A program made the translations under genes and the position numbers. Positions 1 to 64,000 of a stretch of DNA of 64,000 nucleotides are shown one piece after another. The notes under the pieces are model-generated. The model ran no database searches, was not told where the DNA came from, and was given only the letters and a program-made list of their open reading frames with translations. Source of the DNA: Parasedimentitalea marina (GTDB lineage: Bacteria > Pseudomonadota > Alphaproteobacteria > Rhodobacterales > Rhodobacteraceae); NCBI RefSeq assembly GCF_004006175.1, contig NZ_CP033219.1:682001-746000 (forward strand), in the 5' to 3' direction. The first letter of the stretch is position 1; every line of letters begins with the position of its first letter.

Positions 1-679
1 GCTGCCCGGTTGCAAATGCGGCATCATCCGATGCCAGCCAGACGGCCATGGAGGCAATGTCGGCAGGTTTGCCAAAGCGGCGGGTTGCGTGCCGGGCAAG
101 TGCATCTGCGCGCGCCTGGTCCGGATCACTGGCCAGATCAAACCCCGCATCCAGCATTCCGGTTTCGATCCAGCCGGGGCAGATCGCATTGCAGCGTATG
201 GTGGGGCCATGGTCGACGGCAATCGAGCGGGTGAGCCCATGAACAAAGGCCTTGGATGCATTGTACAGCGCCATCGACGGATCAGCGACAGTGCCGGAAA
301 TCGACCCGATATTGATGATCGATCCCCCGGTCGCCATCTGTGGAATTAGGCTGCGACAGACATTGAACACACCACGGGCGTTGACGCCCATCACCAGATC
401 CCAGTCCGCATCGGTGCTGTCTACAACCGTCTTTTCGACCTGCACACCGGCGTTGTTCACCACGATGTCCAACACTCCCAAGGACTGCGCCGCCGCCGCG
501 ACAGTCGCCGCATCGGACACATCCAGCGACAGCCACTCGGCGTTCAGGCCATCAGGTTTGGGCCCGCGCCCACAGGTCATGACCTCTGCCCCTTCGGAGG
601 CAAAGGCATCGACGATACCACGGCCAATTCCCTGACGCCCGCCGGTGATAAACGCCCGTTTTCCTGCCAATCGTTGCAT
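1..679 (-). CDS. SDR family oxidoreductase (C-terminus beyond left edge)
   Basis: Short-chain dehydrogenase/reductase, a soluble NAD(P)-dependent enzyme; the substrate cannot be told. About 226 residues are visible. The N-terminus carries the Rossmann motif TGGRQGIG, an NNAG motif lies mid-protein, and the catalytic Ser is followed by YNASK (Tyr-x3-Lys). The chain also shows the usual PG segment (CNAICPGWIETGM) and ends near the expected ASDDAAFATGQ region, so only about 15-25 residues are missing. The ATG at 679 follows GGAGG at good spacing. It is the last visible gene of a minus-strand run that starts with the Rieske oxygenase, 13 bases after the BKACE remnant. Family assignment is firm; role in the operon is inference. 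Confidence 0.9.
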   Translation of the reverse strand, partial: MQRLAGKRAFITGGRQGIGRGIVDAFASEGAEVMTCGRGPKPDGLNAEWLSLDVSDAATVAAAAQSLGVLDIVVNNAGVQVEKTVVDSTDADWDLVMGVNARGVFNVCRSLIPQMATGGSIINIGSISGTVADPSMALYNASKAFVHGLTRSIAVDHGPTIRCNAICPGWIETGMLDAGFDLASDPDQARADALARHATRRFGKPADIASMAVWLASDDAAFATGQ

Positions 680-692
680 GGTGCCGCCTCCG

Positions 693-893
693 CTAGAATC
701 CAACCTGATCACCGCCCTTGAGCGCCAGTCGCTGTCGGGCCTCTGCAGGCGTAGCGACACTCAGCCCAAGGTTTTCAATGGCCCCGCGAATTCGACGCAT
801 CTGTGGGCGCCCGGCGGCCAGCATTGGCACTGGCACTGATGGTGTGTGAATGCCGCCTGTTGGGGCGCAGGTGAGGATGGTGGATTTTGACAT
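693..893 (-). pseudogene. Internally deleted BKACE (beta-keto acid cleavage enzyme, DUF849) remnant
   Basis: A 66-codon open frame whose first ~20 residues match the start of BKACE/DUF849 proteins (ILTCAPTGGIHTPS) and whose last ~45 residues match their C-terminus (RRIRGAIENLGL, ATPAEARQRLALKG). Family members are about 270-310 residues, so some 220-240 codons of the TIM barrel, including the zinc-binding His residues, are missing. The frame is kept across the junction, near residue 20. The ATG overlaps the stop of the upstream SDR (TAATG), so the start context of the original gene is intact. It cannot be catalytic. The full enzyme would cleave a beta-keto acid with acetyl-CoA; carnitine-derived dehydrocarnitine is one known substrate class. 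An assembly artefact cannot be excluded from one sequence. Confidence 0.75.
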
Positions 894-1687
894 TATAGTT
901 TCATCTGTTGCACTTGTGCGGACAGCCCCCCATCCAGAACCCAGAGTTGGCCGGATGCATAACGTGCTTCGTCGGATGCAAGCCAGTTCACCAGATTTGC
1001 GATATCTTCGGGTGTTCCGTAGGTCCGCATCGGGTGCACGTCTCGCACAGCTTTTTGCAGGGTTTCGATATTGCCACCACCGGCGCCTGATCCATCGCCC
1101 TCAAAGAAGCTTTGCAGCATGGGCGTGTCGATGTAGCCGGGGCAAATCGCATTGACCCGGATGCCTTCGGGACCGTGATCACAGGCCATCGCACGGGTCA
1201 GCGCATGGACTGCACCTTTGGTGGCGCAATAGGCTGCCAAACCGGGATCGGCGATAAAACCATCGTAAGAGCCAAAATTGATAAGGCTGGCCGTGACCCC
1301 TGATTTTACCGCTTCGCGCATCAGGGGCAGGGCGTATTTGGAGGTCAGGAAGGTGCCGGTTGCGTTGACCGCAAAGCTTTGGTTCCACTCAACCAGCGAT
1401 GTCTCCTCCACGGTTTTTTCGATTTCAATACCGGCTGCATTGACCAGGATGTCCAGTTTGCCCTGTTCGGCCATCACGCGATCCATCGCGGCTATGGCGT
1501 CCGGCTCGCGCGTGACATCCAGCTTGACGAAGATACTGCCATCATCGTCATGATCTGCCAGTGATCCCTGCGGGGTCAGATCTGCGGCATAGACTGTCGC
1601 ACCTTCCGTCAGGAACCGGCTGACAATCGCCCGCCCGATGCCACCTCGGCCACCTGTCACCAAGGCGATTTTACCTTCAAGTCTCAT
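893..1687 (-). CDS. SDR family oxidoreductase
   Basis: Cytosolic NAD(P)-dependent short-chain dehydrogenase of 264 residues, the normal length for the classical family. The cofactor motif TGGRGGIG is near residue 10, NAAG mid-protein, the catalytic Ser in NFGSYDG, and YCATK supplies Tyr and Lys. The ATG at 1687 is chosen because the protein then starts MRLEGKIALVTGG, as is usual, and GGAG lies just upstream; a longer frame to 1792 lies inside the Rieske gene. The start overlaps the 3' end of the Rieske gene by 11 bases and the stop overlaps the BKACE remnant by one base, which points to translational coupling. It probably oxidises or reduces an alcohol/ketone intermediate made from the oxygenase product; the substrate is unknown. 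Confidence 0.9.
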   Translation of the reverse strand: MRLEGKIALVTGGRGGIGRAIVSRFLTEGATVYAADLTPQGSLADHDDDGSIFVKLDVTREPDAIAAMDRVMAEQGKLDILVNAAGIEIEKTVEETSLVEWNQSFAVNATGTFLTSKYALPLMREAVKSGVTASLINFGSYDGFIADPGLAAYCATKGAVHALTRAMACDHGPEGIRVNAICPGYIDTPMLQSFFEGDGSGAGGGNIETLQKAVRDVHPMRTYGTPEDIANLVNWLASDEARYASGQLWVLDGGLSAQVQQMKL

Positions 1688-2915
1688 CACGGTCTCCGTT
1701 CTGTGGGGTCTTGGTATAGGCATCCAGCACCAATCCGTGGAAGTGGTGTACGGCGTGTTCTGATTTTCCCGATCCTTCGGGGTCATTGACAATGCGGCCC
1801 TGGGTGAAGGCAGGCGTGTTCATGCCGCGCTGCACGCTTTCGACCAGCCCAATATCCTCCACCTGCAAAACCTCATCCAGATAGCGGATCGCGTCCAGTT
1901 CGGTTGCGTCGGGTTCAGGGGTTTCAAGGTAGAAATCGTAGGTTTCCAAGGTGCGGTCCGGACCGATGGGGATGATATTCAGCACGATCATGCTGGACCG
2001 TCCCGGATATCGCATCAGGCAGGTGGTCGGCCACAGCCACCAAACCGCATGGGTTTTCACGGTTGCATTCGACACGTCATAGGCGCTGTTGGGACCGTTG
2101 CCCGCATCCGCCATATGGCTTGAGTAAATACCGTAGGTGGTCACCTTGTAGGTATCCATATCGACCAGATCACAAAAGTCCTTATGGGCGGTCGGGCAAT
2201 GATAACACTCAAGAAAGTTATCAACGACGTTCTTCCAGTTCGACTTGATCTCGTAGGTTAGCCGGTGGCCAAACGTCAGTTGATCAACGTCCGGGGCCCA
2301 GTGGCGGATCTCTGTTTCCAATTGACCGGACAGCGATGACAGCGAGGCGGCGAGGGGGTCGAGGTTGACAAAGACGAAGCCGCAGAACTCCTCAACCCTG
2401 ATCTGGTCCAGGCAAATGTCGCCGGTGTCAAAGTCTTTCAGGTTTTCGGTGTGAGGGGCGCGGGCCAATTGACCGTCGAGCTTGTAGACCCAGGCGTGAT
2501 AGGGGCACATGATCCGGGTGGTATTGCCCTCGCCCGAGAGCAGTTCGTGGGCGCGGTGTTTGCAGACGTTGTAGAAGGCCCGCAGCGTGCCATCCCGGTC
2601 GCGCACAACGGCAATAGGTTGCCCCGCAATTTCAACCGTGACGTAAGATCCGGGTTCCCTCGTTTTTTCAACATGGCACACCCATTGCCAGGTTTTGCCA
2701 AGGATCTGTTTCAGGTCCGCATCGAACCATTTGTCTTGGGTATAGGCATCGGATCTCAGGGATTTGGATTGAGATGGATCCGGATCATAGCCCAGGGCAA
2801 TGTTTGATAGATCGGACACAAGGCGGTCTCCCCATTGATGTGCAAAGTGATAGTCTGCCGTTGCCCTGAATTCTCTCTTACCATTTTTGGCCTCGTTCAT
2901 CACATTAGTGGCCAT
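1677..2915 (-). CDS. Rieske non-haem iron oxygenase, alpha subunit (GbcA/CntA-like)
   Basis: Ring-hydroxylating-type oxygenase of 412 residues. The Rieske 2Fe-2S ligands are seen as CKH and CPYH (C-x-H ... C-x2-H) and the mononuclear iron site as NFLECYHCPTAHKDF. Overall length and the catalytic-domain wording resemble the group that demethylates or cleaves quaternary amines (glycine betaine monooxygenase, carnitine monooxygenase, choline monooxygenase) more than aromatic dioxygenases. A betaine-like substrate is therefore plausible but not shown. No ferredoxin-reductase partner lies in the window. Two ATGs are possible (2915 or 2900), neither with a strong ribosome site. First gene of the operon running leftwards; it diverges from the alpha/beta hydrolase. 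Confidence 0.85.
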   Translation of the reverse strand: MATNVMNEAKNGKREFRATADYHFAHQWGDRLVSDLSNIALGYDPDPSQSKSLRSDAYTQDKWFDADLKQILGKTWQWVCHVEKTREPGSYVTVEIAGQPIAVVRDRDGTLRAFYNVCKHRAHELLSGEGNTTRIMCPYHAWVYKLDGQLARAPHTENLKDFDTGDICLDQIRVEEFCGFVFVNLDPLAASLSSLSGQLETEIRHWAPDVDQLTFGHRLTYEIKSNWKNVVDNFLECYHCPTAHKDFCDLVDMDTYKVTTYGIYSSHMADAGNGPNSAYDVSNATVKTHAVWWLWPTTCLMRYPGRSSMIVLNIIPIGPDRTLETYDFYLETPEPDATELDAIRYLDEVLQVEDIGLVESVQRGMNTPAFTQGRIVNDPEGSGKSEHAVHHFHGLVLDAYTKTPQNGDRDET

Positions 2916-3051
2916 GGATCGGCGATTGTGTCTGAGTTTCCCACGAGAACCGTGCACAGGTGATTTTGATCACCCTTTGTGGCTGGCCCATTCAGGTTTC
3001 CCAAATCTTGTGATGCGTGGAAAATAATTTTTCATCACAGGGCTTGATTTT

Positions 3052-3073
3052 AAACATGATGGTCCTCATGTTT
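3052..3073. promoter_or_regulatory. 8+8 inverted repeat, operator candidate
   Basis: AAACATGA and TCATGTTT form a perfect inverted repeat with a 6-base spacer, in the region between the divergent Rieske and hydrolase genes, about 64 bases before the hydrolase start. Size and symmetry suit a dimeric TetR-type repressor, such as the one encoded at 4150. No second copy was noticed in front of the tetR gene, so the pairing is only a suggestion. Confidence 0.4.
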
Positions 3074-3136
3074 GGTGGCTTGCGGACCTCGCGGGTCACA
3101 GCTGCAAAACGGACACTAGGAAGAGAGACACCTACG

Positions 3137-3994
3137 ATGACAAATAACACTGCATATGCCACCACCCCAACCCAAAAACTGGCCGTTGCTGGCGAGACAT
3201 TTGCTTATCGTGAAATCGGGCCCAGTGACGGTACGCCGATTGTTATGCTGCACCATTTTACTGCCGTCATTGACGACTGGGATCCCGCGGTTCTGGATGG
3301 GCTTGCCACGCAATACCGTATTCTGGCGTTTGACAACCGGGGCGTCGGTGGGTCCACAGGTACAGTCCCTGCCAGTATTGACGACATGGCCAAAGACGCC
3401 GTTGCCTTCATCCAAGCGCTTGGTTTAACCAAGGTCCACTTGCTTGGGTTTTCAATGGGTGGGTTTGTCGCCCAGGCCATCACGTTGGCGCATCCTGAAC
3501 TGGTTGAAAAGCTTCTCCTTACTGGAACAGGACCATCTGGCCTTGGTGGTGACATGAATGGCTTGGTGCCACTCGTGCAAAACAGCATGGCCCGCGCCGA
3601 AAAAGAGAACAAGCATCCTAAGCATTTTCTCTTCTTCGCTGAAACAGTGACAAGCCAGTCTGCTGGTACTGATTTTATCGCGCGTCTGGACACGCGGACA
3701 CCGGATGACCGGGTTCCAGCCATTAGTGAAGAGGGCATGGGGGCTCATGTTGGCGCAATCACGGCTTGGGCCGCGACTGACGATGCACGGACAGCGGAAA
3801 TTCAGAACACTACATTCATTGCCAACGGTGACAATGATGTAATGATCCCAACGAAATATGCGTTCCGGCTTCACGAGTTGATCCCGAATTCCCATCTCAG
3901 CATCTATCCAGACGCCGGTCACGGGGGGATCTTCCAGTATCACGAATTGTTTGTCGCGCAAGCGCTGGAATTCCTGGAGGGAACTCCCGCCTAA
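3137..3994 (+). CDS. Alpha/beta hydrolase
   Basis: Alpha/beta-hydrolase fold protein of 285 residues. Visible are the oxyanion region (VMLHHFTAVIDDW), the nucleophile elbow GFSMGG, and a C-terminal acid and His (GDNDVMIPT, then DAGHGG). This pattern is shared by esterases, cofactor-free haloperoxidase-like enzymes and C-C hydrolases, so the substrate is open. The ATG at 3137 is preferred over the longer frame from 3017 because an AAGAGAGA stretch lies upstream and the added residues look non-coding. A strong terminator follows. Its TetR neighbour, on the same strand, may regulate it; hydrolase/TetR pairs are common in proteobacteria. Confidence 0.88.
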   Translation: MTNNTAYATTPTQKLAVAGETFAYREIGPSDGTPIVMLHHFTAVIDDWDPAVLDGLATQYRILAFDNRGVGGSTGTVPASIDDMAKDAVAFIQALGLTKVHLLGFSMGGFVAQAITLAHPELVEKLLLTGTGPSGLGGDMNGLVPLVQNSMARAEKENKHPKHFLFFAETVTSQSAGTDFIARLDTRTPDDRVPAISEEGMGAHVGAITAWAATDDARTAEIQNTTFIANGDNDVMIPTKYAFRLHELIPNSHLSIYPDAGHGGIFQYHELFVAQALEFLEGTPA

Positions 3995-4014
3995 AGAGGT
4001 TTCCGTCTACCCTT

Positions 4015-4047
4015 GTGGCGCGCATAGATCTCCTGCGCGCCACTTTT
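4015..4047 (+). terminator. Rho-independent terminator after the hydrolase
   Basis: A perfect 10-bp stem, GTGGCGCGCA with TGCGCGCCAC, separated by 9 bases and followed by TTTT. It starts 20 bases after the hydrolase stop and separates that gene from tetR. Confidence 0.85.
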
Positions 4048-4149
4048 AGAACAGCTCAGAACATTTTCTTGATCTATCATTCCCTTGGATTGCCAATCTT
4101 GATTTCTGGGGTAAGGATGGCGGCCGGAATAACTCGATGAGGTCCCGAT

Positions 4150-4743
4150 ATGCGATATCCTGCCGCCGAAACGGCGGAGAAACATGCACGAATACTCGAT
4201 GAAGCCGCAAAGTTGTTTCGCAAGAACGGATTTTCTGGTGCGGGCGTTTCGGAGATCATGAAAGCTGCCGGGCTTACCCACGGGGGTTTTTATTCACATT
4301 TCGCCTCCAAAACCGATCTTTCAAGCGAGGTTCTGGGACATGTCATGGAAAAAACGCTGAAACATTCCGTCGATGGAATTCCGGCATCAGAGACCCCAAG
4401 TCAGGCCAAACAAACGTTTATCACAGACTATCTTAGCGCCGGGCACTGTGACTCGCCCGAAACGGGATGCGCAATGCCGACCTTGGCGACCGAGGTTGGC
4501 CGTAATCCGGCGCTGCGTCCGATGTTTTCCAAGCATTTGAAACGTCTTATCAGCCGGGTGACATCTCGGTTTGGTTGGAAAGCGGGGATTGATCAGGAAC
4601 AGCAGGCAATTGCCCTTTTGTCTTCGATTGTCGGAGCCTTGGTTCTGGCACGAGCTGTCGAGGACAAGGCCCTCTCGGACAAAATTTTGCAGTCAGTCCG
4701 TGACGTCTTGACTGAAGACACCTCTTCTACCAGAGGCGCTTAG
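4150..4743 (+). CDS. TetR family transcriptional regulator
   Basis: TetR-type repressor of 197 residues. The N-terminal HTH is typical: ILDEAAKLFRKNGF, then SEIMKAAGLTHGGFYSHFASK (recognition-helix signature) at about residues 15-60. The C-terminal ligand domain contains GCAMPTLATEVGR, as in the subgroup that includes many regulators of enzymes for reactive or aromatic compounds. GAGG precedes the ATG. Likely targets are its own promoter and the upstream hydrolase; the ligand is unknown. It converges on the HDAC-like gene with a 52-base gap. Confidence 0.9.
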   Translation: MRYPAAETAEKHARILDEAAKLFRKNGFSGAGVSEIMKAAGLTHGGFYSHFASKTDLSSEVLGHVMEKTLKHSVDGIPASETPSQAKQTFITDYLSAGHCDSPETGCAMPTLATEVGRNPALRPMFSKHLKRLISRVTSRFGWKAGIDQEQQAIALLSSIVGALVLARAVEDKALSDKILQSVRDVLTEDTSSTRGA

Positions 4744-4795
4744 GACAGGGGAGTGGAGGCATTTCCTATTGTTGGAGCGCTTCGTTTTGGTCAGC

Positions 4796-5827
4796 TCAAA
4801 TTTTCGAGTATCCGGAAATGACGTTTGCAACGTTGGTGCCAAGTGCCTCCATTGCATAGCCGCCCTCCATCACGAAATGGGTCGGCAGGCCCGCTTGGGC
4901 AATGGCCTGTCCGATGGCGACAAAGTCCGGGCTTTGCAGTTCAAAGCCTCCGACGGGGTCGCCCGCAAAACTGTCGACGCCTAAGGACACCACCAGGACA
5001 TCCGGTGCATAGCTGTGTATCCGGGCCAGAGCGATGGCCAGCGCCGGCCCCCAGACGCCGTAGTCTGTACCCCGTGGCATGGGTAGGTTCACATTGTAAC
5101 CTCTGCCGGGGCCTTTCCCAACCTCGCGCGCATAGCCCATCAGGAAGGGATATTCGTCTTCTGGTCGGCAATGCAGCGATGCAAACAACACATCAGAGCG
5201 GTCATAAAAAATGGACTGGGTTCCGTTGCCGTGGTGATAGTCGATGTCCAGAATGGCCACCCGTTTTGCGCCCGTGTTCAAATGGGCCTGGGCGGCGATG
5301 GCGGCGTTGTTAAGATAGCAATACCCGCCGGCCATGTCCCGTGATGCGTGATGCCCCGGCGGGCGGCAGAGCGAAAACACCGATCTTTCACCCTGGTGAA
5401 TCAGATCAACCCCGGTCAGCGCCACATCTTTGGCTGACCGTATCGCCTGCCAGGTGCCCTGAACAAAGGGAACACAGACATCAAAGGTGTAACAGCTTAG
5501 CATTGAATGCACGGATGGGTTGGGCTGCTGATCCATTCCGCGCATGCCAAAGGTATAGGCGGTGGCAAAGCCTCCGGGGCCAAATTCGGCCTCCCACAGG
5601 GGGTAGCACCGCTCAAGGAAGCTGACAAATGCCGGGTCATGTACCTGATGCGCAACCTCTAGCCCGTGGGCGTTTGGGGCAACCGCGTCTGAAAACCCAG
5701 CCTCGGCAAGGGCCGTCATGATCATGTCCATCCGCTCGGGGCTTTCAGACATGGGGATCATCTGATCATAGCGCATTTCTTTGGCGCCAGCGTGATCGCG
5801 GTGGTCGTTGGAATAGATGAGTTTCAT
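4796..5827 (-). CDS. Histone-deacetylase-family amidohydrolase (acetylpolyamine deacetylase-like)
   Basis: Zinc amidohydrolase of 343 residues in the HDAC/AcuC/AphA superfamily. Seen are RPPGHHA (His159-His160 charge relay), GGYCYLNNAAIAA, the zinc ligands in DIDYHHGNGTQ (Asp196, His198), a third Asp in LGVDSFAGDP and the catalytic Tyr loop EGGY. The length and the GYCYLNN wording fit bacterial acetylpolyamine amidohydrolases, which remove acetyl groups from small amines. The ATG at 5827 overlaps the permease stop as ATGA, so it is the last gene of the transporter operon. Deacetylation of an imported N-acetylated amine is the likely job; the exact substrate is inference. Confidence 0.88.
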   Translation of the reverse strand: MKLIYSNDHRDHAGAKEMRYDQMIPMSESPERMDMIMTALAEAGFSDAVAPNAHGLEVAHQVHDPAFVSFLERCYPLWEAEFGPGGFATAYTFGMRGMDQQPNPSVHSMLSCYTFDVCVPFVQGTWQAIRSAKDVALTGVDLIHQGERSVFSLCRPPGHHASRDMAGGYCYLNNAAIAAQAHLNTGAKRVAILDIDYHHGNGTQSIFYDRSDVLFASLHCRPEDEYPFLMGYAREVGKGPGRGYNVNLPMPRGTDYGVWGPALAIALARIHSYAPDVLVVSLGVDSFAGDPVGGFELQSPDFVAIGQAIAQAGLPTHFVMEGGYAMEALGTNVANVISGYSKI

Positions 5828-7920
5828 TGTGGAGCGTCCGTCAGGTGGGATTGATGGTTGCGTTGCCAGGCCTGGCAAAACCGATCGGCGGTGATGGCAA
5901 GGATCGCCATGCCGATACCAGCGACAAAACCCTGGCCAAAGTTCCCGGCCGAAAGCCCGACATAGACCTCTTGGCCCAGGCCGGTGGTGCCGACCAATGC
6001 GGCAATAACCAGCATCGCAATGCCATACATGATTGATTGGTTCAGCCCCAGCATGATGTTGGGCAGGGCCAGTGGCATCTTGACCAGAAACAACATCTGG
6101 GCCCGGGTGGTGCCCAGACTCGAAGCGGCCTCGACCACGGTCCTGGACACGTGCCGCAGCCCGTGTTCGGTATAACGAAAGGCGGGCACATAGGCATAGG
6201 CGATGATCGCCAACAGGGCGCTGAACTCGCCGATTTTGAAGATCATCACGATGGGGATCAGGAGCACAAATGGCGGCATGGTTTGCATGGCGTCGTTGAT
6301 TGGCCGCATGAACCGCGAGAACCATTTGTATTGCGCGGCGACTGTGCCCAGTGACGCGCCAATGACAAAGGACAGACTGACCGCAATCGCACAGAGATAG
6401 AGCGACAGCATTGCCTTGTCCCAACTGCCGGAAAGCAGCAAGAACAGCAGCCCCAGTGCGGTGCCGGTTGCCAGTTCCCTGCCGCCATGGCGATAGGCGA
6501 AATAGATCAGGATCGCCAAGATGGACATCCAAGGCATATCGGTTAGGCCGATAAATAAGATCAACCCGACCAACAGTATGGTGACGGTCAAACCGGGGCG
6601 GGTTTTGCGCCAAGCCGTCAGTGCAGCCATGGCAACAAGTGCTGCGTATCCCGCGATATGCCAGGTGGTCAGAGCAAACCCCCAGGTGTAGGGACTGACC
6701 GTCTTATCCAGCCCGATCTTAAGCGGCAGCATTGCAAAGAACAGGCAGGTGATCTTGATGGCGTCCACCACCGGCTTGAAAGTGATAACAAACCAGGTGC
6801 TTGCCTGGTTCAGCGGGGTGGCCAAATCAAGCTGCCATGCCGTGGGCCACTGACCCAAGGCCGGCATGATTGTGGCCAGCAGCAAAGACAGGGCGATGAG
6901 CGCCACCAGTGACAAGGGAAAGCCATAGCGTTGCAGCAGGGTCTTGCGGGCGAGGGAGCTGCCTTGCCGCTCGGCGATGCCAAACGTGATCCGGTCCAAT
7001 ATCATCGCCATCAGGGCAATCACGATCCCGGCCGTCAGGCTTTCGCCAAACTGTGCCTTGCGCATGGTTGACAGAACTTCCCAGCCGATGTCAGCCGTTC
7101 CGCCAATAATAGAGGCGATAATCACCATCGACAGCGAGGCCATGGTGGTTTGATTGATCCCGATCAGGATCTGTTTCAGGGCGGCGGGAAAGCGGACGAA
7201 CCAGAACAATTGCGCAGGCGTTGCGCCGGACATCAGCCCGGCTTCGACGATATCCGACGGGACCCCGCGCAGCCCCAGAACAGTGTTGCGCACCATGGGG
7301 GGAAATGAAAACAGGATCGATGCCACCAGCCCGACAACCGGTCCAAATCCAAACAGCAGAAGGATCGGCAGAAGATAGGCAAAGGCCGGAATGGTTTGCG
7401 AGAGATCCAACAGCGGCATGAGCATCCGATTGGCCCGATCCGAAGCATAGCCCCAGACGCCCAACAGAAATCCAACCAGAACAGCCAGCGGCACCGAGAT
7501 GAAAATCAGTGCAAAGGAATTCATCGCCTCGGACCACAGGCCGACACTCAGCACGTAGAGCAGGCTAAGCCCGGTGAACACGGCCAGTTTTACCCCGCCC
7601 GCGCGATATCCGATTGCGGCAAGTACAGCGATAAAGGCGCTCCATGGCAGGGAGTGCAGCAGCTCGCGCATCCAGCGCATGGGATAACTGAGCACAGCCG
7701 TGACACCCTTGAAGAACGGCGCGAAATTTTGAACGATCCACTCCATGGTTATGTTCAGATAACCAGCAATCGGCAGTTGCAGGGTTTTCGGGAAACGCGC
7801 GATCCAGTCGACCTGTCCCATTAGAAACACGCAGAGCAATGAAAAGGTGATGACCGTCGGCCAACCCAGGTGCAGCATGGGATTTTGATCCCTGACGGCA
7901 GTTTTGGTCTTTCGGGCCAT
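5824..7920 (-). CDS. ABC transporter permease with two fused permease domains (ProW-like)
   Basis: Inner-membrane permease of 698 residues. It contains two binding-protein-dependent permease domains in one chain: each half has a run of hydrophobic helices and an EAA-type loop (first SGATPAQLFWFVRFPAALKQ, second GTTRAQMLFLVKMPLALPN). Ordinary ProW proteins are about 280-350 residues with one domain and work as homodimers; this one supplies both halves itself. The segment between the halves adds further hydrophobic helices. The ATG at 7920 sits one base after the proV-like stop; a GTG at 7929 is an alternative, and neither has a clear ribosome site, which suggests coupling. Part of the betaine-type importer. 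Confidence 0.9.
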   Translation of the reverse strand: MARKTKTAVRDQNPMLHLGWPTVITFSLLCVFLMGQVDWIARFPKTLQLPIAGYLNITMEWIVQNFAPFFKGVTAVLSYPMRWMRELLHSLPWSAFIAVLAAIGYRAGGVKLAVFTGLSLLYVLSVGLWSEAMNSFALIFISVPLAVLVGFLLGVWGYASDRANRMLMPLLDLSQTIPAFAYLLPILLLFGFGPVVGLVASILFSFPPMVRNTVLGLRGVPSDIVEAGLMSGATPAQLFWFVRFPAALKQILIGINQTTMASLSMVIIASIIGGTADIGWEVLSTMRKAQFGESLTAGIVIALMAMILDRITFGIAERQGSSLARKTLLQRYGFPLSLVALIALSLLLATIMPALGQWPTAWQLDLATPLNQASTWFVITFKPVVDAIKITCLFFAMLPLKIGLDKTVSPYTWGFALTTWHIAGYAALVAMAALTAWRKTRPGLTVTILLVGLILFIGLTDMPWMSILAILIYFAYRHGGRELATGTALGLLFLLLSGSWDKAMLSLYLCAIAVSLSFVIGASLGTVAAQYKWFSRFMRPINDAMQTMPPFVLLIPIVMIFKIGEFSALLAIIAYAYVPAFRYTEHGLRHVSRTVVEAASSLGTTRAQMLFLVKMPLALPNIMLGLNQSIMYGIAMLVIAALVGTTGLGQEVYVGLSAGNFGQGFVAGIGMAILAITADRFCQAWQRNHQSHLTDAPQ

Positions 7921-7921
7921 G

Positions 7922-9001
7922 TTAGGCACTAACGCTGGGTTGGGGCGCGTCCAAAGCGGCGAGTGTTTTGATCAGCGAGACCGGTGTGACAACGCCCAGC
8001 GGCTGGCCATCCGCCCCGTCGACCACGACGCCGGATGGGTTATGGGACAGCTCTGAAATCAGGGCCTCTACCACCAGGTCCCCAGAGACATGCACCATGG
8101 CGCTGGTGTCCCCTTCGGCGGGCACGACGCAGGCCTTGGCGCGCAGAACACGGATGCGGGGCACCTCGGAGGTGAACTGGGCGACATAGTCATCCACAGG
8201 ATTGAGGATCAGATCCTCAGGCGTGCCGATCTGCACCACCTTGCCGTCGCGCATGATTGCCATGCGGTCTGCAATGCGCAGGGCCTCGAGAAAATCATGG
8301 GTGATGAACACGATGGATTTGTGCAGGACCTGCTGGATGCGCAGAAATTCGTCCTGCATCTGGCGTCGGATCAAGGGGTCAAGCGCCGAAAACGGCTCAT
8401 CCAGAAACCATACATCCGGTTCCACAGCCAAGGAGCGGGCAATGCCAACCCGTTGTTGCTGACCACCGGACAACTGGCCAGGGAAGGCATCTTCGCGGCC
8501 CGTCAGGTCGACCAGATTGATGACACGCTCGGCGCGCTCTCGCTGTTCGGCCTGCGACAGCCCCTGAAGCCTAAGCGGAAAGGCCACGTTCTCTAAGACT
8601 GTCAGATGGGGGAGTAATCCGAAATTCTGGAACACCATTCCCATCTTGTGACGGCGAATGTCGATCAGTTCCTTGTCGCTTTTGTCCAGCAGGTTTTCGC
8701 CGTCCAAAAGCACTTGGCCATAGCTGGCATCGACCAGTCGTGACAGGCAGCGAACGACCGTGGACTTGCCGGAACCCGACAGGCCCATGATCACGAAAAT
8801 CTCGCCGACATGCACATCAAAACTGACATCAATCGCGGCCGGGATATGGGCCTCGGAACGCATCCGCTTTGCCAGATTTTCGGTGTCGATCTGATACCCG
8901 GCCGCGTCAAAATAGTACTCCGGGTTGGCACCGTAGACTTTCCATAGATTGCGGCAGGATAGTTTGACCGCGCGTGGGCTATCTGTTGTGTCTTGTTCCA
9001 A
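7922..9001 (-). CDS. proV: Glycine betaine/proline-type ABC transporter ATP-binding protein
   Basis: Cytosolic ATPase of 359 residues in the ProV/OpuAA group. It has the group-specific N-terminal extension (NLWKVYGANPEYYF), Walker A GLSGSGKST, Q-loop VFQNFGLLPH, signature LSGGQQQRVGIARSLA, Walker B WFLDEPFSALD and the switch His in ITHDFLEA. A C-terminal regulatory region of about 100 residues follows, where ProV proteins carry CBS-like domains. It pairs with the fused permease and the ProX-like protein. The gene symbol reflects family, not a proven substrate; choline, glycine betaine or a related quaternary amine is likely. Confidence 0.92.
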   Translation of the reverse strand: MEQDTTDSPRAVKLSCRNLWKVYGANPEYYFDAAGYQIDTENLAKRMRSEAHIPAAIDVSFDVHVGEIFVIMGLSGSGKSTVVRCLSRLVDASYGQVLLDGENLLDKSDKELIDIRRHKMGMVFQNFGLLPHLTVLENVAFPLRLQGLSQAEQRERAERVINLVDLTGREDAFPGQLSGGQQQRVGIARSLAVEPDVWFLDEPFSALDPLIRRQMQDEFLRIQQVLHKSIVFITHDFLEALRIADRMAIMRDGKVVQIGTPEDLILNPVDDYVAQFTSEVPRIRVLRAKACVVPAEGDTSAMVHVSGDLVVEALISELSHNPSGVVVDGADGQPLGVVTPVSLIKTLAALDAPQPSVSA

Positions 9002-9030
9002 AACGGTCCTTCCCGATCCCTGATGGGCAA

Positions 9031-9055
9031 ACGTCCGGCGGCGACCGCCGGACGT
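9031..9055 (-). terminator. Stem-loop between binding-protein gene and ATPase gene
   Basis: A perfect 11-bp stem (ACGTCCGGCGG with CCGCCGGACGT) and a 3-base loop lie just after the proX-like stop. There is no T-run, so it is more likely an mRNA-protecting or attenuating hairpin that raises binding-protein output over the downstream genes than a full terminator. Confidence 0.65.
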
Positions 9056-9070
9056 GTTAGTTGTACTGGT

Positions 9071-10003
9071 TTAGTTGATCCAGCTGGTCCATTTGGCTTC
9101 GTTGGCGGTGATCCAGTCCTGAACCACCTCTTCCAGTGGGCGGCCACCCTGATCGACCTCCAGGATCATGGCGTTCTGCTCGGCATTGGTCAGGGTGAAC
9201 TGCTCAATGAACTTGGCAGCCTTCGGCCAGTTTTCCGGCAGTGACTTGGACACGATCTTGTTGACCGAGGCCTGAGCAAATCCGCAGGCGGTGTCGCGCT
9301 GCTGGTCTTCTTCGACACATTCGCCCTGTGCCGGGTTCCACTCGACCCAGTTCATATCAACTTCGGCGAACACCCAGTGCGGCTGCCAGAACATCATCAA
9401 AATCGGTTCTTTCGAGGCCAGCGCGCTTTTCAACTCGGCGACCATGGCGCCCTCGGATCCGCCGGGGACCGGATTGAAGGGCAGACCGGTGCCTTCGACC
9501 ACGGATTTAGAGCGCGTGCCCCAATCCGCGGGGTAGGTGATCAGGCGACCATTGGGAAAGGATTCAGCATTGGCGAATGCCTGAGCGCAATCGTAAAGCG
9601 CCTGATAGCTGGGCAAGCCGGGGCATTGCTCGGCCATGTAGTCGGGATAGATCCAGCCTTCGCGCGGTTCCAGCCCCAGTTGCCCCATGTCGACAATCGC
9701 ACCCGATGTCAGGCCGTTGGTGTAGGCATCTGTGATTGAATTGTCCCAGACTTCGGGGTTGAAATGCAGCTCGCCCTGCTCCAGCGCGGTGAACTGTGGC
9801 AAGCCACCGGCGGTGACCATTTCCACGCTGTAGCCCATTTTCTTTAGCAGCTCTGCGGCGATGTTTGCAGACAGGTGCTGGCCGGTCCATTCGTTGACCG
9901 CAATCTTGATCGGGTCTTGTGACTCGGCTTGCGCCATCGGCGCGGTCACGGTTGCAACCGAAATGGCAAGGGCCGCTACGGCAGTGTTAAGGTTCATCTT
10001 CAT
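9071..10003 (-). CDS. ABC transporter substrate-binding protein, glycine betaine type (ProX-like)
   Basis: Periplasmic binding protein of about 310 residues with a signal peptide (hydrophobic stretch, then APMAQA cleavage region). The mature part begins DPIKIAVNEWTGQHLSANIAAELLKK, the wording of the OpuAC/ProX family, and is rich in Trp and Tyr (WDNS, GWIYPDY, MMFWQPHWVF), fitting an aromatic cage for a quaternary ammonium group. GGAGG lies 5 bases before the ATG at 10003; a further ATG at 9997 is also possible, while the ATG at 10024 overlaps the upstream stop but lacks spacing to a ribosome site. It delivers substrate to the adjacent ProV-like ATPase and fused permease. Confidence 0.9.
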   Translation of the reverse strand: MKMNLNTAVAALAISVATVTAPMAQAESQDPIKIAVNEWTGQHLSANIAAELLKKMGYSVEMVTAGGLPQFTALEQGELHFNPEVWDNSITDAYTNGLTSGAIVDMGQLGLEPREGWIYPDYMAEQCPGLPSYQALYDCAQAFANAESFPNGRLITYPADWGTRSKSVVEGTGLPFNPVPGGSEGAMVAELKSALASKEPILMMFWQPHWVFAEVDMNWVEWNPAQGECVEEDQQRDTACGFAQASVNKIVSKSLPENWPKAAKFIEQFTLTNAEQNAMILEVDQGGRPLEEVVQDWITANEAKWTSWIN

Positions 10004-10023
10004 CATTTCCTCCCTGAGTTTCA

Positions 10024-11784
10024 TTATCGTCTGGCATTCGCCAGTAGTGCGGCGCGCAAGCTGTCCCGGTCGCCGGCATAGTCGTGACTGATGTCCCGCG
10101 ACCGTTGGCTGAGCGCCCAGTCAGGCGCTGCCAGCAGCGGCGCATCCTGCGCGGCAGGCAAGGCACGGCCCCGGATCAGGTCCGAAGCCCGCTCTGCCAG
10201 CATCAGTGTTGGTGCATTCAGGTCGCCGGCCGTTGCCTGCGGCATGACCGAGCTATCGACAACTAGAAGACCCTGGACCCCCTTAACGCGCATGGTTTTT
10301 GGGTCGACCACGGCGGCGGCGTCATCCCCCATCCGGCAGGTGCCACAGGGGTGATAGGCGCTTTCGACTTTGTCGGTGATGAATTGATCGATGCTGTCAT
10401 CGCTTTGGCAGGCATCCCCTGGTGCCAGCTCTTTACCGCGGTAGGGGGCAAAGGCTGGTTGGGCAAAAATCTCGCGCGTCAACCGGATGCAGGCGCGCAT
10501 CTCCGGCCTGTCCTCGGGATGGGTCATGTAGTTGAACCGGACCCGAGGCAGATCGCAAGAATCTGCGCTGCGCAGCCGCACCCAGCCGCGACTTTTGGAG
10601 CGTTTAGTGCCCACATGCACCTGAAACCCGTGACCTTTGGCCAGTGTTTTTCCGTCATAGGAAATAGCAAGCGGCAGAAAGTGGTACTGGATGTCCGGAT
10701 AGACAATGCCGGCGCGGCTGCGAATATGGCCGCCGCTTTCGAAATGGTTCGTCGCGCCCAATCCGCCTTTGGTCAGCAGCCACCGGGCGCCAATCATTGC
10801 TTTGCCAATAAGGTTCATGTGTGAAAACAATGACACCGGTTGGGTGCATTCCTGCTGCACATAGACCTCTAGGTGGTCCATCAGGTTTTCACCCACTTCA
10901 GCCCGGTCAGCCTGAACCTCGATCTGATGCGCCTGCAACTCTTTGGCCGGCCCGATGCCTGACCGCTTGAGGATAACCGGCGACATGATCGCACCAGCAC
11001 TGAGGATGATTTCCTGATCGGCCCGGGCCAGCTGTGGCCTACCATTTTGGGTGAACAAAACACCCGAGGCGCGACCCTGATCAAACAGGATCCGGTCCAC
11101 CAGCGCCTGCGAGATCACCCGAACGTTGCCGCGCTTGATCGCCGGGCGCAGATAACCGACCGCCGCGCTTGATCGTTTGCCGCCGCCGACCGACATCTCC
11201 ATCGGGCCCATGCCTTCGTGCTGACGCTGGTTCATGTTGGGACTGGCCGCATACCCGGCCTGCGACCCGGCCTGAACAAAGGTCTGGTACAGCGGGTTGG
11301 TTTCCGGCCCTCGCGTCACCGAGATCGGCCCATGGATGCCGCGCAATGGGCCGCCACCTTTGACATTCTCAAGACGTTGGAAATAGGGCAGCACATTTGC
11401 CCAGTGCCATCCACCAGCCCCCAATGCGGACCAAAGCTCATAGTCCATCGGATTGCCACGCACATAACACATGCCGTTGATTGACGAGGACCCGCCGAGC
11501 CCCTTGCCGCGGGGCAGGTTCATGACCCGGTTGTCCAACCCGGGCTCGGGCTCTGTCACCATGCCCCAGTTGAATCGCTTGGTGTTCATTGGGATCGACA
11601 GTGCCGTTGGCATCTCGACATATATCGATTTGTCGCTGCCGCCGGCCTCGAGCACCAAAATACGAGCTTTTGGGTCCTCGCCCAAGCGGTTGGCCAGCAC
11701 ACAGCCGGCCGATCCGGCACCAATGATGATGTAATCATAGGCTCCGATGTCAGTCGCTGTGGCGGAAGATACAGAATGTGACAT
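10024..11784 (-). CDS. GMC family FAD oxidoreductase, choline dehydrogenase-like
   Basis: FAD-dependent alcohol oxidoreductase of 586 residues, the length of BetA. The ADP-binding motif GAGSAGCVLANRL and a following Glu (LEAGG) lie at residues 22-50, the GMC signature 1 region RGKGLGGSSSINGMCYVRG near 90-110, and the catalytic His region HPCGTCRMG and NAPTLMLAE near the C-terminus. BetA oxidises choline to betaine aldehyde, but the GMC family covers many alcohols. No betaine aldehyde dehydrogenase lies beside it, and a cupin gene precedes it by 26 bases, so choline is only one candidate. It sits in the same operon as the betaine-type importer, which suggests it acts on the imported compound. 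Confidence 0.88.
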   Translation of the reverse strand: MSHSVSSATATDIGAYDYIIIGAGSAGCVLANRLGEDPKARILVLEAGGSDKSIYVEMPTALSIPMNTKRFNWGMVTEPEPGLDNRVMNLPRGKGLGGSSSINGMCYVRGNPMDYELWSALGAGGWHWANVLPYFQRLENVKGGGPLRGIHGPISVTRGPETNPLYQTFVQAGSQAGYAASPNMNQRQHEGMGPMEMSVGGGKRSSAAVGYLRPAIKRGNVRVISQALVDRILFDQGRASGVLFTQNGRPQLARADQEIILSAGAIMSPVILKRSGIGPAKELQAHQIEVQADRAEVGENLMDHLEVYVQQECTQPVSLFSHMNLIGKAMIGARWLLTKGGLGATNHFESGGHIRSRAGIVYPDIQYHFLPLAISYDGKTLAKGHGFQVHVGTKRSKSRGWVRLRSADSCDLPRVRFNYMTHPEDRPEMRACIRLTREIFAQPAFAPYRGKELAPGDACQSDDSIDQFITDKVESAYHPCGTCRMGDDAAAVVDPKTMRVKGVQGLLVVDSSVMPQATAGDLNAPTLMLAERASDLIRGRALPAAQDAPLLAAPDWALSQRSRDISHDYAGDRDSLRAALLANARR

Positions 11785-11810
11785 GCGAAAATCCAGGCTC
11801 AGCTATGGGA

Positions 11811-12170
11811 TCAATCGATCATCACGTAGTATTTCAACATCGGCTCTGTCTGCTTCCAGTAGCCGCGAAAGCCTTTGGGGACGAGAAAGGCATCGCCCTT
11901 GGTATAGGTTTCCGAGAAGTCTTCATTCTCGAGCGTCACGGAGCCTTCCAGCAGGTACATAAATTCACTGCAGGGATAGTTCTCGTAGAATTCGGTATAA
12001 GGAGAGGAGCGCCAAATACCGGCGCGAACGCCGGGTTCGTCCTTTTGAAAGTAGATGTGATCCAACCCCATCGGCTGACCCTCGATCAACTCTGCTGTTT
12101 CCAACGCGATATCGGCTGCATCTTTCCAGCCATCAGGGCCATTTGCTGCGAATTTCATGGGTTTGGTCAT
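11811..12170 (-). CDS. Small cupin-domain protein
   Basis: A 119-residue single-domain cupin. The beta-barrel motifs are recognisable (CSEFMYLLEGSVTLEN, then GDAFLVPKGFRGYWKQ), close to the cupin_3 (DUF861) group, in which metal-binding His residues are often replaced, as they largely are here. The ATG at 12170 is chosen from an AGGAAA ribosome site and the MTKPMKF start; the longer frame reaches into the LysR promoter. First gene of the six-gene operon running to 4796. It may bind or isomerise the pathway substrate; no function can be assigned. Confidence 0.8.
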   Translation of the reverse strand: MTKPMKFAANGPDGWKDAADIALETAELIEGQPMGLDHIYFQKDEPGVRAGIWRSSPYTEFYENYPCSEFMYLLEGSVTLENEDFSETYTKGDAFLVPKGFRGYWKQTEPMLKYYVMID

Positions 12171-12250
12171 GGTGTATTTCCTGTTGGGTCGCCGATTTGC
12201 CGACGAAAGTTGGCAAATAGTTACGAAACAAATCTGGAAACACGAAATTA

Positions 12251-12270
12251 TTACGGTTACACTATCGTAA
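12251..12270. promoter_or_regulatory. LysR-type operator candidate
   Basis: TTACG-N10-CGTAA is a perfect dyad centred about 30 bases before the LysR start and 90 bases before the cupin start, in the divergent promoter. It contains a T-N11-A core as expected for LysR-type regulators. A further GTTACGAAA half-site lies about 30 bases to the left. Confidence 0.6.
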
Positions 12271-12290
12271 CTTGAGGTTACTATAAACCT

Positions 12291-13244
12291 ATGTCTCACT
12301 CACCCTCTCTGACAGCCCTGCGTGCCTTTGACCTTGTTGCCCGACTGGGGTCGTTCACCGAGGCAGCGCGAAAGCAGAATGTGACACGCCCGGCGATCAG
12401 CAAGCAGGTCAAGGGCCTGGAGGTCCTGATGGGGTGCCAATTGATCGTTCGATCAGGCCCCAAAGTCACACTGACGACGCAGGGCACTGAACTTGCGGCC
12501 GGGCTGCGCCAGGGCTTTGATATAATTTCTGCCAGTACCCAAAAGGTAATCGAGCATTCCAATCACCCCAAAACGGTCCGAATCCTCGTGGAACGGGATT
12601 TCGCATCATCCTGGCTGGCAGAACGCATTGGGGCCTTTTTGGTGGCGCACCCCGGCATATCCATCGAGGTCAACGCCGAACACAATGGCCAGCTGCGTGA
12701 AGGCGAGGATTTCAGCTTTCGGATCTTTTACGGACCTAAAGGGTGCTATGAGACTGAAACACTCGTCGAGGATTTTCTGTGTGACTGGGTCGATATCCCA
12801 GTCTGTACGCCAGACTATCAGGTCGCGCATATCACCGAGCATGGCCGCTATCATAACGCCCATTTTCTGATCGACAAAAATTACAATCCCTGGTCCGAGT
12901 GGTTTGATAAGGCGGATCTGGAAAATCCGGGCGCGCAGGCGTCCTATACAAGCTTTAATGAAACCACATTATGTCTGTCAGCCGCTTTGGCGGGCTCTGG
13001 TATCACAATCGGAGACAGTTTCCTGTGCTTGCCTGCGATTGACAGTGGCCGTCTTGTTGCGCCGTTCAAAATCGGGTTGCGCAGCTCGGAACGGTATTCA
13101 ATCTGCTACCCGTCTGGGCGAACCCTGTCGAAATCTGAGAGATATTTTCAAAATTGGCTGACCCAAACAATCAAAGAATATGATCAGACCGTTGGGCAAG
13201 TCCTGAGCGGGATTGGCATCAATGTGATAGCATCGCATACCTAG
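12291..13244 (+). CDS. LysR family transcriptional regulator (GcvA-like)
   Basis: LysR regulator of 317 residues. The N-terminal HTH has the GcvA-subgroup wording (SLTALRAFDLVARLGSFTEAARKQ, then TRPAISKQVKGLE), followed by a substrate-binding-like effector domain. It is transcribed divergently from the cupin/GMC/transporter/HDAC operon with 120 bases between starts and a dyad operator candidate in the gap, so it most likely controls that operon in response to the imported amine or an oxidation product. Confidence 0.9.
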   Translation: MSHSPSLTALRAFDLVARLGSFTEAARKQNVTRPAISKQVKGLEVLMGCQLIVRSGPKVTLTTQGTELAAGLRQGFDIISASTQKVIEHSNHPKTVRILVERDFASSWLAERIGAFLVAHPGISIEVNAEHNGQLREGEDFSFRIFYGPKGCYETETLVEDFLCDWVDIPVCTPDYQVAHITEHGRYHNAHFLIDKNYNPWSEWFDKADLENPGAQASYTSFNETTLCLSAALAGSGITIGDSFLCLPAIDSGRLVAPFKIGLRSSERYSICYPSGRTLSKSERYFQNWLTQTIKEYDQTVGQVLSGIGINVIASHT

Positions 13245-14187
13245 CGCGCTGATATTCCCCGAAGGCCCGCATTTTGGTCCATATCTGTGCTTGGGGGCAG
13301 GCGGGTGCCCTGCCACCCACGCGTGAGAACGCGAAAAGCGACGCATCCTTCAAGCGACGCTTGCCACGGTCTGTGGTGGCCATCACGCCGGTCAAATATC
13401 TCAACTTCGCGAAACATGCTGAATAAGCAGGGAAGCAAATAATTCGGGCAATTTGCCTGGGGATATCCTTCGAGGGGTGCTGTCAGCGGGTTTCGCAATC
13501 GCTGCCTTTCTGTCCTTCGATCTGTCCCAATTGCGAGGGTCCAAAACGCGGCACTATATCATTTTGTAACTGGCCTACTCGACGTGGGCCCATCAACCAA
13601 AGGGCGAAAGCTTTTTGGATTTGGGCTTCGGTGTAGGCATCGGTTGAAATGCCGAGAGTTCCAGGCCCGCGAGGGGCATCGGTTGGTAAAGTGGCTGTGC
13701 AGAGGCTGGACCCTGAATGCATCTGGACATGACGAAAGGGTGGTCAGACCCCCAACAGTATCTGATGCATGGAAAGTGGCACTTTTTACAATGGATTTCT
13801 GTGATCACATTTGATCCGCAGAACGCAAATCTGAGTCGGGGGACTGCAAAATCGAACCGGTGTGACGGGTAGCTGCGGGGCCGATGACAGGCAATGCATC
13901 GTTCGAAAAATGGAAATGACCACGTGGCTGGAGCAGCGGAGTTTCACCTGGTTTTCAGGAGAGCCTTCTAAGTTTAACAGAGTGGTGCTCTTGTGGAATG
14001 CGTTGAGGAAGAACAACCATAGGTAGTTGTATCGCCTTGTCCTGCTGGTTTGTTGGGCTTATCCACAGGTGTAGGCACTGGTCCAGCGCCCTTGGTGAAC
14101 GGGGCTAGGTTCGAGCTGCCGATCGCGCATATTTTGTTAAGAAATTTGGTGTCATATATTCTAAGTTTTGAAATAGGAGGCACCCAG
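13245..14187. other. 943-base stretch without a recognisable gene
   Basis: Small open frames exist on both strands (for example 13483-13722 minus and 13584-13814 plus) but overlap one another, lack ribosome sites and match no family I know. No tRNA cloverleaf or transposase domain was found. The stretch may hold decayed genes or regulatory RNA; the last ~40 bases contain the ribosome site and presumably the promoter of the PstS-like gene. Confidence 0.5.
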
Positions 14188-15012
14188 ATGGCCAAGGTGA
14201 CACTCAGCTTCGCAGTACAGGTTGGCGCAACGGTTGCAGCGTTGTTTTCGGGAAGCATTGCCTGTGCTGATACTTTGCGGATTGGCGGGACGGGTGCAGC
14301 CCTTGGTAGTATGTCGGTTCTTGCCGAAGCTTTTGAAGACCGTAATCCGGGTAATACGATTCAAGTGCTTCCCAGCCTGGGAAGCAGTGGCGGCGTTAAA
14401 GCGTTGGTTGCTCAGGCGATAGATCTCAGCGTGAGTGCCCGGCCACTGAAAGATAAGGAAACTGCGGCTGGTGCGTCGGCAAAAGCTTATGCCAGAACAC
14501 AATTGGTATTTGCGACAACCCGTGGCAATGATGTGACCGGGGTTACGACCGAACAGCTTGAGCAAGTCTATAACGGTACGATTTCCCACTGGGCTGATGG
14601 CAGGCCCATTCGTCTGGTTATGCGTCCCGCCGCAGAATCTGACACGCGTATTCTGCGGGGACTGTCTGTCGAATTGGATCGTGCGGTTGGCATCGCACTG
14701 GACCGCCCCGGCCTGGTCAGTGCGACCAACGATCAGGAAAATGCTGCATTGTTGGAGCGTTTGGAAGGGTCATTGGGTATGATCCCCATGGGCCAGATCG
14801 CAACCGAAAATCGCCGTCTGAACATTCTATCGCTTGATGGCCATGATCCGACTGACACTTCTGAAAATGCCCCTGACGGGCCACTCACCAAAACGTTCTA
14901 CCTGGTTTCGACTGACAACATTTCCCCCCTTGCATCGGACTTCCGTGACTTTGTCTACTCAGACGAAGGCCGCGCGCTGCTGTCTGACTATGCGTTCACA
15001 CCGGCCGGATAG
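14188..15012 (+). CDS. PstS-like periplasmic substrate-binding protein
   Basis: Secreted binding protein of 274 residues with a signal peptide ending near residue 28 (SGSIACADT). The mature start (TLRIGGTGAALGSMSVLAEAF) and the SLGSSGGVKAL and LSVSARPL segments are those of the phosphate-binding-like PBP_like_2 family. No pstCAB follows; instead the GGDEF-EAL gene starts 8 bases downstream. That places it as a ligand-sensing partner for the membrane signalling protein rather than part of a transporter. AGGAGG precedes the chosen ATG. The ligand could be phosphate or another oxyanion; this is not determinable here. Confidence 0.85.
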   Translation: MAKVTLSFAVQVGATVAALFSGSIACADTLRIGGTGAALGSMSVLAEAFEDRNPGNTIQVLPSLGSSGGVKALVAQAIDLSVSARPLKDKETAAGASAKAYARTQLVFATTRGNDVTGVTTEQLEQVYNGTISHWADGRPIRLVMRPAAESDTRILRGLSVELDRAVGIALDRPGLVSATNDQENAALLERLEGSLGMIPMGQIATENRRLNILSLDGHDPTDTSENAPDGPLTKTFYLVSTDNISPLASDFRDFVYSDEGRALLSDYAFTPAG

Positions 15013-15020
15013 GAAATCCA

Positions 15021-16919
15021 ATGTTTGAGGAAAACAGTCAGTCCGATTTGGTAGATCCGAGTATCGTACGCCTGACAACGGCATTTGCGTTTGCTGTTTC
15101 TCTGGCGATATCGATCCTTGTGCCGGTATCGTATTTTTACTTTGGGCTGCAGTTCGTTCACGGAAAAACCACTGCTCAAGCAGACATGAATTCTGAGGAT
15201 ATAAGCCAGCTTGTCGGCCGCAATCCGCTAATGTGGCACTTTGAGACGCTCAGAATTACTGAATTTCTGGGCGGCTATGAGGACACCGAGATATGGAAAG
15301 TTTTCGATGTCGACGGGCAACTTGTCGCCCAGGTTGGAATGGCCTCCATACCCAGCCCGGTAATCCTGACGTCTCATGCATTTTTTGACTCGGGCATTGA
15401 GGCCGGGCGCCTTGAAGTCACGTACAGTATTCGCCCCTTGGCCTATCGCAGCTTGGCAGTCTTCTTCCTTTCAACCCTTCTTGGGGGGCTCGTTTTCATT
15501 GGGATGCGAACGCTTCCGCTTAGAGTGTTACGCCAAGCGATTGAGCATGCTTCCTTTTTGGCCAGTCATGATCCGCTTACGGAATTACCGAACAGATCCC
15601 TGTTCAATAATTGGTTGATCAACGCCATTGCAGACGTTGATCGGCAACAAACTCCCTTGGCGGTTCTTTGTTTGGATCTTGATCACTTTAAGGACGTCAA
15701 TGATCTATTGGGGCATGCGGCGGGGGATGACCTTCTTAAGCAGGCGACAGAACGGCTAATAGCGTTGCTGGACAGTAATGATTTACTAGCGCGGCTAGGG
15801 GGCGACGAATTTGCCATTGTCCAAAAGTCGGCTGATCAACCAAGTGGCGCGACCCAGCTTGCAAACTTGATCACGGCCGAATTGTCACGGCCCTTTGATC
15901 TGGATGGCAACGAGGCAATCATTGGGACCAGCGTCGGAATTACCGTTTTGACCGATGGTAGCCATATCAAGGCTACAACACTGCTGCAGCAGGCAGATCT
16001 GGCCCTATACCGTGCAAAAAACGAGTGTCGTGGGTCCATTCAGTTTTACGCCGAGGAGATGAACCAGCAACTGTTGATCCGCAAAAAGCTTGAATCCGAT
16101 CTTCGGATCGCTTTGACTTCGGATCAACTTGATCTGGAATTTCAGCCGCAGATTGACCTGGCCACTGGCAAAATTGTGGGTGTCGAGGCCCTGTTGCGCT
16201 GGAACCATCCCACCGAAGGGCGCATTCCGCCTGATCAGTTTATCGGTTTGGCCGAGGAAACCGGTTTGATTATCCCGATTGGTGAATGGGTCATCCGTAG
16301 TGCCTGCGCTCACGCGCGGGATTGGCCTGAATTGAAATTTGCCGTCAATGTTTCGCCGGTGCAATTCCGGTCACCAAACCTTTTGGAATTGATCCGGAGC
16401 TCGCTTGCAGACGAGAACGTAGAGCCGGGTCGATTGGAAATTGAGATCACGGAAGGCATCTTGATCCAGAACACCGAAGAAACCATAGCGATCCTGACCC
16501 AGTTAAAAGATATGGGCGTGCGCATCGCAATGGATGACTTTGGGACCGGCTATTCAAGCCTGAACTACCTGCGCCGGTTTGACTTTGACAAGATTAAGAT
16601 AGACCAATCCTTTACAGCCGGTCTTGGCCATAGCCCCGAAGCTGACAGCATCATTCAGGCTGTGATTGATCTGGGAGCATCCCTAGGCATGACGTCCAAT
16701 GCCGAAGGTGTTGAAACCATGGAACAAGCCCGCATCTTGAAGGATCAGGGCTGTAAGGAAGTGCAGGGATATTATTTTGGTCGGCCTATGGCATCGTCCA
16801 GCATCCAGGAACTATTGGCGGATCAGGACTGGATGTCTGTTGAAGCCAAAGCGGGTGGGACTGACGAGGCGACGATTACAGATATATCAACTGCCCGCAT
16901 GGGAACCAGAAGCAACTGA
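15021..16919 (+). CDS. Membrane GGDEF-EAL cyclic-di-GMP signalling protein
   Basis: Inner-membrane protein of 632 residues. TM1 lies at about 18-44, a periplasmic domain at 45-141, TM2 at 142-165, a GGDEF domain at about 180-340 and an EAL domain at about 355-605. The cyclase motif is intact (LGGDEF, residues 259-264), as is the EAL motif (VEALLRW, Glu389) and the DDFGTGYSS loop, so both synthesis and breakdown of c-di-GMP are possible. The RxxD inhibitory site before GGDEF is absent (DSND instead). The periplasmic domain probably contacts the PstS-like protein encoded 8 bases upstream. No HAMP or PAS domain is evident between TM2 and GGDEF. Confidence 0.93.
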   Translation: MFEENSQSDLVDPSIVRLTTAFAFAVSLAISILVPVSYFYFGLQFVHGKTTAQADMNSEDISQLVGRNPLMWHFETLRITEFLGGYEDTEIWKVFDVDGQLVAQVGMASIPSPVILTSHAFFDSGIEAGRLEVTYSIRPLAYRSLAVFFLSTLLGGLVFIGMRTLPLRVLRQAIEHASFLASHDPLTELPNRSLFNNWLINAIADVDRQQTPLAVLCLDLDHFKDVNDLLGHAAGDDLLKQATERLIALLDSNDLLARLGGDEFAIVQKSADQPSGATQLANLITAELSRPFDLDGNEAIIGTSVGITVLTDGSHIKATTLLQQADLALYRAKNECRGSIQFYAEEMNQQLLIRKKLESDLRIALTSDQLDLEFQPQIDLATGKIVGVEALLRWNHPTEGRIPPDQFIGLAEETGLIIPIGEWVIRSACAHARDWPELKFAVNVSPVQFRSPNLLELIRSSLADENVEPGRLEIEITEGILIQNTEETIAILTQLKDMGVRIAMDDFGTGYSSLNYLRRFDFDKIKIDQSFTAGLGHSPEADSIIQAVIDLGASLGMTSNAEGVETMEQARILKDQGCKEVQGYYFGRPMASSSIQELLADQDWMSVEAKAGGTDEATITDISTARMGTRSN

Positions 16920-16992
16920 TATTGCCTTTTCAACAGGAAACCATCTTCGAGCGGACCTCTGTCCGGCCCTGTCACAACAGGCCCATCAGTGA

Positions 16993-17325
16993 TTAATCAA
17001 GGTGGAATACTGGTTCCATAGGGGCCCACCACTCTCCATCAGAGCGGGATTCAAGTGGTTTTTGCATTGGCCCGCACAGTTTCCACCAATCCTGCGTCAC
17101 CGGGTCGGCGGCTATTGCAGCGTCATCAGCAGCAAAATCTGATCCGGTGTACTCCCAGTAGCTGAACAGAAGGTTTTCTGGTTGCCGCAGGAAGATTGAG
17201 TAGTTGGTGATGTTAGATCGGCGCAACCGATCCAGCACCTGTGGCCAGACGGCGGCATGCAAACGCCTATACTCTGTGAGTGTCTCGGGATGCAGCCCGA
17301 TGACCATTCCCATTCTCTCAACCAT
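16993..17325 (-). CDS. rhaM: L-rhamnose mutarotase family protein (RhaM-like)
   Basis: A 110-residue protein of the RhaM/DUF718 family, which interconverts alpha and beta anomers of L-rhamnose and, in relatives, other 6-deoxy or L-sugars. Family hallmarks are GLHPETLTEYRRLHAAVWPQV (containing the catalytic His), NYSIFL, SYWEY and WW. GGAG precedes the ATG. It lies 63 bases downstream of the lactonase-like amidohydrolase and probably belongs to the same unit. In this sugar cluster it would supply the correct anomer of the imported sugar to the 1-dehydrogenase at 19432. Confidence 0.88.
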   Translation of the reverse strand: MVERMGMVIGLHPETLTEYRRLHAAVWPQVLDRLRRSNITNYSIFLRQPENLLFSYWEYTGSDFAADDAAIAADPVTQDWWKLCGPMQKPLESRSDGEWWAPMEPVFHLD

Positions 17326-17388
17326 TTTGGGTCTCCAACTGGGTCATTACTGTAGCGATAGCTTGGCGACTGGGTCGTGCGAGGTGGG

Positions 17389-18231
17389 TCACTGACTATC
17401 TGCCAAGCCGTAGAATATGTGCGCGGTTTGCGAGAATAACTGATCTTGTTGATCCTGTGTCAGGTCAGCCGCCAGCGTCTGCGCGACCTTGACCCAGGTA
17501 GCATAGTCCCCCGCGAGGTTCAGCACTGGCCAATCGCTGCCCCACATCATCCGGTCCGGGCCGAAACACTGATAGACGTGATCAAAAACCGGTTGCAATG
17601 TCTGGGCCGACCACCCGCTGCCGTATTCATTGGCCAGGCCGGACAGCTTGCAAAACACATTGGGATGGCCGCCCAGCTGCTTCATGCCGGCGCGCCAGTT
17701 CTCCCCGGCGTCCTGACCGCCTTGGATCACTGGTTTGGCGCAATGATCGATCACAATCGGCAAGGCCGGGATGCCCTCGGCGATTTGAGAAATCGCGTCC
17801 AAATGGCGCGGTGTCACCAATGCGTCCAGCCGCAGCCCAAGATCAGCCGCAAGTTTAAGAGCCTTTTGGACCTTGGGTTGCAGAATCCACTTGGTATTTT
17901 CGATATCCTGCAACATCGGGCGAATGCCTTTGAACCATTTGTTCTGCGCCAACTCCCGCAGCGTTGCCTCGGCGTCTTCCGCCTCTAGATCGACCCATCC
18001 GACCACCCCACAAATCAATGGGGACCCGGCTGCCAGGCTAAGAAGAAATTGAGTTTCCGCCACTGTCGGCGCCGCCTGGACGACAATTGTACCTGTTACG
18101 CCAGATGCCGCCGCGATCTGGGTCAGGTCTGCGGGCAGGAAATCACGTCGGATGGGGGCTACGCTGTCATCCATCCATGCGTAGTCACCGCGGGCGATGT
18201 GCCAGAAATGCTGATGGGCGTCGATGATCAT
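17389..18231 (-). CDS. Amidohydrolase family sugar lactonase (COG3618 type)
   Basis: Metal-dependent amidohydrolase_2 protein of 280 residues. The start MIIDAHQHFW carries the HxH metal ligands; IDHCAKP and GSDWPV supply later ligands. This is the family of L-fucono-1,5-lactonase and L-rhamnono-lactonase. The ATG at 18231 is fixed by the DAHQHFW motif; the longer frame to 18375 runs through the divergent promoter and overlaps the next gene. It would open the lactone formed by the aldo/keto reductase at 19432. It is divergent from the oxidoreductase at 18308. Confidence 0.88.
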   Translation of the reverse strand: MIIDAHQHFWHIARGDYAWMDDSVAPIRRDFLPADLTQIAAASGVTGTIVVQAAPTVAETQFLLSLAAGSPLICGVVGWVDLEAEDAEATLRELAQNKWFKGIRPMLQDIENTKWILQPKVQKALKLAADLGLRLDALVTPRHLDAISQIAEGIPALPIVIDHCAKPVIQGGQDAGENWRAGMKQLGGHPNVFCKLSGLANEYGSGWSAQTLQPVFDHVYQCFGPDRMMWGSDWPVLNLAGDYATWVKVAQTLAADLTQDQQDQLFSQTAHIFYGLADSQ

Positions 18232-18266
18232 GGTTTTGGTCCGTATTTGGAGTTGCTTGACTTTAT

Positions 18267-18285
18267 GTTTGTAATAATTAAAAAC
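18267..18285. promoter_or_regulatory. GntR-type operator candidate 1
   Basis: GTTTGTAATAATTAAAAAC is a 19-base dyad in which 8 of 9 pairs around the central A are complementary. It lies in the divergent promoter between the lactonase and the UxaB-like gene, 23 bases before the latter's start. Its right half (ATTAAAAAC) is shared with the dyad at 21421-21441. Confidence 0.55.
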
Positions 18286-18307
18286 ACAATGCAAGAAGGA
18301 GACCGCA

Positions 18308-19435
18308 ATGTCAATCACTCCGATCATCCAGTTTGGGACCAGCCGTTTCCTGCAGGCGCATGCTGATCTGTTCATTTCAGAAGCATTGCAGTGCGGCGAG
18401 GCGCTGGGCCCAATTTGCGTTGTGCAGTCCAGTGGCGAGGCGACGCGCGCCCGTCGGTTGGCGGCCTTAAGTGACCCTGCGGGATATCCAGTCCAGGTTC
18501 AGGGCCTGCAAAATGGTGAACAGGTCTCGTTTGAGACCCGCGTACAGAGCGTGACCCGGACGCTGTCGACAGCGACTGATATTGCTGAGGTGAAGCGCAT
18601 TGTGGCGTTTGAGGCGGAAATCATCCTGTCCAACACCGGGGATGCCGGCTGGGTGCCACAAGCCGCTGACACCAAACTGGATTTTAGTCAGGACATGTCT
18701 TATCCGGCCAAGCTGACGCATCTTTTGTTAGGTCGGTTCCAGGCTGGTGGACAGCCTATTCAGGTGATGCCAACGGAGTTGGTGGCGCAGAATGGTACTG
18801 CACTAAGGCACCGTGTTCTGGAGATTGCCGCACCCCTGTCTGCCAAGTTTGCGGCCTGGATTGAAGCAGAGGTACGGTTCGTCAACTCGCTGGTGGATCG
18901 CATCGTGTCCGAACCCCTGCACCCTGCCGGTGCTGTGGCTGAGCCCTATGCCTTGTGGGCAATAGAAGACTGCCCGGGGCTGCGTTTGCCCTGCGCGCAT
19001 CCCGCAATCACGGTGGTGGCTACGTTGGAACAGACCGAGGCGCTAAAGCTGTACATCCTTAATCTTGGTCACAGTTACCTTGTTGAGGGATGGTTGCAAC
19101 GCGGTCGACAGGGGGCGGAATTCGTCCGTGATCTGCTGTCAGATCCCGCCGTGCGCGGCGATCTGGAGAACCTGTATGCCCAGGAGGTCTTGCCTGCATT
19201 TGCAGCCCGAGGGTTGGGGCCAGAGGCGCAGGCCTATGTTGCGACCACTCTGGACCGGTTTTCAAACCCGTATCTAGACCACCGCCTGGCAGATATTGCC
19301 CAGAACCATCCCGAGAAAGTGCATCGGCGCATCGGCGCATTTCTGGACTGGTCTGCTACGCAAGACAACGCCACCGCGCGCCCAAGGCTCACCGCCATTG
19401 TGGATCACATTCGTAAATCAAAGGATCGGACATGA
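18308..19435 (+). CDS. Mannitol-dehydrogenase-family oxidoreductase (tagaturonate reductase/UxaB-like)
   Basis: NAD(H)-dependent polyol/uronate oxidoreductase of 375 residues. It begins IIQFGTSRFLQAHADLF, as UxaB and UxuB do, and holds the catalytic signature KLYILNLGHS (Lys247, Asn252, His255). Classical UxaB is about 480 residues, so this is a shorter subfamily. In the context of UxaA and the LgoD-like dehydrogenase, reduction of D-tagaturonate to D-altronate is the most natural step; direct oxidation of another polyol is an alternative. AAGGAGA precedes the ATG, and the next gene overlaps as ATGA. Confidence 0.82.
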   Translation: MSITPIIQFGTSRFLQAHADLFISEALQCGEALGPICVVQSSGEATRARRLAALSDPAGYPVQVQGLQNGEQVSFETRVQSVTRTLSTATDIAEVKRIVAFEAEIILSNTGDAGWVPQAADTKLDFSQDMSYPAKLTHLLLGRFQAGGQPIQVMPTELVAQNGTALRHRVLEIAAPLSAKFAAWIEAEVRFVNSLVDRIVSEPLHPAGAVAEPYALWAIEDCPGLRLPCAHPAITVVATLEQTEALKLYILNLGHSYLVEGWLQRGRQGAEFVRDLLSDPAVRGDLENLYAQEVLPAFAARGLGPEAQAYVATTLDRFSNPYLDHRLADIAQNHPEKVHRRIGAFLDWSATQDNATARPRLTAIVDHIRKSKDRT

Positions 19436-20412
19436 AGCGAAATCAAATCGGCAAAACGGCTGTAGAGGTATCTGAGTTGTCCTTTGGCTGCGCAAGCATT
19501 GGCAATCTGTACCGCGAGGTGTCCGATCATGACGTGACCGCGCTTCTCAACTGCACCTGGGACCGGGGCATTCGCTATTTTGACACTGCCCCGCATTATG
19601 GACGCGGATTGTCGGAGATGCGGTTGGGGGCATTTCTACGTGGGAAAAATCGGGACGATTATGTGGTGTCGACAAAGGTGGGCCGACGTCTATCCCCGGG
19701 TGGGGCACTGGATGAGGCGGACGGGTTCGTGCATCCGCTGCCCAATGATGTGCGATATGACTATTCCGGCGATGGTATCGAGGCCGCGTTTGAGCAAAGT
19801 TGTGAGCGGCTTGGGACCTCTCGCATTGATATCCTGTATGTCCACGATATCGGCAGCTACACCCATGGCGCTGCCAATGTGGCGCATTTTGCCGATCTGA
19901 TGGACAGCGGGGTGGATCGTTTGCAGGCCCTGAAAAACGCGGGCCGGATTGGGGCCTTTGGGCTTGGTGTGAATGAGAATGCGGTCTGCCTGGAGGTGAT
20001 GCGCGAGGTTGATATTGATGTCATCCTGCTGGCAGGGCGGTTGACGCTGCTGGATCGCAGCGGGGAAGAGGAGCTTGTAGACCTGTGCCGGGCCAAAGGA
20101 ACAAGCCTAGTTCTGGGTGGGATTTTCAATTCCGGCATCCTGGCCACCGGGCCAGTACCCGGAGCACATTTTGACTATGCCCCGCCCTCGGCTGGGGTAC
20201 TGGCCAAAGTCACCGAACTTCAACGGCGTGCGGACGCCGTCGGGGTGCCGCTGGCAACCGCAGCTTTGCGGTTCGCGGTACGCCATCCTGCTGCGGCTTC
20301 TGTTTTGCTGGGCACTGCCAAATCAAAATCCCTGACACGAAACCTGGATGCTCTGGATGCCCCGTGGCCGGATGGGGCAGATGGTATTTTTACGCCCATG
20401 GAAGATCGGTAA
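19432..20412 (+). CDS. Aldo/keto reductase, L-galactose/L-fucose 1-dehydrogenase-like
   Basis: NAD(P)-dependent aldo/keto reductase of 326 residues with the full catalytic tetrad: Asp51, Tyr56, Lys82 and His138. The YFDTAPHYGRGLSE segment and the long loop before VRYDYSGDG are typical of the D-threo-aldose/L-fucose/L-galactose 1-dehydrogenase group, which oxidises the anomeric carbon to a lactone. Its start overlaps the upstream stop (ATGA). With the lactonase and UxaA as neighbours, oxidation of a free L-sugar is likely; L-galactose fits the later steps better than L-fucose. Confidence 0.85.
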   Translation: MKRNQIGKTAVEVSELSFGCASIGNLYREVSDHDVTALLNCTWDRGIRYFDTAPHYGRGLSEMRLGAFLRGKNRDDYVVSTKVGRRLSPGGALDEADGFVHPLPNDVRYDYSGDGIEAAFEQSCERLGTSRIDILYVHDIGSYTHGAANVAHFADLMDSGVDRLQALKNAGRIGAFGLGVNENAVCLEVMREVDIDVILLAGRLTLLDRSGEEELVDLCRAKGTSLVLGGIFNSGILATGPVPGAHFDYAPPSAGVLAKVTELQRRADAVGVPLATAALRFAVRHPAAASVLLGTAKSKSLTRNLDALDAPWPDGADGIFTPMEDR

Positions 20413-21318
20413 CTATTGGGCGCGGCCATGGATGCGCAAAGCCGAAAGCAGCGTTTGCTTGGATGTCTTAAGGTGATCGCGGGCGGCGTCTAAGGCGGCG
20501 GCCTCATCACGGGTGCGAATGGCATCCAGTATTCTCAGATGCTCCTGAATGGCGGCCTCATTCCTATCGCGTTCATCTTTCTTGTCCCATTGGTAGTGGT
20601 AGTGAAACACTAGCGATATGACCTTTTGAAATTCCTCAACAAACCGGTTTTGCACGATTTTCCCAATGGTCGTGTGGAACCGTTCGTCAAGCAACGAGAA
20701 GTCGTGGTAGCGGCTGTCGATCTGTTCAGCGAGTTGTTTGTGATCGGCTTCAAGTGCGTCCAGTTGCGGCCAGATTTCGTGATCATCGGGCAGTGATACA
20801 AGCTGTGAAATCGCATTCAATTCGAGCATATTGCGAAAATCCGAAAGCTCGACCGCAAAGTCAGTGGTAAACCCGACCAGCTCCCATCCACCCTTTTGCC
20901 GTCTTTGAACCAGCCCAAAGCGGCTGAGGGAGGCAAGGAATTCCTGGAGGGAATGGGGGGGTACGTTAAATTTACGGGCCATATCGGTGACGTTCAGGGC
21001 GGTGCCGGGGGGGACGTCAAATCGCAAGATCCAGTCGAGGAACTGGCTTTCCAGTTCGTCCTCTGAAACCTGCTCAGTTCTGACATCCAATCGATCCGAC
21101 TTGCGCGGTTTGCGCAGCAGCGTTTTGTCGCGGCCGTTCCAGTCGATGATACCCTCGCCATCCAGACGTTGCAGGGCTGAACGGACAACGGTTCGACTGA
21201 CATCCAACCTGTCGGCCAGACTGAGTTCCGAGGGAAGTTTGTCGGTGCGGGCCAGATTCGAACAGACGTCTAGCAGCGCATTATAGGCCGTTCTGAAGCG
21301 TTCGTCGGTTCTCGCCAT
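20413..21318 (-). CDS. GntR/FadR-type regulator with two winged-helix domains
   Basis: Regulator of 301 residues. A first winged HTH occupies about residues 10-68 (LADRLDVSRTVVRSALQRLDGEGII), a second about 88-148 (DMARKFNVPPHSLQEFLASLSRFGLV), and an FCD ligand domain 152-295. Ordinary FadR-group proteins have one HTH and about 230 residues, so the extra domain is unusual. The stop abuts that of the aldo/keto reductase. It diverges from the sugar ABC operon and probably represses both that operon and the 18308 operon through the two similar dyads noted. The ligand is probably the sugar or a pathway acid. Confidence 0.85.
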   Translation of the reverse strand: MARTDERFRTAYNALLDVCSNLARTDKLPSELSLADRLDVSRTVVRSALQRLDGEGIIDWNGRDKTLLRKPRKSDRLDVRTEQVSEDELESQFLDWILRFDVPPGTALNVTDMARKFNVPPHSLQEFLASLSRFGLVQRRQKGGWELVGFTTDFAVELSDFRNMLELNAISQLVSLPDDHEIWPQLDALEADHKQLAEQIDSRYHDFSLLDERFHTTIGKIVQNRFVEEFQKVISLVFHYHYQWDKKDERDRNEAAIQEHLRILDAIRTRDEAAALDAARDHLKTSKQTLLSALRIHGRAQ

Positions 21319-21390
21319 TTCTAAACCTCATATTTAACAGCTTATATATACTACCAAAATTCCCATGCGGTCGACAATAATAAAAAACAA

Positions 21391-21420
21391 TTGACAGCGC
21401 GGCCTGTTGTTGAGCAATAT
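21391..21420 (+). promoter_or_regulatory. Sigma-70-type promoter candidate for the sugar ABC operon
   Basis: TTGACA (21391-21396) and CAATAT (21415-21420) are separated by 18 bases and lie 40 bases before the permease start. The operator-like dyad at 21421 immediately follows, where a bound repressor would block transcription. Confidence 0.5.
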
Positions 21421-21441
21421 GGTTTTCAATTATTAAATACC
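21421..21441. promoter_or_regulatory. GntR-type operator candidate 2
   Basis: A 21-base dyad running GGTTTTCAAT, a central T, then ATTAAATACC, with 8 of 10 pairs complementary. It overlaps the expected transcription start of the ABC operon. The half-site resembles that of the dyad at 18267, giving a joint pattern of GGTTTTxAAT-W-ATTxAAAACC. Confidence 0.5.
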
Positions 21442-21460
21442 AATCCACGGGAGATGTGGG

Positions 21461-22483
21461 ATGTATGAAGTCATCGCAAGGGCACGGGCCGAGGGCGCGC
21501 GTTTTAGGCTACAGCCCGAGATGTTCCACAAGCTATCAGCGGCACTCACGCTTTTAATTCTGGTCGCAATTTTTGCCTTCGGGAATCCGGCATTTCTGTC
21601 TGTGAACAATGGCTTGACCATTATGCTTCAGACGTCGGTGATAGGGTTGCTTGGGATTGGCATGACAATGGTCATCATCACTGGTGGCATCGATCTGAGT
21701 GTGGGGTCGGTTCTGGCGCTGTCGGGAACGGTAACCGGCATGTTGGTCAAATCGGGCATGCCGGTACTTCCCGCCATGTTTTGTGGCGTTATCGTTGGTG
21801 CCCTATGCGGGTTGTTCAACGGGTTTGTCATCACAAAGATGCGGATCACACCCTTTGTTGCAACGCTTGGAATGATGCTGATTGCGCGCGGTATCGCCTT
21901 GCAGCTTACAGGTGCCGCGCCAATTTCCCGCCTGGGAGAAGCGTTTGGGGTTCTTGGCAATGGGGCCTTGTTCCGCATTGTTGAAATGGGCGCCAATGGG
22001 TTTCCCAAAGTCGTCTTCCCTGGCATCCCATATCCGGTGATCCTACTCGTGGTCGTCGCAATTTTGGGCTCGTATATGCTGCGCCGTCGTCAGATCGGAC
22101 GCCATATCTATGCCACTGGATCCAATGAAGAGGCCGCACGTCTGGCAGGTGTCGAAGTCGACCGGACCAAGATGATTGCCTACTCACTGTCCGGTGCCCT
22201 TGCGGGCCTGTCCGGGATTGTCCTGATGTCCCGGCTTGTCACTGCCCAGCCCAATGAGGGCGTCATGTATGAGCTCGACGCCATCGCCGCAGCCGTTATC
22301 GGCGGTGCATCTCTAATGGGAGGGGTGGGGGCAATATCGGGCACATTGATCGGCGCCTTCATCATCGGCGTCCTGCGCAATGGCCTGAATATGGCCGGAG
22401 TGTCTGCCTTTATCCAACAGATTGTAATCGGTTTTGTCGTCATCTTTGCCGTCTACATCGATCAGATCCGTAGCCGCCGGTAA
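21461..22483 (+). CDS. Sugar ABC transporter permease (RbsC/FrcC-like)
   Basis: Inner-membrane permease of 340 residues in the branched RbsC family. It has about ten hydrophobic helices and the family motifs GIGMTMVIITGGIDLSVGSVLAL, and TGSNEEAARLAGVEVDRTK in the coupling loop. GGGAG lies before the ATG. First gene of a five-gene operon (permease, binding protein, ATPase, dehydrogenase, altronate dehydratase). The gene order and the enzymes downstream suggest import of the free sugar degraded by this cluster. Confidence 0.92.
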   Translation: MYEVIARARAEGARFRLQPEMFHKLSAALTLLILVAIFAFGNPAFLSVNNGLTIMLQTSVIGLLGIGMTMVIITGGIDLSVGSVLALSGTVTGMLVKSGMPVLPAMFCGVIVGALCGLFNGFVITKMRITPFVATLGMMLIARGIALQLTGAAPISRLGEAFGVLGNGALFRIVEMGANGFPKVVFPGIPYPVILLVVVAILGSYMLRRRQIGRHIYATGSNEEAARLAGVEVDRTKMIAYSLSGALAGLSGIVLMSRLVTAQPNEGVMYELDAIAAAVIGGASLMGGVGAISGTLIGAFIIGVLRNGLNMAGVSAFIQQIVIGFVVIFAVYIDQIRSRR

Positions 22484-22520
22484 GCGGTCGAATACCAAAC
22501 TTCAACGGGAGGAAAATACC

Positions 22521-23462
22521 ATGAAAACATCTTTGAAAGCTGTACTTACTGCGACAACGATTGCGATGTTGCCAGTAACGGCAATGGCGGGGGAGATCGC
22601 TGTTATTGTGAAAACGACGAACTCAAATTTCTGGCAGAACGTCAATAAAGGCGCAAGCGCAGCCATCGAGGCGCAGTCTGACCATACTTTCACATTCAAT
22701 GGCCCGGCGTCTGAATCCGCGATCGCGGACCAGGTCAACCTTGTTGAAAACGCGATCAACCGGGGTGTTTCGGGTATTGTTCTGGCCCCATCCGACCCTG
22801 ATGCCCTGACACCGGCGGTCAAACGTGCCTATGAGTCAGGTATTCCAGTCGTCATCATCGACTCCGGCCTGTCTGACGGGGCAAAAGGCACTTTCCAGGC
22901 GTTCCTGTCGACAGACAACTGTGCCGCAGGCAAACTGGTGGCAGATCAGATGATTGAAAAAGTAGGCACCGAAGGCAAAGTTGCCGTCATGTCCTATGTT
23001 GCAGGTGTGGGATCCGAAATTGGCCGTGTTGGTTGTTTTGTCGAACAGCTTGGTGCTCACTCCAATCTTGAAGTTGTCGGTCCGTTCTACTCGCAGTCGC
23101 AAATGGCGACGGCACTGAACCAAACCACGGATATTTTGGCCGCAAACGGGGATCTGGTTGGGATCTTTGGCGCGAATGAGCCAACCGCTGTTGGCATGGG
23201 CCGTGCCCTGGTGCAAGCGGGCAAAGCTGGGACCGTGACGGCCATCGGTTTCGACGGCAACGGCGATCTGCAAGATTTCGTGCGCGATGGAACTCTGCTT
23301 GGAACTGCCGTTCAGGGCTCGTTTCAAATGGGTGAATTGGGTGTGAATGCAGTGATCGACGTCCTGAACGGGAAGTCCGTCGAGTCCTTCATCGACACTG
23401 GCGTTGTTCTTGTCACCAAGGGCAACATTGACGATCCGGTCGCCCAAAACGTCCTGTACTAA
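22521..23462 (+). CDS. Sugar ABC transporter substrate-binding protein
   Basis: Periplasmic sugar-binding protein of 313 residues (peripla_BP_4 / RbsB type). The signal peptide ends at about residue 24 (PVTAMAGE). The mature protein starts IAVIVKTTNSNFWQNVNKGA and has the hinge and ligand segments IVLAPSDPDALTPAVKRA, STDNCAAGKLVADQM and ANEPTAVGMGRAL. The ATG at 22521 follows GGGAGG; the longer frame lies inside the permease gene. A strong stem-loop follows the stop, which probably raises its level relative to the ATPase gene. Confidence 0.92.
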   Translation: MKTSLKAVLTATTIAMLPVTAMAGEIAVIVKTTNSNFWQNVNKGASAAIEAQSDHTFTFNGPASESAIADQVNLVENAINRGVSGIVLAPSDPDALTPAVKRAYESGIPVVIIDSGLSDGAKGTFQAFLSTDNCAAGKLVADQMIEKVGTEGKVAVMSYVAGVGSEIGRVGCFVEQLGAHSNLEVVGPFYSQSQMATALNQTTDILAANGDLVGIFGANEPTAVGMGRALVQAGKAGTVTAIGFDGNGDLQDFVRDGTLLGTAVQGSFQMGELGVNAVIDVLNGKSVESFIDTGVVLVTKGNIDDPVAQNVLY

Positions 23463-23470
23463 CCTCCCCT

Positions 23471-23517
23471 GGCCAGCCGTTGCCCGTTTGTATCTTTGGG
23501 CGCTGGCTGGCCCTTTT
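23471..23517 (+). terminator. Attenuating terminator inside the sugar operon
   Basis: GGCCAGCC and GGCTGGCC pair over 8 bp, extended by an inner GCCC/GGGC pairing after a mismatch, followed by TTTT. It lies between the binding-protein and ATPase genes, so it is likely a partial terminator. Confidence 0.7.
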
Positions 23518-23540
23518 ACTTAAGACCCGGAGCCGGTTCT

Positions 23541-24332
23541 ATGAATATGCACAGACAGACCCCCACACCGCTTGTCGAAATGGTCGGCATCGAAAAACAC
23601 TTTGGCGGTGTGCGTGCGGTGGATGGAGTATCGGTCGATCTTTACCCCGGCGAGGTTGTTGGTGTTCTGGGCCATAACGGGGCAGGAAAATCCTGTCTGA
23701 TGCGGATCCTGTCCGGGGCCATGATGCCCAGCAACGGTGAAATTCGGGTGCGTGGCGAACGTGCCCAAATTCAGTCCCCCCACGAGGCCCGCGAGTTCGG
23801 GGTCGAGACGATCTATCAAACACTGGCCCTTGCGGATCATTTGGATGCGCCTGCCAACCTTTTCCTTGGGCGTGAGTTGAAAACACCCTTAGGCAATCTG
23901 GATGACAAGCGGATGATGAAAGAGGCGCGGGCAGTGCTGCATCGCCTGAACCCCAATTTCAAGAATCTGAGTGATCCTGTTTCAAGCCTGTCGGGTGGTC
24001 AGCGTCAGGTCATCGCAATTGCTCGAGCCATCTATTTCAATGTAAATATCCTGATCATGGATGAACCAACAGCCGCACTGGGACCATCCGAGACGGCCAT
24101 GGTTGCCGAGTTGATCAAGAAACTGAGCGCGGCGGGCATTGGGATCTTTCTGGTCAGCCACGATATGGCGGATGTCTTTGAACTGTGTGACCGGGTGATG
24201 GTCATGAACAAGGGTCGCAATGTCGGGTCCTACAAAATTGACGAAGTATCAAAGGATGACGTGTTGAGCCTTATTATCAAAGGTGATTTGCCCGACGGCT
24301 GGACGCCTCGTAACGGTGAGGTGGCGCAGTGA
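23541..24332 (+). CDS. Sugar ABC transporter ATP-binding protein (FrcA-like, single domain)
   Basis: ATPase of 263 residues with one nucleotide-binding domain: Walker A GHNGAGKSC, Q-loop IYQTLALADHLD, signature LSGGQRQVIAIARA, Walker B LIMDEPTAALG and switch His in VSHDM. RbsA-type partners of this permease family normally have two fused domains of about 500 residues; the single-domain form is as in FrcA. The ATG at 23541 is preferred; the frame extends to 23496 through the terminator. Its stop overlaps the next gene (GTGA). Confidence 0.9.
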   Translation: MNMHRQTPTPLVEMVGIEKHFGGVRAVDGVSVDLYPGEVVGVLGHNGAGKSCLMRILSGAMMPSNGEIRVRGERAQIQSPHEAREFGVETIYQTLALADHLDAPANLFLGRELKTPLGNLDDKRMMKEARAVLHRLNPNFKNLSDPVSSLSGGQRQVIAIARAIYFNVNILIMDEPTAALGPSETAMVAELIKKLSAAGIGIFLVSHDMADVFELCDRVMVMNKGRNVGSYKIDEVSKDDVLSLIIKGDLPDGWTPRNGEVAQ

Positions 24333-25363
24333 ATATCGTTCAAGATGCCCCGGCTGCTACGACCAAAATGCTGTGTGGAACCTGTGTGGAACCCGGCCAG
24401 TTTACCCTTAGGGAATATGATTTGCCCACCTCGGCGCCACAGGGATGGGCGCTGATCGATATCAGCGCGGTTGGGATCTGTGGCACAGACTATCACATAT
24501 TCGAGGGTAAGCACCCATTCCTGCAGTACCCGCGCGTCATCGGCCATGAATTGAGCGGTATCGTGCATCAGGATGCAGGTGAGCTAAAAGCGGGAACGCT
24601 GGTTGCTGTGAACCCCTATCTGTCGTGCGGTGACTGTCGTGCCTGCCAGCGTGGAAAGCCGAACTGTTGCAGTAAGATAGAGGTACTGGGCGTGCACCGT
24701 GACGGTGGGCTTTGTGCCCGGATTGCAGTGCCCATTGGCAACCTATACCCCGCCGATGGTTTGACAGAGATACAGGCGGCGATGGTCGAATTCCTGGCCA
24801 TCGGAGCACATGCCGTGCGGCGTTCGGACGTGACCAAAGGGGATCGTGTGCTGGTGACGGGGGCAGGGCCCATCGGGTTGGGCGCTGCGTTGTTTGCGCG
24901 GCTTGCCGGGGCCGAGGTCCATTTGTTGGATCTAAGCGCTGCGCGGCTGCAATTGGCCAGAGAGAAATTTGGCTTTACAAATCTGCATCAGGACGTGGAT
25001 TCTGCTGCACAGGGGCCGCTTGCCGATGGGTTTGACGTGATTTTTGATGCGACGGGCAATGCCCAGGCCATTGAGGCCGGATTTCCGCTGCTGGCGCATG
25101 GCAGCAGTTATGTTTTGGTGAGTGTGGTGAAGGATAAGATTTCATTTGAAGACGCTGAGTTTCACAAACGCGAGACCCGGATCATCGGCAGCCGGAACGC
25201 CTTGAAGGGTGATTTTGATCAGGTCATGCAGGCGATGCGTGCCGGGGATATTGATACAGAGGCACTGTGTTCCGAGATCCTTGCGCTGGATGCGCTGCCC
25301 GACCGGTTCAGATCACTTGCAAATAACCGGGAAACCCTGATCAAGGTGGTGGTGAAATTATGA
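24329..25363 (+). CDS. Zinc-dependent alcohol dehydrogenase, L-galactonate 5-dehydrogenase (LgoD)-like
   Basis: Medium-chain NAD-dependent dehydrogenase of 344 residues. The catalytic zinc ligands are Cys51, His73 and Glu74 (ICGTDYH ... IGHELSG); the structural zinc site is C100-x2-C103-x2-C106-x7-C114; the Rossmann motif is GAGPIGLGAA. This is the sorbitol/L-threonine/L-galactonate dehydrogenase group. A GTG start overlaps the upstream TGA, with GAGGTGG before it. Lying directly before uxaA, it would oxidise L-galactonate to D-tagaturonate, as E. coli LgoD does; other sugar acids are possible. Confidence 0.82.
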   Translation: MNIVQDAPAATTKMLCGTCVEPGQFTLREYDLPTSAPQGWALIDISAVGICGTDYHIFEGKHPFLQYPRVIGHELSGIVHQDAGELKAGTLVAVNPYLSCGDCRACQRGKPNCCSKIEVLGVHRDGGLCARIAVPIGNLYPADGLTEIQAAMVEFLAIGAHAVRRSDVTKGDRVLVTGAGPIGLGAALFARLAGAEVHLLDLSAARLQLAREKFGFTNLHQDVDSAAQGPLADGFDVIFDATGNAQAIEAGFPLLAHGSSYVLVSVVKDKISFEDAEFHKRETRIIGSRNALKGDFDQVMQAMRAGDIDTEALCSEILALDALPDRFRSLANNRETLIKVVVKL

Positions 25364-26889
25364 GTGTAACCAGTGACACCCATCCAGTGCTTGTCTTGAA
25401 CGCAGAGGATAATGTTGCCGTTGCCCTTGCACCACTGGCCCCCGGTGACGACCTTGGCAAGGGGCAGGGTAAAGTTACTCAGCCGGTGCCTGCCGGACAT
25501 AAGGTGTCCAGAACGCCGATCTCTGCGGGGACCAACGTTCTGAAGTACGGCCAGATTATCGGTCGCGCAACCGAGGACATTCCAGCGGGCGCGCATGTCC
25601 ACAGCCACAATCTTGGGATGGGCGACCATAAGCAATCACATGCCTTGGCTACAGAGCTGCCACAGATCGTGCCGAGTGAGAGCGCGGACCAATTTATGGG
25701 ATATCACCGGCCCTCTGGCCGTGTGGGGACGCGCAATTACATTGGTATTTTGACCTCGGTCAATTGTGCCGGCTCGGTCGCAAAGTTCGTGGCCGAGGTC
25801 GCTGAGAAAACGGAGTTGCTGAAAGAATTTGGAAATGTTGACGGGATCATCCCGATCACTCATGGGTCTGGTTGCGGGATGTCTTCTAAAGGTGAAGGCT
25901 ATGAAACACTGTTTCGCACGCTGACAGGCTATGCACAGAATCCAAATTTCGGTGCCATCCTGATGATTGGGCTGGGATGTGAGGTCATGCAGATCTCGAC
26001 ACTGGTTGGCCATGAGGGGATCCGCGATGAGACCCGGTTTCGGTTCATGACCATTCAGCAATCCGGTGGCACGCGGGCCACGGTTGAGGCCGCACAACCC
26101 ATCTTGCGAGAGCTTGCTGTTGAGGCAAACAAGGCACAGCGCGCGCCTGCGCCAGCCTCGGCACTGACAGTGGGGCTGCAATGTGGTGGCTCGGACGGGC
26201 TGTCTGGTATTACCGCCAATCCCGCCTTGGGGGTGGCCTCGGACTTGTTGGTGGCCCAGGGCGGCACGTCAATTTTATCCGAAACGTCAGAGATCTACGG
26301 TGCCGAACATCTGTTGACCAGCCGCGCCGCTACGCCAGATATTGCCGCGGCATTGCTGGATCGTATTGCCTGGTGGGAAGATTACACAGCCCGCAATTTT
26401 GGTGAGATGGACAACAACCCGTCGCCGGGCAACAAACGTGGCGGCCTGACCACCATTTTGGAAAAATCCCTCGGCGCGGTGGCCAAGGCGGGGGCGGCGC
26501 CTATGAATGGTGTCTTCCGATACGCAGAGCCGATCGACAGGCCGGGTTTTGTATTCATGGACAGCCCCGGATACGACCCGTGTTCGGTAACCGGGCAGGT
26601 GGCATCTGGCGCAAATCTGATAGTGTTCACAACGGGTCGTGGATCGGCGTCGGGGTACAAGCCTACGCCCTGTATCAAGCTGGCGTCGAATAGCGATATG
26701 TATCAGCGCATGGAAGAAGACATGGATGTGAACTGCGGGGACATCGTGACCGGCACGACGCTTGAGGCGAAGGGGCAAGAGATCTACCGCTTGATGCTTG
26801 AGATTGCCTCGGGTCGCCCATCCAAAAGCGAGATGCTGGGCTATGGTGCAGTTGAATTTGTCCCGTGGCAGATTGGTGCGGTGATGTAG
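25360..26889 (+). CDS. uxaA: Altronate dehydratase (UxaA family)
   Basis: UxaA/GarD-family dehydratase of 509 residues with a fused N-terminal SAF domain (residues ~10-90) and the C-terminal dehydratase part. Family motifs seen are HRPSGRVGTRNYIGI, HGSGCGMSSKGEG, LGCEVMQI, LQCGGSDGLSGITANPALG and the Cys/Asp-rich end (DVNCGDIV). It dehydrates D-altronate to 2-keto-3-deoxy-D-gluconate; the galactarate dehydratase branch is the alternative, less likely given the UxaB-like and LgoD-like genes. The ATG overlaps the upstream stop as ATGA. Last gene of the operon. Confidence 0.88.
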   Translation: MSVTSDTHPVLVLNAEDNVAVALAPLAPGDDLGKGQGKVTQPVPAGHKVSRTPISAGTNVLKYGQIIGRATEDIPAGAHVHSHNLGMGDHKQSHALATELPQIVPSESADQFMGYHRPSGRVGTRNYIGILTSVNCAGSVAKFVAEVAEKTELLKEFGNVDGIIPITHGSGCGMSSKGEGYETLFRTLTGYAQNPNFGAILMIGLGCEVMQISTLVGHEGIRDETRFRFMTIQQSGGTRATVEAAQPILRELAVEANKAQRAPAPASALTVGLQCGGSDGLSGITANPALGVASDLLVAQGGTSILSETSEIYGAEHLLTSRAATPDIAAALLDRIAWWEDYTARNFGEMDNNPSPGNKRGGLTTILEKSLGAVAKAGAAPMNGVFRYAEPIDRPGFVFMDSPGYDPCSVTGQVASGANLIVFTTGRGSASGYKPTPCIKLASNSDMYQRMEEDMDVNCGDIVTGTTLEAKGQEIYRLMLEIASGRPSKSEMLGYGAVEFVPWQIGAVM

Positions 26890-26916
26890 GCGCCAAAGCA
26901 GCGGGCGTTCCAGATC

Positions 26917-26952
26917 GCCCTTTCGGTGAGGACAGGTATTCGCCGAAAGGGC
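26917..26952. terminator. Bidirectional terminator between uxaA and pobA
   Basis: A perfect 10-bp stem, GCCCTTTCGG with CCGAAAGGGC, with a 16-base loop between two convergent genes. Confidence 0.75.
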
Positions 26953-26983
26953 AGGGAGGGTTGACCCTGCTCACGTTTGGAAA

Positions 26984-28162
26984 TCAGAATGGCAACCCGA
27001 CATAGTTCTCCGCCAGCGAGCTAAGCGCCGCCTCGGAGGAGAACAGATAATCCATGTCGGTTTGCTGCAATTTGTTTTCATAGCTTGTATTGTCCGGAAG
27101 CTTATGAAGAAGCGTGGTCATCCACCAGCTGAAGCGCTGTGCCTTCCAAATGCGGGCCAGGGCTTTTTCACTGTAGCTGTCCAGCCCGGTGTCATCACCA
27201 TCTTTGTAGTGATCCATCAAGGCGTGATACAAATAATAGATGTCACTGCCAGCTGAATTCAGCCCCCGGGCACCGGTCGGAGGGAAGATATGAGCCGCGT
27301 CACCGGCCAGGAACAGGCTGCCATAACGCATCGGCTCGGCCACAAAACTGCGCAGCGGGGCAATGCTTTTTTCAATCGACGGGCCTGTTTCCAATCCGTC
27401 GGCGACATCCTTAGGCAAACGGGCCTTTAGTTCAGTCCAAAAGGCATCATCAGACCAGTCAGCAGCTGTTTCCGTTAGGGGCACCTGTATGTAATAGCGG
27501 CTTAAAACCTGGCTGCGCAGCGAGCAGAGAGCAAAACCGCGATCGCTTTTGGCATAGATCAATTCTGGTGACACAGGTTTTGTGCGGCTCAGAACGCCAA
27601 GCCAACCAAACGGGTACACCTTCTCGTGCTCTACCAGGACATCGGCGGGGATCGATTTTCGGCTGACACCGTGAAATCCATCTGCGCCGATGATGTAGTC
27701 ACAATCGATGCGGATGGTGTCAGTGCCATCGCTGTAGGTAATATGCGGTGCGTCGCTTTTCAGGTCGTGCAGCTTCACGTCCTCGACGTTATGGATGATA
27801 TTGCCGTCCATCTTTTCACGGGCTTCATAGAGATCGCGGGTCAGCTCGGTCTGACCGTAAACCATGACCGAGTTGCCACCGGTATGCCCGGCCAGATCAA
27901 CACGCCGCTTGTTGCCGCCTTCGGCAATATAAAACCCATCGTGAATTTCGCCCTCGGCATCCATGCGGTCACCACATTGGGCTTCGCGCATCAATTCGGC
28001 AAACCCGTGTTCCAGAACACCTGCGCGAATCCGGCCAAGAACGTATTCCCGGCTGTGTTTCTCGAGCACAATATTGTCGATCCCTATCAGATCGAGCAGT
28101 TGACCTAACAAGAGACCTGAGGGCCCGCCACCGATGATTCCGACTTTGGTTTTCATGTTCAT
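26984..28162 (-). CDS. pobA: 4-hydroxybenzoate 3-monooxygenase
   Basis: Flavoprotein hydroxylase converting 4-hydroxybenzoate, NAD(P)H and O2 to protocatechuate. The 392 residues match the known enzymes (~390-394). FAD-binding GGGPSGLLLG is at the N-terminus, the DG motif (IIGADGFHGVSR) mid-protein, and the second FAD motif LAGDAAHIFPPTGARGLN near residue 280-300; YIQVP and the substrate-side Tyr and Ser positions are family-like. GGAGG precedes the ATG at 28162. Divergent from an AraC-type regulator. It feeds the protocatechuate 4,5-cleavage genes located up to 36317. Confidence 0.95.
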   Translation of the reverse strand: MNMKTKVGIIGGGPSGLLLGQLLDLIGIDNIVLEKHSREYVLGRIRAGVLEHGFAELMREAQCGDRMDAEGEIHDGFYIAEGGNKRRVDLAGHTGGNSVMVYGQTELTRDLYEAREKMDGNIIHNVEDVKLHDLKSDAPHITYSDGTDTIRIDCDYIIGADGFHGVSRKSIPADVLVEHEKVYPFGWLGVLSRTKPVSPELIYAKSDRGFALCSLRSQVLSRYYIQVPLTETAADWSDDAFWTELKARLPKDVADGLETGPSIEKSIAPLRSFVAEPMRYGSLFLAGDAAHIFPPTGARGLNSAGSDIYYLYHALMDHYKDGDDTGLDSYSEKALARIWKAQRFSWWMTTLLHKLPDNTSYENKLQQTDMDYLFSSEAALSSLAENYVGLPF

Positions 28163-28213
28163 TTCGCAGTCCTCCAGACCTTTTGCCGATATTGAGCGGA
28201 AACGACGGCCAAG

Positions 28214-28225
28214 TGAATGGATTCA
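28214..28225. promoter_or_regulatory. Dyad TGAATGGATTCA in the pobA/pobR promoter
   Basis: TGAAT-N2-ATTCA lies midway between the divergent pobA and pobR starts. It differs by one base from the dyad at 30266-30279 in front of ligC, hinting at a shared regulator. Confidence 0.45.
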
Positions 28226-28252
28226 TCCGGCATAAACTGGTATGATTCGAAC

Positions 28253-29095
28253 ATGTCAGTTATCGAAAACTTCAACCTGTTTGGGGAACGTCAGGATCTG
28301 CCAGACGTCGTCCACTGCGAGACCATCGAGGCGCGGTCCCTGGTGCACAATTGGGAGTTCTCGCCGCATCGGCATGGTCACCTACATCAATTTCTATTGT
28401 TGGATTCGGGGTCCGGGCAGGTCCAGATCGAAGAGAATCGCCATCCGATTACATCCGGTGATCTGGTGAATATCCCCATGGGGACGGTGCACGGATTCAC
28501 GTTTGAACCTGGAACGCAGGGGTGGGTGGTGACTGTGGCATCTGAACTTCTGGCCGAGAATCTAAATGATACAGAAGGCCTGAGACCGGTGTTGCAACAG
28601 CCTGATTTAGTTAAATACTCCAGTGAGATACGGGGCATTGTTGCCTATATCTTTGCTGAGTACCCAGGTCGGGGATTTGCCCGTGCCCATGTCTTGCGGG
28701 CACTGTCCGCCGTTCTGGCCGGGTTGGTGGCACGGGCAATCGCTGGCAAGGAACCGATTGTGTCCCACGCTGATCATGGGTTGCAGCGGCGATTTGAGAT
28801 GCTGGTGGAAGAGCACCATTTGAAACACCTTGGTGTTGCGGGTTATGCCGATCTTCTGGCGGTGACACCAACCCACCTTAGCCGCGTGATGCGCCAGGCA
28901 ACCGGACAGCCTGCTTCGGCTGCGATCGAGTTGCGATTGATGCGAGAGGCAAGAAGAAACTTGGCTTTTTCCAACCTGGGGATTTCAGAAATTGCCTATC
29001 AGCTGGGGTTTGGTGACCCGGCCTATTTCAGCCGGGTTTTCAAGCGGGCAACTGGCCTGTCCCCGCGTGCATTTCGCCAAAACCTGGGAGGCTAA
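28253..29095 (+). CDS. pobR: AraC family regulator of pobA (PobR-like)
   Basis: AraC/XylS-type regulator of 280 residues. An N-terminal cupin sensor domain (HRHGHLHQFLLLDSGSG, DLVNIPMGTVHGF) is followed by two HTH motifs at the C-terminus (YADLLAVTPTHLSRVMRQATG and ISEIAYQLGFGDPAYFSRVFKRATG). Divergent position next to pobA, 90 bases between starts, matches PobR activators that respond to 4-hydroxybenzoate. The ATG at 28253 is chosen because the longer frame to 28217 runs over the dyad. Convergent with ligC across a short hairpin. Confidence 0.88.
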   Translation: MSVIENFNLFGERQDLPDVVHCETIEARSLVHNWEFSPHRHGHLHQFLLLDSGSGQVQIEENRHPITSGDLVNIPMGTVHGFTFEPGTQGWVVTVASELLAENLNDTEGLRPVLQQPDLVKYSSEIRGIVAYIFAEYPGRGFARAHVLRALSAVLAGLVARAIAGKEPIVSHADHGLQRRFEMLVEEHHLKHLGVAGYADLLAVTPTHLSRVMRQATGQPASAAIELRLMREARRNLAFSNLGISEIAYQLGFGDPAYFSRVFKRATGLSPRAFRQNLGG

Positions 29096-29115
29096 GGCGC
29101 ATTGGGTTCAGCAAA

Positions 29116-29133
29116 GCCCGCCTTGCGACGGGC
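29116..29133. terminator. Short hairpin between convergent pobR and ligC
   Basis: GCCCG and CGGGC pair around an 8-base loop, extended by CAA/TTG outside, giving T-rich flanks on both strands. A weak bidirectional terminator is likely. Confidence 0.5.
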
Positions 29134-29141
29134 CTTGTTGA

Positions 29142-30086
29142 TTACGCCATGGTTTGTTCGATACGATCCAGTGTTTCCATCGCGGCCAGAACGTCAGTTA
29201 CGCAGCCATTGGGCGTGCGACCTTCTTGAATCGCCGAGATGAATTCGCGATCGATGAGCTCGATGCCGTTATTCGAGACGGCAACGTCACTGAGATCGAT
29301 CTGGTTTTCATTGCCGTCATAGAGGTCGTCGTAGCGGGCAATGTAGGTTCCGGTGTCGCAGATATAACGGAAGAAGGTGCCAAACGGTCCGTCGTTATTG
29401 AACGATAGCGACAGATTGCAGATCGCGCCGTCCTCGGATTTCAAGCCGATTGCCATGTCCATGGCAATGCCCAGATCGGGATGCGCTGGGCCCTGAAGAC
29501 CAAAGGCTTTGACCGCTTTGCCGCCAGTTTGGTATTGGAACAGATCAACCGTGTGGCAGGCGTGATGCCATAGCAGGTGATCCGTCCACGAGCGCGGCTC
29601 GCCCTTGGCATTGGTGTTGGTGCGGCGGAAGAAATAGGTCTGCACATCCATCTGCTGGATTTTCAGCTCGCCGGCGTCGATCTTATTTTTGATCCACTGG
29701 TGGCTTGGATTGAAACGGCGCACTTGACCCGCCATGGCAACCAGCCCGGTTTCCTTTTGCTTGGCGACCACGGCCAGACTGTCCTCAAGCGTGTCGGCCA
29801 TTGGGATTTCGACCAGCACGTGCTTTCCGGCCTCCATGCAAGCAATAGCCTGAGCGGCGTGCATTTGTGTTGGGGTTGACAGGATCACCGCGTCAACGTC
29901 ATCACGTGTCAGGCAGTCCCCGAGGGTGGTGCCAGCGTGTCCGATGCCACGCGCAGCTGCCAGCGCCTCGATCTTGGCTTTGGTTGGCCCCATCACCGAG
30001 GTCACTTCGACACCTTCGATTTGAGCCAATGCGTCCAGATGTTTCAGTCCAAACGCGCCGTAGGCACCCGCTACGCAAATTCTCAT
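29142..30086 (-). CDS. ligC: 4-carboxy-2-hydroxymuconate-6-semialdehyde dehydrogenase
   Basis: Gfo/Idh/MocA-fold NAD(P) dehydrogenase of 314 residues, the same length as Sphingobium LigC (~315). It begins MRICVAGAYGAFGLKHLDAL, an altered Rossmann motif characteristic of LigC, with EIPMADT in place of the usual EKP motif, plus HHACHTVDLFQYQ. It oxidises the ring-fission product (as its hemiacetal) to 2-pyrone-4,6-dicarboxylate. The ATG at 30086 is set by homology; the frame extends to 30137. It is apart from the ligI/ligAB genes, downstream of the LysR gene by 240 bases, with its own dyad-bearing leader. Confidence 0.9.
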   Translation of the reverse strand: MRICVAGAYGAFGLKHLDALAQIEGVEVTSVMGPTKAKIEALAAARGIGHAGTTLGDCLTRDDVDAVILSTPTQMHAAQAIACMEAGKHVLVEIPMADTLEDSLAVVAKQKETGLVAMAGQVRRFNPSHQWIKNKIDAGELKIQQMDVQTYFFRRTNTNAKGEPRSWTDHLLWHHACHTVDLFQYQTGGKAVKAFGLQGPAHPDLGIAMDMAIGLKSEDGAICNLSLSFNNDGPFGTFFRYICDTGTYIARYDDLYDGNENQIDLSDVAVSNNGIELIDREFISAIQEGRTPNGCVTDVLAAMETLDRIEQTMA

Positions 30087-30265
30087 TTTTCGTTTCCCTG
30101 TGTTGGTTCTGTGCCTCTTGGGGCGAAAAAGCTGCAAAAGGCGCCGGGGTCGCTATAATCTGACGCCAGATGTACGACCGCTGCCCATTGCCATCCCTTA
30201 CAGTCGCAGCAAGAGTCAAAAGACGGTTGGGGCCGTATATACACCTGACGGGCCCATTATGGAAT

Positions 30266-30279
30266 TTGAATGCATTCAA
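30266..30279. promoter_or_regulatory. Perfect palindrome TTGAATGCATTCAA upstream of ligC
   Basis: A 14-base perfect palindrome located 187 bases before the ligC start and 47 bases after the LysR stop. It has T-N11-A spacing suitable for LysR-type binding, and its inner 12 bases differ by one base from the dyad in the pobA/pobR promoter. Confidence 0.5.
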
Positions 30280-30326
30280 CGATATTTGTTTTTGTTAGTC
30301 TGCGCGCAAATTCGACGTCTTGCCCG

Positions 30327-31544
30327 TCATTCGGTTGCGGCCTTCTGACGAATGATTTCCAGAAACCGCTGTTGAACCGGTGTCGGCGTCCATCCGGTTC
30401 TGAAGGTAAATCCAATCGCCCGCTCGCTCTCGGGCAGGTCAATTGGCAGTTGGACCAGTGTTCCGTTTTGCTCTTCGACTTGGATCTGCCGTTTAGAGGC
30501 AATCGAAATGTAATCTCCACGTGACAGCAACCCGCGCAGTAACACCAATGAACTAGAGACGATGCGCACCGGGGTATTGGTCATATCCTGAATGTGTAGA
30601 CGATCTGATAGATATGCACCGGACGGTGTTTCGCGGGGGGGCGCTATCCAGGGAAAGTCGAGGGTATCCTGCAGGGCGACAGTTTTTCTTTTGGTCAGGG
30701 GGTGATCGGGGGCTACCACCACCGCAAGGCGGTCGACAAAAAGCTCTTCCTGCTCAATATCACTGGACGATTGCGGCGGGCGCAGGGCCCCCAGCAGAAA
30801 GTCCAGCTCGCCAAACCGCAAATCTTTTAGCAGGGCGTGGTATCTTGCATCCACGCAGTTGATCTGTACGCCGCCGCCAACTTCGCTGAGCAGATCGTCA
30901 ATGGCTGCAGGCAGTATGGTTGTGCGGGACAGGGGCAGGGACCCCAGATTGATGCGCGTGACATCCAGGCCCAGATGTTCATTGATTTCAAACACTGCCT
31001 GCTGGAATTCGCTCATGGCCAGCCGGACCTGATGAGTGAAAACTTCGGCAGCTGCGGTGAGCGTAACACCGCCTCGGGTCTGGTCGAATAATGTCAGACC
31101 AGACAGAGACGCCAGCTCACGAATGGCGCGGTGTACTCCGGGTTGGCTGACTCCCAATTCAAATGCGGCCTGACTGAAGCTGCCTGTCTTTGCGATGGCG
31201 ATTAAGGCCCTGAGCTGAACTGGCGAGCAGAATTTGTGAAAGGCTGACCGGGGGGCGTGGACGCCCTTTCGCGCCGCCTTCTTTCGGGCCAAGCTGTCGC
31301 CGCGCCGAAGGTGTTCAAGAATGCGGTTCAGACGGCCTTCGAATATCTTGCCGATCTCGGTGGGAAACATGCCCTTTGGCTGGCGCGTGAACAATTGCGC
31401 CCCCAAAAGCTCTTCCACTCTGGCCAGCGACTGGGTGGCTGCCGGTTGTGACAGATGGACGATTTCGGCAGCGGCACTGATCCGTTGATGGCGATAGACT
31501 TCCCGGACCACGTAGAGATATCGGATATGGGGAAAGTCTGACAT
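30327..31544 (-). CDS. LysR-type regulator with two tandem HTH domains
   Basis: Regulator of 405 residues, about 100 longer than usual LysR proteins. Residues ~6-65 are a complete LysR HTH (RISAAAEIVHLSQPAATQSLARVEELLGAQLF), and ~108-167 are a second one (SFSQAAFELGVSQPGVHRAIRELASLSGLTLF), joined by a basic linker (ARKKAARKG). The co-inducer domain spans ~188-400. Both HTHs look intact, including the conserved recognition-helix pattern. It diverges from the galB-ligK-galD-ligI-ligAB operon and precedes ligC, so it most likely activates the protocatechuate pathway. Comparable two-HTH members may exist elsewhere, but the layout is uncommon. Confidence 0.88.
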   Translation of the reverse strand: MSDFPHIRYLYVVREVYRHQRISAAAEIVHLSQPAATQSLARVEELLGAQLFTRQPKGMFPTEIGKIFEGRLNRILEHLRRGDSLARKKAARKGVHAPRSAFHKFCSPVQLRALIAIAKTGSFSQAAFELGVSQPGVHRAIRELASLSGLTLFDQTRGGVTLTAAAEVFTHQVRLAMSEFQQAVFEINEHLGLDVTRINLGSLPLSRTTILPAAIDDLLSEVGGGVQINCVDARYHALLKDLRFGELDFLLGALRPPQSSSDIEQEELFVDRLAVVVAPDHPLTKRKTVALQDTLDFPWIAPPRETPSGAYLSDRLHIQDMTNTPVRIVSSSLVLLRGLLSRGDYISIASKRQIQVEEQNGTLVQLPIDLPESERAIGFTFRTGWTPTPVQQRFLEIIRQKAATE

Positions 31545-31597
31545 CGATCTGTACTATTCTCGTTTCACGTCGCGCCAAGTTGTCATTTGTCTACCAA

Positions 31598-31624
31598 ATT
31601 CAAATAGGCTTGTCAGGATTCAAA
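31598..31624 (+). repeat. Two ATTCAAA direct repeats 20 bases apart
   Basis: ATTCAAA occurs at 31598-31604 and 31618-31624, in the promoter between the tandem-HTH LysR gene and galB. The 20-base spacing puts both on the same DNA face. The heptamer resembles the right half of the ligC palindrome. Candidate binding sites for the LysR regulator. Confidence 0.45.
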
Positions 31625-31691
31625 GTGGTCATCAGGGTGGATTATTACTAGATTTAAGACACCCTGTAGAAACCGTGGAAGACGTTGACAA

Positions 31692-32429
31692 ATGGCTGAC
31701 AAGAAAAACGCTTTGGTAATTTCCGCGCATGCGGCAGACTTTGTTTGGCGTTGTGGCGGCGCAATCGCCCTGCATCAGGAGCTTGGCTATGAGGTGACCG
31801 TCGCCTGCCTGTCGTTTGGGGAGCGCGGTGAAAGTGCCAAGCTGTGGAAGCAGGATGGCATGACCTTGGATACGGTTAAGAAAGTCCGTCAGGAAGAGGC
31901 TAAGGCTGCCGCTGACGCACTGGGTGTCAATGATATTCGGTTTCTGGATCTGGGAGATTATCCGCTGCGTCTGGACCGCGATGCCCAGGACCAGATGGTT
32001 GATATCATCCGTGAAGTTCAGCCCAAGTGGATGATGAGCCACTCGAAGTGGGATCCCTATAATACCGACCACATGAACACGACGCAGTTTGCGCTGGAAT
32101 GCCGGATGATTGCCCAGGCCTGGGGGCACAACCCGGGCGAAAAGGTGCTGGGTGCACCGCAACTTTATCTGTTTGAACCGCATCAGACGGAACAGATGGG
32201 CTGGAAGCCGAATGTCTTCCTCGACATTACCCCGGTCTGGGACAAGAAGCGTGCCGCCATTGAATGCATGCAGGGTCAGGAACACTTGTGGGATTTCTAT
32301 ACCAATGTGGCTGAAAACCGGGGCAACCATTTCCGCCGCAACTCGGGCGGGATGGCTGGCGGTCGCAAGGCGGAATACGCCGAAGGTTTTGAAATGATAT
32401 TCCCGCAGACCGTGGATGAATTGGCATGA
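31692..32429 (+). CDS. galB: 4-oxalomesaconate hydratase, LmbE/PIG-L type (GalB-like)
   Basis: Zinc-dependent LmbE-fold protein of 245 residues. It starts [22 protein letters not shown], matching the distinctive HxxDFVWR version of the LmbE metal motif seen in Pseudomonas GalB, and has [12 protein letters not shown] and HLWDFYTN later. GalB hydrates 4-oxalomesaconate (from LigI/tautomerase) to 4-carboxy-4-hydroxy-2-oxoadipate. This replaces the unrelated amidohydrolase LigJ of sphingomonads. First gene of the plus-strand operon; the next gene overlaps by ATGA. Confidence 0.88.
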
Positions 32430-33118
32430 GCTATCCTGTCGGAACCCAAGGTATTGTTGTTCAGAACATCCAGCGCGCGGATCAATCCGTGATTGATGGG
32501 CTGGCGGATTGTGGCGTTGCCACCGTGCACGAGGCACAGGGGCGCAAGGGGTTGCTGGCCTCCTATATGCGGCCAATTTATACTGGCGCGCGGGTTGCTG
32601 CCAGCGCGGTGACAATTTCGGCTCCGCCCTGTGATAACTGGATGCTGCATGTGGCGATCGAGCAGCTGCAGCCGGGCGATATCATGGTGCTGGCACCGAC
32701 TTCGCCCAGCATTGCAGGCTACTTTGGCGATCTCTTGGCGTCCTCAGCCAAAGCACATTGCTGTAAAGGTTTGATTATTGACGCTGGTGTGCGCGATGTA
32801 CGCGATCTAACCGAGATGGATTTTCCGGTCTGGTCCAAGGCCGTTTTTGCCCAAGGTACGATCAAAGAAACCCTTGGCTCGGTCAATGTGCCAGTGGTCT
32901 GTGCCGGTGCGCTGGTAAATCCGGGTGATGTTATCGTGGCCGACGACGACGGTGTCTGTGTGGTGCGCCGCGAGGAGGCCGCTGAGGTTCTGGAAAAGGC
33001 GCGTGCCCGTGAAGCCAATGAAACGGCCAAGCGCGCCCGGTTTGAGGCTGGCGAGCTGGGGCTTGATATCTACGACATGCGGGGACGGCTGGCCGAAAAG
33101 GGTTTGAAATATGTCTGA
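32426..33118 (+). CDS. ligK: 4-carboxy-4-hydroxy-2-oxoadipate aldolase
   Basis: RraA-fold class II aldolase of 230 residues, close to LigK/ProA/GalC (~227). The metal and substrate site is visible in [14 protein letters not shown] (Arg and Asp of the GxxR/D motif), with GDIMVLAP and [14 protein letters not shown] before and after. It cleaves CHA to pyruvate and oxaloacetate, the last step of the pathway, and usually also decarboxylates oxaloacetate. ATGA overlap with galB and an 8-base overlap with the next gene show tight coupling. Confidence 0.92.
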
Positions 33119-34166
33119 TGGCATTCGGGCCATGTGGATGCGGGGCGGCACGTCGAAAGGCGGTTTTTTCCTGGCCGGTGATCTGCCCGACGATGTTCAA
33201 GCGCGCGATGACCTGTTGCTTGGGCTTATGGGGTCGCCGGACCTGCGTCAGATCAACGGAATGGGCGGCGCTGATCCTTTGACCTCGAAGGTTGCCGTGG
33301 TCCGCAAATCAAATCGCGCGGGCGTGGATGTTGAGTACCTGTTTTTGCAGGTGGTCACCGATCAGCCCATCGTGACGGATGCGCAGAACTGCGGCAATAT
33401 GCTGGCTGGTGTCGCCCCCTTCGCCATTGAACGCGGTCTTGTCGCAGCACAGAACGGTGAAACTCCGGTGACCATCTACATGGAAAACACCGGTCAGGTT
33501 GCCGTTGCGCAGGTCCAGACACCGGACGGTGTGGTCAGCTATAGGGGTGACGCGCAAATTGACGGTGTGCCCGGAACCTCGGCAGGTGTTCCGATTGAAT
33601 TCAAGGACACTGTGGGGTCCAGCTGTGGTTCTTTGTTGCCAACCGGGCAAGTGGTCGACGTTATCGAAGGTGTCGAGTTGACGATGATCGACAACGGCAT
33701 GCCCTGCGTGGTGATGCGAGCCTCAGACATGGGTATAAGTGGTCAGGAAAGCCCGGAGGAGCTTGAGGCCAACGCGCCTCTGCGTGCGAAACTTGAGGCT
33801 ATCCGCCTGACCTGTGGCCGCTTGATGAACCTGGGTGATGTGACGGAAAAGACGGTGCCAAAAATGACAATGGTCAGTGCGCCGCGTGCGGGTGGGGCGA
33901 TTGCCACGCGCACCTTTATTCCGCACCGCTGTCATAAAACAATCGGTGTATTGGGGGCCGTCAGTGTCGCCACGGCTTGCCTGATTGAGGGCACGCCGGC
34001 GCATAAGCTGGCAGAGGTCGGCCAAGGCGATACGCGAAGGCTGTCGATCGAACATCCCGCTGGTGAGATGACAGTCGTTGCCAAACTGGACCCAAACGGA
34101 AGCGTCACCTCGGCGGCGATCCTACGGACGGCCCGAAAACTAATGGACGGAGAGGTCTATCCATGA
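33111..34166 (+). CDS. galD: 4-oxalomesaconate tautomerase (PrpF family)
   Basis: PrpF-family isomerase of 351 residues with a diaminopimelate-epimerase-like fold. Seen are the start [51 protein letters not shown] and the second-half [15 protein letters not shown]. It converts the keto/enol or positional isomers of 4-oxalomesaconate, as GalD in Pseudomonas and LigU in Sphingobium do; which of the two activities applies cannot be decided by eye. It overlaps ligK (8 bases) and ligI (ATGA). Confidence 0.88.
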
Positions 34167-35050
34167 CCGAAATACAGAAAATGGACCCGGATTGGCTGGT
34201 GTATCATCCCGCGCCAAAGGCACCGGATTTTCAACTGCCCGAAGGGGCCGTGGACGCGCATTGCCATGTGTTTGGCCCGGCGGCAGAGTTCCCTTTTGCG
34301 CCAGAGCGGAAATACACGCCCTGTGACGCCGGTAAGGCCGAGCTTTATGCGCTGCGCGACCATCTGGGGTTTTCACGCAATGTCATCGTGCAGGCCACCT
34401 GTCACGGCAAAGACAACAGCGCCATGATTGACGCTTGCCGCGCGGCCGGCGATCTGGCGCGGGGCATTGCCTCGGTTGGGCCTGAAATCACCGAGGCTGA
34501 GATCCGCGATATGCACGAGGCCGGCGTGCGCGGCGTGCGGTTTAACTTTGTCAAACGCCTGGTGGATGCGACCCCCAAAGAAGTGTTTCTGGACATTGCA
34601 GAAAAGATCAAAGGTTTTGGCTGGCACATTGTTGTCTATTTCGAGGCTCAGGATCTGGAAGAGATTGAGCCGTTTCTAAAGCAGCTTCCGACCACTGTTG
34701 TGGTAGATCACATGGGGCGACCGGATGTCTCTAAGGGGGTGGATCATCCTGACTTTCAGCGGTTTATCCGCCTGATGGATGAAAATCAAAACATCTGGTC
34801 CAAGGTGACCTGCCCGGAACGCCTTTCACAGCAAGGCCCGCCTTACAGTGACGTGGTGCCCTACTGTGCCGAGATCGTCGAGCGGTTCCCGGATCGGGTT
34901 CTGTGGGGCACAGATTGGCCGCATCCGAATATGAAATCTCATATGCCTGATGACGGTGCGCTGGTGGATTTCATCCAAAAGATTGCACCCACAAAAGAGC
35001 AGCAGAAAATGCTGTTAGTAGACAATCCGATGCGCCTTTACTGGGCGTGA
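34163..35050 (+). CDS. ligI: 2-pyrone-4,6-dicarboxylate lactonase
   Basis: Amidohydrolase-fold lactonase of 295 residues (LigI ~293). It holds AVDAHCHVFGPAAEFPFAPERKY near residue 28, HMGRPDVSKG mid-protein and GTDWPHPN near residue 250, all LigI-like. LigI is unusual among amidohydrolases in needing no metal. It hydrolyses 2-pyrone-4,6-dicarboxylate, made by LigC, to 4-oxalomesaconate. The ATG overlaps the galD stop; ligA follows after about 50 bases. Confidence 0.93.
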   Translation: MTEIQKMDPDWLVYHPAPKAPDFQLPEGAVDAHCHVFGPAAEFPFAPERKYTPCDAGKAELYALRDHLGFSRNVIVQATCHGKDNSAMIDACRAAGDLARGIASVGPEITEAEIRDMHEAGVRGVRFNFVKRLVDATPKEVFLDIAEKIKGFGWHIVVYFEAQDLEEIEPFLKQLPTTVVVDHMGRPDVSKGVDHPDFQRFIRLMDENQNIWSKVTCPERLSQQGPPYSDVVPYCAEIVERFPDRVLWGTDWPHPNMKSHMPDDGALVDFIQKIAPTKEQQKMLLVDNPMRLYWA

Positions 35051-35101
35051 ACAGTGCAGTTGCCTGACCTAAGGCGTGCTAAAGAAAGCAGAGGATACCC
35101 G

Positions 35102-35458
35102 ATGGACCAGCCGGGATTTGATCATCATACCCACATTCCAGGAACGACACTGTTTGACGGCAAGCAGGCCATGAAGGGCTATGCGCTGAACAAGATGTGT
35201 TACGCGTTCAACAAGCAAGAACACCGCGAGGCGTTTGCGGCCGACGAAGAAGGATTCATGGAGCAATACGGGCTCAACGAGGATCATAAGCAGGCTATTC
35301 GTGATCGCGACGTCCTTGCCATGATCGCGGCAGGTGGCAATATTTATTACCTCGCCAAGCTGACCGGAATTTTCAAACTGTCTGTTCAGGACGTAGGCGG
35401 TATGCAGACGGGCATGACCACTGAAGAGTTCAAGCAACATTTGCTAGATCAGGCGTAA
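35102..35458 (+). CDS. ligA: Protocatechuate 4,5-dioxygenase alpha subunit
   Basis: Small subunit of 118 residues that caps the active site of LigB. Family wording: IPGTTLFDGKQAMKGYALNKMCYAF, and GGNIYYLAKLTGIFKLSVQDVGG. The ATG at 35102 with AGAGGA upstream is preferred to a GTG at 35054. At 118 residues it is somewhat shorter than Sphingobium LigA (139), missing the C-terminal tail. It is followed after 10 bases by ligB. Confidence 0.92.
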   Translation: MDQPGFDHHTHIPGTTLFDGKQAMKGYALNKMCYAFNKQEHREAFAADEEGFMEQYGLNEDHKQAIRDRDVLAMIAAGGNIYYLAKLTGIFKLSVQDVGGMQTGMTTEEFKQHLLDQA

Positions 35459-35468
35459 GGGACATAAA

Positions 35469-36317
35469 ATGGCAAAAATTCTCGGTGGTATCACAACCTC
35501 GCACATTCCGGCCGTGGGCCACGCAGTCAAGAATGAACTGCATGAAGATCCCTATTGGAAGCCGTTTTTTGACGGCTACACCAAGATTCACAAGTGGATC
35601 GGTGAGAACAAGCCGGACGTAGTGATAAACATCTACAACGACCATGGTTTGGGCTTTTTCCTGGATCAGATGCCGACATTCGCCATTGGTGCTGCGCATG
35701 AATATCGCAACGAGGACGAAGGCTGGGGGCTGCCGTCGCTGGATCCGTTCCCCGGTCACCCTGAGTTGAGTTGGCACATTATTGAGAGCATGGTCGCCGA
35801 CGAATTCGACATCACATCCTGTCAGGAGCTGGCGGTCGATCACGGTTTTGTTGTGCCGATGCAATTGTTCTGGCCGGGCGCACCTCATAACCCGGATATG
35901 CCACGGGCAATTCCGATTTCGGCCAACACCGTGCAGCACCCGATCCCAACGCTGAAACGTGCGCTGGACTTCGGTAAGGCCCTGCGCAAAGGCATTGAAA
36001 GCTTCCCCGAAGATCTGAAAGTTGTTGTGCTTGGCACTGGCGGTTTAAGCCATCAGCTGGAAGGTGAACGTGCCGGTTTCATCAACAAGGACTTCGATAA
36101 GTATTGCCTTGATAACATCGTTCATAATCCCGAAGTGCTGACCAAGATTACCAGGCATGAACTGGTTGAAAAGGCCGGCGCACAGGGCACGGAATTCCTG
36201 ATGTGGATGATGATGCGAGGGGCGCTGGGCGACGACGTGACACAGATTACGCGGAACTACCACATTCCGATCTCAAACACCGCGTCTGGCACGCTTCTTA
36301 TTGAGTGTGCGCAATAG
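35469..36317 (+). CDS. ligB: Protocatechuate 4,5-dioxygenase beta subunit
   Basis: Type II extradiol dioxygenase of 282 residues. The Fe(II) ligand region is near the N-terminus (GGITTSHIPAVGHA, His at residue ~12), with INIYNDHGLGFFLDQMPTFAIG carrying the second His and the catalytic His in GTGGLSHQLEGERAG; a Glu ligand lies near residue 240. It opens the ring of protocatechuate to 4-carboxy-2-hydroxymuconate semialdehyde. The LigAB pair is the key enzyme separating this route from the beta-ketoadipate pathway usual in roseobacters. Confidence 0.95.
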   Translation: MAKILGGITTSHIPAVGHAVKNELHEDPYWKPFFDGYTKIHKWIGENKPDVVINIYNDHGLGFFLDQMPTFAIGAAHEYRNEDEGWGLPSLDPFPGHPELSWHIIESMVADEFDITSCQELAVDHGFVVPMQLFWPGAPHNPDMPRAIPISANTVQHPIPTLKRALDFGKALRKGIESFPEDLKVVVLGTGGLSHQLEGERAGFINKDFDKYCLDNIVHNPEVLTKITRHELVEKAGAQGTEFLMWMMMRGALGDDVTQITRNYHIPISNTASGTLLIECAQ

Positions 36318-36328
36318 AAAACAGTTCT

Positions 36329-36352
36329 GCGACCACCGGTTAAGGTGGTCGC
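36329..36352. terminator. Bidirectional hairpin between ligB and nosX
   Basis: GCGACCACC and GGTGGTCGC form a perfect 9-bp stem with a 6-base loop between two convergent genes; no T-run on either side. Confidence 0.65.
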
Positions 36353-36358
36353 GAGGCA

Positions 36359-37267
36359 TCAGGTCAGGGGCTGCAAGGCTTCGATCCGGGTGCCGGGGAT
36401 CTGGTCCAGCGCAGCTTGAATGTGCTGGTCCGAAAGCAGGCAGCAAGCTGTCGAAAGACCATCGGCAATAGCGGCTGTTGGGGCCGATACGGAGACAAAG
36501 GCCTGTTGCAAGTGATGAGTAGCGGTTGGCGGGAAGATATGCGGGTTTGGTTGAGTGCTGTCACCCAGGGGCATAACAGGCGCAGAACTGGCCAGCGCGC
36601 GGTTGGTCAGGGTCATTTGCTTCACCCGTTGACCGCTGGGCGTTTCAATGCCGACGCGCCAGATCTGGCCGGTGCTGCGTTGACCGTTGGCCATGATTTC
36701 GCCGAAATCCACCAGAACGTCGGTTAAGCCTTTCCTGCGAAGAAGGTGGGCAATTTTATCGGTGATGTAGCCCTGGGCAATTCCGTTCAGCGTCAGGCCC
36801 ATGGTGGCCGCCTTTGGAGGGGTGAATTCAACCCGTTGGCTGTTAAAATCAAGATAGCGCCACCCGGTTACAGGGCTTGTATTCTCCGTCGTTACAGTGG
36901 CCTGCCACAGCGGCTGAACCGTAGGATCAAATGCACCACCTGTGGCGGTGTTCAACATGTTTGAAATGCTAAGAACCTCTAGCAGTTCATGCGAGGGGGC
37001 TTCCAGCCGTCCGGTTGCATTCAATCGCGAGATTTCGGATGTGTCTCTGTACAGGCTGAAAATGCTCTCCAGTCGGGAGAGCTCGTTCTCGACGGCCATG
37101 AAAATGGGATTGGCCTGTGTCTGGGTCAAACCGGCCAGTTGAAGCGTCGCCCGAGCGCCCAATGCAATGCCGCGCCAGCGGGCGGGGGTGGCTGCCACTG
37201 CCTGCATCGGCAGGCTAAAGGCGGCAGCTGAAATGGTCAGAAACCGGCGGCGGTTCAAATGCGTCAT
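36359..37267 (-). CDS. nosX: NosX, FAD:protein FMN transferase (ApbE family)
   Basis: Periplasmic flavin transferase of 302 residues with a Tat signal (NRRRFLTISAAAF). ApbE motifs include LESIFSLYRDTSEISRLNATG, GGAFDPTVQPLW and LNGIAQGYITDKIAHLLRRKG. It attaches FMN to the SGATVT threonine of NosR and so sustains electron supply to N2O reductase. The ATG overlaps the nosL stop. Last gene of the nos operon. Confidence 0.92.
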   Translation of the reverse strand: MTHLNRRRFLTISAAAFSLPMQAVAATPARWRGIALGARATLQLAGLTQTQANPIFMAVENELSRLESIFSLYRDTSEISRLNATGRLEAPSHELLEVLSISNMLNTATGGAFDPTVQPLWQATVTTENTSPVTGWRYLDFNSQRVEFTPPKAATMGLTLNGIAQGYITDKIAHLLRRKGLTDVLVDFGEIMANGQRSTGQIWRVGIETPSGQRVKQMTLTNRALASSAPVMPLGDSTQPNPHIFPPTATHHLQQAFVSVSAPTAAIADGLSTACCLLSDQHIQAALDQIPGTRIEALQPLT

Positions 37268-37785
37268 GACGGGGTTTCCAAAAACTGTGACAGATCGACG
37301 GGGGCCAGGGCGGCCTCATCTGGAATTGCGGTGAACGGCAGAAGTGTTCCGCCGTATTTATCTAGAAACGGCGCGGCCGTGGCTTCGTCGCCGAATGGGA
37401 CAATTTCGGGCGCGCCCATGCCGCCCGCCACATTGGCACCGATGATGAACTGGGCCTCCTTGGCCAATATCCAGTTATTGGGCCCCAAATCATTCCAACC
37501 GGCGGCTTTGCCCATGTCACTGACGTAGACCGCGGTGATCCGGGCATCGCGCTCGGGGCTTTTCATATAGGCGACAAGGTCGCGGACCTGGGCGAAGAAC
37601 AACGGGGCCGGATAGCCCTCCAGGTGGATCTGCCCCTTTGGCCCGCCATGTTCCAGCACGTTCATCTGGCAGAAAAAGCTTAGCGCGGCGGTGGTCAGCT
37701 CAACCGGTGGCGGCGGAGCTTTGGCTTGGTCTTCCTTGCAGGCGGTCAGCGCAAGAAGTGCCAGAATGAGGGCTGCTGTCTTCAT
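37264..37785 (-). CDS. nosL: NosL, copper-binding lipoprotein
   Basis: Outer-face copper chaperone of 173 residues with a lipoprotein signal (ALLALTAC, modified Cys at residue ~16). The segment LSFFCQMNVLEHGGPKGQIHLE is the NosL copper-binding region with Cys and Met, and GPNNWILAKEAQFIIG follows as in the family. It delivers Cu(I) for the CuZ site of NosZ. The ATG at 37785 overlaps the nosY stop (ATGA); the longer frame is a shadow in nosY. Confidence 0.92.
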   Translation of the reverse strand: MKTAALILALLALTACKEDQAKAPPPPVELTTAALSFFCQMNVLEHGGPKGQIHLEGYPAPLFFAQVRDLVAYMKSPERDARITAVYVSDMGKAAGWNDLGPNNWILAKEAQFIIGANVAGGMGAPEIVPFGDEATAAPFLDKYGGTLLPFTAIPDEAALAPVDLSQFLETPS

Positions 37786-38609
37786 GGTTCGACGCGTCCA
37801 AATGCAATGCGGGCCAGAGCCAATCCAAGGATTGGCCACAGCAACAGGGAAACGGGTGCAGCCCAGCCAGGAAGCGCGCTTGCCGCGCCGGTCATGCCAC
37901 TGGTGAGGGCCACGGCATCCGAGGCAGCGACATTCCACACACGGAATGCATCAGCTGGATTGGCGACCATCACCCATGGAAATATCGTCTGGGTGAAATA
38001 TCCACTTTGATCCATGACAACAGCGCCCAGTAATCCAAGATCAAAAAGCACCACAAAGATAAGCCAGAGCGCCGCGGACATTCCGGCCGCAGCAGTGGAA
38101 CTGCCAGCAAAGGCTGATACCATGTACCCCAGCGCAAGGAAGACTGCCCCCAACAGGATTGATGTGGCAATAAGCCGGGCCAGGGCCAGCAGGCTGTCGG
38201 ATCCAGCGCCACCTGACCACGTTGCCAGGGCTCCGGCGGTGCCAAACCCGATGATCATCGCAAAACTCAGCGCCGCGAGATGTGACAGGAATTTGCCCAG
38301 TAGGATTTCGCCCCGGCTGGGCGGATAGGACAGCATCAGCGACAGGCTGCCACGGTCGACATCGCCGGAAATGGCATCAAACGACATCATCAGCCCCAGC
38401 AGGGGGGCCAGATATACCGACAACGTGGTCATTGACGCCACTGATATGGTCAGCATGTCAACGCCCAGACTGCCGGTCGGGGCACTGCCCGCAAACGTCA
38501 GGGCCAGGGCAAACAGCACCATGATCAGTGTGGCCATGAACAGCCAGCGATTGCGGCGCAGGATCAACAGTTCAGTCTGAGCAATAGCAAGGGCGCGCGG
38601 GGTCATCAT
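37782..38609 (-). CDS. nosY: NosY, ABC transporter permease of the NosDFY complex
   Basis: Membrane permease of 275 residues with about six helices (LFMATLIMVLFALALTFAGS first). Conserved soluble-loop wording ISGDVDRGSLSLMLSYPPSRGEILLGKFLSHL is typical of NosY. With NosF and NosD it forms the ABC complex that assists copper-sulfur cluster assembly in the periplasm. It overlaps nosF and nosL by ATGA. Confidence 0.92.
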   Translation of the reverse strand: MMTPRALAIAQTELLILRRNRWLFMATLIMVLFALALTFAGSAPTGSLGVDMLTISVASMTTLSVYLAPLLGLMMSFDAISGDVDRGSLSLMLSYPPSRGEILLGKFLSHLAALSFAMIIGFGTAGALATWSGGAGSDSLLALARLIATSILLGAVFLALGYMVSAFAGSSTAAAGMSAALWLIFVVLFDLGLLGAVVMDQSGYFTQTIFPWVMVANPADAFRVWNVAASDAVALTSGMTGAASALPGWAAPVSLLLWPILGLALARIAFGRVEP

Positions 38610-39499
38610 TGACCGTCCTCCTTTGAGAAATGGCGGTACAGGTCTTCCAGTCGCGGGGGCGTCATGGAGATGTCGACGACGGCGTCGCCCAGGGCGGCAA
38701 TACGGCGGAGCTGCTCCATCTTCTGGTCAGCACTGCAGGTGATTTCCAGCGCGGCACCATTGATGCGTTTGCCGCCAACATGGGCAGCCAGTTGTTCGAT
38801 CTGATCGCTTTTGGCGGTTATGCGCATTCGGGTGGGCAGGTCAGCCTGTTGCGACAGAGAAGCCAGCGTATTGTCGGCCACTTTCACACCCTTGCGCAGG
38901 ATGGCAATACGGTCGGTGCGGGCCTCGACCTCGGTCAAGGCGTGGCTGGCGATCAGAACGGCGGTGCCCTGTGCCGCCAATTCGTCGATGATAGCATAAA
39001 GGTCCTGCCGTGAGATCGGGTCCAGCCCGCTGGTGGGTTCGTCCAGCAGCGCCAGTTTGGGTTTGCCGAGCAAAACCTGAGCCAGGCCCAATCGCTGCCG
39101 CATGCCTTTGGAATAGGTGCCAATGCGGCGATCCAGTGCGTCGCTTAGGCCGACACGATCCAGCAGTCCAACCACATCGGCGCCAGCCCCGGACAGGCGG
39201 GCAAACAATGTCAGCTGCTCACGTCCGGTGATGGCAGGGTGAAAGCTGACGGATTCAGGCAGAAAGGCGGTGGCGGCGCGGGCGGCGGCGGAACCGGGCA
39301 CTGCGCCGCAAATGCTGATCTTGCCGCCGTGCACCGGTGTCAGACCCAGGATCGACTTGATCAGGGTCGATTTACCGGCCCCATTGTGGCCCAGAAGCGC
39401 CAGCCGTTCACCGGGGGCAATTGACAGGACAACGTCCCGCAAAACCTGGGTGTCGCCGCGAAATTTGCAGACCGATTTTATGGTCAGGCTGTCATCCAT
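38606..39499 (-). CDS. nosF: NosF, ABC transporter ATPase
   Basis: ATPase of 297 residues: Walker A GHNGAGKSTLIKSILG, signature YSKGMRQRLGLAQ, Walker B LALLDEPTSGLDPISR and switch His in ASHALTE. The C-terminal ~85 residues form the family-specific tail. It energises NosY for NosD-linked maturation of N2O reductase. Overlaps nosD by 8 bases. Confidence 0.93.
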   Translation of the reverse strand: MDDSLTIKSVCKFRGDTQVLRDVVLSIAPGERLALLGHNGAGKSTLIKSILGLTPVHGGKISICGAVPGSAAARAATAFLPESVSFHPAITGREQLTLFARLSGAGADVVGLLDRVGLSDALDRRIGTYSKGMRQRLGLAQVLLGKPKLALLDEPTSGLDPISRQDLYAIIDELAAQGTAVLIASHALTEVEARTDRIAILRKGVKVADNTLASLSQQADLPTRMRITAKSDQIEQLAAHVGGKRINGAALEITCSADQKMEQLRRIAALGDAVVDISMTPPRLEDLYRHFSKEDGQ

Positions 39500-40748
39500 C
39501 CTGAAGTACCTTCTTGCTTGCCGCCGGTCGAACCGGGGCCATCAGTGCGTTGCTGTCCATCACACCGCCCGGCAACAGGGCGGGAAAGGTGGACTGCGAC
39601 CAGCGCACCAATTGTACAGCTGGAGAGCCCAGCAATAGTTTGGCTGCGGGCTGGGTCCACAAGACGTGATCCATACTGTCATTTGGGCGATAGGGCGCAT
39701 CAGCGATCCCATTTCCGTCGACGTCGAAGGCGGCAAAGTCGCTCCAGTAGTTGCCACGCCCGTTCTCGGACCATTCGACCCATTTGGTCGATACGTATTT
39801 CACCTGGGTCCGGTTGCGGACAAAGCTGTTGCCGACCATCCGGTTGTTGTCGGACCCGGCAGTGAAATGAATGCCGATGCCACAGCCTTCAAACCAGTTG
39901 CCGCTGAAATCATTCTTGTGTGAGTTATAGAGAAAGGTGCATTTCCCCGAAGTGTTCTTGACGTAATTGCCGGTGATCACGCTTTTGTTGGCGTAGTTCA
40001 ACATCACGCCGTGGTCGCGATCATTCAGGGAGACGTTATCCGTGATCCGAACCCGGGTAGAGAACATCATCGCATAGCCAAGGTGGTTGCCGATTGACAC
40101 ATTGCCCGAGACCTCGGAGTTGTCGGCATACATATAGTGCACGGCAAAGCGCAGGTCCCGGAAGGTGTTGTTTCGGAATATGTTTTTCTTTGAACTGTTG
40201 ACAAAAATACCGTCGCGGCCCCAGCGGACTGTATTGTCCTCGACGATGGTGCCGGGCGCGTTCCAGACATAGATGCCATTGCCGCGCGCGTTCATCTTGT
40301 GGTCTTGGCGGCCTTCGATGTGGTTGCCTGCAACCAGCGCATTGCGGGCACCATGTATGTCGATACCGTATAGATTTCCAATTAGGGTGTTGCCTGTCAC
40401 GATCGGGGCGGTTGCTGTCTTTGTCAGCTTGATGCCGCTGTCGATTGTTTCATGGTCCGACCCGGATCCAGATACCGTGATCCCAGATATAGCGACATCT
40501 GCTCCGGTAACAGTAATCACGGTCCCTGCATCGCCGCCGTTAATTTCAGCATGGCCTTGCCCATCTAAGGTGACAGGTCGATCCAGCGTCAGTGTTTCAG
40601 AGTAAATGCCAGGGGCGAGGCGGAGGGTGTCACCATCCGCCGCCTGCGCCAATGTTTCTGCAATGGCTCCCGCCCGGTTTGGAACGTCCCAATCAGCGGC
40701 CACAGCCGGAGAACAAAACAGTGCAATCAAGAGAAGGAGCCAGCGCAT
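39492..40748 (-). CDS. nosD: NosD, periplasmic copper-cluster assembly protein
   Basis: Secreted right-handed beta-helix protein of 418 residues. A signal peptide (LLLLIALFCSPAVAA) is followed by many PbH1-type repeats (for example NTLIGNLYGIDIHGARNALVAGNHIEG) and the NosD wording GYAMMFSTRVRITDN and GRGNYWSDFAAFDVDGNGIAD. It docks on NosFY and NosL and hands copper or sulfide to NosZ. It begins 3 bases after nosZ ends. Confidence 0.93.
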   Translation of the reverse strand: MRWLLLLIALFCSPAVAADWDVPNRAGAIAETLAQAADGDTLRLAPGIYSETLTLDRPVTLDGQGHAEINGGDAGTVITVTGADVAISGITVSGSGSDHETIDSGIKLTKTATAPIVTGNTLIGNLYGIDIHGARNALVAGNHIEGRQDHKMNARGNGIYVWNAPGTIVEDNTVRWGRDGIFVNSSKKNIFRNNTFRDLRFAVHYMYADNSEVSGNVSIGNHLGYAMMFSTRVRITDNVSLNDRDHGVMLNYANKSVITGNYVKNTSGKCTFLYNSHKNDFSGNWFEGCGIGIHFTAGSDNNRMVGNSFVRNRTQVKYVSTKWVEWSENGRGNYWSDFAAFDVDGNGIADAPYRPNDSMDHVLWTQPAAKLLLGSPAVQLVRWSQSTFPALLPGGVMDSNALMAPVRPAASKKVLQDG

Positions 40749-40751
40749 GTC

Positions 40752-42668
40752 TTAAGCCTCGCGAGGGTTAACCATCATCCGACCGCGCATCTCCATGTGG
40801 AGCGCGTGGCAGAACCATTGGCAATAGTACCAGTGTACACCCGGACGTTCGGCGACAAAGGTAACCGATGCGGTTGCCATAGGGCCAATTTCCATGGCGA
40901 CACCAAAGTTGGCCATACACAGACCGTGGGTCACGTCATCCACGTCATCTAGGTTGGTGACGTAGATGGTCACTTCGTCACCTTGATTGACGGTGAATTT
41001 CTCCATCGAGAACATAGGTGCCTGGCTGGTCATGTAGACGCGAACCTTGGTTGAATCATCCTTGTCGCGGATGATGTCCTCGGCACCTTCTTCCAGATCG
41101 ATGCCATCAGCCGCCGCCTGAATGCGGGCATCTTCCCACATTGGGTCGTTGCGGTCCCAGACGTTGACCGGATTCACGATGTCACGGCGAACAATGATGC
41201 TATCGTGTGGCTCGGCAAAGGTTGGGCCATCATGGACAACCTTCATCTTGTCACCCGAGATGTCGATCAACTGCTCGTTCTCTGGTTTCAGCGGGCCAAC
41301 GTTCAGGAAGCGGTCTTTCGAGAACTTGTTCATCGAAATCAGCCACTGACCATCTGCGTCAGCTGTTTCACCCATTGAGGTCGAGTTGTGACCTGGCTGG
41401 TAATGTACATCGACTTTGTCGAGAACTGGATCAACATCCTTGCCAGCATATAGATCGATGGCTTTCTGGATGTCCCACTTCACTACCTGGCTGTCCAGGA
41501 ACAGAGTGGTGTAGGCGTTGCCTTTGTTGTCGAACGCAGTGTGGAGAGGACCTAGGCCCAGCTCTGGTTCTGCTACAATGCACGAGCGTTCATCAGCGTT
41601 GTCTGTGAACAATGCGTCCAGCTTTTCGACGTCGATGACAGATACGGTTGGCGACAGCTTACCGTTGATCATGATGTGCTTTTTGTCTGGAGCGGCGTTC
41701 ACGCCGTGTGGCGAGTTCGGGATCGGAACGTAACGGGTGTAGTTTTTGTTCTGACCTTTACGGCCATCAACAACTTTAACGCCGTTCAGTTCCTGGTAAT
41801 CGCCAGCAGCAATACCTGCTTCGATTTCAGCCAGATTGAAGACAACAACGTGGTCCATTTCTGCTTCGGTCATCTCGGCCAGGTTCATACCCATTTCCGA
41901 GTTGTAAGAAGTCGAGATTGCGTATTTGCCTTGATAGTCGCAGTCAGTGTTGTCCAAGTTGCCCGATACGATTACCTGCCAGGACACTTCCATCTCGTCG
42001 CCGTCGATGGCGGTAAAGATGTTCACGTACTCCGAAGGCTCGTCCAGGATTTTGCCGTCGTTGACCAGTGGTGCTTCGTGCTCACCGTTGGCAAAGATGT
42101 AACCAGTACGTGGGTACTTCTGTGGACGCATGCCGTGGATGTCCATGGCATTTGGGATCTCGATGATCTTGTCGCACTTCATCACGTCACAGCGCACACG
42201 GGCTACGCGGGTGTTTGCTTTGTCGTTCATAAAGATAAAGCGACCGTCATAGACGCCATCGGTGAACGACATGTGTGGGTGGTGAAGGTCACCGTTGTCG
42301 TACATTTCCTTGCCGTTGGCAGCCAAGAACGCTTTGGTTTCCGGCAACAACCCCTCGGTCAGGATTTTTTTGGATTCGTTGGTCTGACCCCAGCCAGTGG
42401 CCGAGCAGCGGTTGAACACTGGAACGCGCATGAATTCACGCATGGATGGAACACCCATGATGCGCAATTCGCCGGTCTGGCCTGAGGACCAGAAGCCATA
42501 ATAATCGTCCAGTTCACCTGGCTCAAGCGCGGATTTGGCAGCAGCGCTGGCCTCTTTCGCGGACATCAAAGTTGCGCCAACACCGGTTGTGGCCAAGACG
42601 GCTCCGGTTGCTGTCGCGCTCAATAGGCCGCGGCGGGTGACATTCAGTGTCTTGTCTTGTTCCGACAT
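40752..42668 (-). CDS. nosZ: Nitrous oxide reductase NosZ, clade I (Tat-exported)
   Basis: Periplasmic multicopper enzyme of 638 residues reducing N2O to N2. A Tat signal is present ([15 protein letters not shown]). The seven-bladed propeller carries the CuZ His residues, starting with [12 protein letters not shown], and the C-terminal cupredoxin domain has the CuA motif [12 protein letters not shown]. The twin-Arg signal and companion NosR/NosX identify clade I. AGGAGG lies before the ATG and overlaps the end of nosR. Confidence 0.97.
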
Positions 42669-42680
42669 AATATTCCTCCT

Positions 42681-44876
42681 TCAGGAAACGGGTGAAGTTT
42701 TGGCGTTTGGATGGTTCGCCGGGGGCTGTCCAAGTGGCATCTTCAGATCAGCGCTGCCGGTTTTTGCACGGCGCTTAAGCTGCTTGATGACCACGGGGCA
42801 TTTGGTTTCGGATTGATACAGAACCTGGCAATGCATGCAGTCGACGCATTCGTTTGGGTTGATCTCTCCGGTGGGATGGATGGCCTGAACTGGGCATTCA
42901 TTGGCACAGGTCTGACAGGGGCTGCCACATTCCTTGTAGCGACGTAGCCAGTCGAACATGCGGATGCGGGCGGGGATCGCCAAGGCGCCACCAAGTGGGC
43001 ATAAGTAGCGACAGTAGAAGCGTTCGATGAACAGGCCGGCGATCAGCAGTGAGACGGCAAAGATGACAAAGGGCCAGTCGCGCAGGAACTTCAGGATGAT
43101 GGCGGTCTTGAACGGTTCAACCTCGGCGTAGGTCTCGGCAAGTGTCATAGACACCATCGACAGACCAAACAGACCAAGGAAGATCATGTACTTCAGCGGC
43201 CACAGGCGTTCGTGCAGGCCCCAGGGCAGGGTCCATTGCGGAACCTTCAGCGCCCGCGCGGCCTTGTTCAACAGCTCTTGCAGCGCGCCAAACGGGCACA
43301 ACCAGCCACAGTATGCACCACGCCCCCAGAACAGCAGAGCGGCGGCAATGGCGAACCATTGGATGAAGACCAGCGGATCCATCAGGAAGGCATCCCAGGT
43401 GAAACCGCTGCGCAGGGATCCGGCTAGGGCCAATAGGTTGACGACGGACAATTGTGCGTTTGCGTACCAACCTAGGAAAACAAGAGTGAAGCTGAGGTAG
43501 CCAATGCGGAACCAGTAGAATACGCGGGCATTGGCGGTCGCCTGAAACTGGAAGAAGAAGACGCCGGTCAGGACCAAGAGCATGGCACCCAGGATGCCGA
43601 TCTCAACGGCTTTATCTTTCCAGATGCGTTGCCAGAGCGCGGTTTTGGCCGCGGCCTCGTCAGTAGCGCTGTTGATCACCACGGGGGCGGCAACTGGCAG
43701 CAGATATTGTTCGGGCAATTTGTATCCCAAGTCAAACGTCAGGAACGTTTTCTCAACAGCACCAACAGCACGCTGGGCCAGCAATTGCAGGCGGAACGGT
43801 TCAGCGGGGTCAAATTCGGCGTCCGCAGGGATCTTGAAGATGTCGAGTTCAGTAAAGCTGGGGCTGTCGCTGGTGGCCAGATCGCCCAGACGGCGCTGTT
43901 GCTTGTCAAAGAACCGGACTGAGTTATCGCCCTGGATCAGCTGAATGCGGTCAAAGATACCGCCGCGCACATACCCGGACCCTTTGAAGCTATAGACGCC
44001 GCGACCAAGCACCAGAATGGCCTGCTCGCCGTCTTTCAGCCATTTGGTCAGATTGTTGTATTCCGCCTCACCCAGCAGGCTTTTGCCAATGGACGGCACC
44101 GAAACCAGTGCCAGGTGCATGTCGATGAAGGTGTCATCGGGTTCCCCCGGTTCAGGCCGTTTTGCGGCGCGGGCATCGGCGGTGTCCTCAAAGGCGGCGT
44201 TGATCTGACCAATGTCCAGCGTCAAACGCCGAACCGAACCGTCCCCAGCCAGTGTGCCCCAATCATGGGTCTGTGTCCGGGTCATATCGATTTCACGCTT
44301 TGGGCCTTGATCAAGGTGCGGTGCCAGACCGCCCAGACCCAAGGCGCGGGCCACTTTGATGCCTGCACGCACAAGGCTGTCGTCGATGATCATGATGGTT
44401 ACGGTGGCACCTGAAATGATATCAAGATCATGGGCCTCGCCACCTGTGGCAGCTTCGGCCTTTAGGTCCAGACCCTTGTACCCTTCGGTCAGGGCGATCA
44501 TTTTTGAGTTTGGAATGCCAATCAGAATAATGGGTTCTGAGTGTTTGACCAGTTTTACACCCGTCAAAACCGCATCCGTGTCGATGGCGGCGACAACGTG
44601 AATGGGCTTGCCCGAGTACCCGGTGGTGCCAACAAAATCAGAGGTCAGAAAGGCCCAGGCAATGGTCTCGCGACCCTTTAGAACCGGGGCGACCCTGGTC
44701 TCGTTTGAGACGGGGCCATAGGCATCAGCGCCGGGGGCCAGTTCGGATGGGGGAATGTCAGACAGGAAAGAGGGCAGGTCGTCTGCCTGGACCGATGACG
44801 CAAACAGGAACAGACAGGTGGCGAAGAGATAAGCAGTGGCAGTTGCCAGGCTTGGAATTGCGCGTCTTACGTCCAT
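42681..44876 (-). CDS. nosR: NosR, membrane flavo-iron-sulfur protein for N2O reduction
   Basis: Polytopic protein of 731 residues that passes electrons to NosZ and is needed for nos expression. A signal sequence and periplasmic FMN domain (SGATVT, residues 155-160, the FMN attachment site) are followed by several membrane helices, CGWLCPFGALQELL and CRYLCPLGG motifs, and a 2x[4Fe-4S] ferredoxin tail (CGSPCQTCANECP, CVDCMHCQVLY). AAGGAGA precedes the ATG, which overlaps the nosC stop by 10 bases. Confidence 0.96.
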   Translation of the reverse strand: MDVRRAIPSLATATAYLFATCLFLFASSVQADDLPSFLSDIPPSELAPGADAYGPVSNETRVAPVLKGRETIAWAFLTSDFVGTTGYSGKPIHVVAAIDTDAVLTGVKLVKHSEPIILIGIPNSKMIALTEGYKGLDLKAEAATGGEAHDLDIISGATVTIMIIDDSLVRAGIKVARALGLGGLAPHLDQGPKREIDMTRTQTHDWGTLAGDGSVRRLTLDIGQINAAFEDTADARAAKRPEPGEPDDTFIDMHLALVSVPSIGKSLLGEAEYNNLTKWLKDGEQAILVLGRGVYSFKGSGYVRGGIFDRIQLIQGDNSVRFFDKQQRRLGDLATSDSPSFTELDIFKIPADAEFDPAEPFRLQLLAQRAVGAVEKTFLTFDLGYKLPEQYLLPVAAPVVINSATDEAAAKTALWQRIWKDKAVEIGILGAMLLVLTGVFFFQFQATANARVFYWFRIGYLSFTLVFLGWYANAQLSVVNLLALAGSLRSGFTWDAFLMDPLVFIQWFAIAAALLFWGRGAYCGWLCPFGALQELLNKAARALKVPQWTLPWGLHERLWPLKYMIFLGLFGLSMVSMTLAETYAEVEPFKTAIILKFLRDWPFVIFAVSLLIAGLFIERFYCRYLCPLGGALAIPARIRMFDWLRRYKECGSPCQTCANECPVQAIHPTGEINPNECVDCMHCQVLYQSETKCPVVIKQLKRRAKTGSADLKMPLGQPPANHPNAKTSPVS

Positions 44877-45337
44877 GGCGCATCTCCTTGGCTAAGGGTT
44901 GCGGCATGAGACAGACGATAAAGGCTGTCGCTAATCAAAGACTGCACTAAAGGAGGCCCGCGGTTCTCATGCCAAAATTGCGCCGGGTTGGCAGCGATCG
45001 CCCCGTCAATCAGGCCATGCACAGTTTTGATCATGGGATGATCGCGCAATGTCAGTGAAAGAGGTAGAATGCCACCCGTCGAGATGGCCAGTTGGCAGGC
45101 TTTGCATTCGCCGCATTTTGGGCAGGGGGTTGGGTCATTTTCCGACAGCTGTACCTGCATCAGCACAGGCCCGTCCGCGCCACAGATGACCATCCACTCG
45201 CCCGAGTTTGCAGAATGGGCCGCAACAGGGGCCAGCATCTGCAGTATGAGGGCACAGATCCCCATCAGCGCCCGCAGCCTTTTCAGGAATGCTGAGCGGT
45301 GTGCGATCATAGGAAGAGAAAGGCCAAAAGGAGACAT
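44867..45337 (-). CDS. nosC: NosC-like small secreted/membrane protein with CxxCxxCxxC motif
   Basis: About 156 residues. An N-terminal hydrophobic segment (LMGICALILQMLAPVAAHS) suggests export or anchoring, then WMVICGADGPVLMQVQ and the cysteine motif CPKCGECKAC. Paracoccus NosC sits at the same place before nosR and has a CXXCXXC motif, hence the name; its role is poorly known and is thought to affect nos regulation or redox/copper. The start is uncertain: ATGs at 45370, 45337 and 45310 all lack good ribosome sites. 45337 is favoured because the FNR/NnrR-type box at 45395 would place transcription start near 45360. Confidence 0.75.
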   Translation of the reverse strand: MSPFGLSLPMIAHRSAFLKRLRALMGICALILQMLAPVAAHSANSGEWMVICGADGPVLMQVQLSENDPTPCPKCGECKACQLAISTGGILPLSLTLRDHPMIKTVHGLIDGAIAANPAQFWHENRGPPLVQSLISDSLYRLSHAATLSQGDAPWT

Positions 45338-45394
45338 CGGTGAGCCAAGGTTGTGCGTTGGCGCCTTCATAACGTTTGTCTATCATTGGGTTCT

Positions 45395-45408
45395 TTGATC
45401 TGGCGCAA
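45395..45408 (-). promoter_or_regulatory. FNR/NnrR-type binding site upstream of nosC
   Basis: Read on the minus strand the site is TTGCGCCAGATCAA, i.e. TTGCG-N4-ATCAA, a close fit to Crp/FNR-family sites used by NnrR and FNR regulators. A TATGAA-like -10 element lies about 32 bases downstream of its centre, the layout of a class II activated promoter. It would tie nosCRZDFYLX to low oxygen or nitrogen oxides. Confidence 0.6.
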
Positions 45409-45617
45409 GGTTGAGACGTATTCGTGCCACCGAACGGTCCAATGTCATCGGCCTCGCAAAAATCGCAAAAAAGTTCACCTATTGAACAATCCACAAATTT
45501 CCACAATTCCCCATGAATGAAATTCGACTATCGCGACTGATTGCGCCAACAAAATGCTTGCTGCATGAGTTTTTGGCGCTAGGCTTTGTCCAATTAAAAA
45601 TAAAAAGGGAGAAGGAA

Positions 45618-46589
45618 ATGTTGGATTTTTCAAAACTGATGTCTACCGCCGCATTTGTTGCAGGTATGACATTAGCCGGTGCTGCTGCGGCAGATTGTGA
45701 ACGCGGAACCCTGGATGACCGTTTCTGTGACGTTGATGGGGATCTGGTTGCAGATATTCCCACCGATGCCAGCGAACTGGTTGATCCGGATACATTGATT
45801 TTCACCTACACCCCGGTCGAAGACCCGGCGGTCTATGTGTCGGTCTGGGCTGAGTTCATGGACCACCTGGCCGCAAAGACCGGCAAAAAGGTTCAGTTCT
45901 TCCCCGTACAGTCTAACGCTGCCCAGATCGAGGCGATGCGCTCGGGTCGTTTGCACATTGCGGGCTTCAACACCGGTTCTAACCCATTGGCTGTGAACTG
46001 TGCAGGCTTCCGTCCGTTCACCATCATGGCGTCGCTGGACGGCAATTTCGGCTATGAGATGGAGATCCTTACGTATCCGGGCTCGGGCATTGAAAAAGTC
46101 GAGGATATCAAAGGCGGTCAGCTGGCCTTTACCTCGCCGACATCAAATTCAGGGTTCAAAGCGCCCAGCGCTATTCTGAAAGGGGACTATGACATGATCC
46201 CCGATCGGGATTTTGAGCCGGTCTATTCGGGCAAGCACGATAACTCGATCATGGGCGTGGCCAACCAGGACTATATGGCAGCTTCGATTGCCAACTCGGT
46301 TCTGCACCGGATGATCAGCCGGGGTGAACTGAAAGCCGATGATGTTGTGTCGATCTATAAGTCGCAGACCTTCCCGACCACTGGCTTTGGCACCGCACAC
46401 AACCTGACACCCGAGCTGCAGGCACAGATCCAGGACGCGTTCTTTAGCTTTGATTGGGAAGGCACCGCCTTGCAGGAAGAGTTTGAGAAGTCCAACGAGG
46501 GCCAGTTCCTGCAGATGAACTATAAAGAGTTCTGGGACGTGATTCGTAAAATCGATACTGCCAACGGTGTAAGCTACGCCTGTAGCTAA
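45618..46589 (+). CDS. phnD: Phosphonate/phosphite-type ABC transporter binding protein
   Basis: Periplasmic binding protein of 323 residues (PhnD family). The signal peptide ends near residue 26 (AGAAAADC). Family wording: LIFTYTPVEDPAVYVSVWAEFMDHLAAKTGKKVQFFPVQSNAAQIEAMRSGRLHIAGFNTGSN (split across residues ~55-117) and AFTSPTSNSGFKAPSA. The ATG at 45618 follows GGGAGAAGG; a longer frame to 45513 is unlikely. No C-P lyase or phosphonatase genes follow, so phosphonate, phosphite or a phosphate ester are all possible ligands. Confidence 0.9.
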   Translation: MLDFSKLMSTAAFVAGMTLAGAAAADCERGTLDDRFCDVDGDLVADIPTDASELVDPDTLIFTYTPVEDPAVYVSVWAEFMDHLAAKTGKKVQFFPVQSNAAQIEAMRSGRLHIAGFNTGSNPLAVNCAGFRPFTIMASLDGNFGYEMEILTYPGSGIEKVEDIKGGQLAFTSPTSNSGFKAPSAILKGDYDMIPDRDFEPVYSGKHDNSIMGVANQDYMAASIANSVLHRMISRGELKADDVVSIYKSQTFPTTGFGTAHNLTPELQAQIQDAFFSFDWEGTALQEEFEKSNEGQFLQMNYKEFWDVIRKIDTANGVSYACS

Positions 46590-46615
46590 TCCGTTGATTG
46601 AACTTGATCTTGGTG

Positions 46616-46646
46616 CGCCCCGACCTTTCGGGGCGTATGCCTTTTT
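46616..46646 (+). terminator. Terminator-like hairpin between phnD and phnC
   Basis: CGCCCCGA and TCGGGGCG form an 8-bp stem with a 4-base loop, followed after a few bases by TTTTT. Within the operon it would act as a partial terminator favouring phnD. Confidence 0.75.
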
Positions 46647-46664
46647 GCCCACTGCGAGGCCCTG

Positions 46665-47456
46665 ATGCTGCGTCTAGAAAAACTAACTAAAGTCTACAAA
46701 ACCGGCGACAAGGCGTTGAACGCCGTCGATCTGGATGTGCCCAAGGGCCAGGTTCTGGCCCTGATCGGCCCGTCCGGAGCCGGGAAATCCACTATGATCC
46801 GCTGTATCAACCGACTTGTCGAACCGACGTCGGGAACGGTGACGCTTGACGGGGTTGAGCTCACCAGCTTGGGACTAGGCGGCTTGCGCAAAGAGCGTCG
46901 CCGCATGGGGATGATTTTCCAGGAATATGCTTTGGTTGAACGGCTGACCGTGATGGAAAACGTACTGTCCGGACGGTTGGGCTATGTTGGGTTCTGGCGC
47001 AGTTTCCTGCGCAAATACCCGCAAAGCGACGTGGACGAGGCGTTTCGCTTGCTGGACCGGGTTGGTCTGGTCGAAATGGCGGATAAGCGGGCAGATGAAC
47101 TGTCTGGCGGTCAACGCCAGCGGGTTGGCATCTGTCGTGCACTGATCCAAAATCCATCGGTGTTGTTGGTGGATGAACCCACTGCGTCACTGGATCCAAA
47201 AACCTCGCGCCAAATCATGCGGCTGATTGTCGAGTTGTGTGAAGAACGCGAATTGGCGGCCATTGTGAACATTCACGATGTGGCCCTGGCGCAGATGTTT
47301 GTGTCACGGATTGTCGGGTTGAAGCTGGGCACCATGGTGTTTGACGGATCACCCGCGGACCTGACCGAAGATGTTCTGACCACAATTTATGGCGACGAAG
47401 ATTGGTCAGAGACCATTCAGAAAGTCGACGAAGACGATGAAGTGGATGCCGCATAA
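46665..47456 (+). CDS. phnC: Phosphonate-type ABC transporter ATP-binding protein
   Basis: ATPase of 263 residues in the PhnC family: Walker [19 protein letters not shown]-loop [23 protein letters not shown] (a PhnC hallmark), signature [15 protein letters not shown], Walker [13 protein letters not shown] and switch His in NIHDVALA. The stop overlaps the phnE start as TAATG. Confidence 0.93.
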
Positions 47457-48268
47457 TGAGCGCAGCACTTGATGAACGGCTGGGAAAGCCGTGGAAAAAG
47501 CCTCCCCTTATCAGCTCTTCCGGGTTGCGCTGGGCGTTGTTGATCGGCTCGGTGATCTATCTGATCCTTGCGATTTACTCGATTGATGTGAACTGGTCGC
47601 GGGTCTATCGCGGATTGGATCGGGGCTGGCAGTTTGTCATGGCCTTTGCTTATCCGGACTTCATATCCCGCGCGGGTGAAATCAAAGACGGGATGATTGA
47701 AAGCGCCGTGATGGCGCTGGCGTCGACTGTTGTGGGCATTGCGGTCTCCATTCCGATTGGGCTGGGCGCGGCGCGCAATATCTCGATCCTGCCGGTCTAT
47801 CTGGTGTGCCGGTCTATTGTGGCGGTGTCTCGTGCCCTGAACGAGATCGTGGTGGCGATCTTACTGGTTGCGATCTTTGGATTTGGGCCATTGGCCGGCT
47901 TCCTGACCCTTAGCTTTGCCACGATCGGCTTTTTGTCGAAACTGCTGGCCGAAGAAATTGAGGACATGGATAAGGTCCAGGCCGAGGCTGTGCGTGCCAC
48001 TGGGGCATCCTGGTTGCAGCGCTATGTTTACGGCGTCCATCCACAGGTTGTGCCGCGTCTTATTGGTCTGTCGATCTATCGACTGGATATCAATTTCCGC
48101 GAAAGTGCAGTGTTGGGAATTGTCGGGGCCGGGGGCATCGGCGCGACCTTGAACACTGCGTTTGACCGATATGAATTCGACACCGCAGCGGCGATCCTGC
48201 TGGTGATCATCGTTGTTGTGATGGGGCTTGAGTACCTATCCGGCATTATCCGCGCGAGGGTCCAGTAA
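47456..48268 (+). CDS. phnE: Phosphonate-type ABC transporter permease 1
   Basis: Membrane permease of 270 residues with about six helices and the EAA-type loop MDKVQAEAVRATGASWLQRYVYGVHPQVVP. The RESAVLGIVGAGGIGATLNTAFDRYEF end is typical of PhnE. It forms the channel with the second PhnE encoded immediately downstream (TAATG overlap). Confidence 0.92.
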   Translation: MSAALDERLGKPWKKPPLISSSGLRWALLIGSVIYLILAIYSIDVNWSRVYRGLDRGWQFVMAFAYPDFISRAGEIKDGMIESAVMALASTVVGIAVSIPIGLGAARNISILPVYLVCRSIVAVSRALNEIVVAILLVAIFGFGPLAGFLTLSFATIGFLSKLLAEEIEDMDKVQAEAVRATGASWLQRYVYGVHPQVVPRLIGLSIYRLDINFRESAVLGIVGAGGIGATLNTAFDRYEFDTAAAILLVIIVVVMGLEYLSGIIRARVQ

Positions 48269-49083
48269 TGGCTATTTCTACAATTGATGGCCAGAAAGTC
48301 TGGCAACGGCGTGATCGCAATACTCAGCTGAAAATCTGGGCGCTCTGGATGGTCGGTACTGCGGTATTCATGTGGTGCTGGCAGCAGATATCGGCGGCGA
48401 CAACCTGGCCGTTCTTTTGGGATGCACCACGTATTGCCGCAGACATTGGTGGCCGTGCCGTGCCGCCGCGTTGGTCCTATATGGACAAACTGTGGGAGCC
48501 GCTGTGGGATACATTGAATATTGCCACTTTGGGCACTGTGATGGCCCTGATGATGGCGGTGCCAGTGGCCTTTATGGCAGCACGCAACACCACCCCTTCG
48601 GCGCTGTTCGTGCGCCCTGTTGCGCTGCTGATCATTGTTTCCAGCCGCTCGATCAATTCGCTGATCTGGGCACTGCTGCTGGTCAAGATACTTGGACCAG
48701 GTGTGTTTGCCGGGCTGATTGCTATCTCGATCCGCTCAATCGGGTTCTGCGCCAAACTGCTGTATGAGGCGATCGAAGAGATTGATGAGACACAGGTCGA
48801 GGCAATCACCGCAACCGGTGCCAGTCGCTGGCAAGTGATGGCCTATGGGATCTTGCCGCAGATCATGCCTGCTTTTGCCGGTATTGCGGTGTTCCGCTGG
48901 GACATCAATCTGCGTGAATCCACGGTTCTGGGACTGGTCGGCGCCGGAGGCATTGGTTTGCAGCTAAAAGGCTCGCTGGATACGCTGGCCTGGCCGCAGG
49001 TCAGTCTGATCCTGTTGGTGATCTTGCTGGCCGTGGTGGTCAGCGAATGGGTCTCGGCCAAGGTGCGTGGCGCGATTATCTGA
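48268..49083 (+). CDS. phnE: Phosphonate-type ABC transporter permease 2
   Basis: Second PhnE-type permease, 271 residues, clearly related to the first: EAA loop IDETQVEAITATGASRWQVMAYGILPQIMP and RESTVLGLVGAGGIGLQLKGSLDTL. Two different permeases are common in alphaproteobacterial phnCDE1E2 systems and make a heterodimer. A HAD phosphatase gene follows after 87 bases. Confidence 0.92.
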   Translation: MAISTIDGQKVWQRRDRNTQLKIWALWMVGTAVFMWCWQQISAATTWPFFWDAPRIAADIGGRAVPPRWSYMDKLWEPLWDTLNIATLGTVMALMMAVPVAFMAARNTTPSALFVRPVALLIIVSSRSINSLIWALLLVKILGPGVFAGLIAISIRSIGFCAKLLYEAIEEIDETQVEAITATGASRWQVMAYGILPQIMPAFAGIAVFRWDINLRESTVLGLVGAGGIGLQLKGSLDTLAWPQVSLILLVILLAVVVSEWVSAKVRGAII

Positions 49084-49170
49084 GCAATCGCGTTTTTGGG
49101 CTTGCTGTTCCGGCGCTGGCATATTCTGTCTGGGGCCGGACGGACCAAGTGATTTTTGAAAGGGTGCCCA

Positions 49171-49824
49171 ATGGCGCGCATAGTATTTGACCTTGATGGA
49201 ACGCTGATTGACAGCGCACCGGATATTCACGGCATCGCCAACGAGGTGCTGGAGCAAGAGGGGCACGAGGGCCTCTCGCTTGCGCAGACACATGATTTTA
49301 TTGGCAACGGCGCTGCCGTGTTTGTCACAAAAATGCGCGGTGCGCGGGGGATCGACGAGTGTGAACAAGCACGTTTGCTGGCCGATTTCATCGCGCGCTA
49401 TGACAATGCGGTCGGCCTGACATTGCCCTATCCCGGCGTCTTGGCAGCTTTGGATGCGCTTAAGGCGGGTGGTCATACCCTGGGGATTTGCACTAATAAG
49501 CCAATCCGCCCCTGTCGTTTGGTGTTAGAGCATCTGGGGATGGATCATTACTTTGATACCATGTGGGGCGGCGACAGTTTACCGGTACACAAACCGGACC
49601 CAGCGCCACTGCATGCTGCTTTTGCCGCACTGGGCGAGGGGCCGCAGCTCTATGTCGGAGACAGCGATGTTGACGCCGAGACGGGGCATCGGGCCGGGGT
49701 GCCGTTTCTGCTGTTCACCGAAGGCTACCGGAAATGTGCGGTTGAGGATCTGCACCATGCAGTGGCATTTGATGATTTCGCCGATCTGCCGAGGCTTGTT
49801 CAAGAGTTGCTCGTCGTGGCGTAG
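49171..49824 (+). CDS. gph: HAD family phosphatase, phosphoglycolate phosphatase-like
   Basis: Haloacid-dehalogenase hydrolase of 217 residues. Motif I FDLDGTLIDS (nucleophile Asp7, acid Asp9), motif II ICTNKP, motif III Lys in HKPDPAPL, motif IV VGDSDVDAETG. The wording fits Gph, which removes phosphate from 2-phosphoglycolate, but side activities on other small phosphates are common and its place after the phn transporter may reflect use of a phosphorus compound. The ATG at 49171 is set by the VFDLDGT motif; the TTG at 49156 is less likely. Convergent with eda. Confidence 0.85.
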   Translation: MARIVFDLDGTLIDSAPDIHGIANEVLEQEGHEGLSLAQTHDFIGNGAAVFVTKMRGARGIDECEQARLLADFIARYDNAVGLTLPYPGVLAALDALKAGGHTLGICTNKPIRPCRLVLEHLGMDHYFDTMWGGDSLPVHKPDPAPLHAAFAALGEGPQLYVGDSDVDAETGHRAGVPFLLFTEGYRKCAVEDLHHAVAFDDFADLPRLVQELLVVA

Positions 49825-49875
49825 GAATTAAGAGTTCCTTGACCAGGCAGATGACCCGCTCAAGGGTGTTGTTGA

Positions 49876-50523
49876 TCAGCGCGTCAGTTGACTGGCAGCG
49901 CGAGCTAGTTCTTCGATTTTGCCCCATTCGCCATTGTTGACCAGATCACTGGGCGCCACCCAGCTGCCGCCCGCGCAGATAACGTTGGAGAGGGACAGGT
50001 AAGAGGCCGCATTGGATGGGCTGACGCCACCTGTCGGACAGAACGAGACCTGTGGTAGTGGTGCACCGATGGCTTTTAGCGCAGGAACCCCGCCTGAGGC
50101 CTCGGCTGGGAAAAACTTTAGCATGTCATAGCCACGTTCCAGCAGACGCATTGCCTCGCTGGCGGTGGCCGCGCCGGCCAGCATGGGCAAGCCAATGTCT
50201 TCGCAGGCATCCAGCAGATTGTCAGTCGCCCCGGGTGAGACACCGAATTGTGCACCGGCTTCGACCGCTGCCGTGACATCATCCGGGGTGATCAGGGTGC
50301 CGGCACCAACAATGCCGCCCTCGACCTTTGACATTTCGCGGATCACATCCAAAGCGACTGGAGTACGCAGGGTGACTTCTAGTGCGGGCAGACCGCCACG
50401 CACCAGGGCTTCGGCCAAAGGGCGGGCATGGGCAACGTCATGCACCACCAGAACCGGGATAATAGGGGCCATGCGGCAGATTTCGCGATTGCGGGCGCTG
50501 GCGGCCTGGGGGGAGATCGACAT
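49876..50523 (-). CDS. eda: KDPG/KHG aldolase
   Basis: Class I aldolase of 215 residues cleaving 2-keto-3-deoxy-6-phosphogluconate to pyruvate and glyceraldehyde-3-phosphate. The proton-relay Glu is in ALEVTLRT, the Schiff-base Lys in MLKFFPAEASGG, and the phosphate site in FCPTGGVSPSNA. It starts 3 bases after the edd stop, so it is cotranscribed with pgi-zwf-edd. It would also receive KDPG made from KDG of the altronate route if a KDG kinase exists elsewhere. Confidence 0.95.
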   Translation of the reverse strand: MSISPQAASARNREICRMAPIIPVLVVHDVAHARPLAEALVRGGLPALEVTLRTPVALDVIREMSKVEGGIVGAGTLITPDDVTAAVEAGAQFGVSPGATDNLLDACEDIGLPMLAGAATASEAMRLLERGYDMLKFFPAEASGGVPALKAIGAPLPQVSFCPTGGVSPSNAASYLSLSNVICAGGSWVAPSDLVNNGEWGKIEELARAASQLTR

Positions 50524-50526
50524 ATC

Positions 50527-52335
50527 TTATACTCCAAATACACTGGCGCCGGTGTCGGCAGATCCGACGGCCTGGCGGAAAGGGGAGAACAGCTCGCGTC
50601 CCATGCCATAGGCATTGGCCGAAAGGTCCGCAGTTGCAGGTGCGCGGTCGGTGACATCGGGGGTCACTATGTCCAGTGTCCCGGCTATTGCATCGACCCG
50701 CAGAATATCACCGTCCTGAATATAGGCGATTGGGCCGCCGTCAAGCGCTTCGGGAACCACATGGATTGCGGCAGGTATTTTGCCGCTGGCCCCGGACATG
50801 CGTCCATCCGTTACCAGTGCCACTTTGTGGCCACGACCTTGCAGGATCGACAGCATTGGCGTCAGGCTGTGCAGCTCGGGCATGCCATTGGCCTTGGGCC
50901 CCTGAAACCGCACCACGATGATGGTGTCACCGGTAAATTCACCGGCTTTGAACGCCGCCTTGGCCTCGTCCTGATCGTGGAAGACACGAACTGGAGCCTC
51001 GACGATACGGTGCTCTTCAGCCACGGCCGAAATTTTCATGACACCAGTGCCAAGCGAGCCAGTCAGGCGGCTTAGCCCGCCAGTGGGCTGGAAGGGATCA
51101 GAGGCGGGGCGGACAATTTTGTCATTCAGGCTTGTGTCTGTGCCCTTGCGCCAGGTCAGACCATCGTCACCTAAGAAGGGTTCGGTGGTATAGTTGACCA
51201 GCCCGTCGCCAGCGACGGTTTTGGTATCCGGATGGAGCAGGCCAGCCGAGAGCATTTCACCGATCATGTAGCCCAGACCACCTGCGGCGTGGAAGTGGTT
51301 CACGTCGGCCATCCCATTAGGGTAAACCCGCGCCAGCAGGGGCACGACTTCGGACAGCTCCGCAAAGTCCTGCCAGTCCAGAATGATGCCACCGGCACGG
51401 GCCATGGCAATCAGGTGAATCAACAGGTTGGTCGACCCGCCCGTGGCCATCAGGCCGGCGATGCCGTTGGCATAGGCCTTTTCGTCCAGAATATCGCAAA
51501 CTGGTGTATAGGCATTGCCCAGAGCGCTGAGAGACAGAGCACGACGGCCGCCCTCTTTGGTCAGCGCATCACGCAGCGGCGTGTTTGGATTGACAAAGCT
51601 GGAACCCGGCAGGTGCAGCCCCATGAATTCCATCAGCATCTGGTTGGTATTGGCGGTGCCATAAAATGTGCAGGTGCCCGGCCCGTGGTATGCGGCCATC
51701 TCTGCCTTTAACAACTCTTCGCGGCTGACTTCACCCAGAGCGTATTTTTGGCGGATCTTGGCCTTGTCGTCGTTGGCCAAGCCACTGGTCATGGGGCCTG
51801 CGGGCAGAAACACGGCGGGCAGGTGGCCAAAGACCTGGGCGCCGATAATCAGGCCCGGTACGATCTTGTCACAGACGCCCAGAAAAACCGCCGCGTCAAA
51901 AGTGTTGTGGCTCAGTGCGACGGCGGTGGCCATGGCAATGGTATCCCGCGAAAACAGGCTCAGCTCCATGCCGGCCTCACCCTGGGTGACGCCGTCACAC
52001 ATGGCGGGAACACCGCCGGCAACCTGCGCCGTGCCGCCGGCCTCACGCGCGGCATCGCGGATCAGCTGCGGGTAGGTCTCAAACGGTTGATGCGCCGAGA
52101 GCATATCGTTGTAAGCGGTGATAATGCCAATGTGACCGGTCGAGGCCTTGGCCAGGGTGTCCTGATCCGCGCCAGCAGCGGCATAGGCATGCGCCTGTCC
52201 GCTACAGCTGAGATGCGCCCGCGCCGGGCCTTTGCTTTGAGCCGCGCGCATCCGGCCAAGATAGGCCTGCCGGGTGGGGGCGCTGCGGCTGATAATGCGT
52301 TCGGTGACCGAGGCCAGAGTTGTATTCAAAGTCAT
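50527..52335 (-). CDS. edd: 6-phosphogluconate dehydratase
   Basis: IlvD/Edd-family iron-sulfur dehydratase of 602 residues, normal for Edd. Cluster cysteines appear in [11 protein letters not shown] and [11 protein letters not shown], with [18 protein letters not shown] wording ([16 protein letters not shown]) and [19 protein letters not shown]. It converts 6-phosphogluconate to KDPG. The ATG at 52335 ([14 protein letters not shown]) is chosen; the open frame extends to 52557 inside zwf. Follows zwf by 31 bases. Confidence 0.96.
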
Positions 52336-52366
52336 TGGGTGCCGCTTTTCTGTTGGGTGCCTTGGA

Positions 52367-53818
52367 TCATTTGCCGATACTGCGCCAGCTACGTTCGTCG
52401 CGATGCAGCAGCCGAAGTGAGTCTTCGGGCCCGGAGCTGCCGATATCATAGGGCAGCGGAGCATGCCGGGTGCCGTCCCAGCCTGCGATGATGGGATCGG
52501 CCCAGGCCCAGGCGGCCTCGACTTCGTCACCGCGCATGAACAGGGTCTGGTTGCCACGGATCACATCCATGATCAGCCGTTCATAGGCATCTTGCGGTCG
52601 TTCATCATGGGGCAGGCTGTCGGCAAAGGTCATGTCCAGCGCGGCCTGGGTCAGGCGCATGCCACCGGGACCGGGGTCCTTGATGGTGGTGTGCAGGGTG
52701 ATGCCTTCGTCGGGTTGCAGGCGGATCACCAGCACATTGCCCTTGGCCGGGTCACTGCCCTGAAAGATGTTATGCGGCGGATCGCGAAAGAAGACCGCGA
52801 TTTCTGATGCCCGCTCGCGCAGGCATTTGCCGGTGCGCAGATAGAACGGAGTTCCGGCCCACCGCCAATTGGCAACCTGCACCTTCATGGCGATGAAGCT
52901 TTCGGTCTGGCTGTCCGGATCTCCGGCATGATCGCGGTAACTGGCCTGACCATCGTGGCCGCGATACTGGCCGCGGGCGATGTCCGAGTTCTCGACCGGT
53001 TCCAGCGCCTCGATCACCTTGACCTTCTCGTTGCGCACCGCGTCCGGGGTAAAGTTGCCGGGCGGTTCCATGGCGGTCAGGCACAGCAGCTGCATCAGGT
53101 GGTTTTGCACCATGTCGCGCATCGCGCCTGAGCGGTCATAGTATTCGCCGCGCCCTTCAACCCCGATGCTTTCGGCAACGGTGATCTGTACGTGATCGAT
53201 ATGCGAGGAATTCCACAGGGGTTCAAACAGCGAGTTGGCAAAGCGCAGCGCCATCAGGTTCTGCACAGTTTCTTTGCCCAGATAATGGTCGATCCGATAG
53301 ATCTGACTTTCCTCAAAGTTGGCCCGCAGTGCCTTGTTCAAGGCCTGAGCACTGGCCAGATCGTGGCCAAAGGGCTTTTCCACCACAATGCGGCTGTCAT
53401 CTGTGGCGATGCCGGTACTGCGCAGACGCGTTGCAATGTCGCCAAACAGGCTGGGCGCAACCGAAAGATAGAAGGCGCGCACCATGTCCGGGCGCATGTG
53501 CGTGGCAAGCTCATCCCAGCCGCGATCGCCTTTGGCATCAATGGCCACATAATCCAGCAGGGTGACAAAGGCAGCGATGTCTTTGTCGTTCACCTCGTCC
53601 TGCTGGCCAAATTCACGCACGGCTTCGGCCACCCGCTCGCGGAAACTGTCGACGTCCATGTCACTGCGGGACGCGCCGATGATACGTGAGCTGTCGCTGA
53701 ATTGGCCCAGTTGGAAGCGGTGGAACAGACTGGGCAGAATTTTGCGCCGGGCAAGGTCGCCGGTAGCGCCGAAAAGCACCAGATCAAAGGATTGGACGGG
53801 TATGACTCGGGAAACCAT
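52367..53818 (-). CDS. zwf: Glucose-6-phosphate dehydrogenase
   Basis: NAD(P)-dependent enzyme of 483 residues. The nucleotide motif [16 protein letters not shown] is at the N-terminus and the active-site signature [14 protein letters not shown] mid-protein, with [10 protein letters not shown] later. It forms 6-phosphogluconolactone, feeding Edd. No lactonase (pgl) gene lies next to it, though one is often found between zwf and edd in proteobacteria. AGAGAG precedes the ATG; 27 bases from pgi. Confidence 0.96.
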
Positions 53819-53845
53819 GGTTCTCTCTGACGTTCGTGGCTGAAG

Positions 53846-55471
53846 TTAGGATTGGGTGGCGGCGGGCGGGGTCAATTTAGACAGCAATCCGCTGGTGGAG
53901 CCGTCTTTGTGGTCGGTGGGCGCTCCTTGGACCAGAGGCAGCAAGGCGACGGCAAGTTCTTTGCCCAACTCAACCCCCCATTGGTCGAACGGGTTGAGGC
54001 CCCAAATCGTACCTTCGGTGAACACACGGTGCTCATACAGGGCGATAGTCTGACCCAGCACAAAGGGCGTGAGTTTGGGGTAGGCGATGGTGATCGACGG
54101 GCGGTCACCTGGGAAGCTGAGATGCGCCGCCATGCGGTCCTGCTCGGCGCCAGTAAGGCCGCGCTTGGCGGCAACCTCGCTGGCCTCGGCCAATGAACGC
54201 CCGCGCATAAGCGCCTCGGACTGGGCTAGGCAATTGGCCTTTAGCAGGTCGTGGTGGTGGCGCAGGTCTGGCTCGTGGGCCTCGGCGGCAATCAGGAATT
54301 CGGCGGGGACAACTGCCGTGCCCTGGTGCAGTAACTGGTAAAACGCATGCTGGCCGTTGGTGCCGGGTTCGCCCCAGACCACCGGCCCCGAGGCGCGGGG
54401 CAGGGTGCTGCCGTCCTGCGCCACCCGCTTGCCGTTGCTCTCCATGTCGAGCTGTTGAAGATAGGCCGGCAGGCGTTGCAGGTGCTGGTCATAGGGCAGG
54501 ACAGCGCGGCTGCCGTAGTCGCAGATATTGTTGTGCCAGATACCAACCAGTCCCAGCAGAACCGGCAGGTTCTTGTGTAGGGGTGCGGTTTTGAAATGGT
54601 TGTCCATGGCATCTGCGCCACGCAGGAAGTCTTTGAAGTTCTTAGATCCGATGGCCAGCATGATGGGCAGACCCACAGGGCCCCACAGGGAATACCGTCC
54701 GCCAACCCAGTTCTCAAACCCAAATACCCGTTCGGGGGCAATCCCCAAGGCGGCGGTTTTGTCGTGCGCGGTTGAAACGGCTGCCAGATGGTCTCCTGCC
54801 TTGTCGCCCAGGGCGGCCCGCAGCCAGACCAGCGCGGTTTCAGCGTTGGTCATGGTCTCAATCGTGGTGAATGTTTTGGAGGCGATGATGACCAATGTCC
54901 GCCTGGGGTCCAGAGTGGCCAGCGTGTCGTGGATATGGGCACCGTCTACATTCGAGACAAAATGGCAGCAGGGGCCATCGTGATAGGGGGTCAGTGCCAG
55001 CGTTGCCATCGCCGGACCCAGGTCCGAACCGCCAATGCCGATGTTGACGACATCGGTAAAGTGGCCGCCGTCAGCCGTCTGGATGTCGCCGTTGCGAACC
55101 GCCTCTGCAAACTGTTCCATCTGACTTCGGATGGTACGGACTTCCGGCAGGACATCGGCGCCATCAACCTCAATTGGGGTGTCAGCCTGGGCGCGCAGGG
55201 CTGTGTGCAATACAGCGCGATCCTCGGTGGTATTGATCGCTTCACCGCGGAACATTGCGGCGATCTTGGCTTCCAGATCTTCGCCTTGGGCCAGCTGAAC
55301 CAGAAGATCCATCGCAGTGGCATCCAGACTGGTCTTCGAGACGTCGAGAAGCATCCCGTCTGTTTCAGCTGAAAACCTATCAAAGCGGGTGGTGTCATCG
55401 AACAGCGACAAAATAGAGGTGTCAGCTGTTTGACTGCGGTGTGCTGCAAGTTGCTGCCAAATATCGCTCAT
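53846..55471 (-). CDS. pgi: Glucose-6-phosphate isomerase
   Basis: Phosphoglucose isomerase of 541 residues interconverting glucose-6-phosphate and fructose-6-phosphate. Signature segments [25 protein letters not shown], and [12 protein letters not shown] plus [18 protein letters not shown] (catalytic Glu/His region) and [13 protein letters not shown] are present. First gene of the pgi-zwf-edd-eda operon; a LacI-type palindrome lies 37 bases before the ATG. Confidence 0.96.
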
Positions 55472-55507
55472 CGTTGTACCCTTTGTGCTGCTCGGCAGAT
55501 CAAATCA

Positions 55508-55519
55508 GTTAGCGCTAAC
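55508..55519. promoter_or_regulatory. LacI-family operator candidate GTTAGCGCTAAC
   Basis: A perfect 12-base palindrome with the central CG typical of LacI/PurR-type operators, in the leader/promoter of pgi. It would allow a sugar-responsive repressor to control the Entner-Doudoroff operon. The regulator is not in the window. Confidence 0.65.
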
Positions 55520-55660
55520 GAAAGTCTAACGAGAGTGCTAATGGACTCATTGGCATCCAGAGTAAACAGTTTGCTGCAATTTCAGCCTGTAGATGGCGAA
55601 AATGCAGGGTATTTGTGAAATGAAACGCGCTTTTTGATCAATCCGACCCGAATATCGGCA

Positions 55661-56656
55661 CTATACACGCTGGCCATCGGAATCAAAAGTCAGGCACTTC
55701 GAATCATCAAAGTCGATGGCGACCCGATCACCGATTGCAATGTCGTATTGTCCGAACTCACGTGACGTAAAGGATAGGCCACCGCCCAGATCGATCAGGA
55801 TATTGGTGTCACCACCCAGCTTTTCCACATGAATGACGGTGCCCGGAAGGCGGCCATTATCGGTGATCCGGGCGTATTCGGGGCGAATGCCGATATGTTT
55901 GCCGGGGGCACCACCCAGCTGTTCCGCCGGAACGAAATTCATCGACGGCGAGCCGATAAATTCGGCGACAAAGCGGTTGGCGGGGTTGTTGTAGATCTCC
56001 ATCGGGGAGCCGACCTGTTCTACGCGCCCATCGCGCAGCACCACGATTTTGTCGGCCAATGTCATTGCCTCGACCTGATCATGGGTGACGTAGATCATGC
56101 TGGCCCCAAGCTGGCGGTGCAGCCGGGCGATTTCCAGCCGGGTGTTCATGCGCAGGGCCGCATCCAGGTTCGACAGGGGTTCGTCGAACAAGAACAGATC
56201 CGGCTCGCGCACTACGGCGCGGCCAATGGCGACCCGCTGACGCTGGCCACCCGACAGTTCTGCGGGACGCCGATCCAGGTAATCTTCCAGCGACAGCATC
56301 CGGCTGGCCTCGGCAACTCGCCCGGCAATATCGTCTTTGGGCATGCGGGCCTGTTTCAGCGCCAGCGCCATGTTGTCGCGCACCGTCAAATGCGGGTACA
56401 GCGCATAGGACTGGAACACCATGGCGATGCCACGTTTGGCAGGGGGGATGTCATTGACCAGGGTGCCGCAGATCTCAATATCGCCCGAAGTGGCCTCTTC
56501 GAGGCCGGAAATCACTCGCAGCAGGGTTGATTTTCCACAGCCCGAGGGACCGACGAAGACCACGAACTCGCCGTCTTCGACATGCAGGTTGATGTCTTTC
56601 AACACCTGGACCTGGCCAAAAGATTTGCAGACATTGCTAAGAAGAAGAGCGGTCAT
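55661..56656 (-). CDS. ugpC: Sugar ABC transporter ATP-binding protein (UgpC/MsmK/MalK-type)
   Basis: ATPase of 331 residues: Walker [20 protein letters not shown]-loop [13 protein letters not shown], signature [14 protein letters not shown], Walker [14 protein letters not shown], switch His in VTHDQVEAM, and a C-terminal TOBE domain ([26 protein letters not shown]). It energises the MalF/MalG-type permeases encoded upstream. Last gene of the murQ-led operon. Confidence 0.92.
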
Positions 56657-56658
56657 GA

Positions 56659-57687
56659 TCAGGATCCAGTCAGGTCAACAGGGCGGCCCGAGCGAATGCT
56701 CTGGTCGGCGGCCAAACAGATTTCAAGCGACGAAACGGCGTCACTCATATGGCGGGTCAGGTCTATGTTTTCCGAGATTGCACGCAAAACATAGGACTGT
56801 TCGGCATCGCATAGTTGCTGATGGCCGGGTTCTCCGGGTAGATCGATGAGGCTGTCACCGTCGGGGCGATGCACCAGCAAGGCTCCGACGGCGGTATGGC
56901 CGTCCACATCATCGGACCCGGATTTGTCTTTTTCGGTAATTGAAACGGATCCGTTGGGTGAGATCACGTCTTTCACAAAGAAGGCTGTTTCAGACATCAT
57001 CGGGCCCCAGCCGGCCTCGTACCAGGCAAGCGAGCCATCATCGAACACCACCTGAAACTGGCCGTAGTTATACATGTCCTCGGCAATCTCATCAGACAGA
57101 CGCAGGCCCATGCCATTGACCCGTACGGGTTTCGCATCGGTGATCTGGCACATGACGTCGACATAATGTACGCCACAGTCCACGATGGGCGACGTGGTTT
57201 GCATCAGTGCCTTGTGGGTTTCCCAGGTCTCGCCGCTGGATTGCTGGTTCAGGTTCATCCGAAACACAAATGGCCCTCCCAACCCGCGCGCCTCTGTGAT
57301 CAGCCGCATCCACGAGGGATGGTGGCGCAGGATGTATCCGACCACCAGTTTGCGGTTCAGCTCGGCCGCCTTTGCCGTCACGCGGCGGGCATCGGCAAGG
57401 GTTGTGGCCAAGGGTTTTTCGACAAAGATATCCGCGCCTGCCTCCATCGCGGCAATAGCATAATTTGCGTGGCTGTCGGAGTAGGTGGCGATCACCACGA
57501 GGTCCGGTTTGGCCTCGGCCAGGGCGCTGTGGAAATCGGTGAATACCGGATAGCCTTGCAAGTCGGCGTTGGTGACAACGCCGGATCGGTTGACCAACCC
57601 GACAATCTGCGCGTCCGGATGGTTGTGATGGGCCAGCGCATGGGACAGGCCCATATTGCCAAGACCGGCGATCAGAACACGGATCAT
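56659..57687 (-). CDS. Gfo/Idh/MocA family oxidoreductase
   Basis: NAD(P)-dependent sugar oxidoreductase of 342 residues. Rossmann motif [14 protein letters not shown], the EKP motif ([13 protein letters not shown], residues ~93) and the C-terminal alpha/beta domain are clear. The family acts on many sugars and cyclitols, so the substrate is unknown. It sits between the permease and ATPase genes of an amino-sugar importer (ATGA overlap with the permease), which suggests it alters a less common form of the imported sugar, or opens glycosides by an oxidative route. Confidence 0.9.
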
Positions 57688-58523
57688 TTGACGGCTCCTG
57701 ACGTGATACCCCGGATCAACTGGCGTGAGAAGATCACATAGAGGATCATCACAGGTAGGATCGCCAGCGACAGGGCCGACAGAACCGCATTCCAGTCGGT
57801 GACGAACTGACCGATGAATACCTGGCTGCCCAGTGTCAGGGTCTTGGTCTCTTCAGCGGGGGCCAGGATCAGCGGGAACCACAGGTCGTTCCAGATCGGG
57901 ATCATATTGAACACCGCCACCGTTGCCATCGCCGGGCGCACCAGGGGCAGGACCAGCCGGAAGAAAATGGTATATTCGCTGAGCCCGTCAATGCGGCCGG
58001 CATTCTTAAGGTCTTCGCTGACCTGCCGCATGAACTCGGACAGGATAAACACCGCCAGTGGCAGGCCCTGTGCTGTGTAGACCAGGATCAGCGCCCATAG
58101 CGAGTTGACCAGTCCAGTGCTGACCATCATCTCCAGGATGGCGACGGTGCCGATGCGGATCGGGATCATGATCCCTAGCGCCAGATACAGGCCCATCAAC
58201 AAATTGCCCTTGAACCGGTATTCGGCCAGCGCAAAGGCGGCCATGGCGCCAAACAGCAGTACAAAGAACAATGTGGCCACGGTGACGATCATTGAGTTCT
58301 GAAAGTAGAGGAAGAAATCCCCCTGCTTCATCACCGTCTGATAGCCGATCATGGTGAATGTATCACCATCGGGCAGGGCCAGTGGGTCGCGAAAGATCGC
58401 TTTGCGGGTTTTGAAGCTGTTGATCAGGATCACAAACACCGGGAACAACGCAATAAGGGTATAGGTGATCAGCGCAACATGGGCGGCCATGCTGTTGAGC
58501 GGATTGGCGCGGGCTGTAGACAT
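57684..58523 (-). CDS. Sugar ABC transporter permease (MalG/UgpE-type)
   Basis: Inner-membrane permease of 279 residues with six helices and the EAA loop EDLKNAGRIDGLSEYTIFFRLVLPLVRPAM-like segment (residues ~185-212). AAGGAGG lies 7 bases before the ATG at 58523; the frame to 58586 is longer than warranted. Pairs with the MalF-type permease 11 bases upstream. Confidence 0.92.
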   Translation of the reverse strand: MSTARANPLNSMAAHVALITYTLIALFPVFVILINSFKTRKAIFRDPLALPDGDTFTMIGYQTVMKQGDFFLYFQNSMIVTVATLFFVLLFGAMAAFALAEYRFKGNLLMGLYLALGIMIPIRIGTVAILEMMVSTGLVNSLWALILVYTAQGLPLAVFILSEFMRQVSEDLKNAGRIDGLSEYTIFFRLVLPLVRPAMATVAVFNMIPIWNDLWFPLILAPAEETKTLTLGSQVFIGQFVTDWNAVLSALSLAILPVMILYVIFSRQLIRGITSGAVK

Positions 58524-58534
58524 CTTGAGCCTCC

Positions 58535-59449
58535 TTAAAACTGATAGCGGCGTAGGCGGGTCTGGATACCAAACAGGTAGATACAAACACCCACCAGAAT
58601 GATGCCAAACATGCCGCTGGCGATGGCAGATCCCATGTGTGGATCCCCCAGTTGCAGCTGGAAGCCAAAGAACGTGCGATACATAAAGGTGCCCAGAATA
58701 TCGGTTGAGAAGGCCGGGCCGGCAAGGGCGCCCTGGGTGGTATAGATCAGGTCAAAGGCGTTGAAATTGCCAACAAAGGTCAGGATCGAAATGATCCCGA
58801 TTGACGGTAGGATCAGTGGTAGTTTGATCTTCCAGAAGGCCGAGAACCCGGTGATCCCATCCACTTCTCCGGCCTCGAGCACCTCTTCGGGGATCGACAG
58901 CAGGGCGGCGTATATCAACATCATCGGGATGCCGACAAATTGCCAGACTGAGATCAGCGCCAGTGTCGTCAGCGCGTATTCCTCTTTGCCCAGATAGGGC
59001 GCATAGAGCCACTTCAGGCCGACGGCATTCAGCATGTCCGGGGTGATGCCCCAAATGGGTGACAGGATCAGTTTCCAGGCAAAGCCGACGATGACAAATG
59101 ACAGGATCGTGGGCACAAAGATCGCGGTGCGATAGATCGCGGCAAACCGCAGCCGAGGGTGGCTCAAGATAGCAGCAAGGGCGATGCCAATCGGGTTCTG
59201 CACAATCATGTGGATGAAGAAAAACCAGAAGTTATTGCCCAAGGCGTTCCAAAACTGTTCCGACCAATGAGGGTTACCAAACAGAGTGCGGAAATTGTCC
59301 AACCCGACAAACTGACGAACCTGATCGACTTCGGTGAACAGGGCCAGTCGCAATGTGTTGAACAATGGGACGATCATGATGGCTGTGTAGACCAGCACAG
59401 CAGGGGCCAAGAATATAACGATGTGCCATTTGATGCCTGAAATCTTCAT
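58535..59449 (-). CDS. Sugar ABC transporter permease (MalF/UgpA-type)
   Basis: Inner-membrane permease of 304 residues with six helices (first IVIFLAPAVLVYTAIMIVPLF) and the coupling loop PEEVLEAGEVDGITGFSAFWKIKLP. The ATG at 59449 follows GGAAGAGG. It forms the channel with the MalG-type partner. Confidence 0.92.
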   Translation of the reverse strand: MKISGIKWHIVIFLAPAVLVYTAIMIVPLFNTLRLALFTEVDQVRQFVGLDNFRTLFGNPHWSEQFWNALGNNFWFFFIHMIVQNPIGIALAAILSHPRLRFAAIYRTAIFVPTILSFVIVGFAWKLILSPIWGITPDMLNAVGLKWLYAPYLGKEEYALTTLALISVWQFVGIPMMLIYAALLSIPEEVLEAGEVDGITGFSAFWKIKLPLILPSIGIISILTFVGNFNAFDLIYTTQGALAGPAFSTDILGTFMYRTFFGFQLQLGDPHMGSAIASGMFGIILVGVCIYLFGIQTRLRRYQF

Positions 59450-59470
59450 GCTCGCCTCTTCCCGTTGAAT

Positions 59471-59497
59471 GTTCCGGGCCAACAAGGGGCCCGGAAC
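59471..59497 (-). terminator. Stem-loop after the sugar-binding protein gene
   Basis: GTTCCGGGCC and GGCCCGGAAC form a perfect 10-bp stem with a 7-base loop, 19 bases after the binding-protein stop. On the minus strand no clear T-run follows, so partial termination or mRNA protection is likely. Confidence 0.65.
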
Positions 59498-59515
59498 TTT
59501 GGTGCGTGAGTGGTC

Positions 59516-60766
59516 TTATTTCTGCGGTGCGTACCAGCTGGCCAGACCGTCCTGCAGTTCCATGCCCAGATCTGTGGCTGACTTGCTGCCTTTGATCGCG
59601 GCGACCGAAGCGCCCCAGGTCTCGTTCTCCAGGTTTGGTGTGCCGCGTGACAGAACCTGATAGGTCGACCGGATGGTGGACTCACACTCGCCACGCCAGC
59701 TGACGAATTCTTGTGCCAGCGGGTCTTCCATCGCCACATCGTGGTTCGACAGCGAGAAGAAACCAGGCAGCGCGTTGGCATAGATCGAGGCGAACTCGGA
59801 TGTGCCCATCCAGTTAAGGAAGGTTTTGGCGGCCTCGGCATTAGGAGAGGCTGCGTTCATACCCAATGCGATATCGGTGTGATCCGAGATATAGCAGGTG
59901 TCACCCGATGCCTGTACAGGTGGCTTGAATGCGCCCATGGCGAAATCGGCCTGTGCGTTGAAGCCAGTGATTTCCCAGCTGCCTGCCGGATAGATCGCAG
60001 CGCGACCCAGGGTAAAGATGTTCTGGCTGTCCGGGTAAGTTTGCGCTTCATATCCATCGCCCAGATATTCGCCCCATTTGGCCAGCGCTTCGTAGGGTGC
60101 AACCCACTGTGGATCGGTCAGCTTTTGATCGCCTGCGATCAATGCCAGACGGCCTTCTTCACCTTTCCAGTAGTTCGGGCCAATGTTGTTATAACCCATA
60201 GTGGCGGCTTCCCACTGGTCGTTGGTGCCCATCGCCATCGGGATATAGTTACCGTCTTCTTTGATCGTCTCAAGCGCCGCAAAGAACTCGGCTTCAGTTT
60301 CCGGGATTTCCAGGCCCAATTCTGCAAAGGCGTCTTTGTTGTAGATAAAGCCGTGGATCACCGACGCCATCGGCATGCAGAACGAGGCTGCAGCGTCATC
60401 AGTCTGCCAGGCAGATTTAGCAACGCTGGAGAAGTTGGACATGCCATCAAGGTCAGACAGGTCAGCCAGGTGGCCGGCATCATACAGGGCCAGCGAGGCG
60501 TCAAAGGGGCGGCAGGTGATCAGATCGCCGGCGCTGCCCGCGTCCAGTTTTGAATTCAGCACCGCGTTGTACTCGGCAGGGGCTGATGGGGTAAATTTTA
60601 CTTTGATGTCGGGGTTAGCTGCCTCGAACGCGGGAATGATTGTGTCCTGCCACAGCGTCAGGTCATCATTGCGCCAGCTTTCGATTGTCAGCGTCACTTC
60701 GGCGGCGGCAGCGCCGCCCAGAATAGTTGAGCCCAAAAGTGCCAAGCTAAGAATTTTACGTGTCAT
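59516..60766 (-). CDS. Sugar ABC transporter substrate-binding protein
   Basis: Periplasmic binding protein of 416 residues (extracellular solute-binding family 1). Signal peptide to about residue 22 (GSTILGGAAAAEV); mature start TLTIESWRNDDLTLWQDTIIPAFEAANPDIKVKF. The ATG at 60766 has GGGAGG upstream. It lies 27 bases after murQ, so uptake of MurNAc, GlcNAc or a disaccharide from cell walls or chitin is likely. Confidence 0.92.
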   Translation of the reverse strand: MTRKILSLALLGSTILGGAAAAEVTLTIESWRNDDLTLWQDTIIPAFEAANPDIKVKFTPSAPAEYNAVLNSKLDAGSAGDLITCRPFDASLALYDAGHLADLSDLDGMSNFSSVAKSAWQTDDAAASFCMPMASVIHGFIYNKDAFAELGLEIPETEAEFFAALETIKEDGNYIPMAMGTNDQWEAATMGYNNIGPNYWKGEEGRLALIAGDQKLTDPQWVAPYEALAKWGEYLGDGYEAQTYPDSQNIFTLGRAAIYPAGSWEITGFNAQADFAMGAFKPPVQASGDTCYISDHTDIALGMNAASPNAEAAKTFLNWMGTSEFASIYANALPGFFSLSNHDVAMEDPLAQEFVSWRGECESTIRSTYQVLSRGTPNLENETWGASVAAIKGSKSATDLGMELQDGLASWYAPQK

Positions 60767-60793
60767 TGATAGTCCTCCCAAGATTATTGATTT

Positions 60794-61705
60794 TCAGCCC
60801 AGTGGCCGAGGTCGTAAGTGCCGCAAAGCGGCGCGTAGGTCTCCGTTGGTTTCGTCAAGAATTTGGTTCGCCTGTTCCAGCGACAGGGTATCCGACGCCA
60901 TAATCACGGCCGGTTTTACAGCGCCATGCGCCCGTAGCAGGCACTCGGCGGCGAGGGTCGGCGTCACATCCGCGATCTGGCGGACGATACCTTCGGCGCG
61001 GCTGCGCAGTTTGTCGTTGTCGGCCACAACGTTGACCATCATCCCGTCAAAGACGTGACCCAAGCGGATACCCATCAAAGTAGAGAGCATGTTCAAAGTG
61101 GCCTTTTGCGCAGTGGCGGCACCCAGTCTGGTTGACCCCGCAATCAGTTCCGGCGGTGTGTCCAGGTGAATCGCGACGTCTGCATAGGCAAACATAGGTG
61201 CATTGGCCGTGTTGGCGATGCAAATCACCGAGGCCCCGTTGTCTTGCGCTACCTTGGCAAATGCGAGTGGGTAAGGGGTGGAGCCACTGGCGGAAATGGC
61301 GATGACCGCGTCTTCCGGCTTAACTTCGGCTGCCGCGGTGATAGCGCTGGCTGTGTCATCTTCGGTATGTCCAGGCATCTTGCCGTCGTGTGGCACGCCT
61401 CCGGCCATGTGGATGGCGATGCGATCCGCGGTCAGTCCAAAGGTGCCAGGAATTTCAGCGCCATCCGCCAGCCCCATCAAAGCAGAGGAACCCGCTGCCG
61501 CATAGTGAAGGCGACCACCCGCGCGAATGGATTGCACCATTAACCCGGCGGCAGCGGCAAGTTCGGACGCGGCGCTTGCGGTCGCCTGCAAAGCCTGCAG
61601 CTGGCTTGCCAATAGTTGCTCTAAAATCGCGCCGTCTGGCTGCAGATCAAGGCCCTTGGCGTTGCCATGTAGCGTTTCTGTTTGTCGAGAGCTGGTCGTG
61701 CTCAT
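60794..61705 (-). CDS. murQ: N-acetylmuramic acid 6-phosphate etherase (MurQ-like)
   Basis: SIS-domain etherase of 303 residues that splits MurNAc-6-phosphate into GlcNAc-6-phosphate and D-lactate. Features in common with MurQ: GGRLHYAAAGSSALMGLADGAEIPGTFG (Glu in place of the catalytic Glu of E. coli SECPPTFG), TEDDTASAITAA, ISASGSTPYPLAFAKVA and STRLGAATAQKATLNMLST. It heads the transporter operon and diverges from the kinase gene. No MurP/PTS gene is present. Confidence 0.88.
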   Translation of the reverse strand: MSTTSSRQTETLHGNAKGLDLQPDGAILEQLLASQLQALQATASAASELAAAAGLMVQSIRAGGRLHYAAAGSSALMGLADGAEIPGTFGLTADRIAIHMAGGVPHDGKMPGHTEDDTASAITAAAEVKPEDAVIAISASGSTPYPLAFAKVAQDNGASVICIANTANAPMFAYADVAIHLDTPPELIAGSTRLGAATAQKATLNMLSTLMGIRLGHVFDGMMVNVVADNDKLRSRAEGIVRQIADVTPTLAAECLLRAHGAVKPAVIMASDTLSLEQANQILDETNGDLRAALRHLRPRPLG

Positions 61706-61733
61706 GTGATTCCCCCTGCGGATGCACTATTTA

Positions 61734-61752
61734 ATACCTATGCAATACCTTT
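61734..61752 (-). promoter_or_regulatory. Operator copy 1 (murQ side)
   Basis: ATACCTATGCAATACCTTT, 29 bases before the murQ start. Repeated in inverted orientation with one mismatch at 61834-61852. Each copy contains two AGGTAT-type half-sites in direct orientation (read on the opposite strand as AGGTAT-N3-ATAGGTAT). Probable target of the UTRA-type GntR regulator at 62742. Confidence 0.65.
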
Positions 61753-61833
61753 TGTCTACCATTTATTCATGAATGGTGAGTTTTCCGCGATTTCCGACGT
61801 ATTGCGCTGGGTATGGGTCTTTCATTTGGGTTA

Positions 61834-61852
61834 AAGGTATTGTATAGGTATC
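61834..61852 (+). promoter_or_regulatory. Operator copy 2 (kinase side)
   Basis: AAAGGTATTGTATAGGTAT, the inverted partner of the site at 61734-61752 with 18 of 19 bases matching, lying just before and over the ribosome-site region of the kinase gene. Binding here would block expression of the kinase-gntR-SIS operon. Confidence 0.65.
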
Positions 61853-61854
61853 GA

Positions 61855-62745
61855 ATGACTGACTCGCAGCACACCTTTTGTATTGCCATTGATGGCGGCG
61901 GCACCTCGTGCCGCCTTGCCCTGAAGACGCCTACCGGCGTGGTTTCGGTCAGGCGCGGCAGCGCAAATGTATTTTCCGATTATGAAACTGCATTGGAAAC
62001 GATGCGGGATGGTTTGGCTGAGTTGTGTTCAAAGGCTGGCCTGGATGTGCGGCAATTGGTTGATATTCCGTTGTATGCGGGGCTTGCCGGAGTGGTGGAT
62101 GGCGCCGTCGCGCGCTCTGTTGCTGAGGGGTTGCCATCGCGCCATGCGCTGATCGAGGATGACCGCCATGCGGCAGTGATTGGTGCGCTGGGCGCGCGAT
62201 CCGGCAGCTTGATCGGTATTGGAACCGGTTCATTTTTGGCGCGGCAATCGCAAGGTAATATTGCTTTCATCGGCGGTTACGGCCCTGTTCTTGGGGACGA
62301 AGCCTCGGGGAGTTGGCTGGGCCGGGGGCTGCTGCGCCGGGCACTGTTGGTGCTGGATGGGCTGGAGGATACCAGCGATCTGGTTGAGTCCTGCTTGAGT
62401 GAGTTCCAGCATGATGTAGCTCGGATCGTGAGATTTACCATTGCGGCACAGCCCGCCGATTATGGTGTTTATGCACCGCGCGTGGTGCAGGCCGCAAAAA
62501 CTGGTGATGTCACGGGGCGCGTTTTGATGGAGGCCGGCGCGGATTATATCTGCAAGGCATTGGCGGCGCTGGGCCGTGAACCGGACGAGCCTGTATGTGG
62601 GATTGGTGGCGTTGCAGCGCATTACGCGGATTTCCTGCCACCGGAAATTGCGGCCAGCCTGGTTGACCCTCAGGGTGAGGCTTTGGACGGGGCGTTGGAA
62701 TTGGCGCGTCGCTTTGCGGTGCAGATCCGGCAGGAGCAAACATGA
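61855..62745 (+). CDS. BadF/BcrA-type ATPase, N-acetylglucosamine/MurNAc kinase-like
   Basis: ASKHA-fold sugar kinase of 296 residues. Phosphate-1 motif IAIDGGGTSCRLAL, adenosine/phosphate-2 motifs LIGIGTGSFLA and GGYGPVLGDEASGSWLGR (a hallmark of eukaryotic-type GlcNAc kinase and Clostridium MurK), and PVCGIGGVAAHY near the C-terminus. It would phosphorylate imported GlcNAc and/or MurNAc at O6, giving MurQ its substrate. The ATG at 61855 is chosen; the frame to 61813 crosses the operator. It overlaps gntR by ATGA. Confidence 0.88.
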   Translation: MTDSQHTFCIAIDGGGTSCRLALKTPTGVVSVRRGSANVFSDYETALETMRDGLAELCSKAGLDVRQLVDIPLYAGLAGVVDGAVARSVAEGLPSRHALIEDDRHAAVIGALGARSGSLIGIGTGSFLARQSQGNIAFIGGYGPVLGDEASGSWLGRGLLRRALLVLDGLEDTSDLVESCLSEFQHDVARIVRFTIAAQPADYGVYAPRVVQAAKTGDVTGRVLMEAGADYICKALAALGREPDEPVCGIGGVAAHYADFLPPEIAASLVDPQGEALDGALELARRFAVQIRQEQT

Positions 62746-63500
62746 CAGCTGATGAACTCTTTAAGCCCGGAGAGTGGCTGGATGACGTGACCGGCCCCCG
62801 GTATGTCCGCCTGCGCTCTAGGATCGAGGTGGCTATTCGCGATGGAATGTTGCCCAAAAGCGCTCCACTGCCGGCCGAACGGGAAATTGCCAGTTTGACT
62901 GGTCTGTCGCGCGTGACTGTGCGTCGTGCGATGCAGGATTTGGTGGATCGCGGCATTGTTGTTCAGCGTCAGGGGTCCGGCAGCTTCGTTTCCGATGCAC
63001 CTCCACGGGTGGAACAAACACTGTCGCTGCTGACATCCTTTACCGAGGATATGCTTCGGCGCGGGTTGAGTTCGTCCAGTGAGTGGCTGGGGCGTGGCAT
63101 TCACATGGCATCCCCCGAAGAGGTGATGGTGTTGGCCTTGTCCTCGGGTGAATCGGTGGCGCGGGTCGAACGCCTGCGCCGGGCCGATAACCGCCCCATG
63201 GCGATCGAGCGGGCCTCGTTACCGATCGATATATTGCCCAACCCCTTGCAGGTGGAAACGTCGTTGTATGCGGTTCTGGAGGCCGGTGGAAACCGTCCTG
63301 TGCGTGCCCTGCAGCGGATTTCGGCTGTGAACTTGACGGATGAGGATGCCGACTTGCTGGGTGTGGAACCGGGCGCTGCCGGTTTGCGCATCTCGCGCAC
63401 CTCGTATCTGCCCAACCGACGCGTGGTCGAATTCACCCGTTCTATCTACCGTGGCGATGCATATGACTTTGTGGCTGAGTTGCGGCTCGCCGACCAATAG
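62742..63500 (+). CDS. GntR family regulator, HutC/UTRA type (NagR-like)
   Basis: Regulator of 252 residues: winged HTH at ~20-85 (LPAEREIASLTGLSRVTVRRAMQDLVDRGIVVQRQGSGSFV) and a UTRA ligand domain at ~105-245 (RVERLRRADNRPMAIERASLP, RISRTSYLPNRRVVEFTRSIYRGDAYDFVAEL). The wording matches regulators of amino-sugar genes that respond to GlcN-6-P or GlcNAc-6-P. Cotranscribed with the kinase; the paired operators at 61734 and 61834 are its likely targets. Confidence 0.92.
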   Translation: MTADELFKPGEWLDDVTGPRYVRLRSRIEVAIRDGMLPKSAPLPAEREIASLTGLSRVTVRRAMQDLVDRGIVVQRQGSGSFVSDAPPRVEQTLSLLTSFTEDMLRRGLSSSSEWLGRGIHMASPEEVMVLALSSGESVARVERLRRADNRPMAIERASLPIDILPNPLQVETSLYAVLEAGGNRPVRALQRISAVNLTDEDADLLGVEPGAAGLRISRTSYLPNRRVVEFTRSIYRGDAYDFVAELRLADQ

Positions 63501-63511
63501 GAGCTAACAGT

Positions 63512-64000
63512 ATGATCCAGAGCACCAAAATGCGCCGCGAGATCGATGAGATCCCCGAGGCCGTCGAGCGGCTGCTGACCGAGGGCGCAGTGGACATCGC
63601 GCGGGTTGCAAGCGCAGTGCGGGATCGGGACCCGGCGTTTATCATGACTGTTGCACGCGGATCGTCGGACCATGTGTGCACCTATACGAAATACGTCTCG
63701 GAATTGTTGCTGGGGGTGCCGGTGGCCTCGGTTGGGCCATCGGTCGCCTCGGTTTATGATGCCCCGCTGAAACTGAGCAAAGGGTTAGGCCTGGCGGTGT
63801 CACAATCGGGGCAAAGCCCGGACATTGTCGCGATGGCACGCAACGCCGGCCGGGACGGCGCCTTGACCGTGGCGCTGACCAACGAGGCGCGCTCACCCCT
63901 GGCGAAAGTCAGCGCCCATTCTATCGATATTCAGGCTGGCCCCGAGCTGAGCGTTGCAGCAACCAAGACTTTTGTCACCTCGGCGGTTGCCGGATTGTGG
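63512..64000 (+). CDS. SIS-domain sugar isomerase/deaminase (GlmS isomerase-like), cut by right edge
   Basis: About 163 residues are visible. The protein starts MIQSTKMRREIDEIPEAVERLL, then VARGSSDHVCTYTKYVSELL, SVSQSGQSPD-like (AVSQSGQSPDIVAMA) and AGPELSVAATKTFVTS, matching the isomerase half of GlmS and the NagB-II/AgaS sugar-phosphate deaminases; no glutaminase domain precedes it. It would convert glucosamine-6-phosphate to fructose-6-phosphate. TAGGAG, 10 bases before the ATG, is the ribosome site and overlaps the gntR stop. The C-terminal SIS repeat lies beyond the window. Confidence 0.88.
   Translation, partial: MIQSTKMRREIDEIPEAVERLLTEGAVDIARVASAVRDRDPAFIMTVARGSSDHVCTYTKYVSELLLGVPVASVGPSVASVYDAPLKLSKGLGLAVSQSGQSPDIVAMARNAGRDGALTVALTNEARSPLAKVSAHSIDIQAGPELSVAATKTFVTSAVAGLW

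Follow-up and report, generated by a model that had tools for sequence, protein, structure and literature searches.

A candidate L-galactose import and oxidation module in Parasedimentitalea marina, with relatives that mix in L-fucose genes

Ten adjoining genes of Parasedimentitalea marina, all with open frames, occupy 16993..26889 of the 64,000-nucleotide stretch of DNA that we analysed (the window). We read them as a module for the import of L-galactose and its oxidation to KDG, and give this reading a probability of about 60%. L-galactose is found in red-algal polysaccharides and in some of animal origin. In the presumed order of steps, the ABC importer would take up L-galactose and the RhaM-type mutarotase would provide the right anomer. 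The aldo/keto reductase (AKR) would oxidise the sugar at C1 to the lactone, which the COG3618-type lactonase would convert to L-galactonate. The LgoD-like zinc dehydrogenase (ZnDH) would then oxidise L-galactonate at carbon 5 to D-tagaturonate, the short UxaB-like enzyme would reduce this to D-altronate, and the UxaA-family dehydratase would yield KDG, which would feed into the Entner-Doudoroff route by way of KDPG aldolase. The GntR protein is predicted to regulate the module, with L-galactose or a derivative as the putative inducer. If this reading is right, some bacteria of the Rhodobacterales and of neighbouring orders can live on L-galactose through a compact gene set, for which public annotation has only labels such as 'altronate dehydratase family', 'zinc-binding alcohol dehydrogenase' or 'D-mannonate oxidoreductase'. 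A preliminary description did not know this exact cluster as a described system, but the pathway from L-galactose through L-galactonate, tagaturonate and altronate to KDG has already been published (PMC12632266, citing Hobbs 2014). The chemistry is thus known from other bacteria, and what is proposed here is the present form of the cluster, together with the L-fucose genes that join it in relatives.

Table 1. Genes and other features of the cluster, with the probable end of the route
Feature	Position	Strand	Evidence
RhaM family aldose mutarotase, 110 aa	16993..17325	-	Pfam rhaM 112.5 bits, cut-off 23.4
COG3618-type aldonolactonase, L-fucono/L-galactono-lactonase-like, 280 aa	17389..18231	-	Amidohydro_2 175 bits
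Short UxaB-like reductase, 375 aa, proposed tagaturonate reductase	18308..19435	+	NCBIfam model match
AKR, proposed L-galactose 1-dehydrogenase	19432..20412	+	PDB matches
GntR/FCD regulator	20413..21318	-	Pfam FCD + GntR
Divergent intergenic region, candidate GntR operator	21319..21460	.	EM motif search
Sugar ABC permease, ribose type	21461..22483	+	BPD_transp_2 178 bits
Periplasmic sugar-binding protein	22521..23462	+	Peripla_BP_4 186 bits
Half-size sugar ABC ATPase	23541..24332	+	single ABC_tran domain; start picked by eye
LgoD-like ZnDH, proposed L-galactonate 5-dehydrogenase	24329..25363	+	E. coli LgoD comparison
UxaA/GarD superfamily dehydratase, proposed altronate dehydratase	25360..26889	+	SAF + both GD_AH Pfam domains
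KDPG aldolase, probable route end, outside cluster	49876..50523	-	Pfam PF01081 223.7 bits

Pfam and NCBIfam profiles found every gene named in the preliminary description in its place and family; its list had left out the GntR/FCD regulator, and some of its starts were amended. For the lactonase the probable start is 18231 (MIIDAHQHFW) and not 18375, since the frame from 18375 would run into the divergent gene at 18308; the ZnDH may begin at the ATG at 24368. Among the NCBIfam matches listed, none of the ten cluster proteins reached a curated cut-off, the sugar-binding protein included. The GC content of the cluster (0.560) is close to that of the window (0.566) and no tRNA was found between positions 8000 and 36000 of the window; on these grounds a recent transfer visible in composition was rejected.

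The ZnDH is 40% identical to E. coli LgoD. When LgoD was compared with the whole genome, the ZnDH was the best match at 255 bits, followed by a protein at 133.6 bits; judged by sequence, it is what one would expect of LgoD, an L-galactonate 5-dehydrogenase. For the UxaB-like reductase, which belongs to the mannitol-dehydrogenase family, the best NCBIfam model was tagaturonate reductase (185 bits, cut-off 359), whereas the fructuronate reductase model gave only 57 bits, which fits altronate as the product. This protein is 30% identical to E. coli UxaB (375 against 483 aa), and a search of the genome with E. coli UxaB scored another gene at 86.7 bits and the cluster gene at 83.7. The dehydratase is about equally distant from E. 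coli UxaA (36% identity) and from GarD (37%). Overall, the E. coli comparisons of these three enzymes give identities of only 30–42%. Cys51/His73/Glu154 and four structural Cys are kept in the ZnDH, the Lys247-Asn252-His255 (K-N-H) triad in the UxaB-like enzyme and Cys136/172/207/275 in the dehydratase, all residues with a catalytic or structural role. The four cysteines of the UxaA family are also described in PMC6336799. A tree of 36 UxaA orthologues of 480–545 aa, with cluster members of other lengths left out, was rejected as proof of altronate specificity, since its reference branches are very long and L-fucose and KDG contexts are mixed in it.

The lactonase is a COG3618-type aldonolactonase by family membership, with a predicted substrate; it scored 215 bits with the NCBIfam L-fucono-1,5-lactonase (FuconLaconase) model, below the cut-off of 400, and 121 bits with PDB 4dlf. 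The top PDB matches of the AKR are L-galactose dehydrogenases, at 90 bits. As a control we used the AKR of an L-fucose cluster on contig C5 of the same genome, which reached 102 bits on the same proteins. Likeness of the AKR was therefore rejected as proof of L-galactose: its assignment to the L-fucose/L-galactose dehydrogenase type stands as a family, but likeness does not separate the two sugars. Close relatives of the AKR are named D-threo-aldose 1-dehydrogenase or pyridoxal 4-dehydrogenase in their sources. The mutarotase shares 60% identity with that of the contig C5 cluster and 62% with the corresponding half of a protein in a related locus (L052) that fuses kinase and mutarotase.

We compared the cluster with 80 related loci. 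Open reading frames were clustered with a score from codon-position GC, because shadow frames can hide genes. By identity thresholds, all ten genes occur together in 12 of the 80, and a plasmid of Paracoccus seriniphilus carries them in identical order; because of this recurrence and shared order, their co-occurrence exceeds chance. ZnDH, UxaB-like reductase and UxaA form a tight recurring trio. In Thalassospira marina the three are contiguous and adjoin a TRAP importer, and in Diaphorobacter they occur with a sugar kinase next to an amino-acid-type ABC importer. No AKR, lactonase or mutarotase is annotated in these two stretches, as expected if the substrate of the trio is an aldonate and the window has gained further enzymes in front of it for the aldose. 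Outside the window we counted 11 loci with a UxaB-like gene; 8 of these include an LgoD-like gene and 7 a UxaA (at least 50% identity). The LgoD-like gene is also found in clusters without a UxaB-like gene, some of them with an L-fucose dehydrogenase. UxaA is missing by identity thresholds from 35 of the 80 loci, but all 21 examined have a 54–71% UxaA elsewhere in the genome. Its absence from the loci was rejected as evidence against the trio, and the presence of UxaA elsewhere carries little weight.

Kinase and mutarotase share a single frame in eight related loci, with both Pfam domains demonstrated for L052. The best model for the kinase half of L052 is KDG kinase (278.5 bits, cut-off 400), and the fusion thus links sugar entry to KDG. 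In the P. marina genome, a scan of eight PfkB places with seven proteins brought no KDG kinase model to its cut-off, and the fusion used as query found no close kinase. KDPG aldolase (PF01081) is present in the window and at two further places in the genome. The claim of a gene set complete to KDG holds by gene count, with the dehydratase and reductase as candidate orthologues of UxaA and UxaB and no KDG kinase recognised. The cluster could be seen as the reduced copy of a larger module, unable to support growth by itself since the kinase is missing; three congeners with the cluster have FAH, SDR and kinase-mutarotase where the window has the mutarotase only. However, none of the ten reading frames is interrupted, the catalytic residues that we checked are intact and a different kinase may act on KDG, and we consider such a reduction highly improbable.

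L-fucose-type SDR and FAH enzymes adjoin the same genes in 21 of the 80 related loci as well as in the three congeners, and one related group has an L-fucose dehydrogenase over its curated cut-off (locus L060 examined). An enolase-type fuconate dehydratase was found in none of the 21 genomes with in-cluster SDR and FAH against 8 of 29 without (Fisher p = 0.015, in a test that ignores kinship). For one UxaA-family enzyme, activities relative to D-arabinonate (100%) are given as 12% for D-altronate, 5.6% for L-fuconate and 2.4% for L-galactonate, four acids with a common C2–C4 configuration (PMC6336799), and Halomonas loci unite L-fucose and L-galactonate genes (PMC5507952). These observations speak for a module serving both sugars, in which importer, mutarotase, AKR and lactonase would be common, L-galactonate would pass through LgoD, UxaB and UxaA to KDG, and L-fuconate would be dehydrated directly by this UxaA, with SDR and FAH, here those of the second cluster, completing its breakdown. 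The window cluster, however, has neither enzyme: FAH is absent from the window, with all six FAH-family places of the genome outside it, and inspection by eye of the open frames near the cluster showed no SDR. The genome has its own L-fucose cluster on contig C5, comprising AKR, mutarotase, SDR, FAH and a fuconate dehydratase of the enolase type (559 bits to PDB L-fuconate dehydratases). In favour of dual use, this cluster might borrow the lactonase of the window. We regard dual use in this organism as unlikely. L-fucose had been called the less fitting substrate, which probably holds for this genome, because of the separate cluster with its fuconate dehydratase, but cannot be carried over to the gene family. 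L-galactose appears to be the best substrate reading, ahead of L-fucose in this genome.

The same enzyme classes could also act on other stereocentres, as in a route for another L- or rare sugar or acid, for instance L-glucose/L-gluconate (compare Paracoccus 43P and Luteolibacter) or D-arabinose. In Luteolibacter a single AKR oxidises L-galactose and L-glucose and a single dehydrogenase L-galactonate and L-gluconate (PMC12632266), D-arabinonate dehydratase is a UxaA-family enzyme with D-idonate dehydratase in the same superfamily (PMC6336799), and the genome holds a kinase of the DGOK family next to an aldolase but no recognised KDG kinase. Against this, the reductase scores as a tagaturonate reductase, relatives have the KDG-kinase-like fusion, and two carbon-5 redox enzymes would be needless for D-arabinose. 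This alternative seems quite improbable.

The regulator is retained in 68 of the 80 related loci. An EM search of 55 orthologous GntR-permease regions gave a motif that fits them, with palindromic symmetry imposed by the search and no shuffled control on those regions. Among 20 regions before UxaB-like genes, 5 exceeded the shuffled 95% level with the 16-base motif and 4 with the 18-base motif, and the scan found no candidate operator upstream of the window's own UxaB-like gene. With so few regions above that level, the window's not among them, a common operator was rejected as proof of one regulon.

The ancestral module may have been dual, for L-galactose and L-fucose, with the window copy retaining the L-galactose part only. 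A wider picture is offered tentatively, as possible though doubtful: a modular system for rare sugars, present in Rhodobacterales and their relatives, whose single set of importer, mutarotase, AKR and lactonase would feed two branches sharing one promiscuous UxaA-family dehydratase. L-fucose would be dehydrated directly and passed to SDR and FAH, and L-galactose would undergo a two-enzyme inversion at carbon 5 to KDG and the mutarotase-fused kinase. The window would then represent a lineage that has no L-fucose branch in this module and relies instead on a separate L-fucose cluster of the enolase type elsewhere in the genome. If the L-galactose reading is right, the fused kinase-mutarotase and the mixed L-fucose/L-galactose loci make it testable how one dehydratase serves two sugars.

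Among known systems, the E. coli route from L-galactonate is similar in LgoD (40% identity), UxaA (36%) and UxaB (30%), but lgoD, uxaB and uxaA lie at three genome places, the route begins from the acid, and the UxaB-like protein of the window is about 110 aa shorter. The L-galactose pathway of Bacteroides (Phocaeicola) vulgatus, of another phylum and likened here by description, reportedly includes a COG3618 lactonase step. Its L-galactose dehydrogenase is BVU_0219 and its L-galactonate dehydrogenase BVU_0222, with tagaturonate as an intermediate (Hobbs 2014 as cited in PMC12632266). In Luteolibacter sp. LG18, enzymes and knock-outs established the chemistry of a dual L-glucose/L-galactose pathway encoded by lguABCDEF (Yachida 2025, PMC12632266). 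Its cluster joins an AKR and an NAD-dependent dehydrogenase for L-galactonate with a reductase for tagaturonate and a dehydratase for altronate, to which the proposed enzymes of the window would correspond, and yields KDG and then KDPG; its regulator, however, is annotated as an HTH-type activator (Btr) and not GntR, KDPG aldolase lies inside the cluster, and the excerpted description, on which the comparison is based, lists no lactonase, mutarotase or importer among its genes (PMC12632266). The described L-fucose/L-fuconate/L-galactonate loci of Halomonas and Chromohalobacter are similar in that lgoD, uxaA and uxaB (or uxaF) adjoin L-fucose-pathway genes in Halomonas, but they use a TRAP importer, and the window cluster is without the L-fucose SDR or FAH (PMC5507952). 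The non-phosphorylating D-arabinose/L-fucose pathways share a UxaA-family dehydratase with AKR, and SDR and FAH with the window's relatives; the window cluster differs from them by the absence of SDR and FAH and by its additional LgoD-like and UxaB-like enzymes (PMC6336799).

All ten genes of the cluster are open reading frames, in a genome of 5.08 Mb, and profile searches bore out the gene families claimed in the preliminary description. Its gene list was incomplete, as the GntR/FCD regulator had been left out. Along the cluster, the mutarotase and lactonase genes come first and are read leftward. The UxaB-like and aldo/keto reductase (AKR) genes, which overlap by four bases, follow rightward, then GntR leftward, and last a rightward block of permease, binding protein, half-size ATPase, zinc dehydrogenase (ZnDH, LgoD-like) and UxaA genes in this order. 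With the NCBIfam models listed, all ten proteins stayed below the curated cut-offs. The GntR-permease gap and 55 orthologous regions contain a candidate operator with a consensus near TGTCAAAAnnTTTTGACA, obtained with symmetry imposed beforehand.

Positions of the features discussed (C1 and C5, contigs of the window's genome G000)
Feature	Sequence	Positions
Window	G000:C1	682001-746000
Ten-gene cluster	window	16993-26889
Lactonase	window	17389-18231
UxaB-like reductase	window	18308-19435
AKR	window	19432-20412
GntR-permease gap	window	21319-21460
ZnDH	window	24329-25363
UxaA	window	25360-26889
KDPG-aldolase-family gene	window	49876-50523
475-aa gene matching UxaB	C1	336760
DGOK-family kinase with aldolase	C1	1066068-1067470
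UxaA-family frame, AKR	L100 (C1:600000-619000)	3672-10687
370-aa enolase-superfamily protein	L098 (C5:42000-61000)	8458-9570
Second zinc dehydrogenase	L006	11193-12236
UxaA-AKR-importer-ZnDH locus	L118 (S. meliloti Ak57 pSymB)	2036-13032

The zinc dehydrogenase shares 40% identity with E. coli K-12 LgoD, which as a query on the genome scored 255 bits with the window gene and at most 134 bits with all others. The dehydratase is 36% identical to E. coli K-12 UxaA and equally near GarD and UxaA; in PMC6336799 one UxaA-family enzyme acts on D-arabinonate, with D-altronate, L-fuconate and L-galactonate as only weak substrates. The reductase matches E. coli K-12 UxaB at 30% identity over 385 columns. 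Since a 475-aa gene elsewhere on C1, whose neighbours look by eye like a putative hexuronate operon, scored higher with E. coli UxaB (86.7 vs 83.7 bits), UxaB orthology of the window reductase is not established. The window reductase scored 185 bits on the tagaturonate and 57 bits on the fructuronate reductase model, and its 374- and 382-aa relatives match only the former at E 1e-30.

The solved structures closest to the window AKR are L-galactose dehydrogenases, a resemblance first taken as an argument for L-galactose. This argument failed a control: the AKR of a separate L-fucose cluster on contig C5 has the same five top PDB matches and a higher best score (102 vs 90 bits), so AKR similarity cannot separate the two sugars. 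Among the best 120 matches listed, source records name close AKR relatives as pyridoxal 4-dehydrogenase, D-threo-aldose 1-dehydrogenase or simply aldo/keto reductase. The C5 cluster also contains an IclR-like regulator, a mutarotase, an SDR, a FAH hydrolase (422 bits on the 2,4-didehydro-3-deoxy-L-rhamnonate hydrolase model, cut-off 500) and an enolase-family protein, best matched in the PDB by mandelate racemase-like 4ip4 (808 bits) and then by L-fuconate dehydratases (559 bits). The PDB matches of its SDR are named only 'SDR family oxidoreductase'; we infer that these correspond to the entries given for L-KDF dehydrogenase in PMC11199699. A second enolase-superfamily protein adjoins these genes (276 bits on the L-talarate/galactarate dehydratase model, cut-off 500). 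Locus L100 on C1 is possibly another sugar-acid cluster. It has an AKR and a 389-aa UxaA-family frame whose match to the galactarate dehydratase model does not begin until position 105; a sulfatase-like gene and a tripartite tricarboxylate importer were recognised there by eye.

Loci related to the zinc dehydrogenase are titled Rhodobacterales and Hyphomicrobiales. The best 80 of 346 loci from one scan were compared, every locus being picked by its zinc dehydrogenase and gene presence scored by tblastn identity thresholds. Because several loci end at contig edges, the counts are lower bounds: GntR was found in at least 68 of the 80, AKR in at least 49, UxaA in at least 45, UxaB-like in at least 39, lactonase in at least 27 and mutarotase in at least 24. 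All ten genes occur in at least 12, the ZnDH/UxaB-like/UxaA trio in at least 22, and the L-fucose-type enzymes SDR and FAH in at least 21. Gene order on a Paracoccus seriniphilus plasmid is identical to that of the window. We take as aldonate-only modules the trios of Thalassospira marina (GntR-ZnDH-UxaB-like-UxaA, then a TRAP importer) and Diaphorobacter (amino-acid-type ABC importer, then ZnDH-UxaB-like-UxaA-kinase); the Diaphorobacter kinase scored 161 bits on an IolC-type and 155 on a KDG/KDGal kinase model, both below cut-off. The L118 genes adjoin an HpaI-type aldolase and gabD, a UxaB-like gene is absent from the annotation, and the cluster perhaps serves a different sugar. In Alloyangia and Salipiger loci (L006, L009, L011), which have no UxaA in the locus, a second zinc dehydrogenase follows the first; that of L006, the one scored, reached 354 bits on the L-idonate 5-dehydrogenase model (cut-off 469). 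Two cold-seep plasmids of 246,192 and 246,197 bases with identical match scores (CP070278.1, NZ_CP066788.1) are labelled Dysgonomonadaceae bacterium and Martelella lutilitoris; one label is probably wrong.

We put the probability that the window cluster serves L-galactose at about 60%. The main rival reading is a dual role including L-fucose, which we consider unlikely. The UxaB-like gene is present in 11 of the 21 SDR+FAH loci and absent from 10. In L058, L059, L060 and L063, LgoD-like, UxaA, SDR and FAH genes stand with an additional SDR (428 bits in L060, the one scored, above the NCBIfam L-fucose dehydrogenase cut-off of 300), and at the tblastn thresholds no UxaB-like gene lies within these loci. 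Six of the ten genomes whose SDR+FAH locus lacks a UxaB-like gene were searched for one elsewhere: none above 37% identity was found in those of L025, L029, L044, L058 and L061, and that of L072 has one at 59%. The LgoD-like gene can thus occur without the reductase, and its assignment is the weaker for it. An enolase-type fuconate dehydratase occurs in 0/21 genomes with SDR+FAH in the cluster vs 8/29 without. The 29 make up about half of the 59 loci lacking SDR+FAH and were picked for carrying cluster parts, and among the eight are three from the closely related Alloyangia and Salipiger; the Fisher p of 0.015 is therefore only indicative.

When 147 relatives were searched with the UxaB-like protein, it was found in 12, the window's own genome counted; of the 7 other genomes listed from the same genus, 3 have it. 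Around the 11 matches outside the window, a LgoD-like gene occurs in eight and UxaA in seven at 50% identity or more, neither in L146, L150 or L151. One match (L147) has an internal TGA, and L149 is probably the same genome as L034 of the first sample. The cluster of the three congeners falls into two sides, one with FAH, SDR, kinase-mutarotase and lactonase genes, the other with UxaB-like, AKR, GntR, importer, ZnDH and UxaA genes. Since the window UxaB-like protein is 54-55% identical to theirs vs 69% to that of Tritonibacter aquimaris (L012), this copy may, by sequence identity, come from another lineage.

Kinase and mutarotase motifs share a single frame of 413-483 aa in eight loci (L042, L046, L052, L062, L071, L143-L145). 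In L065 and L012 the kinase has a gene of its own close to the mutarotase; in L041 and L050 a less closely related kinase (37-39%) follows FAH. Both Pfam domains were detected in the L052 fusion, whose kinase half reached 278.5 bits with the KDG kinase model, below its cut-off of 400. The fusion ties a sugar-entry enzyme to KDG; no description appeared in titles or abstract starts among the literature matches listed. As a query on the window's genome, it retrieved kinases at 23-34% identity only. None of the seven proteins covering the eight PfkB places, among them ribokinase-like, IolC-like and HMP-P kinases, reached the KDG kinase cut-off in a model scan. The genome has three KDPG-aldolase-family genes, one inside the window, and a DGOK-family kinase with an aldolase.

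Among the literature matches listed, most subscription journals being outside coverage, L-galactose use by Rhodobacterales was not found as a title or abstract-start topic. Joint L-fucose/L-galactonate loci are predicted in Halomonas (PMC5507952). The same pathway steps, compared by description, were shown in Luteolibacter by enzymes and knock-outs (PMC12632266); this paper cites Hobbs 2014 for B. vulgatus and reports no organism with six orthologues lacking only LguG. The kind of system is already known; the window cluster counts as a variant on account of its enzyme set, of the fusion and of the mixed loci.
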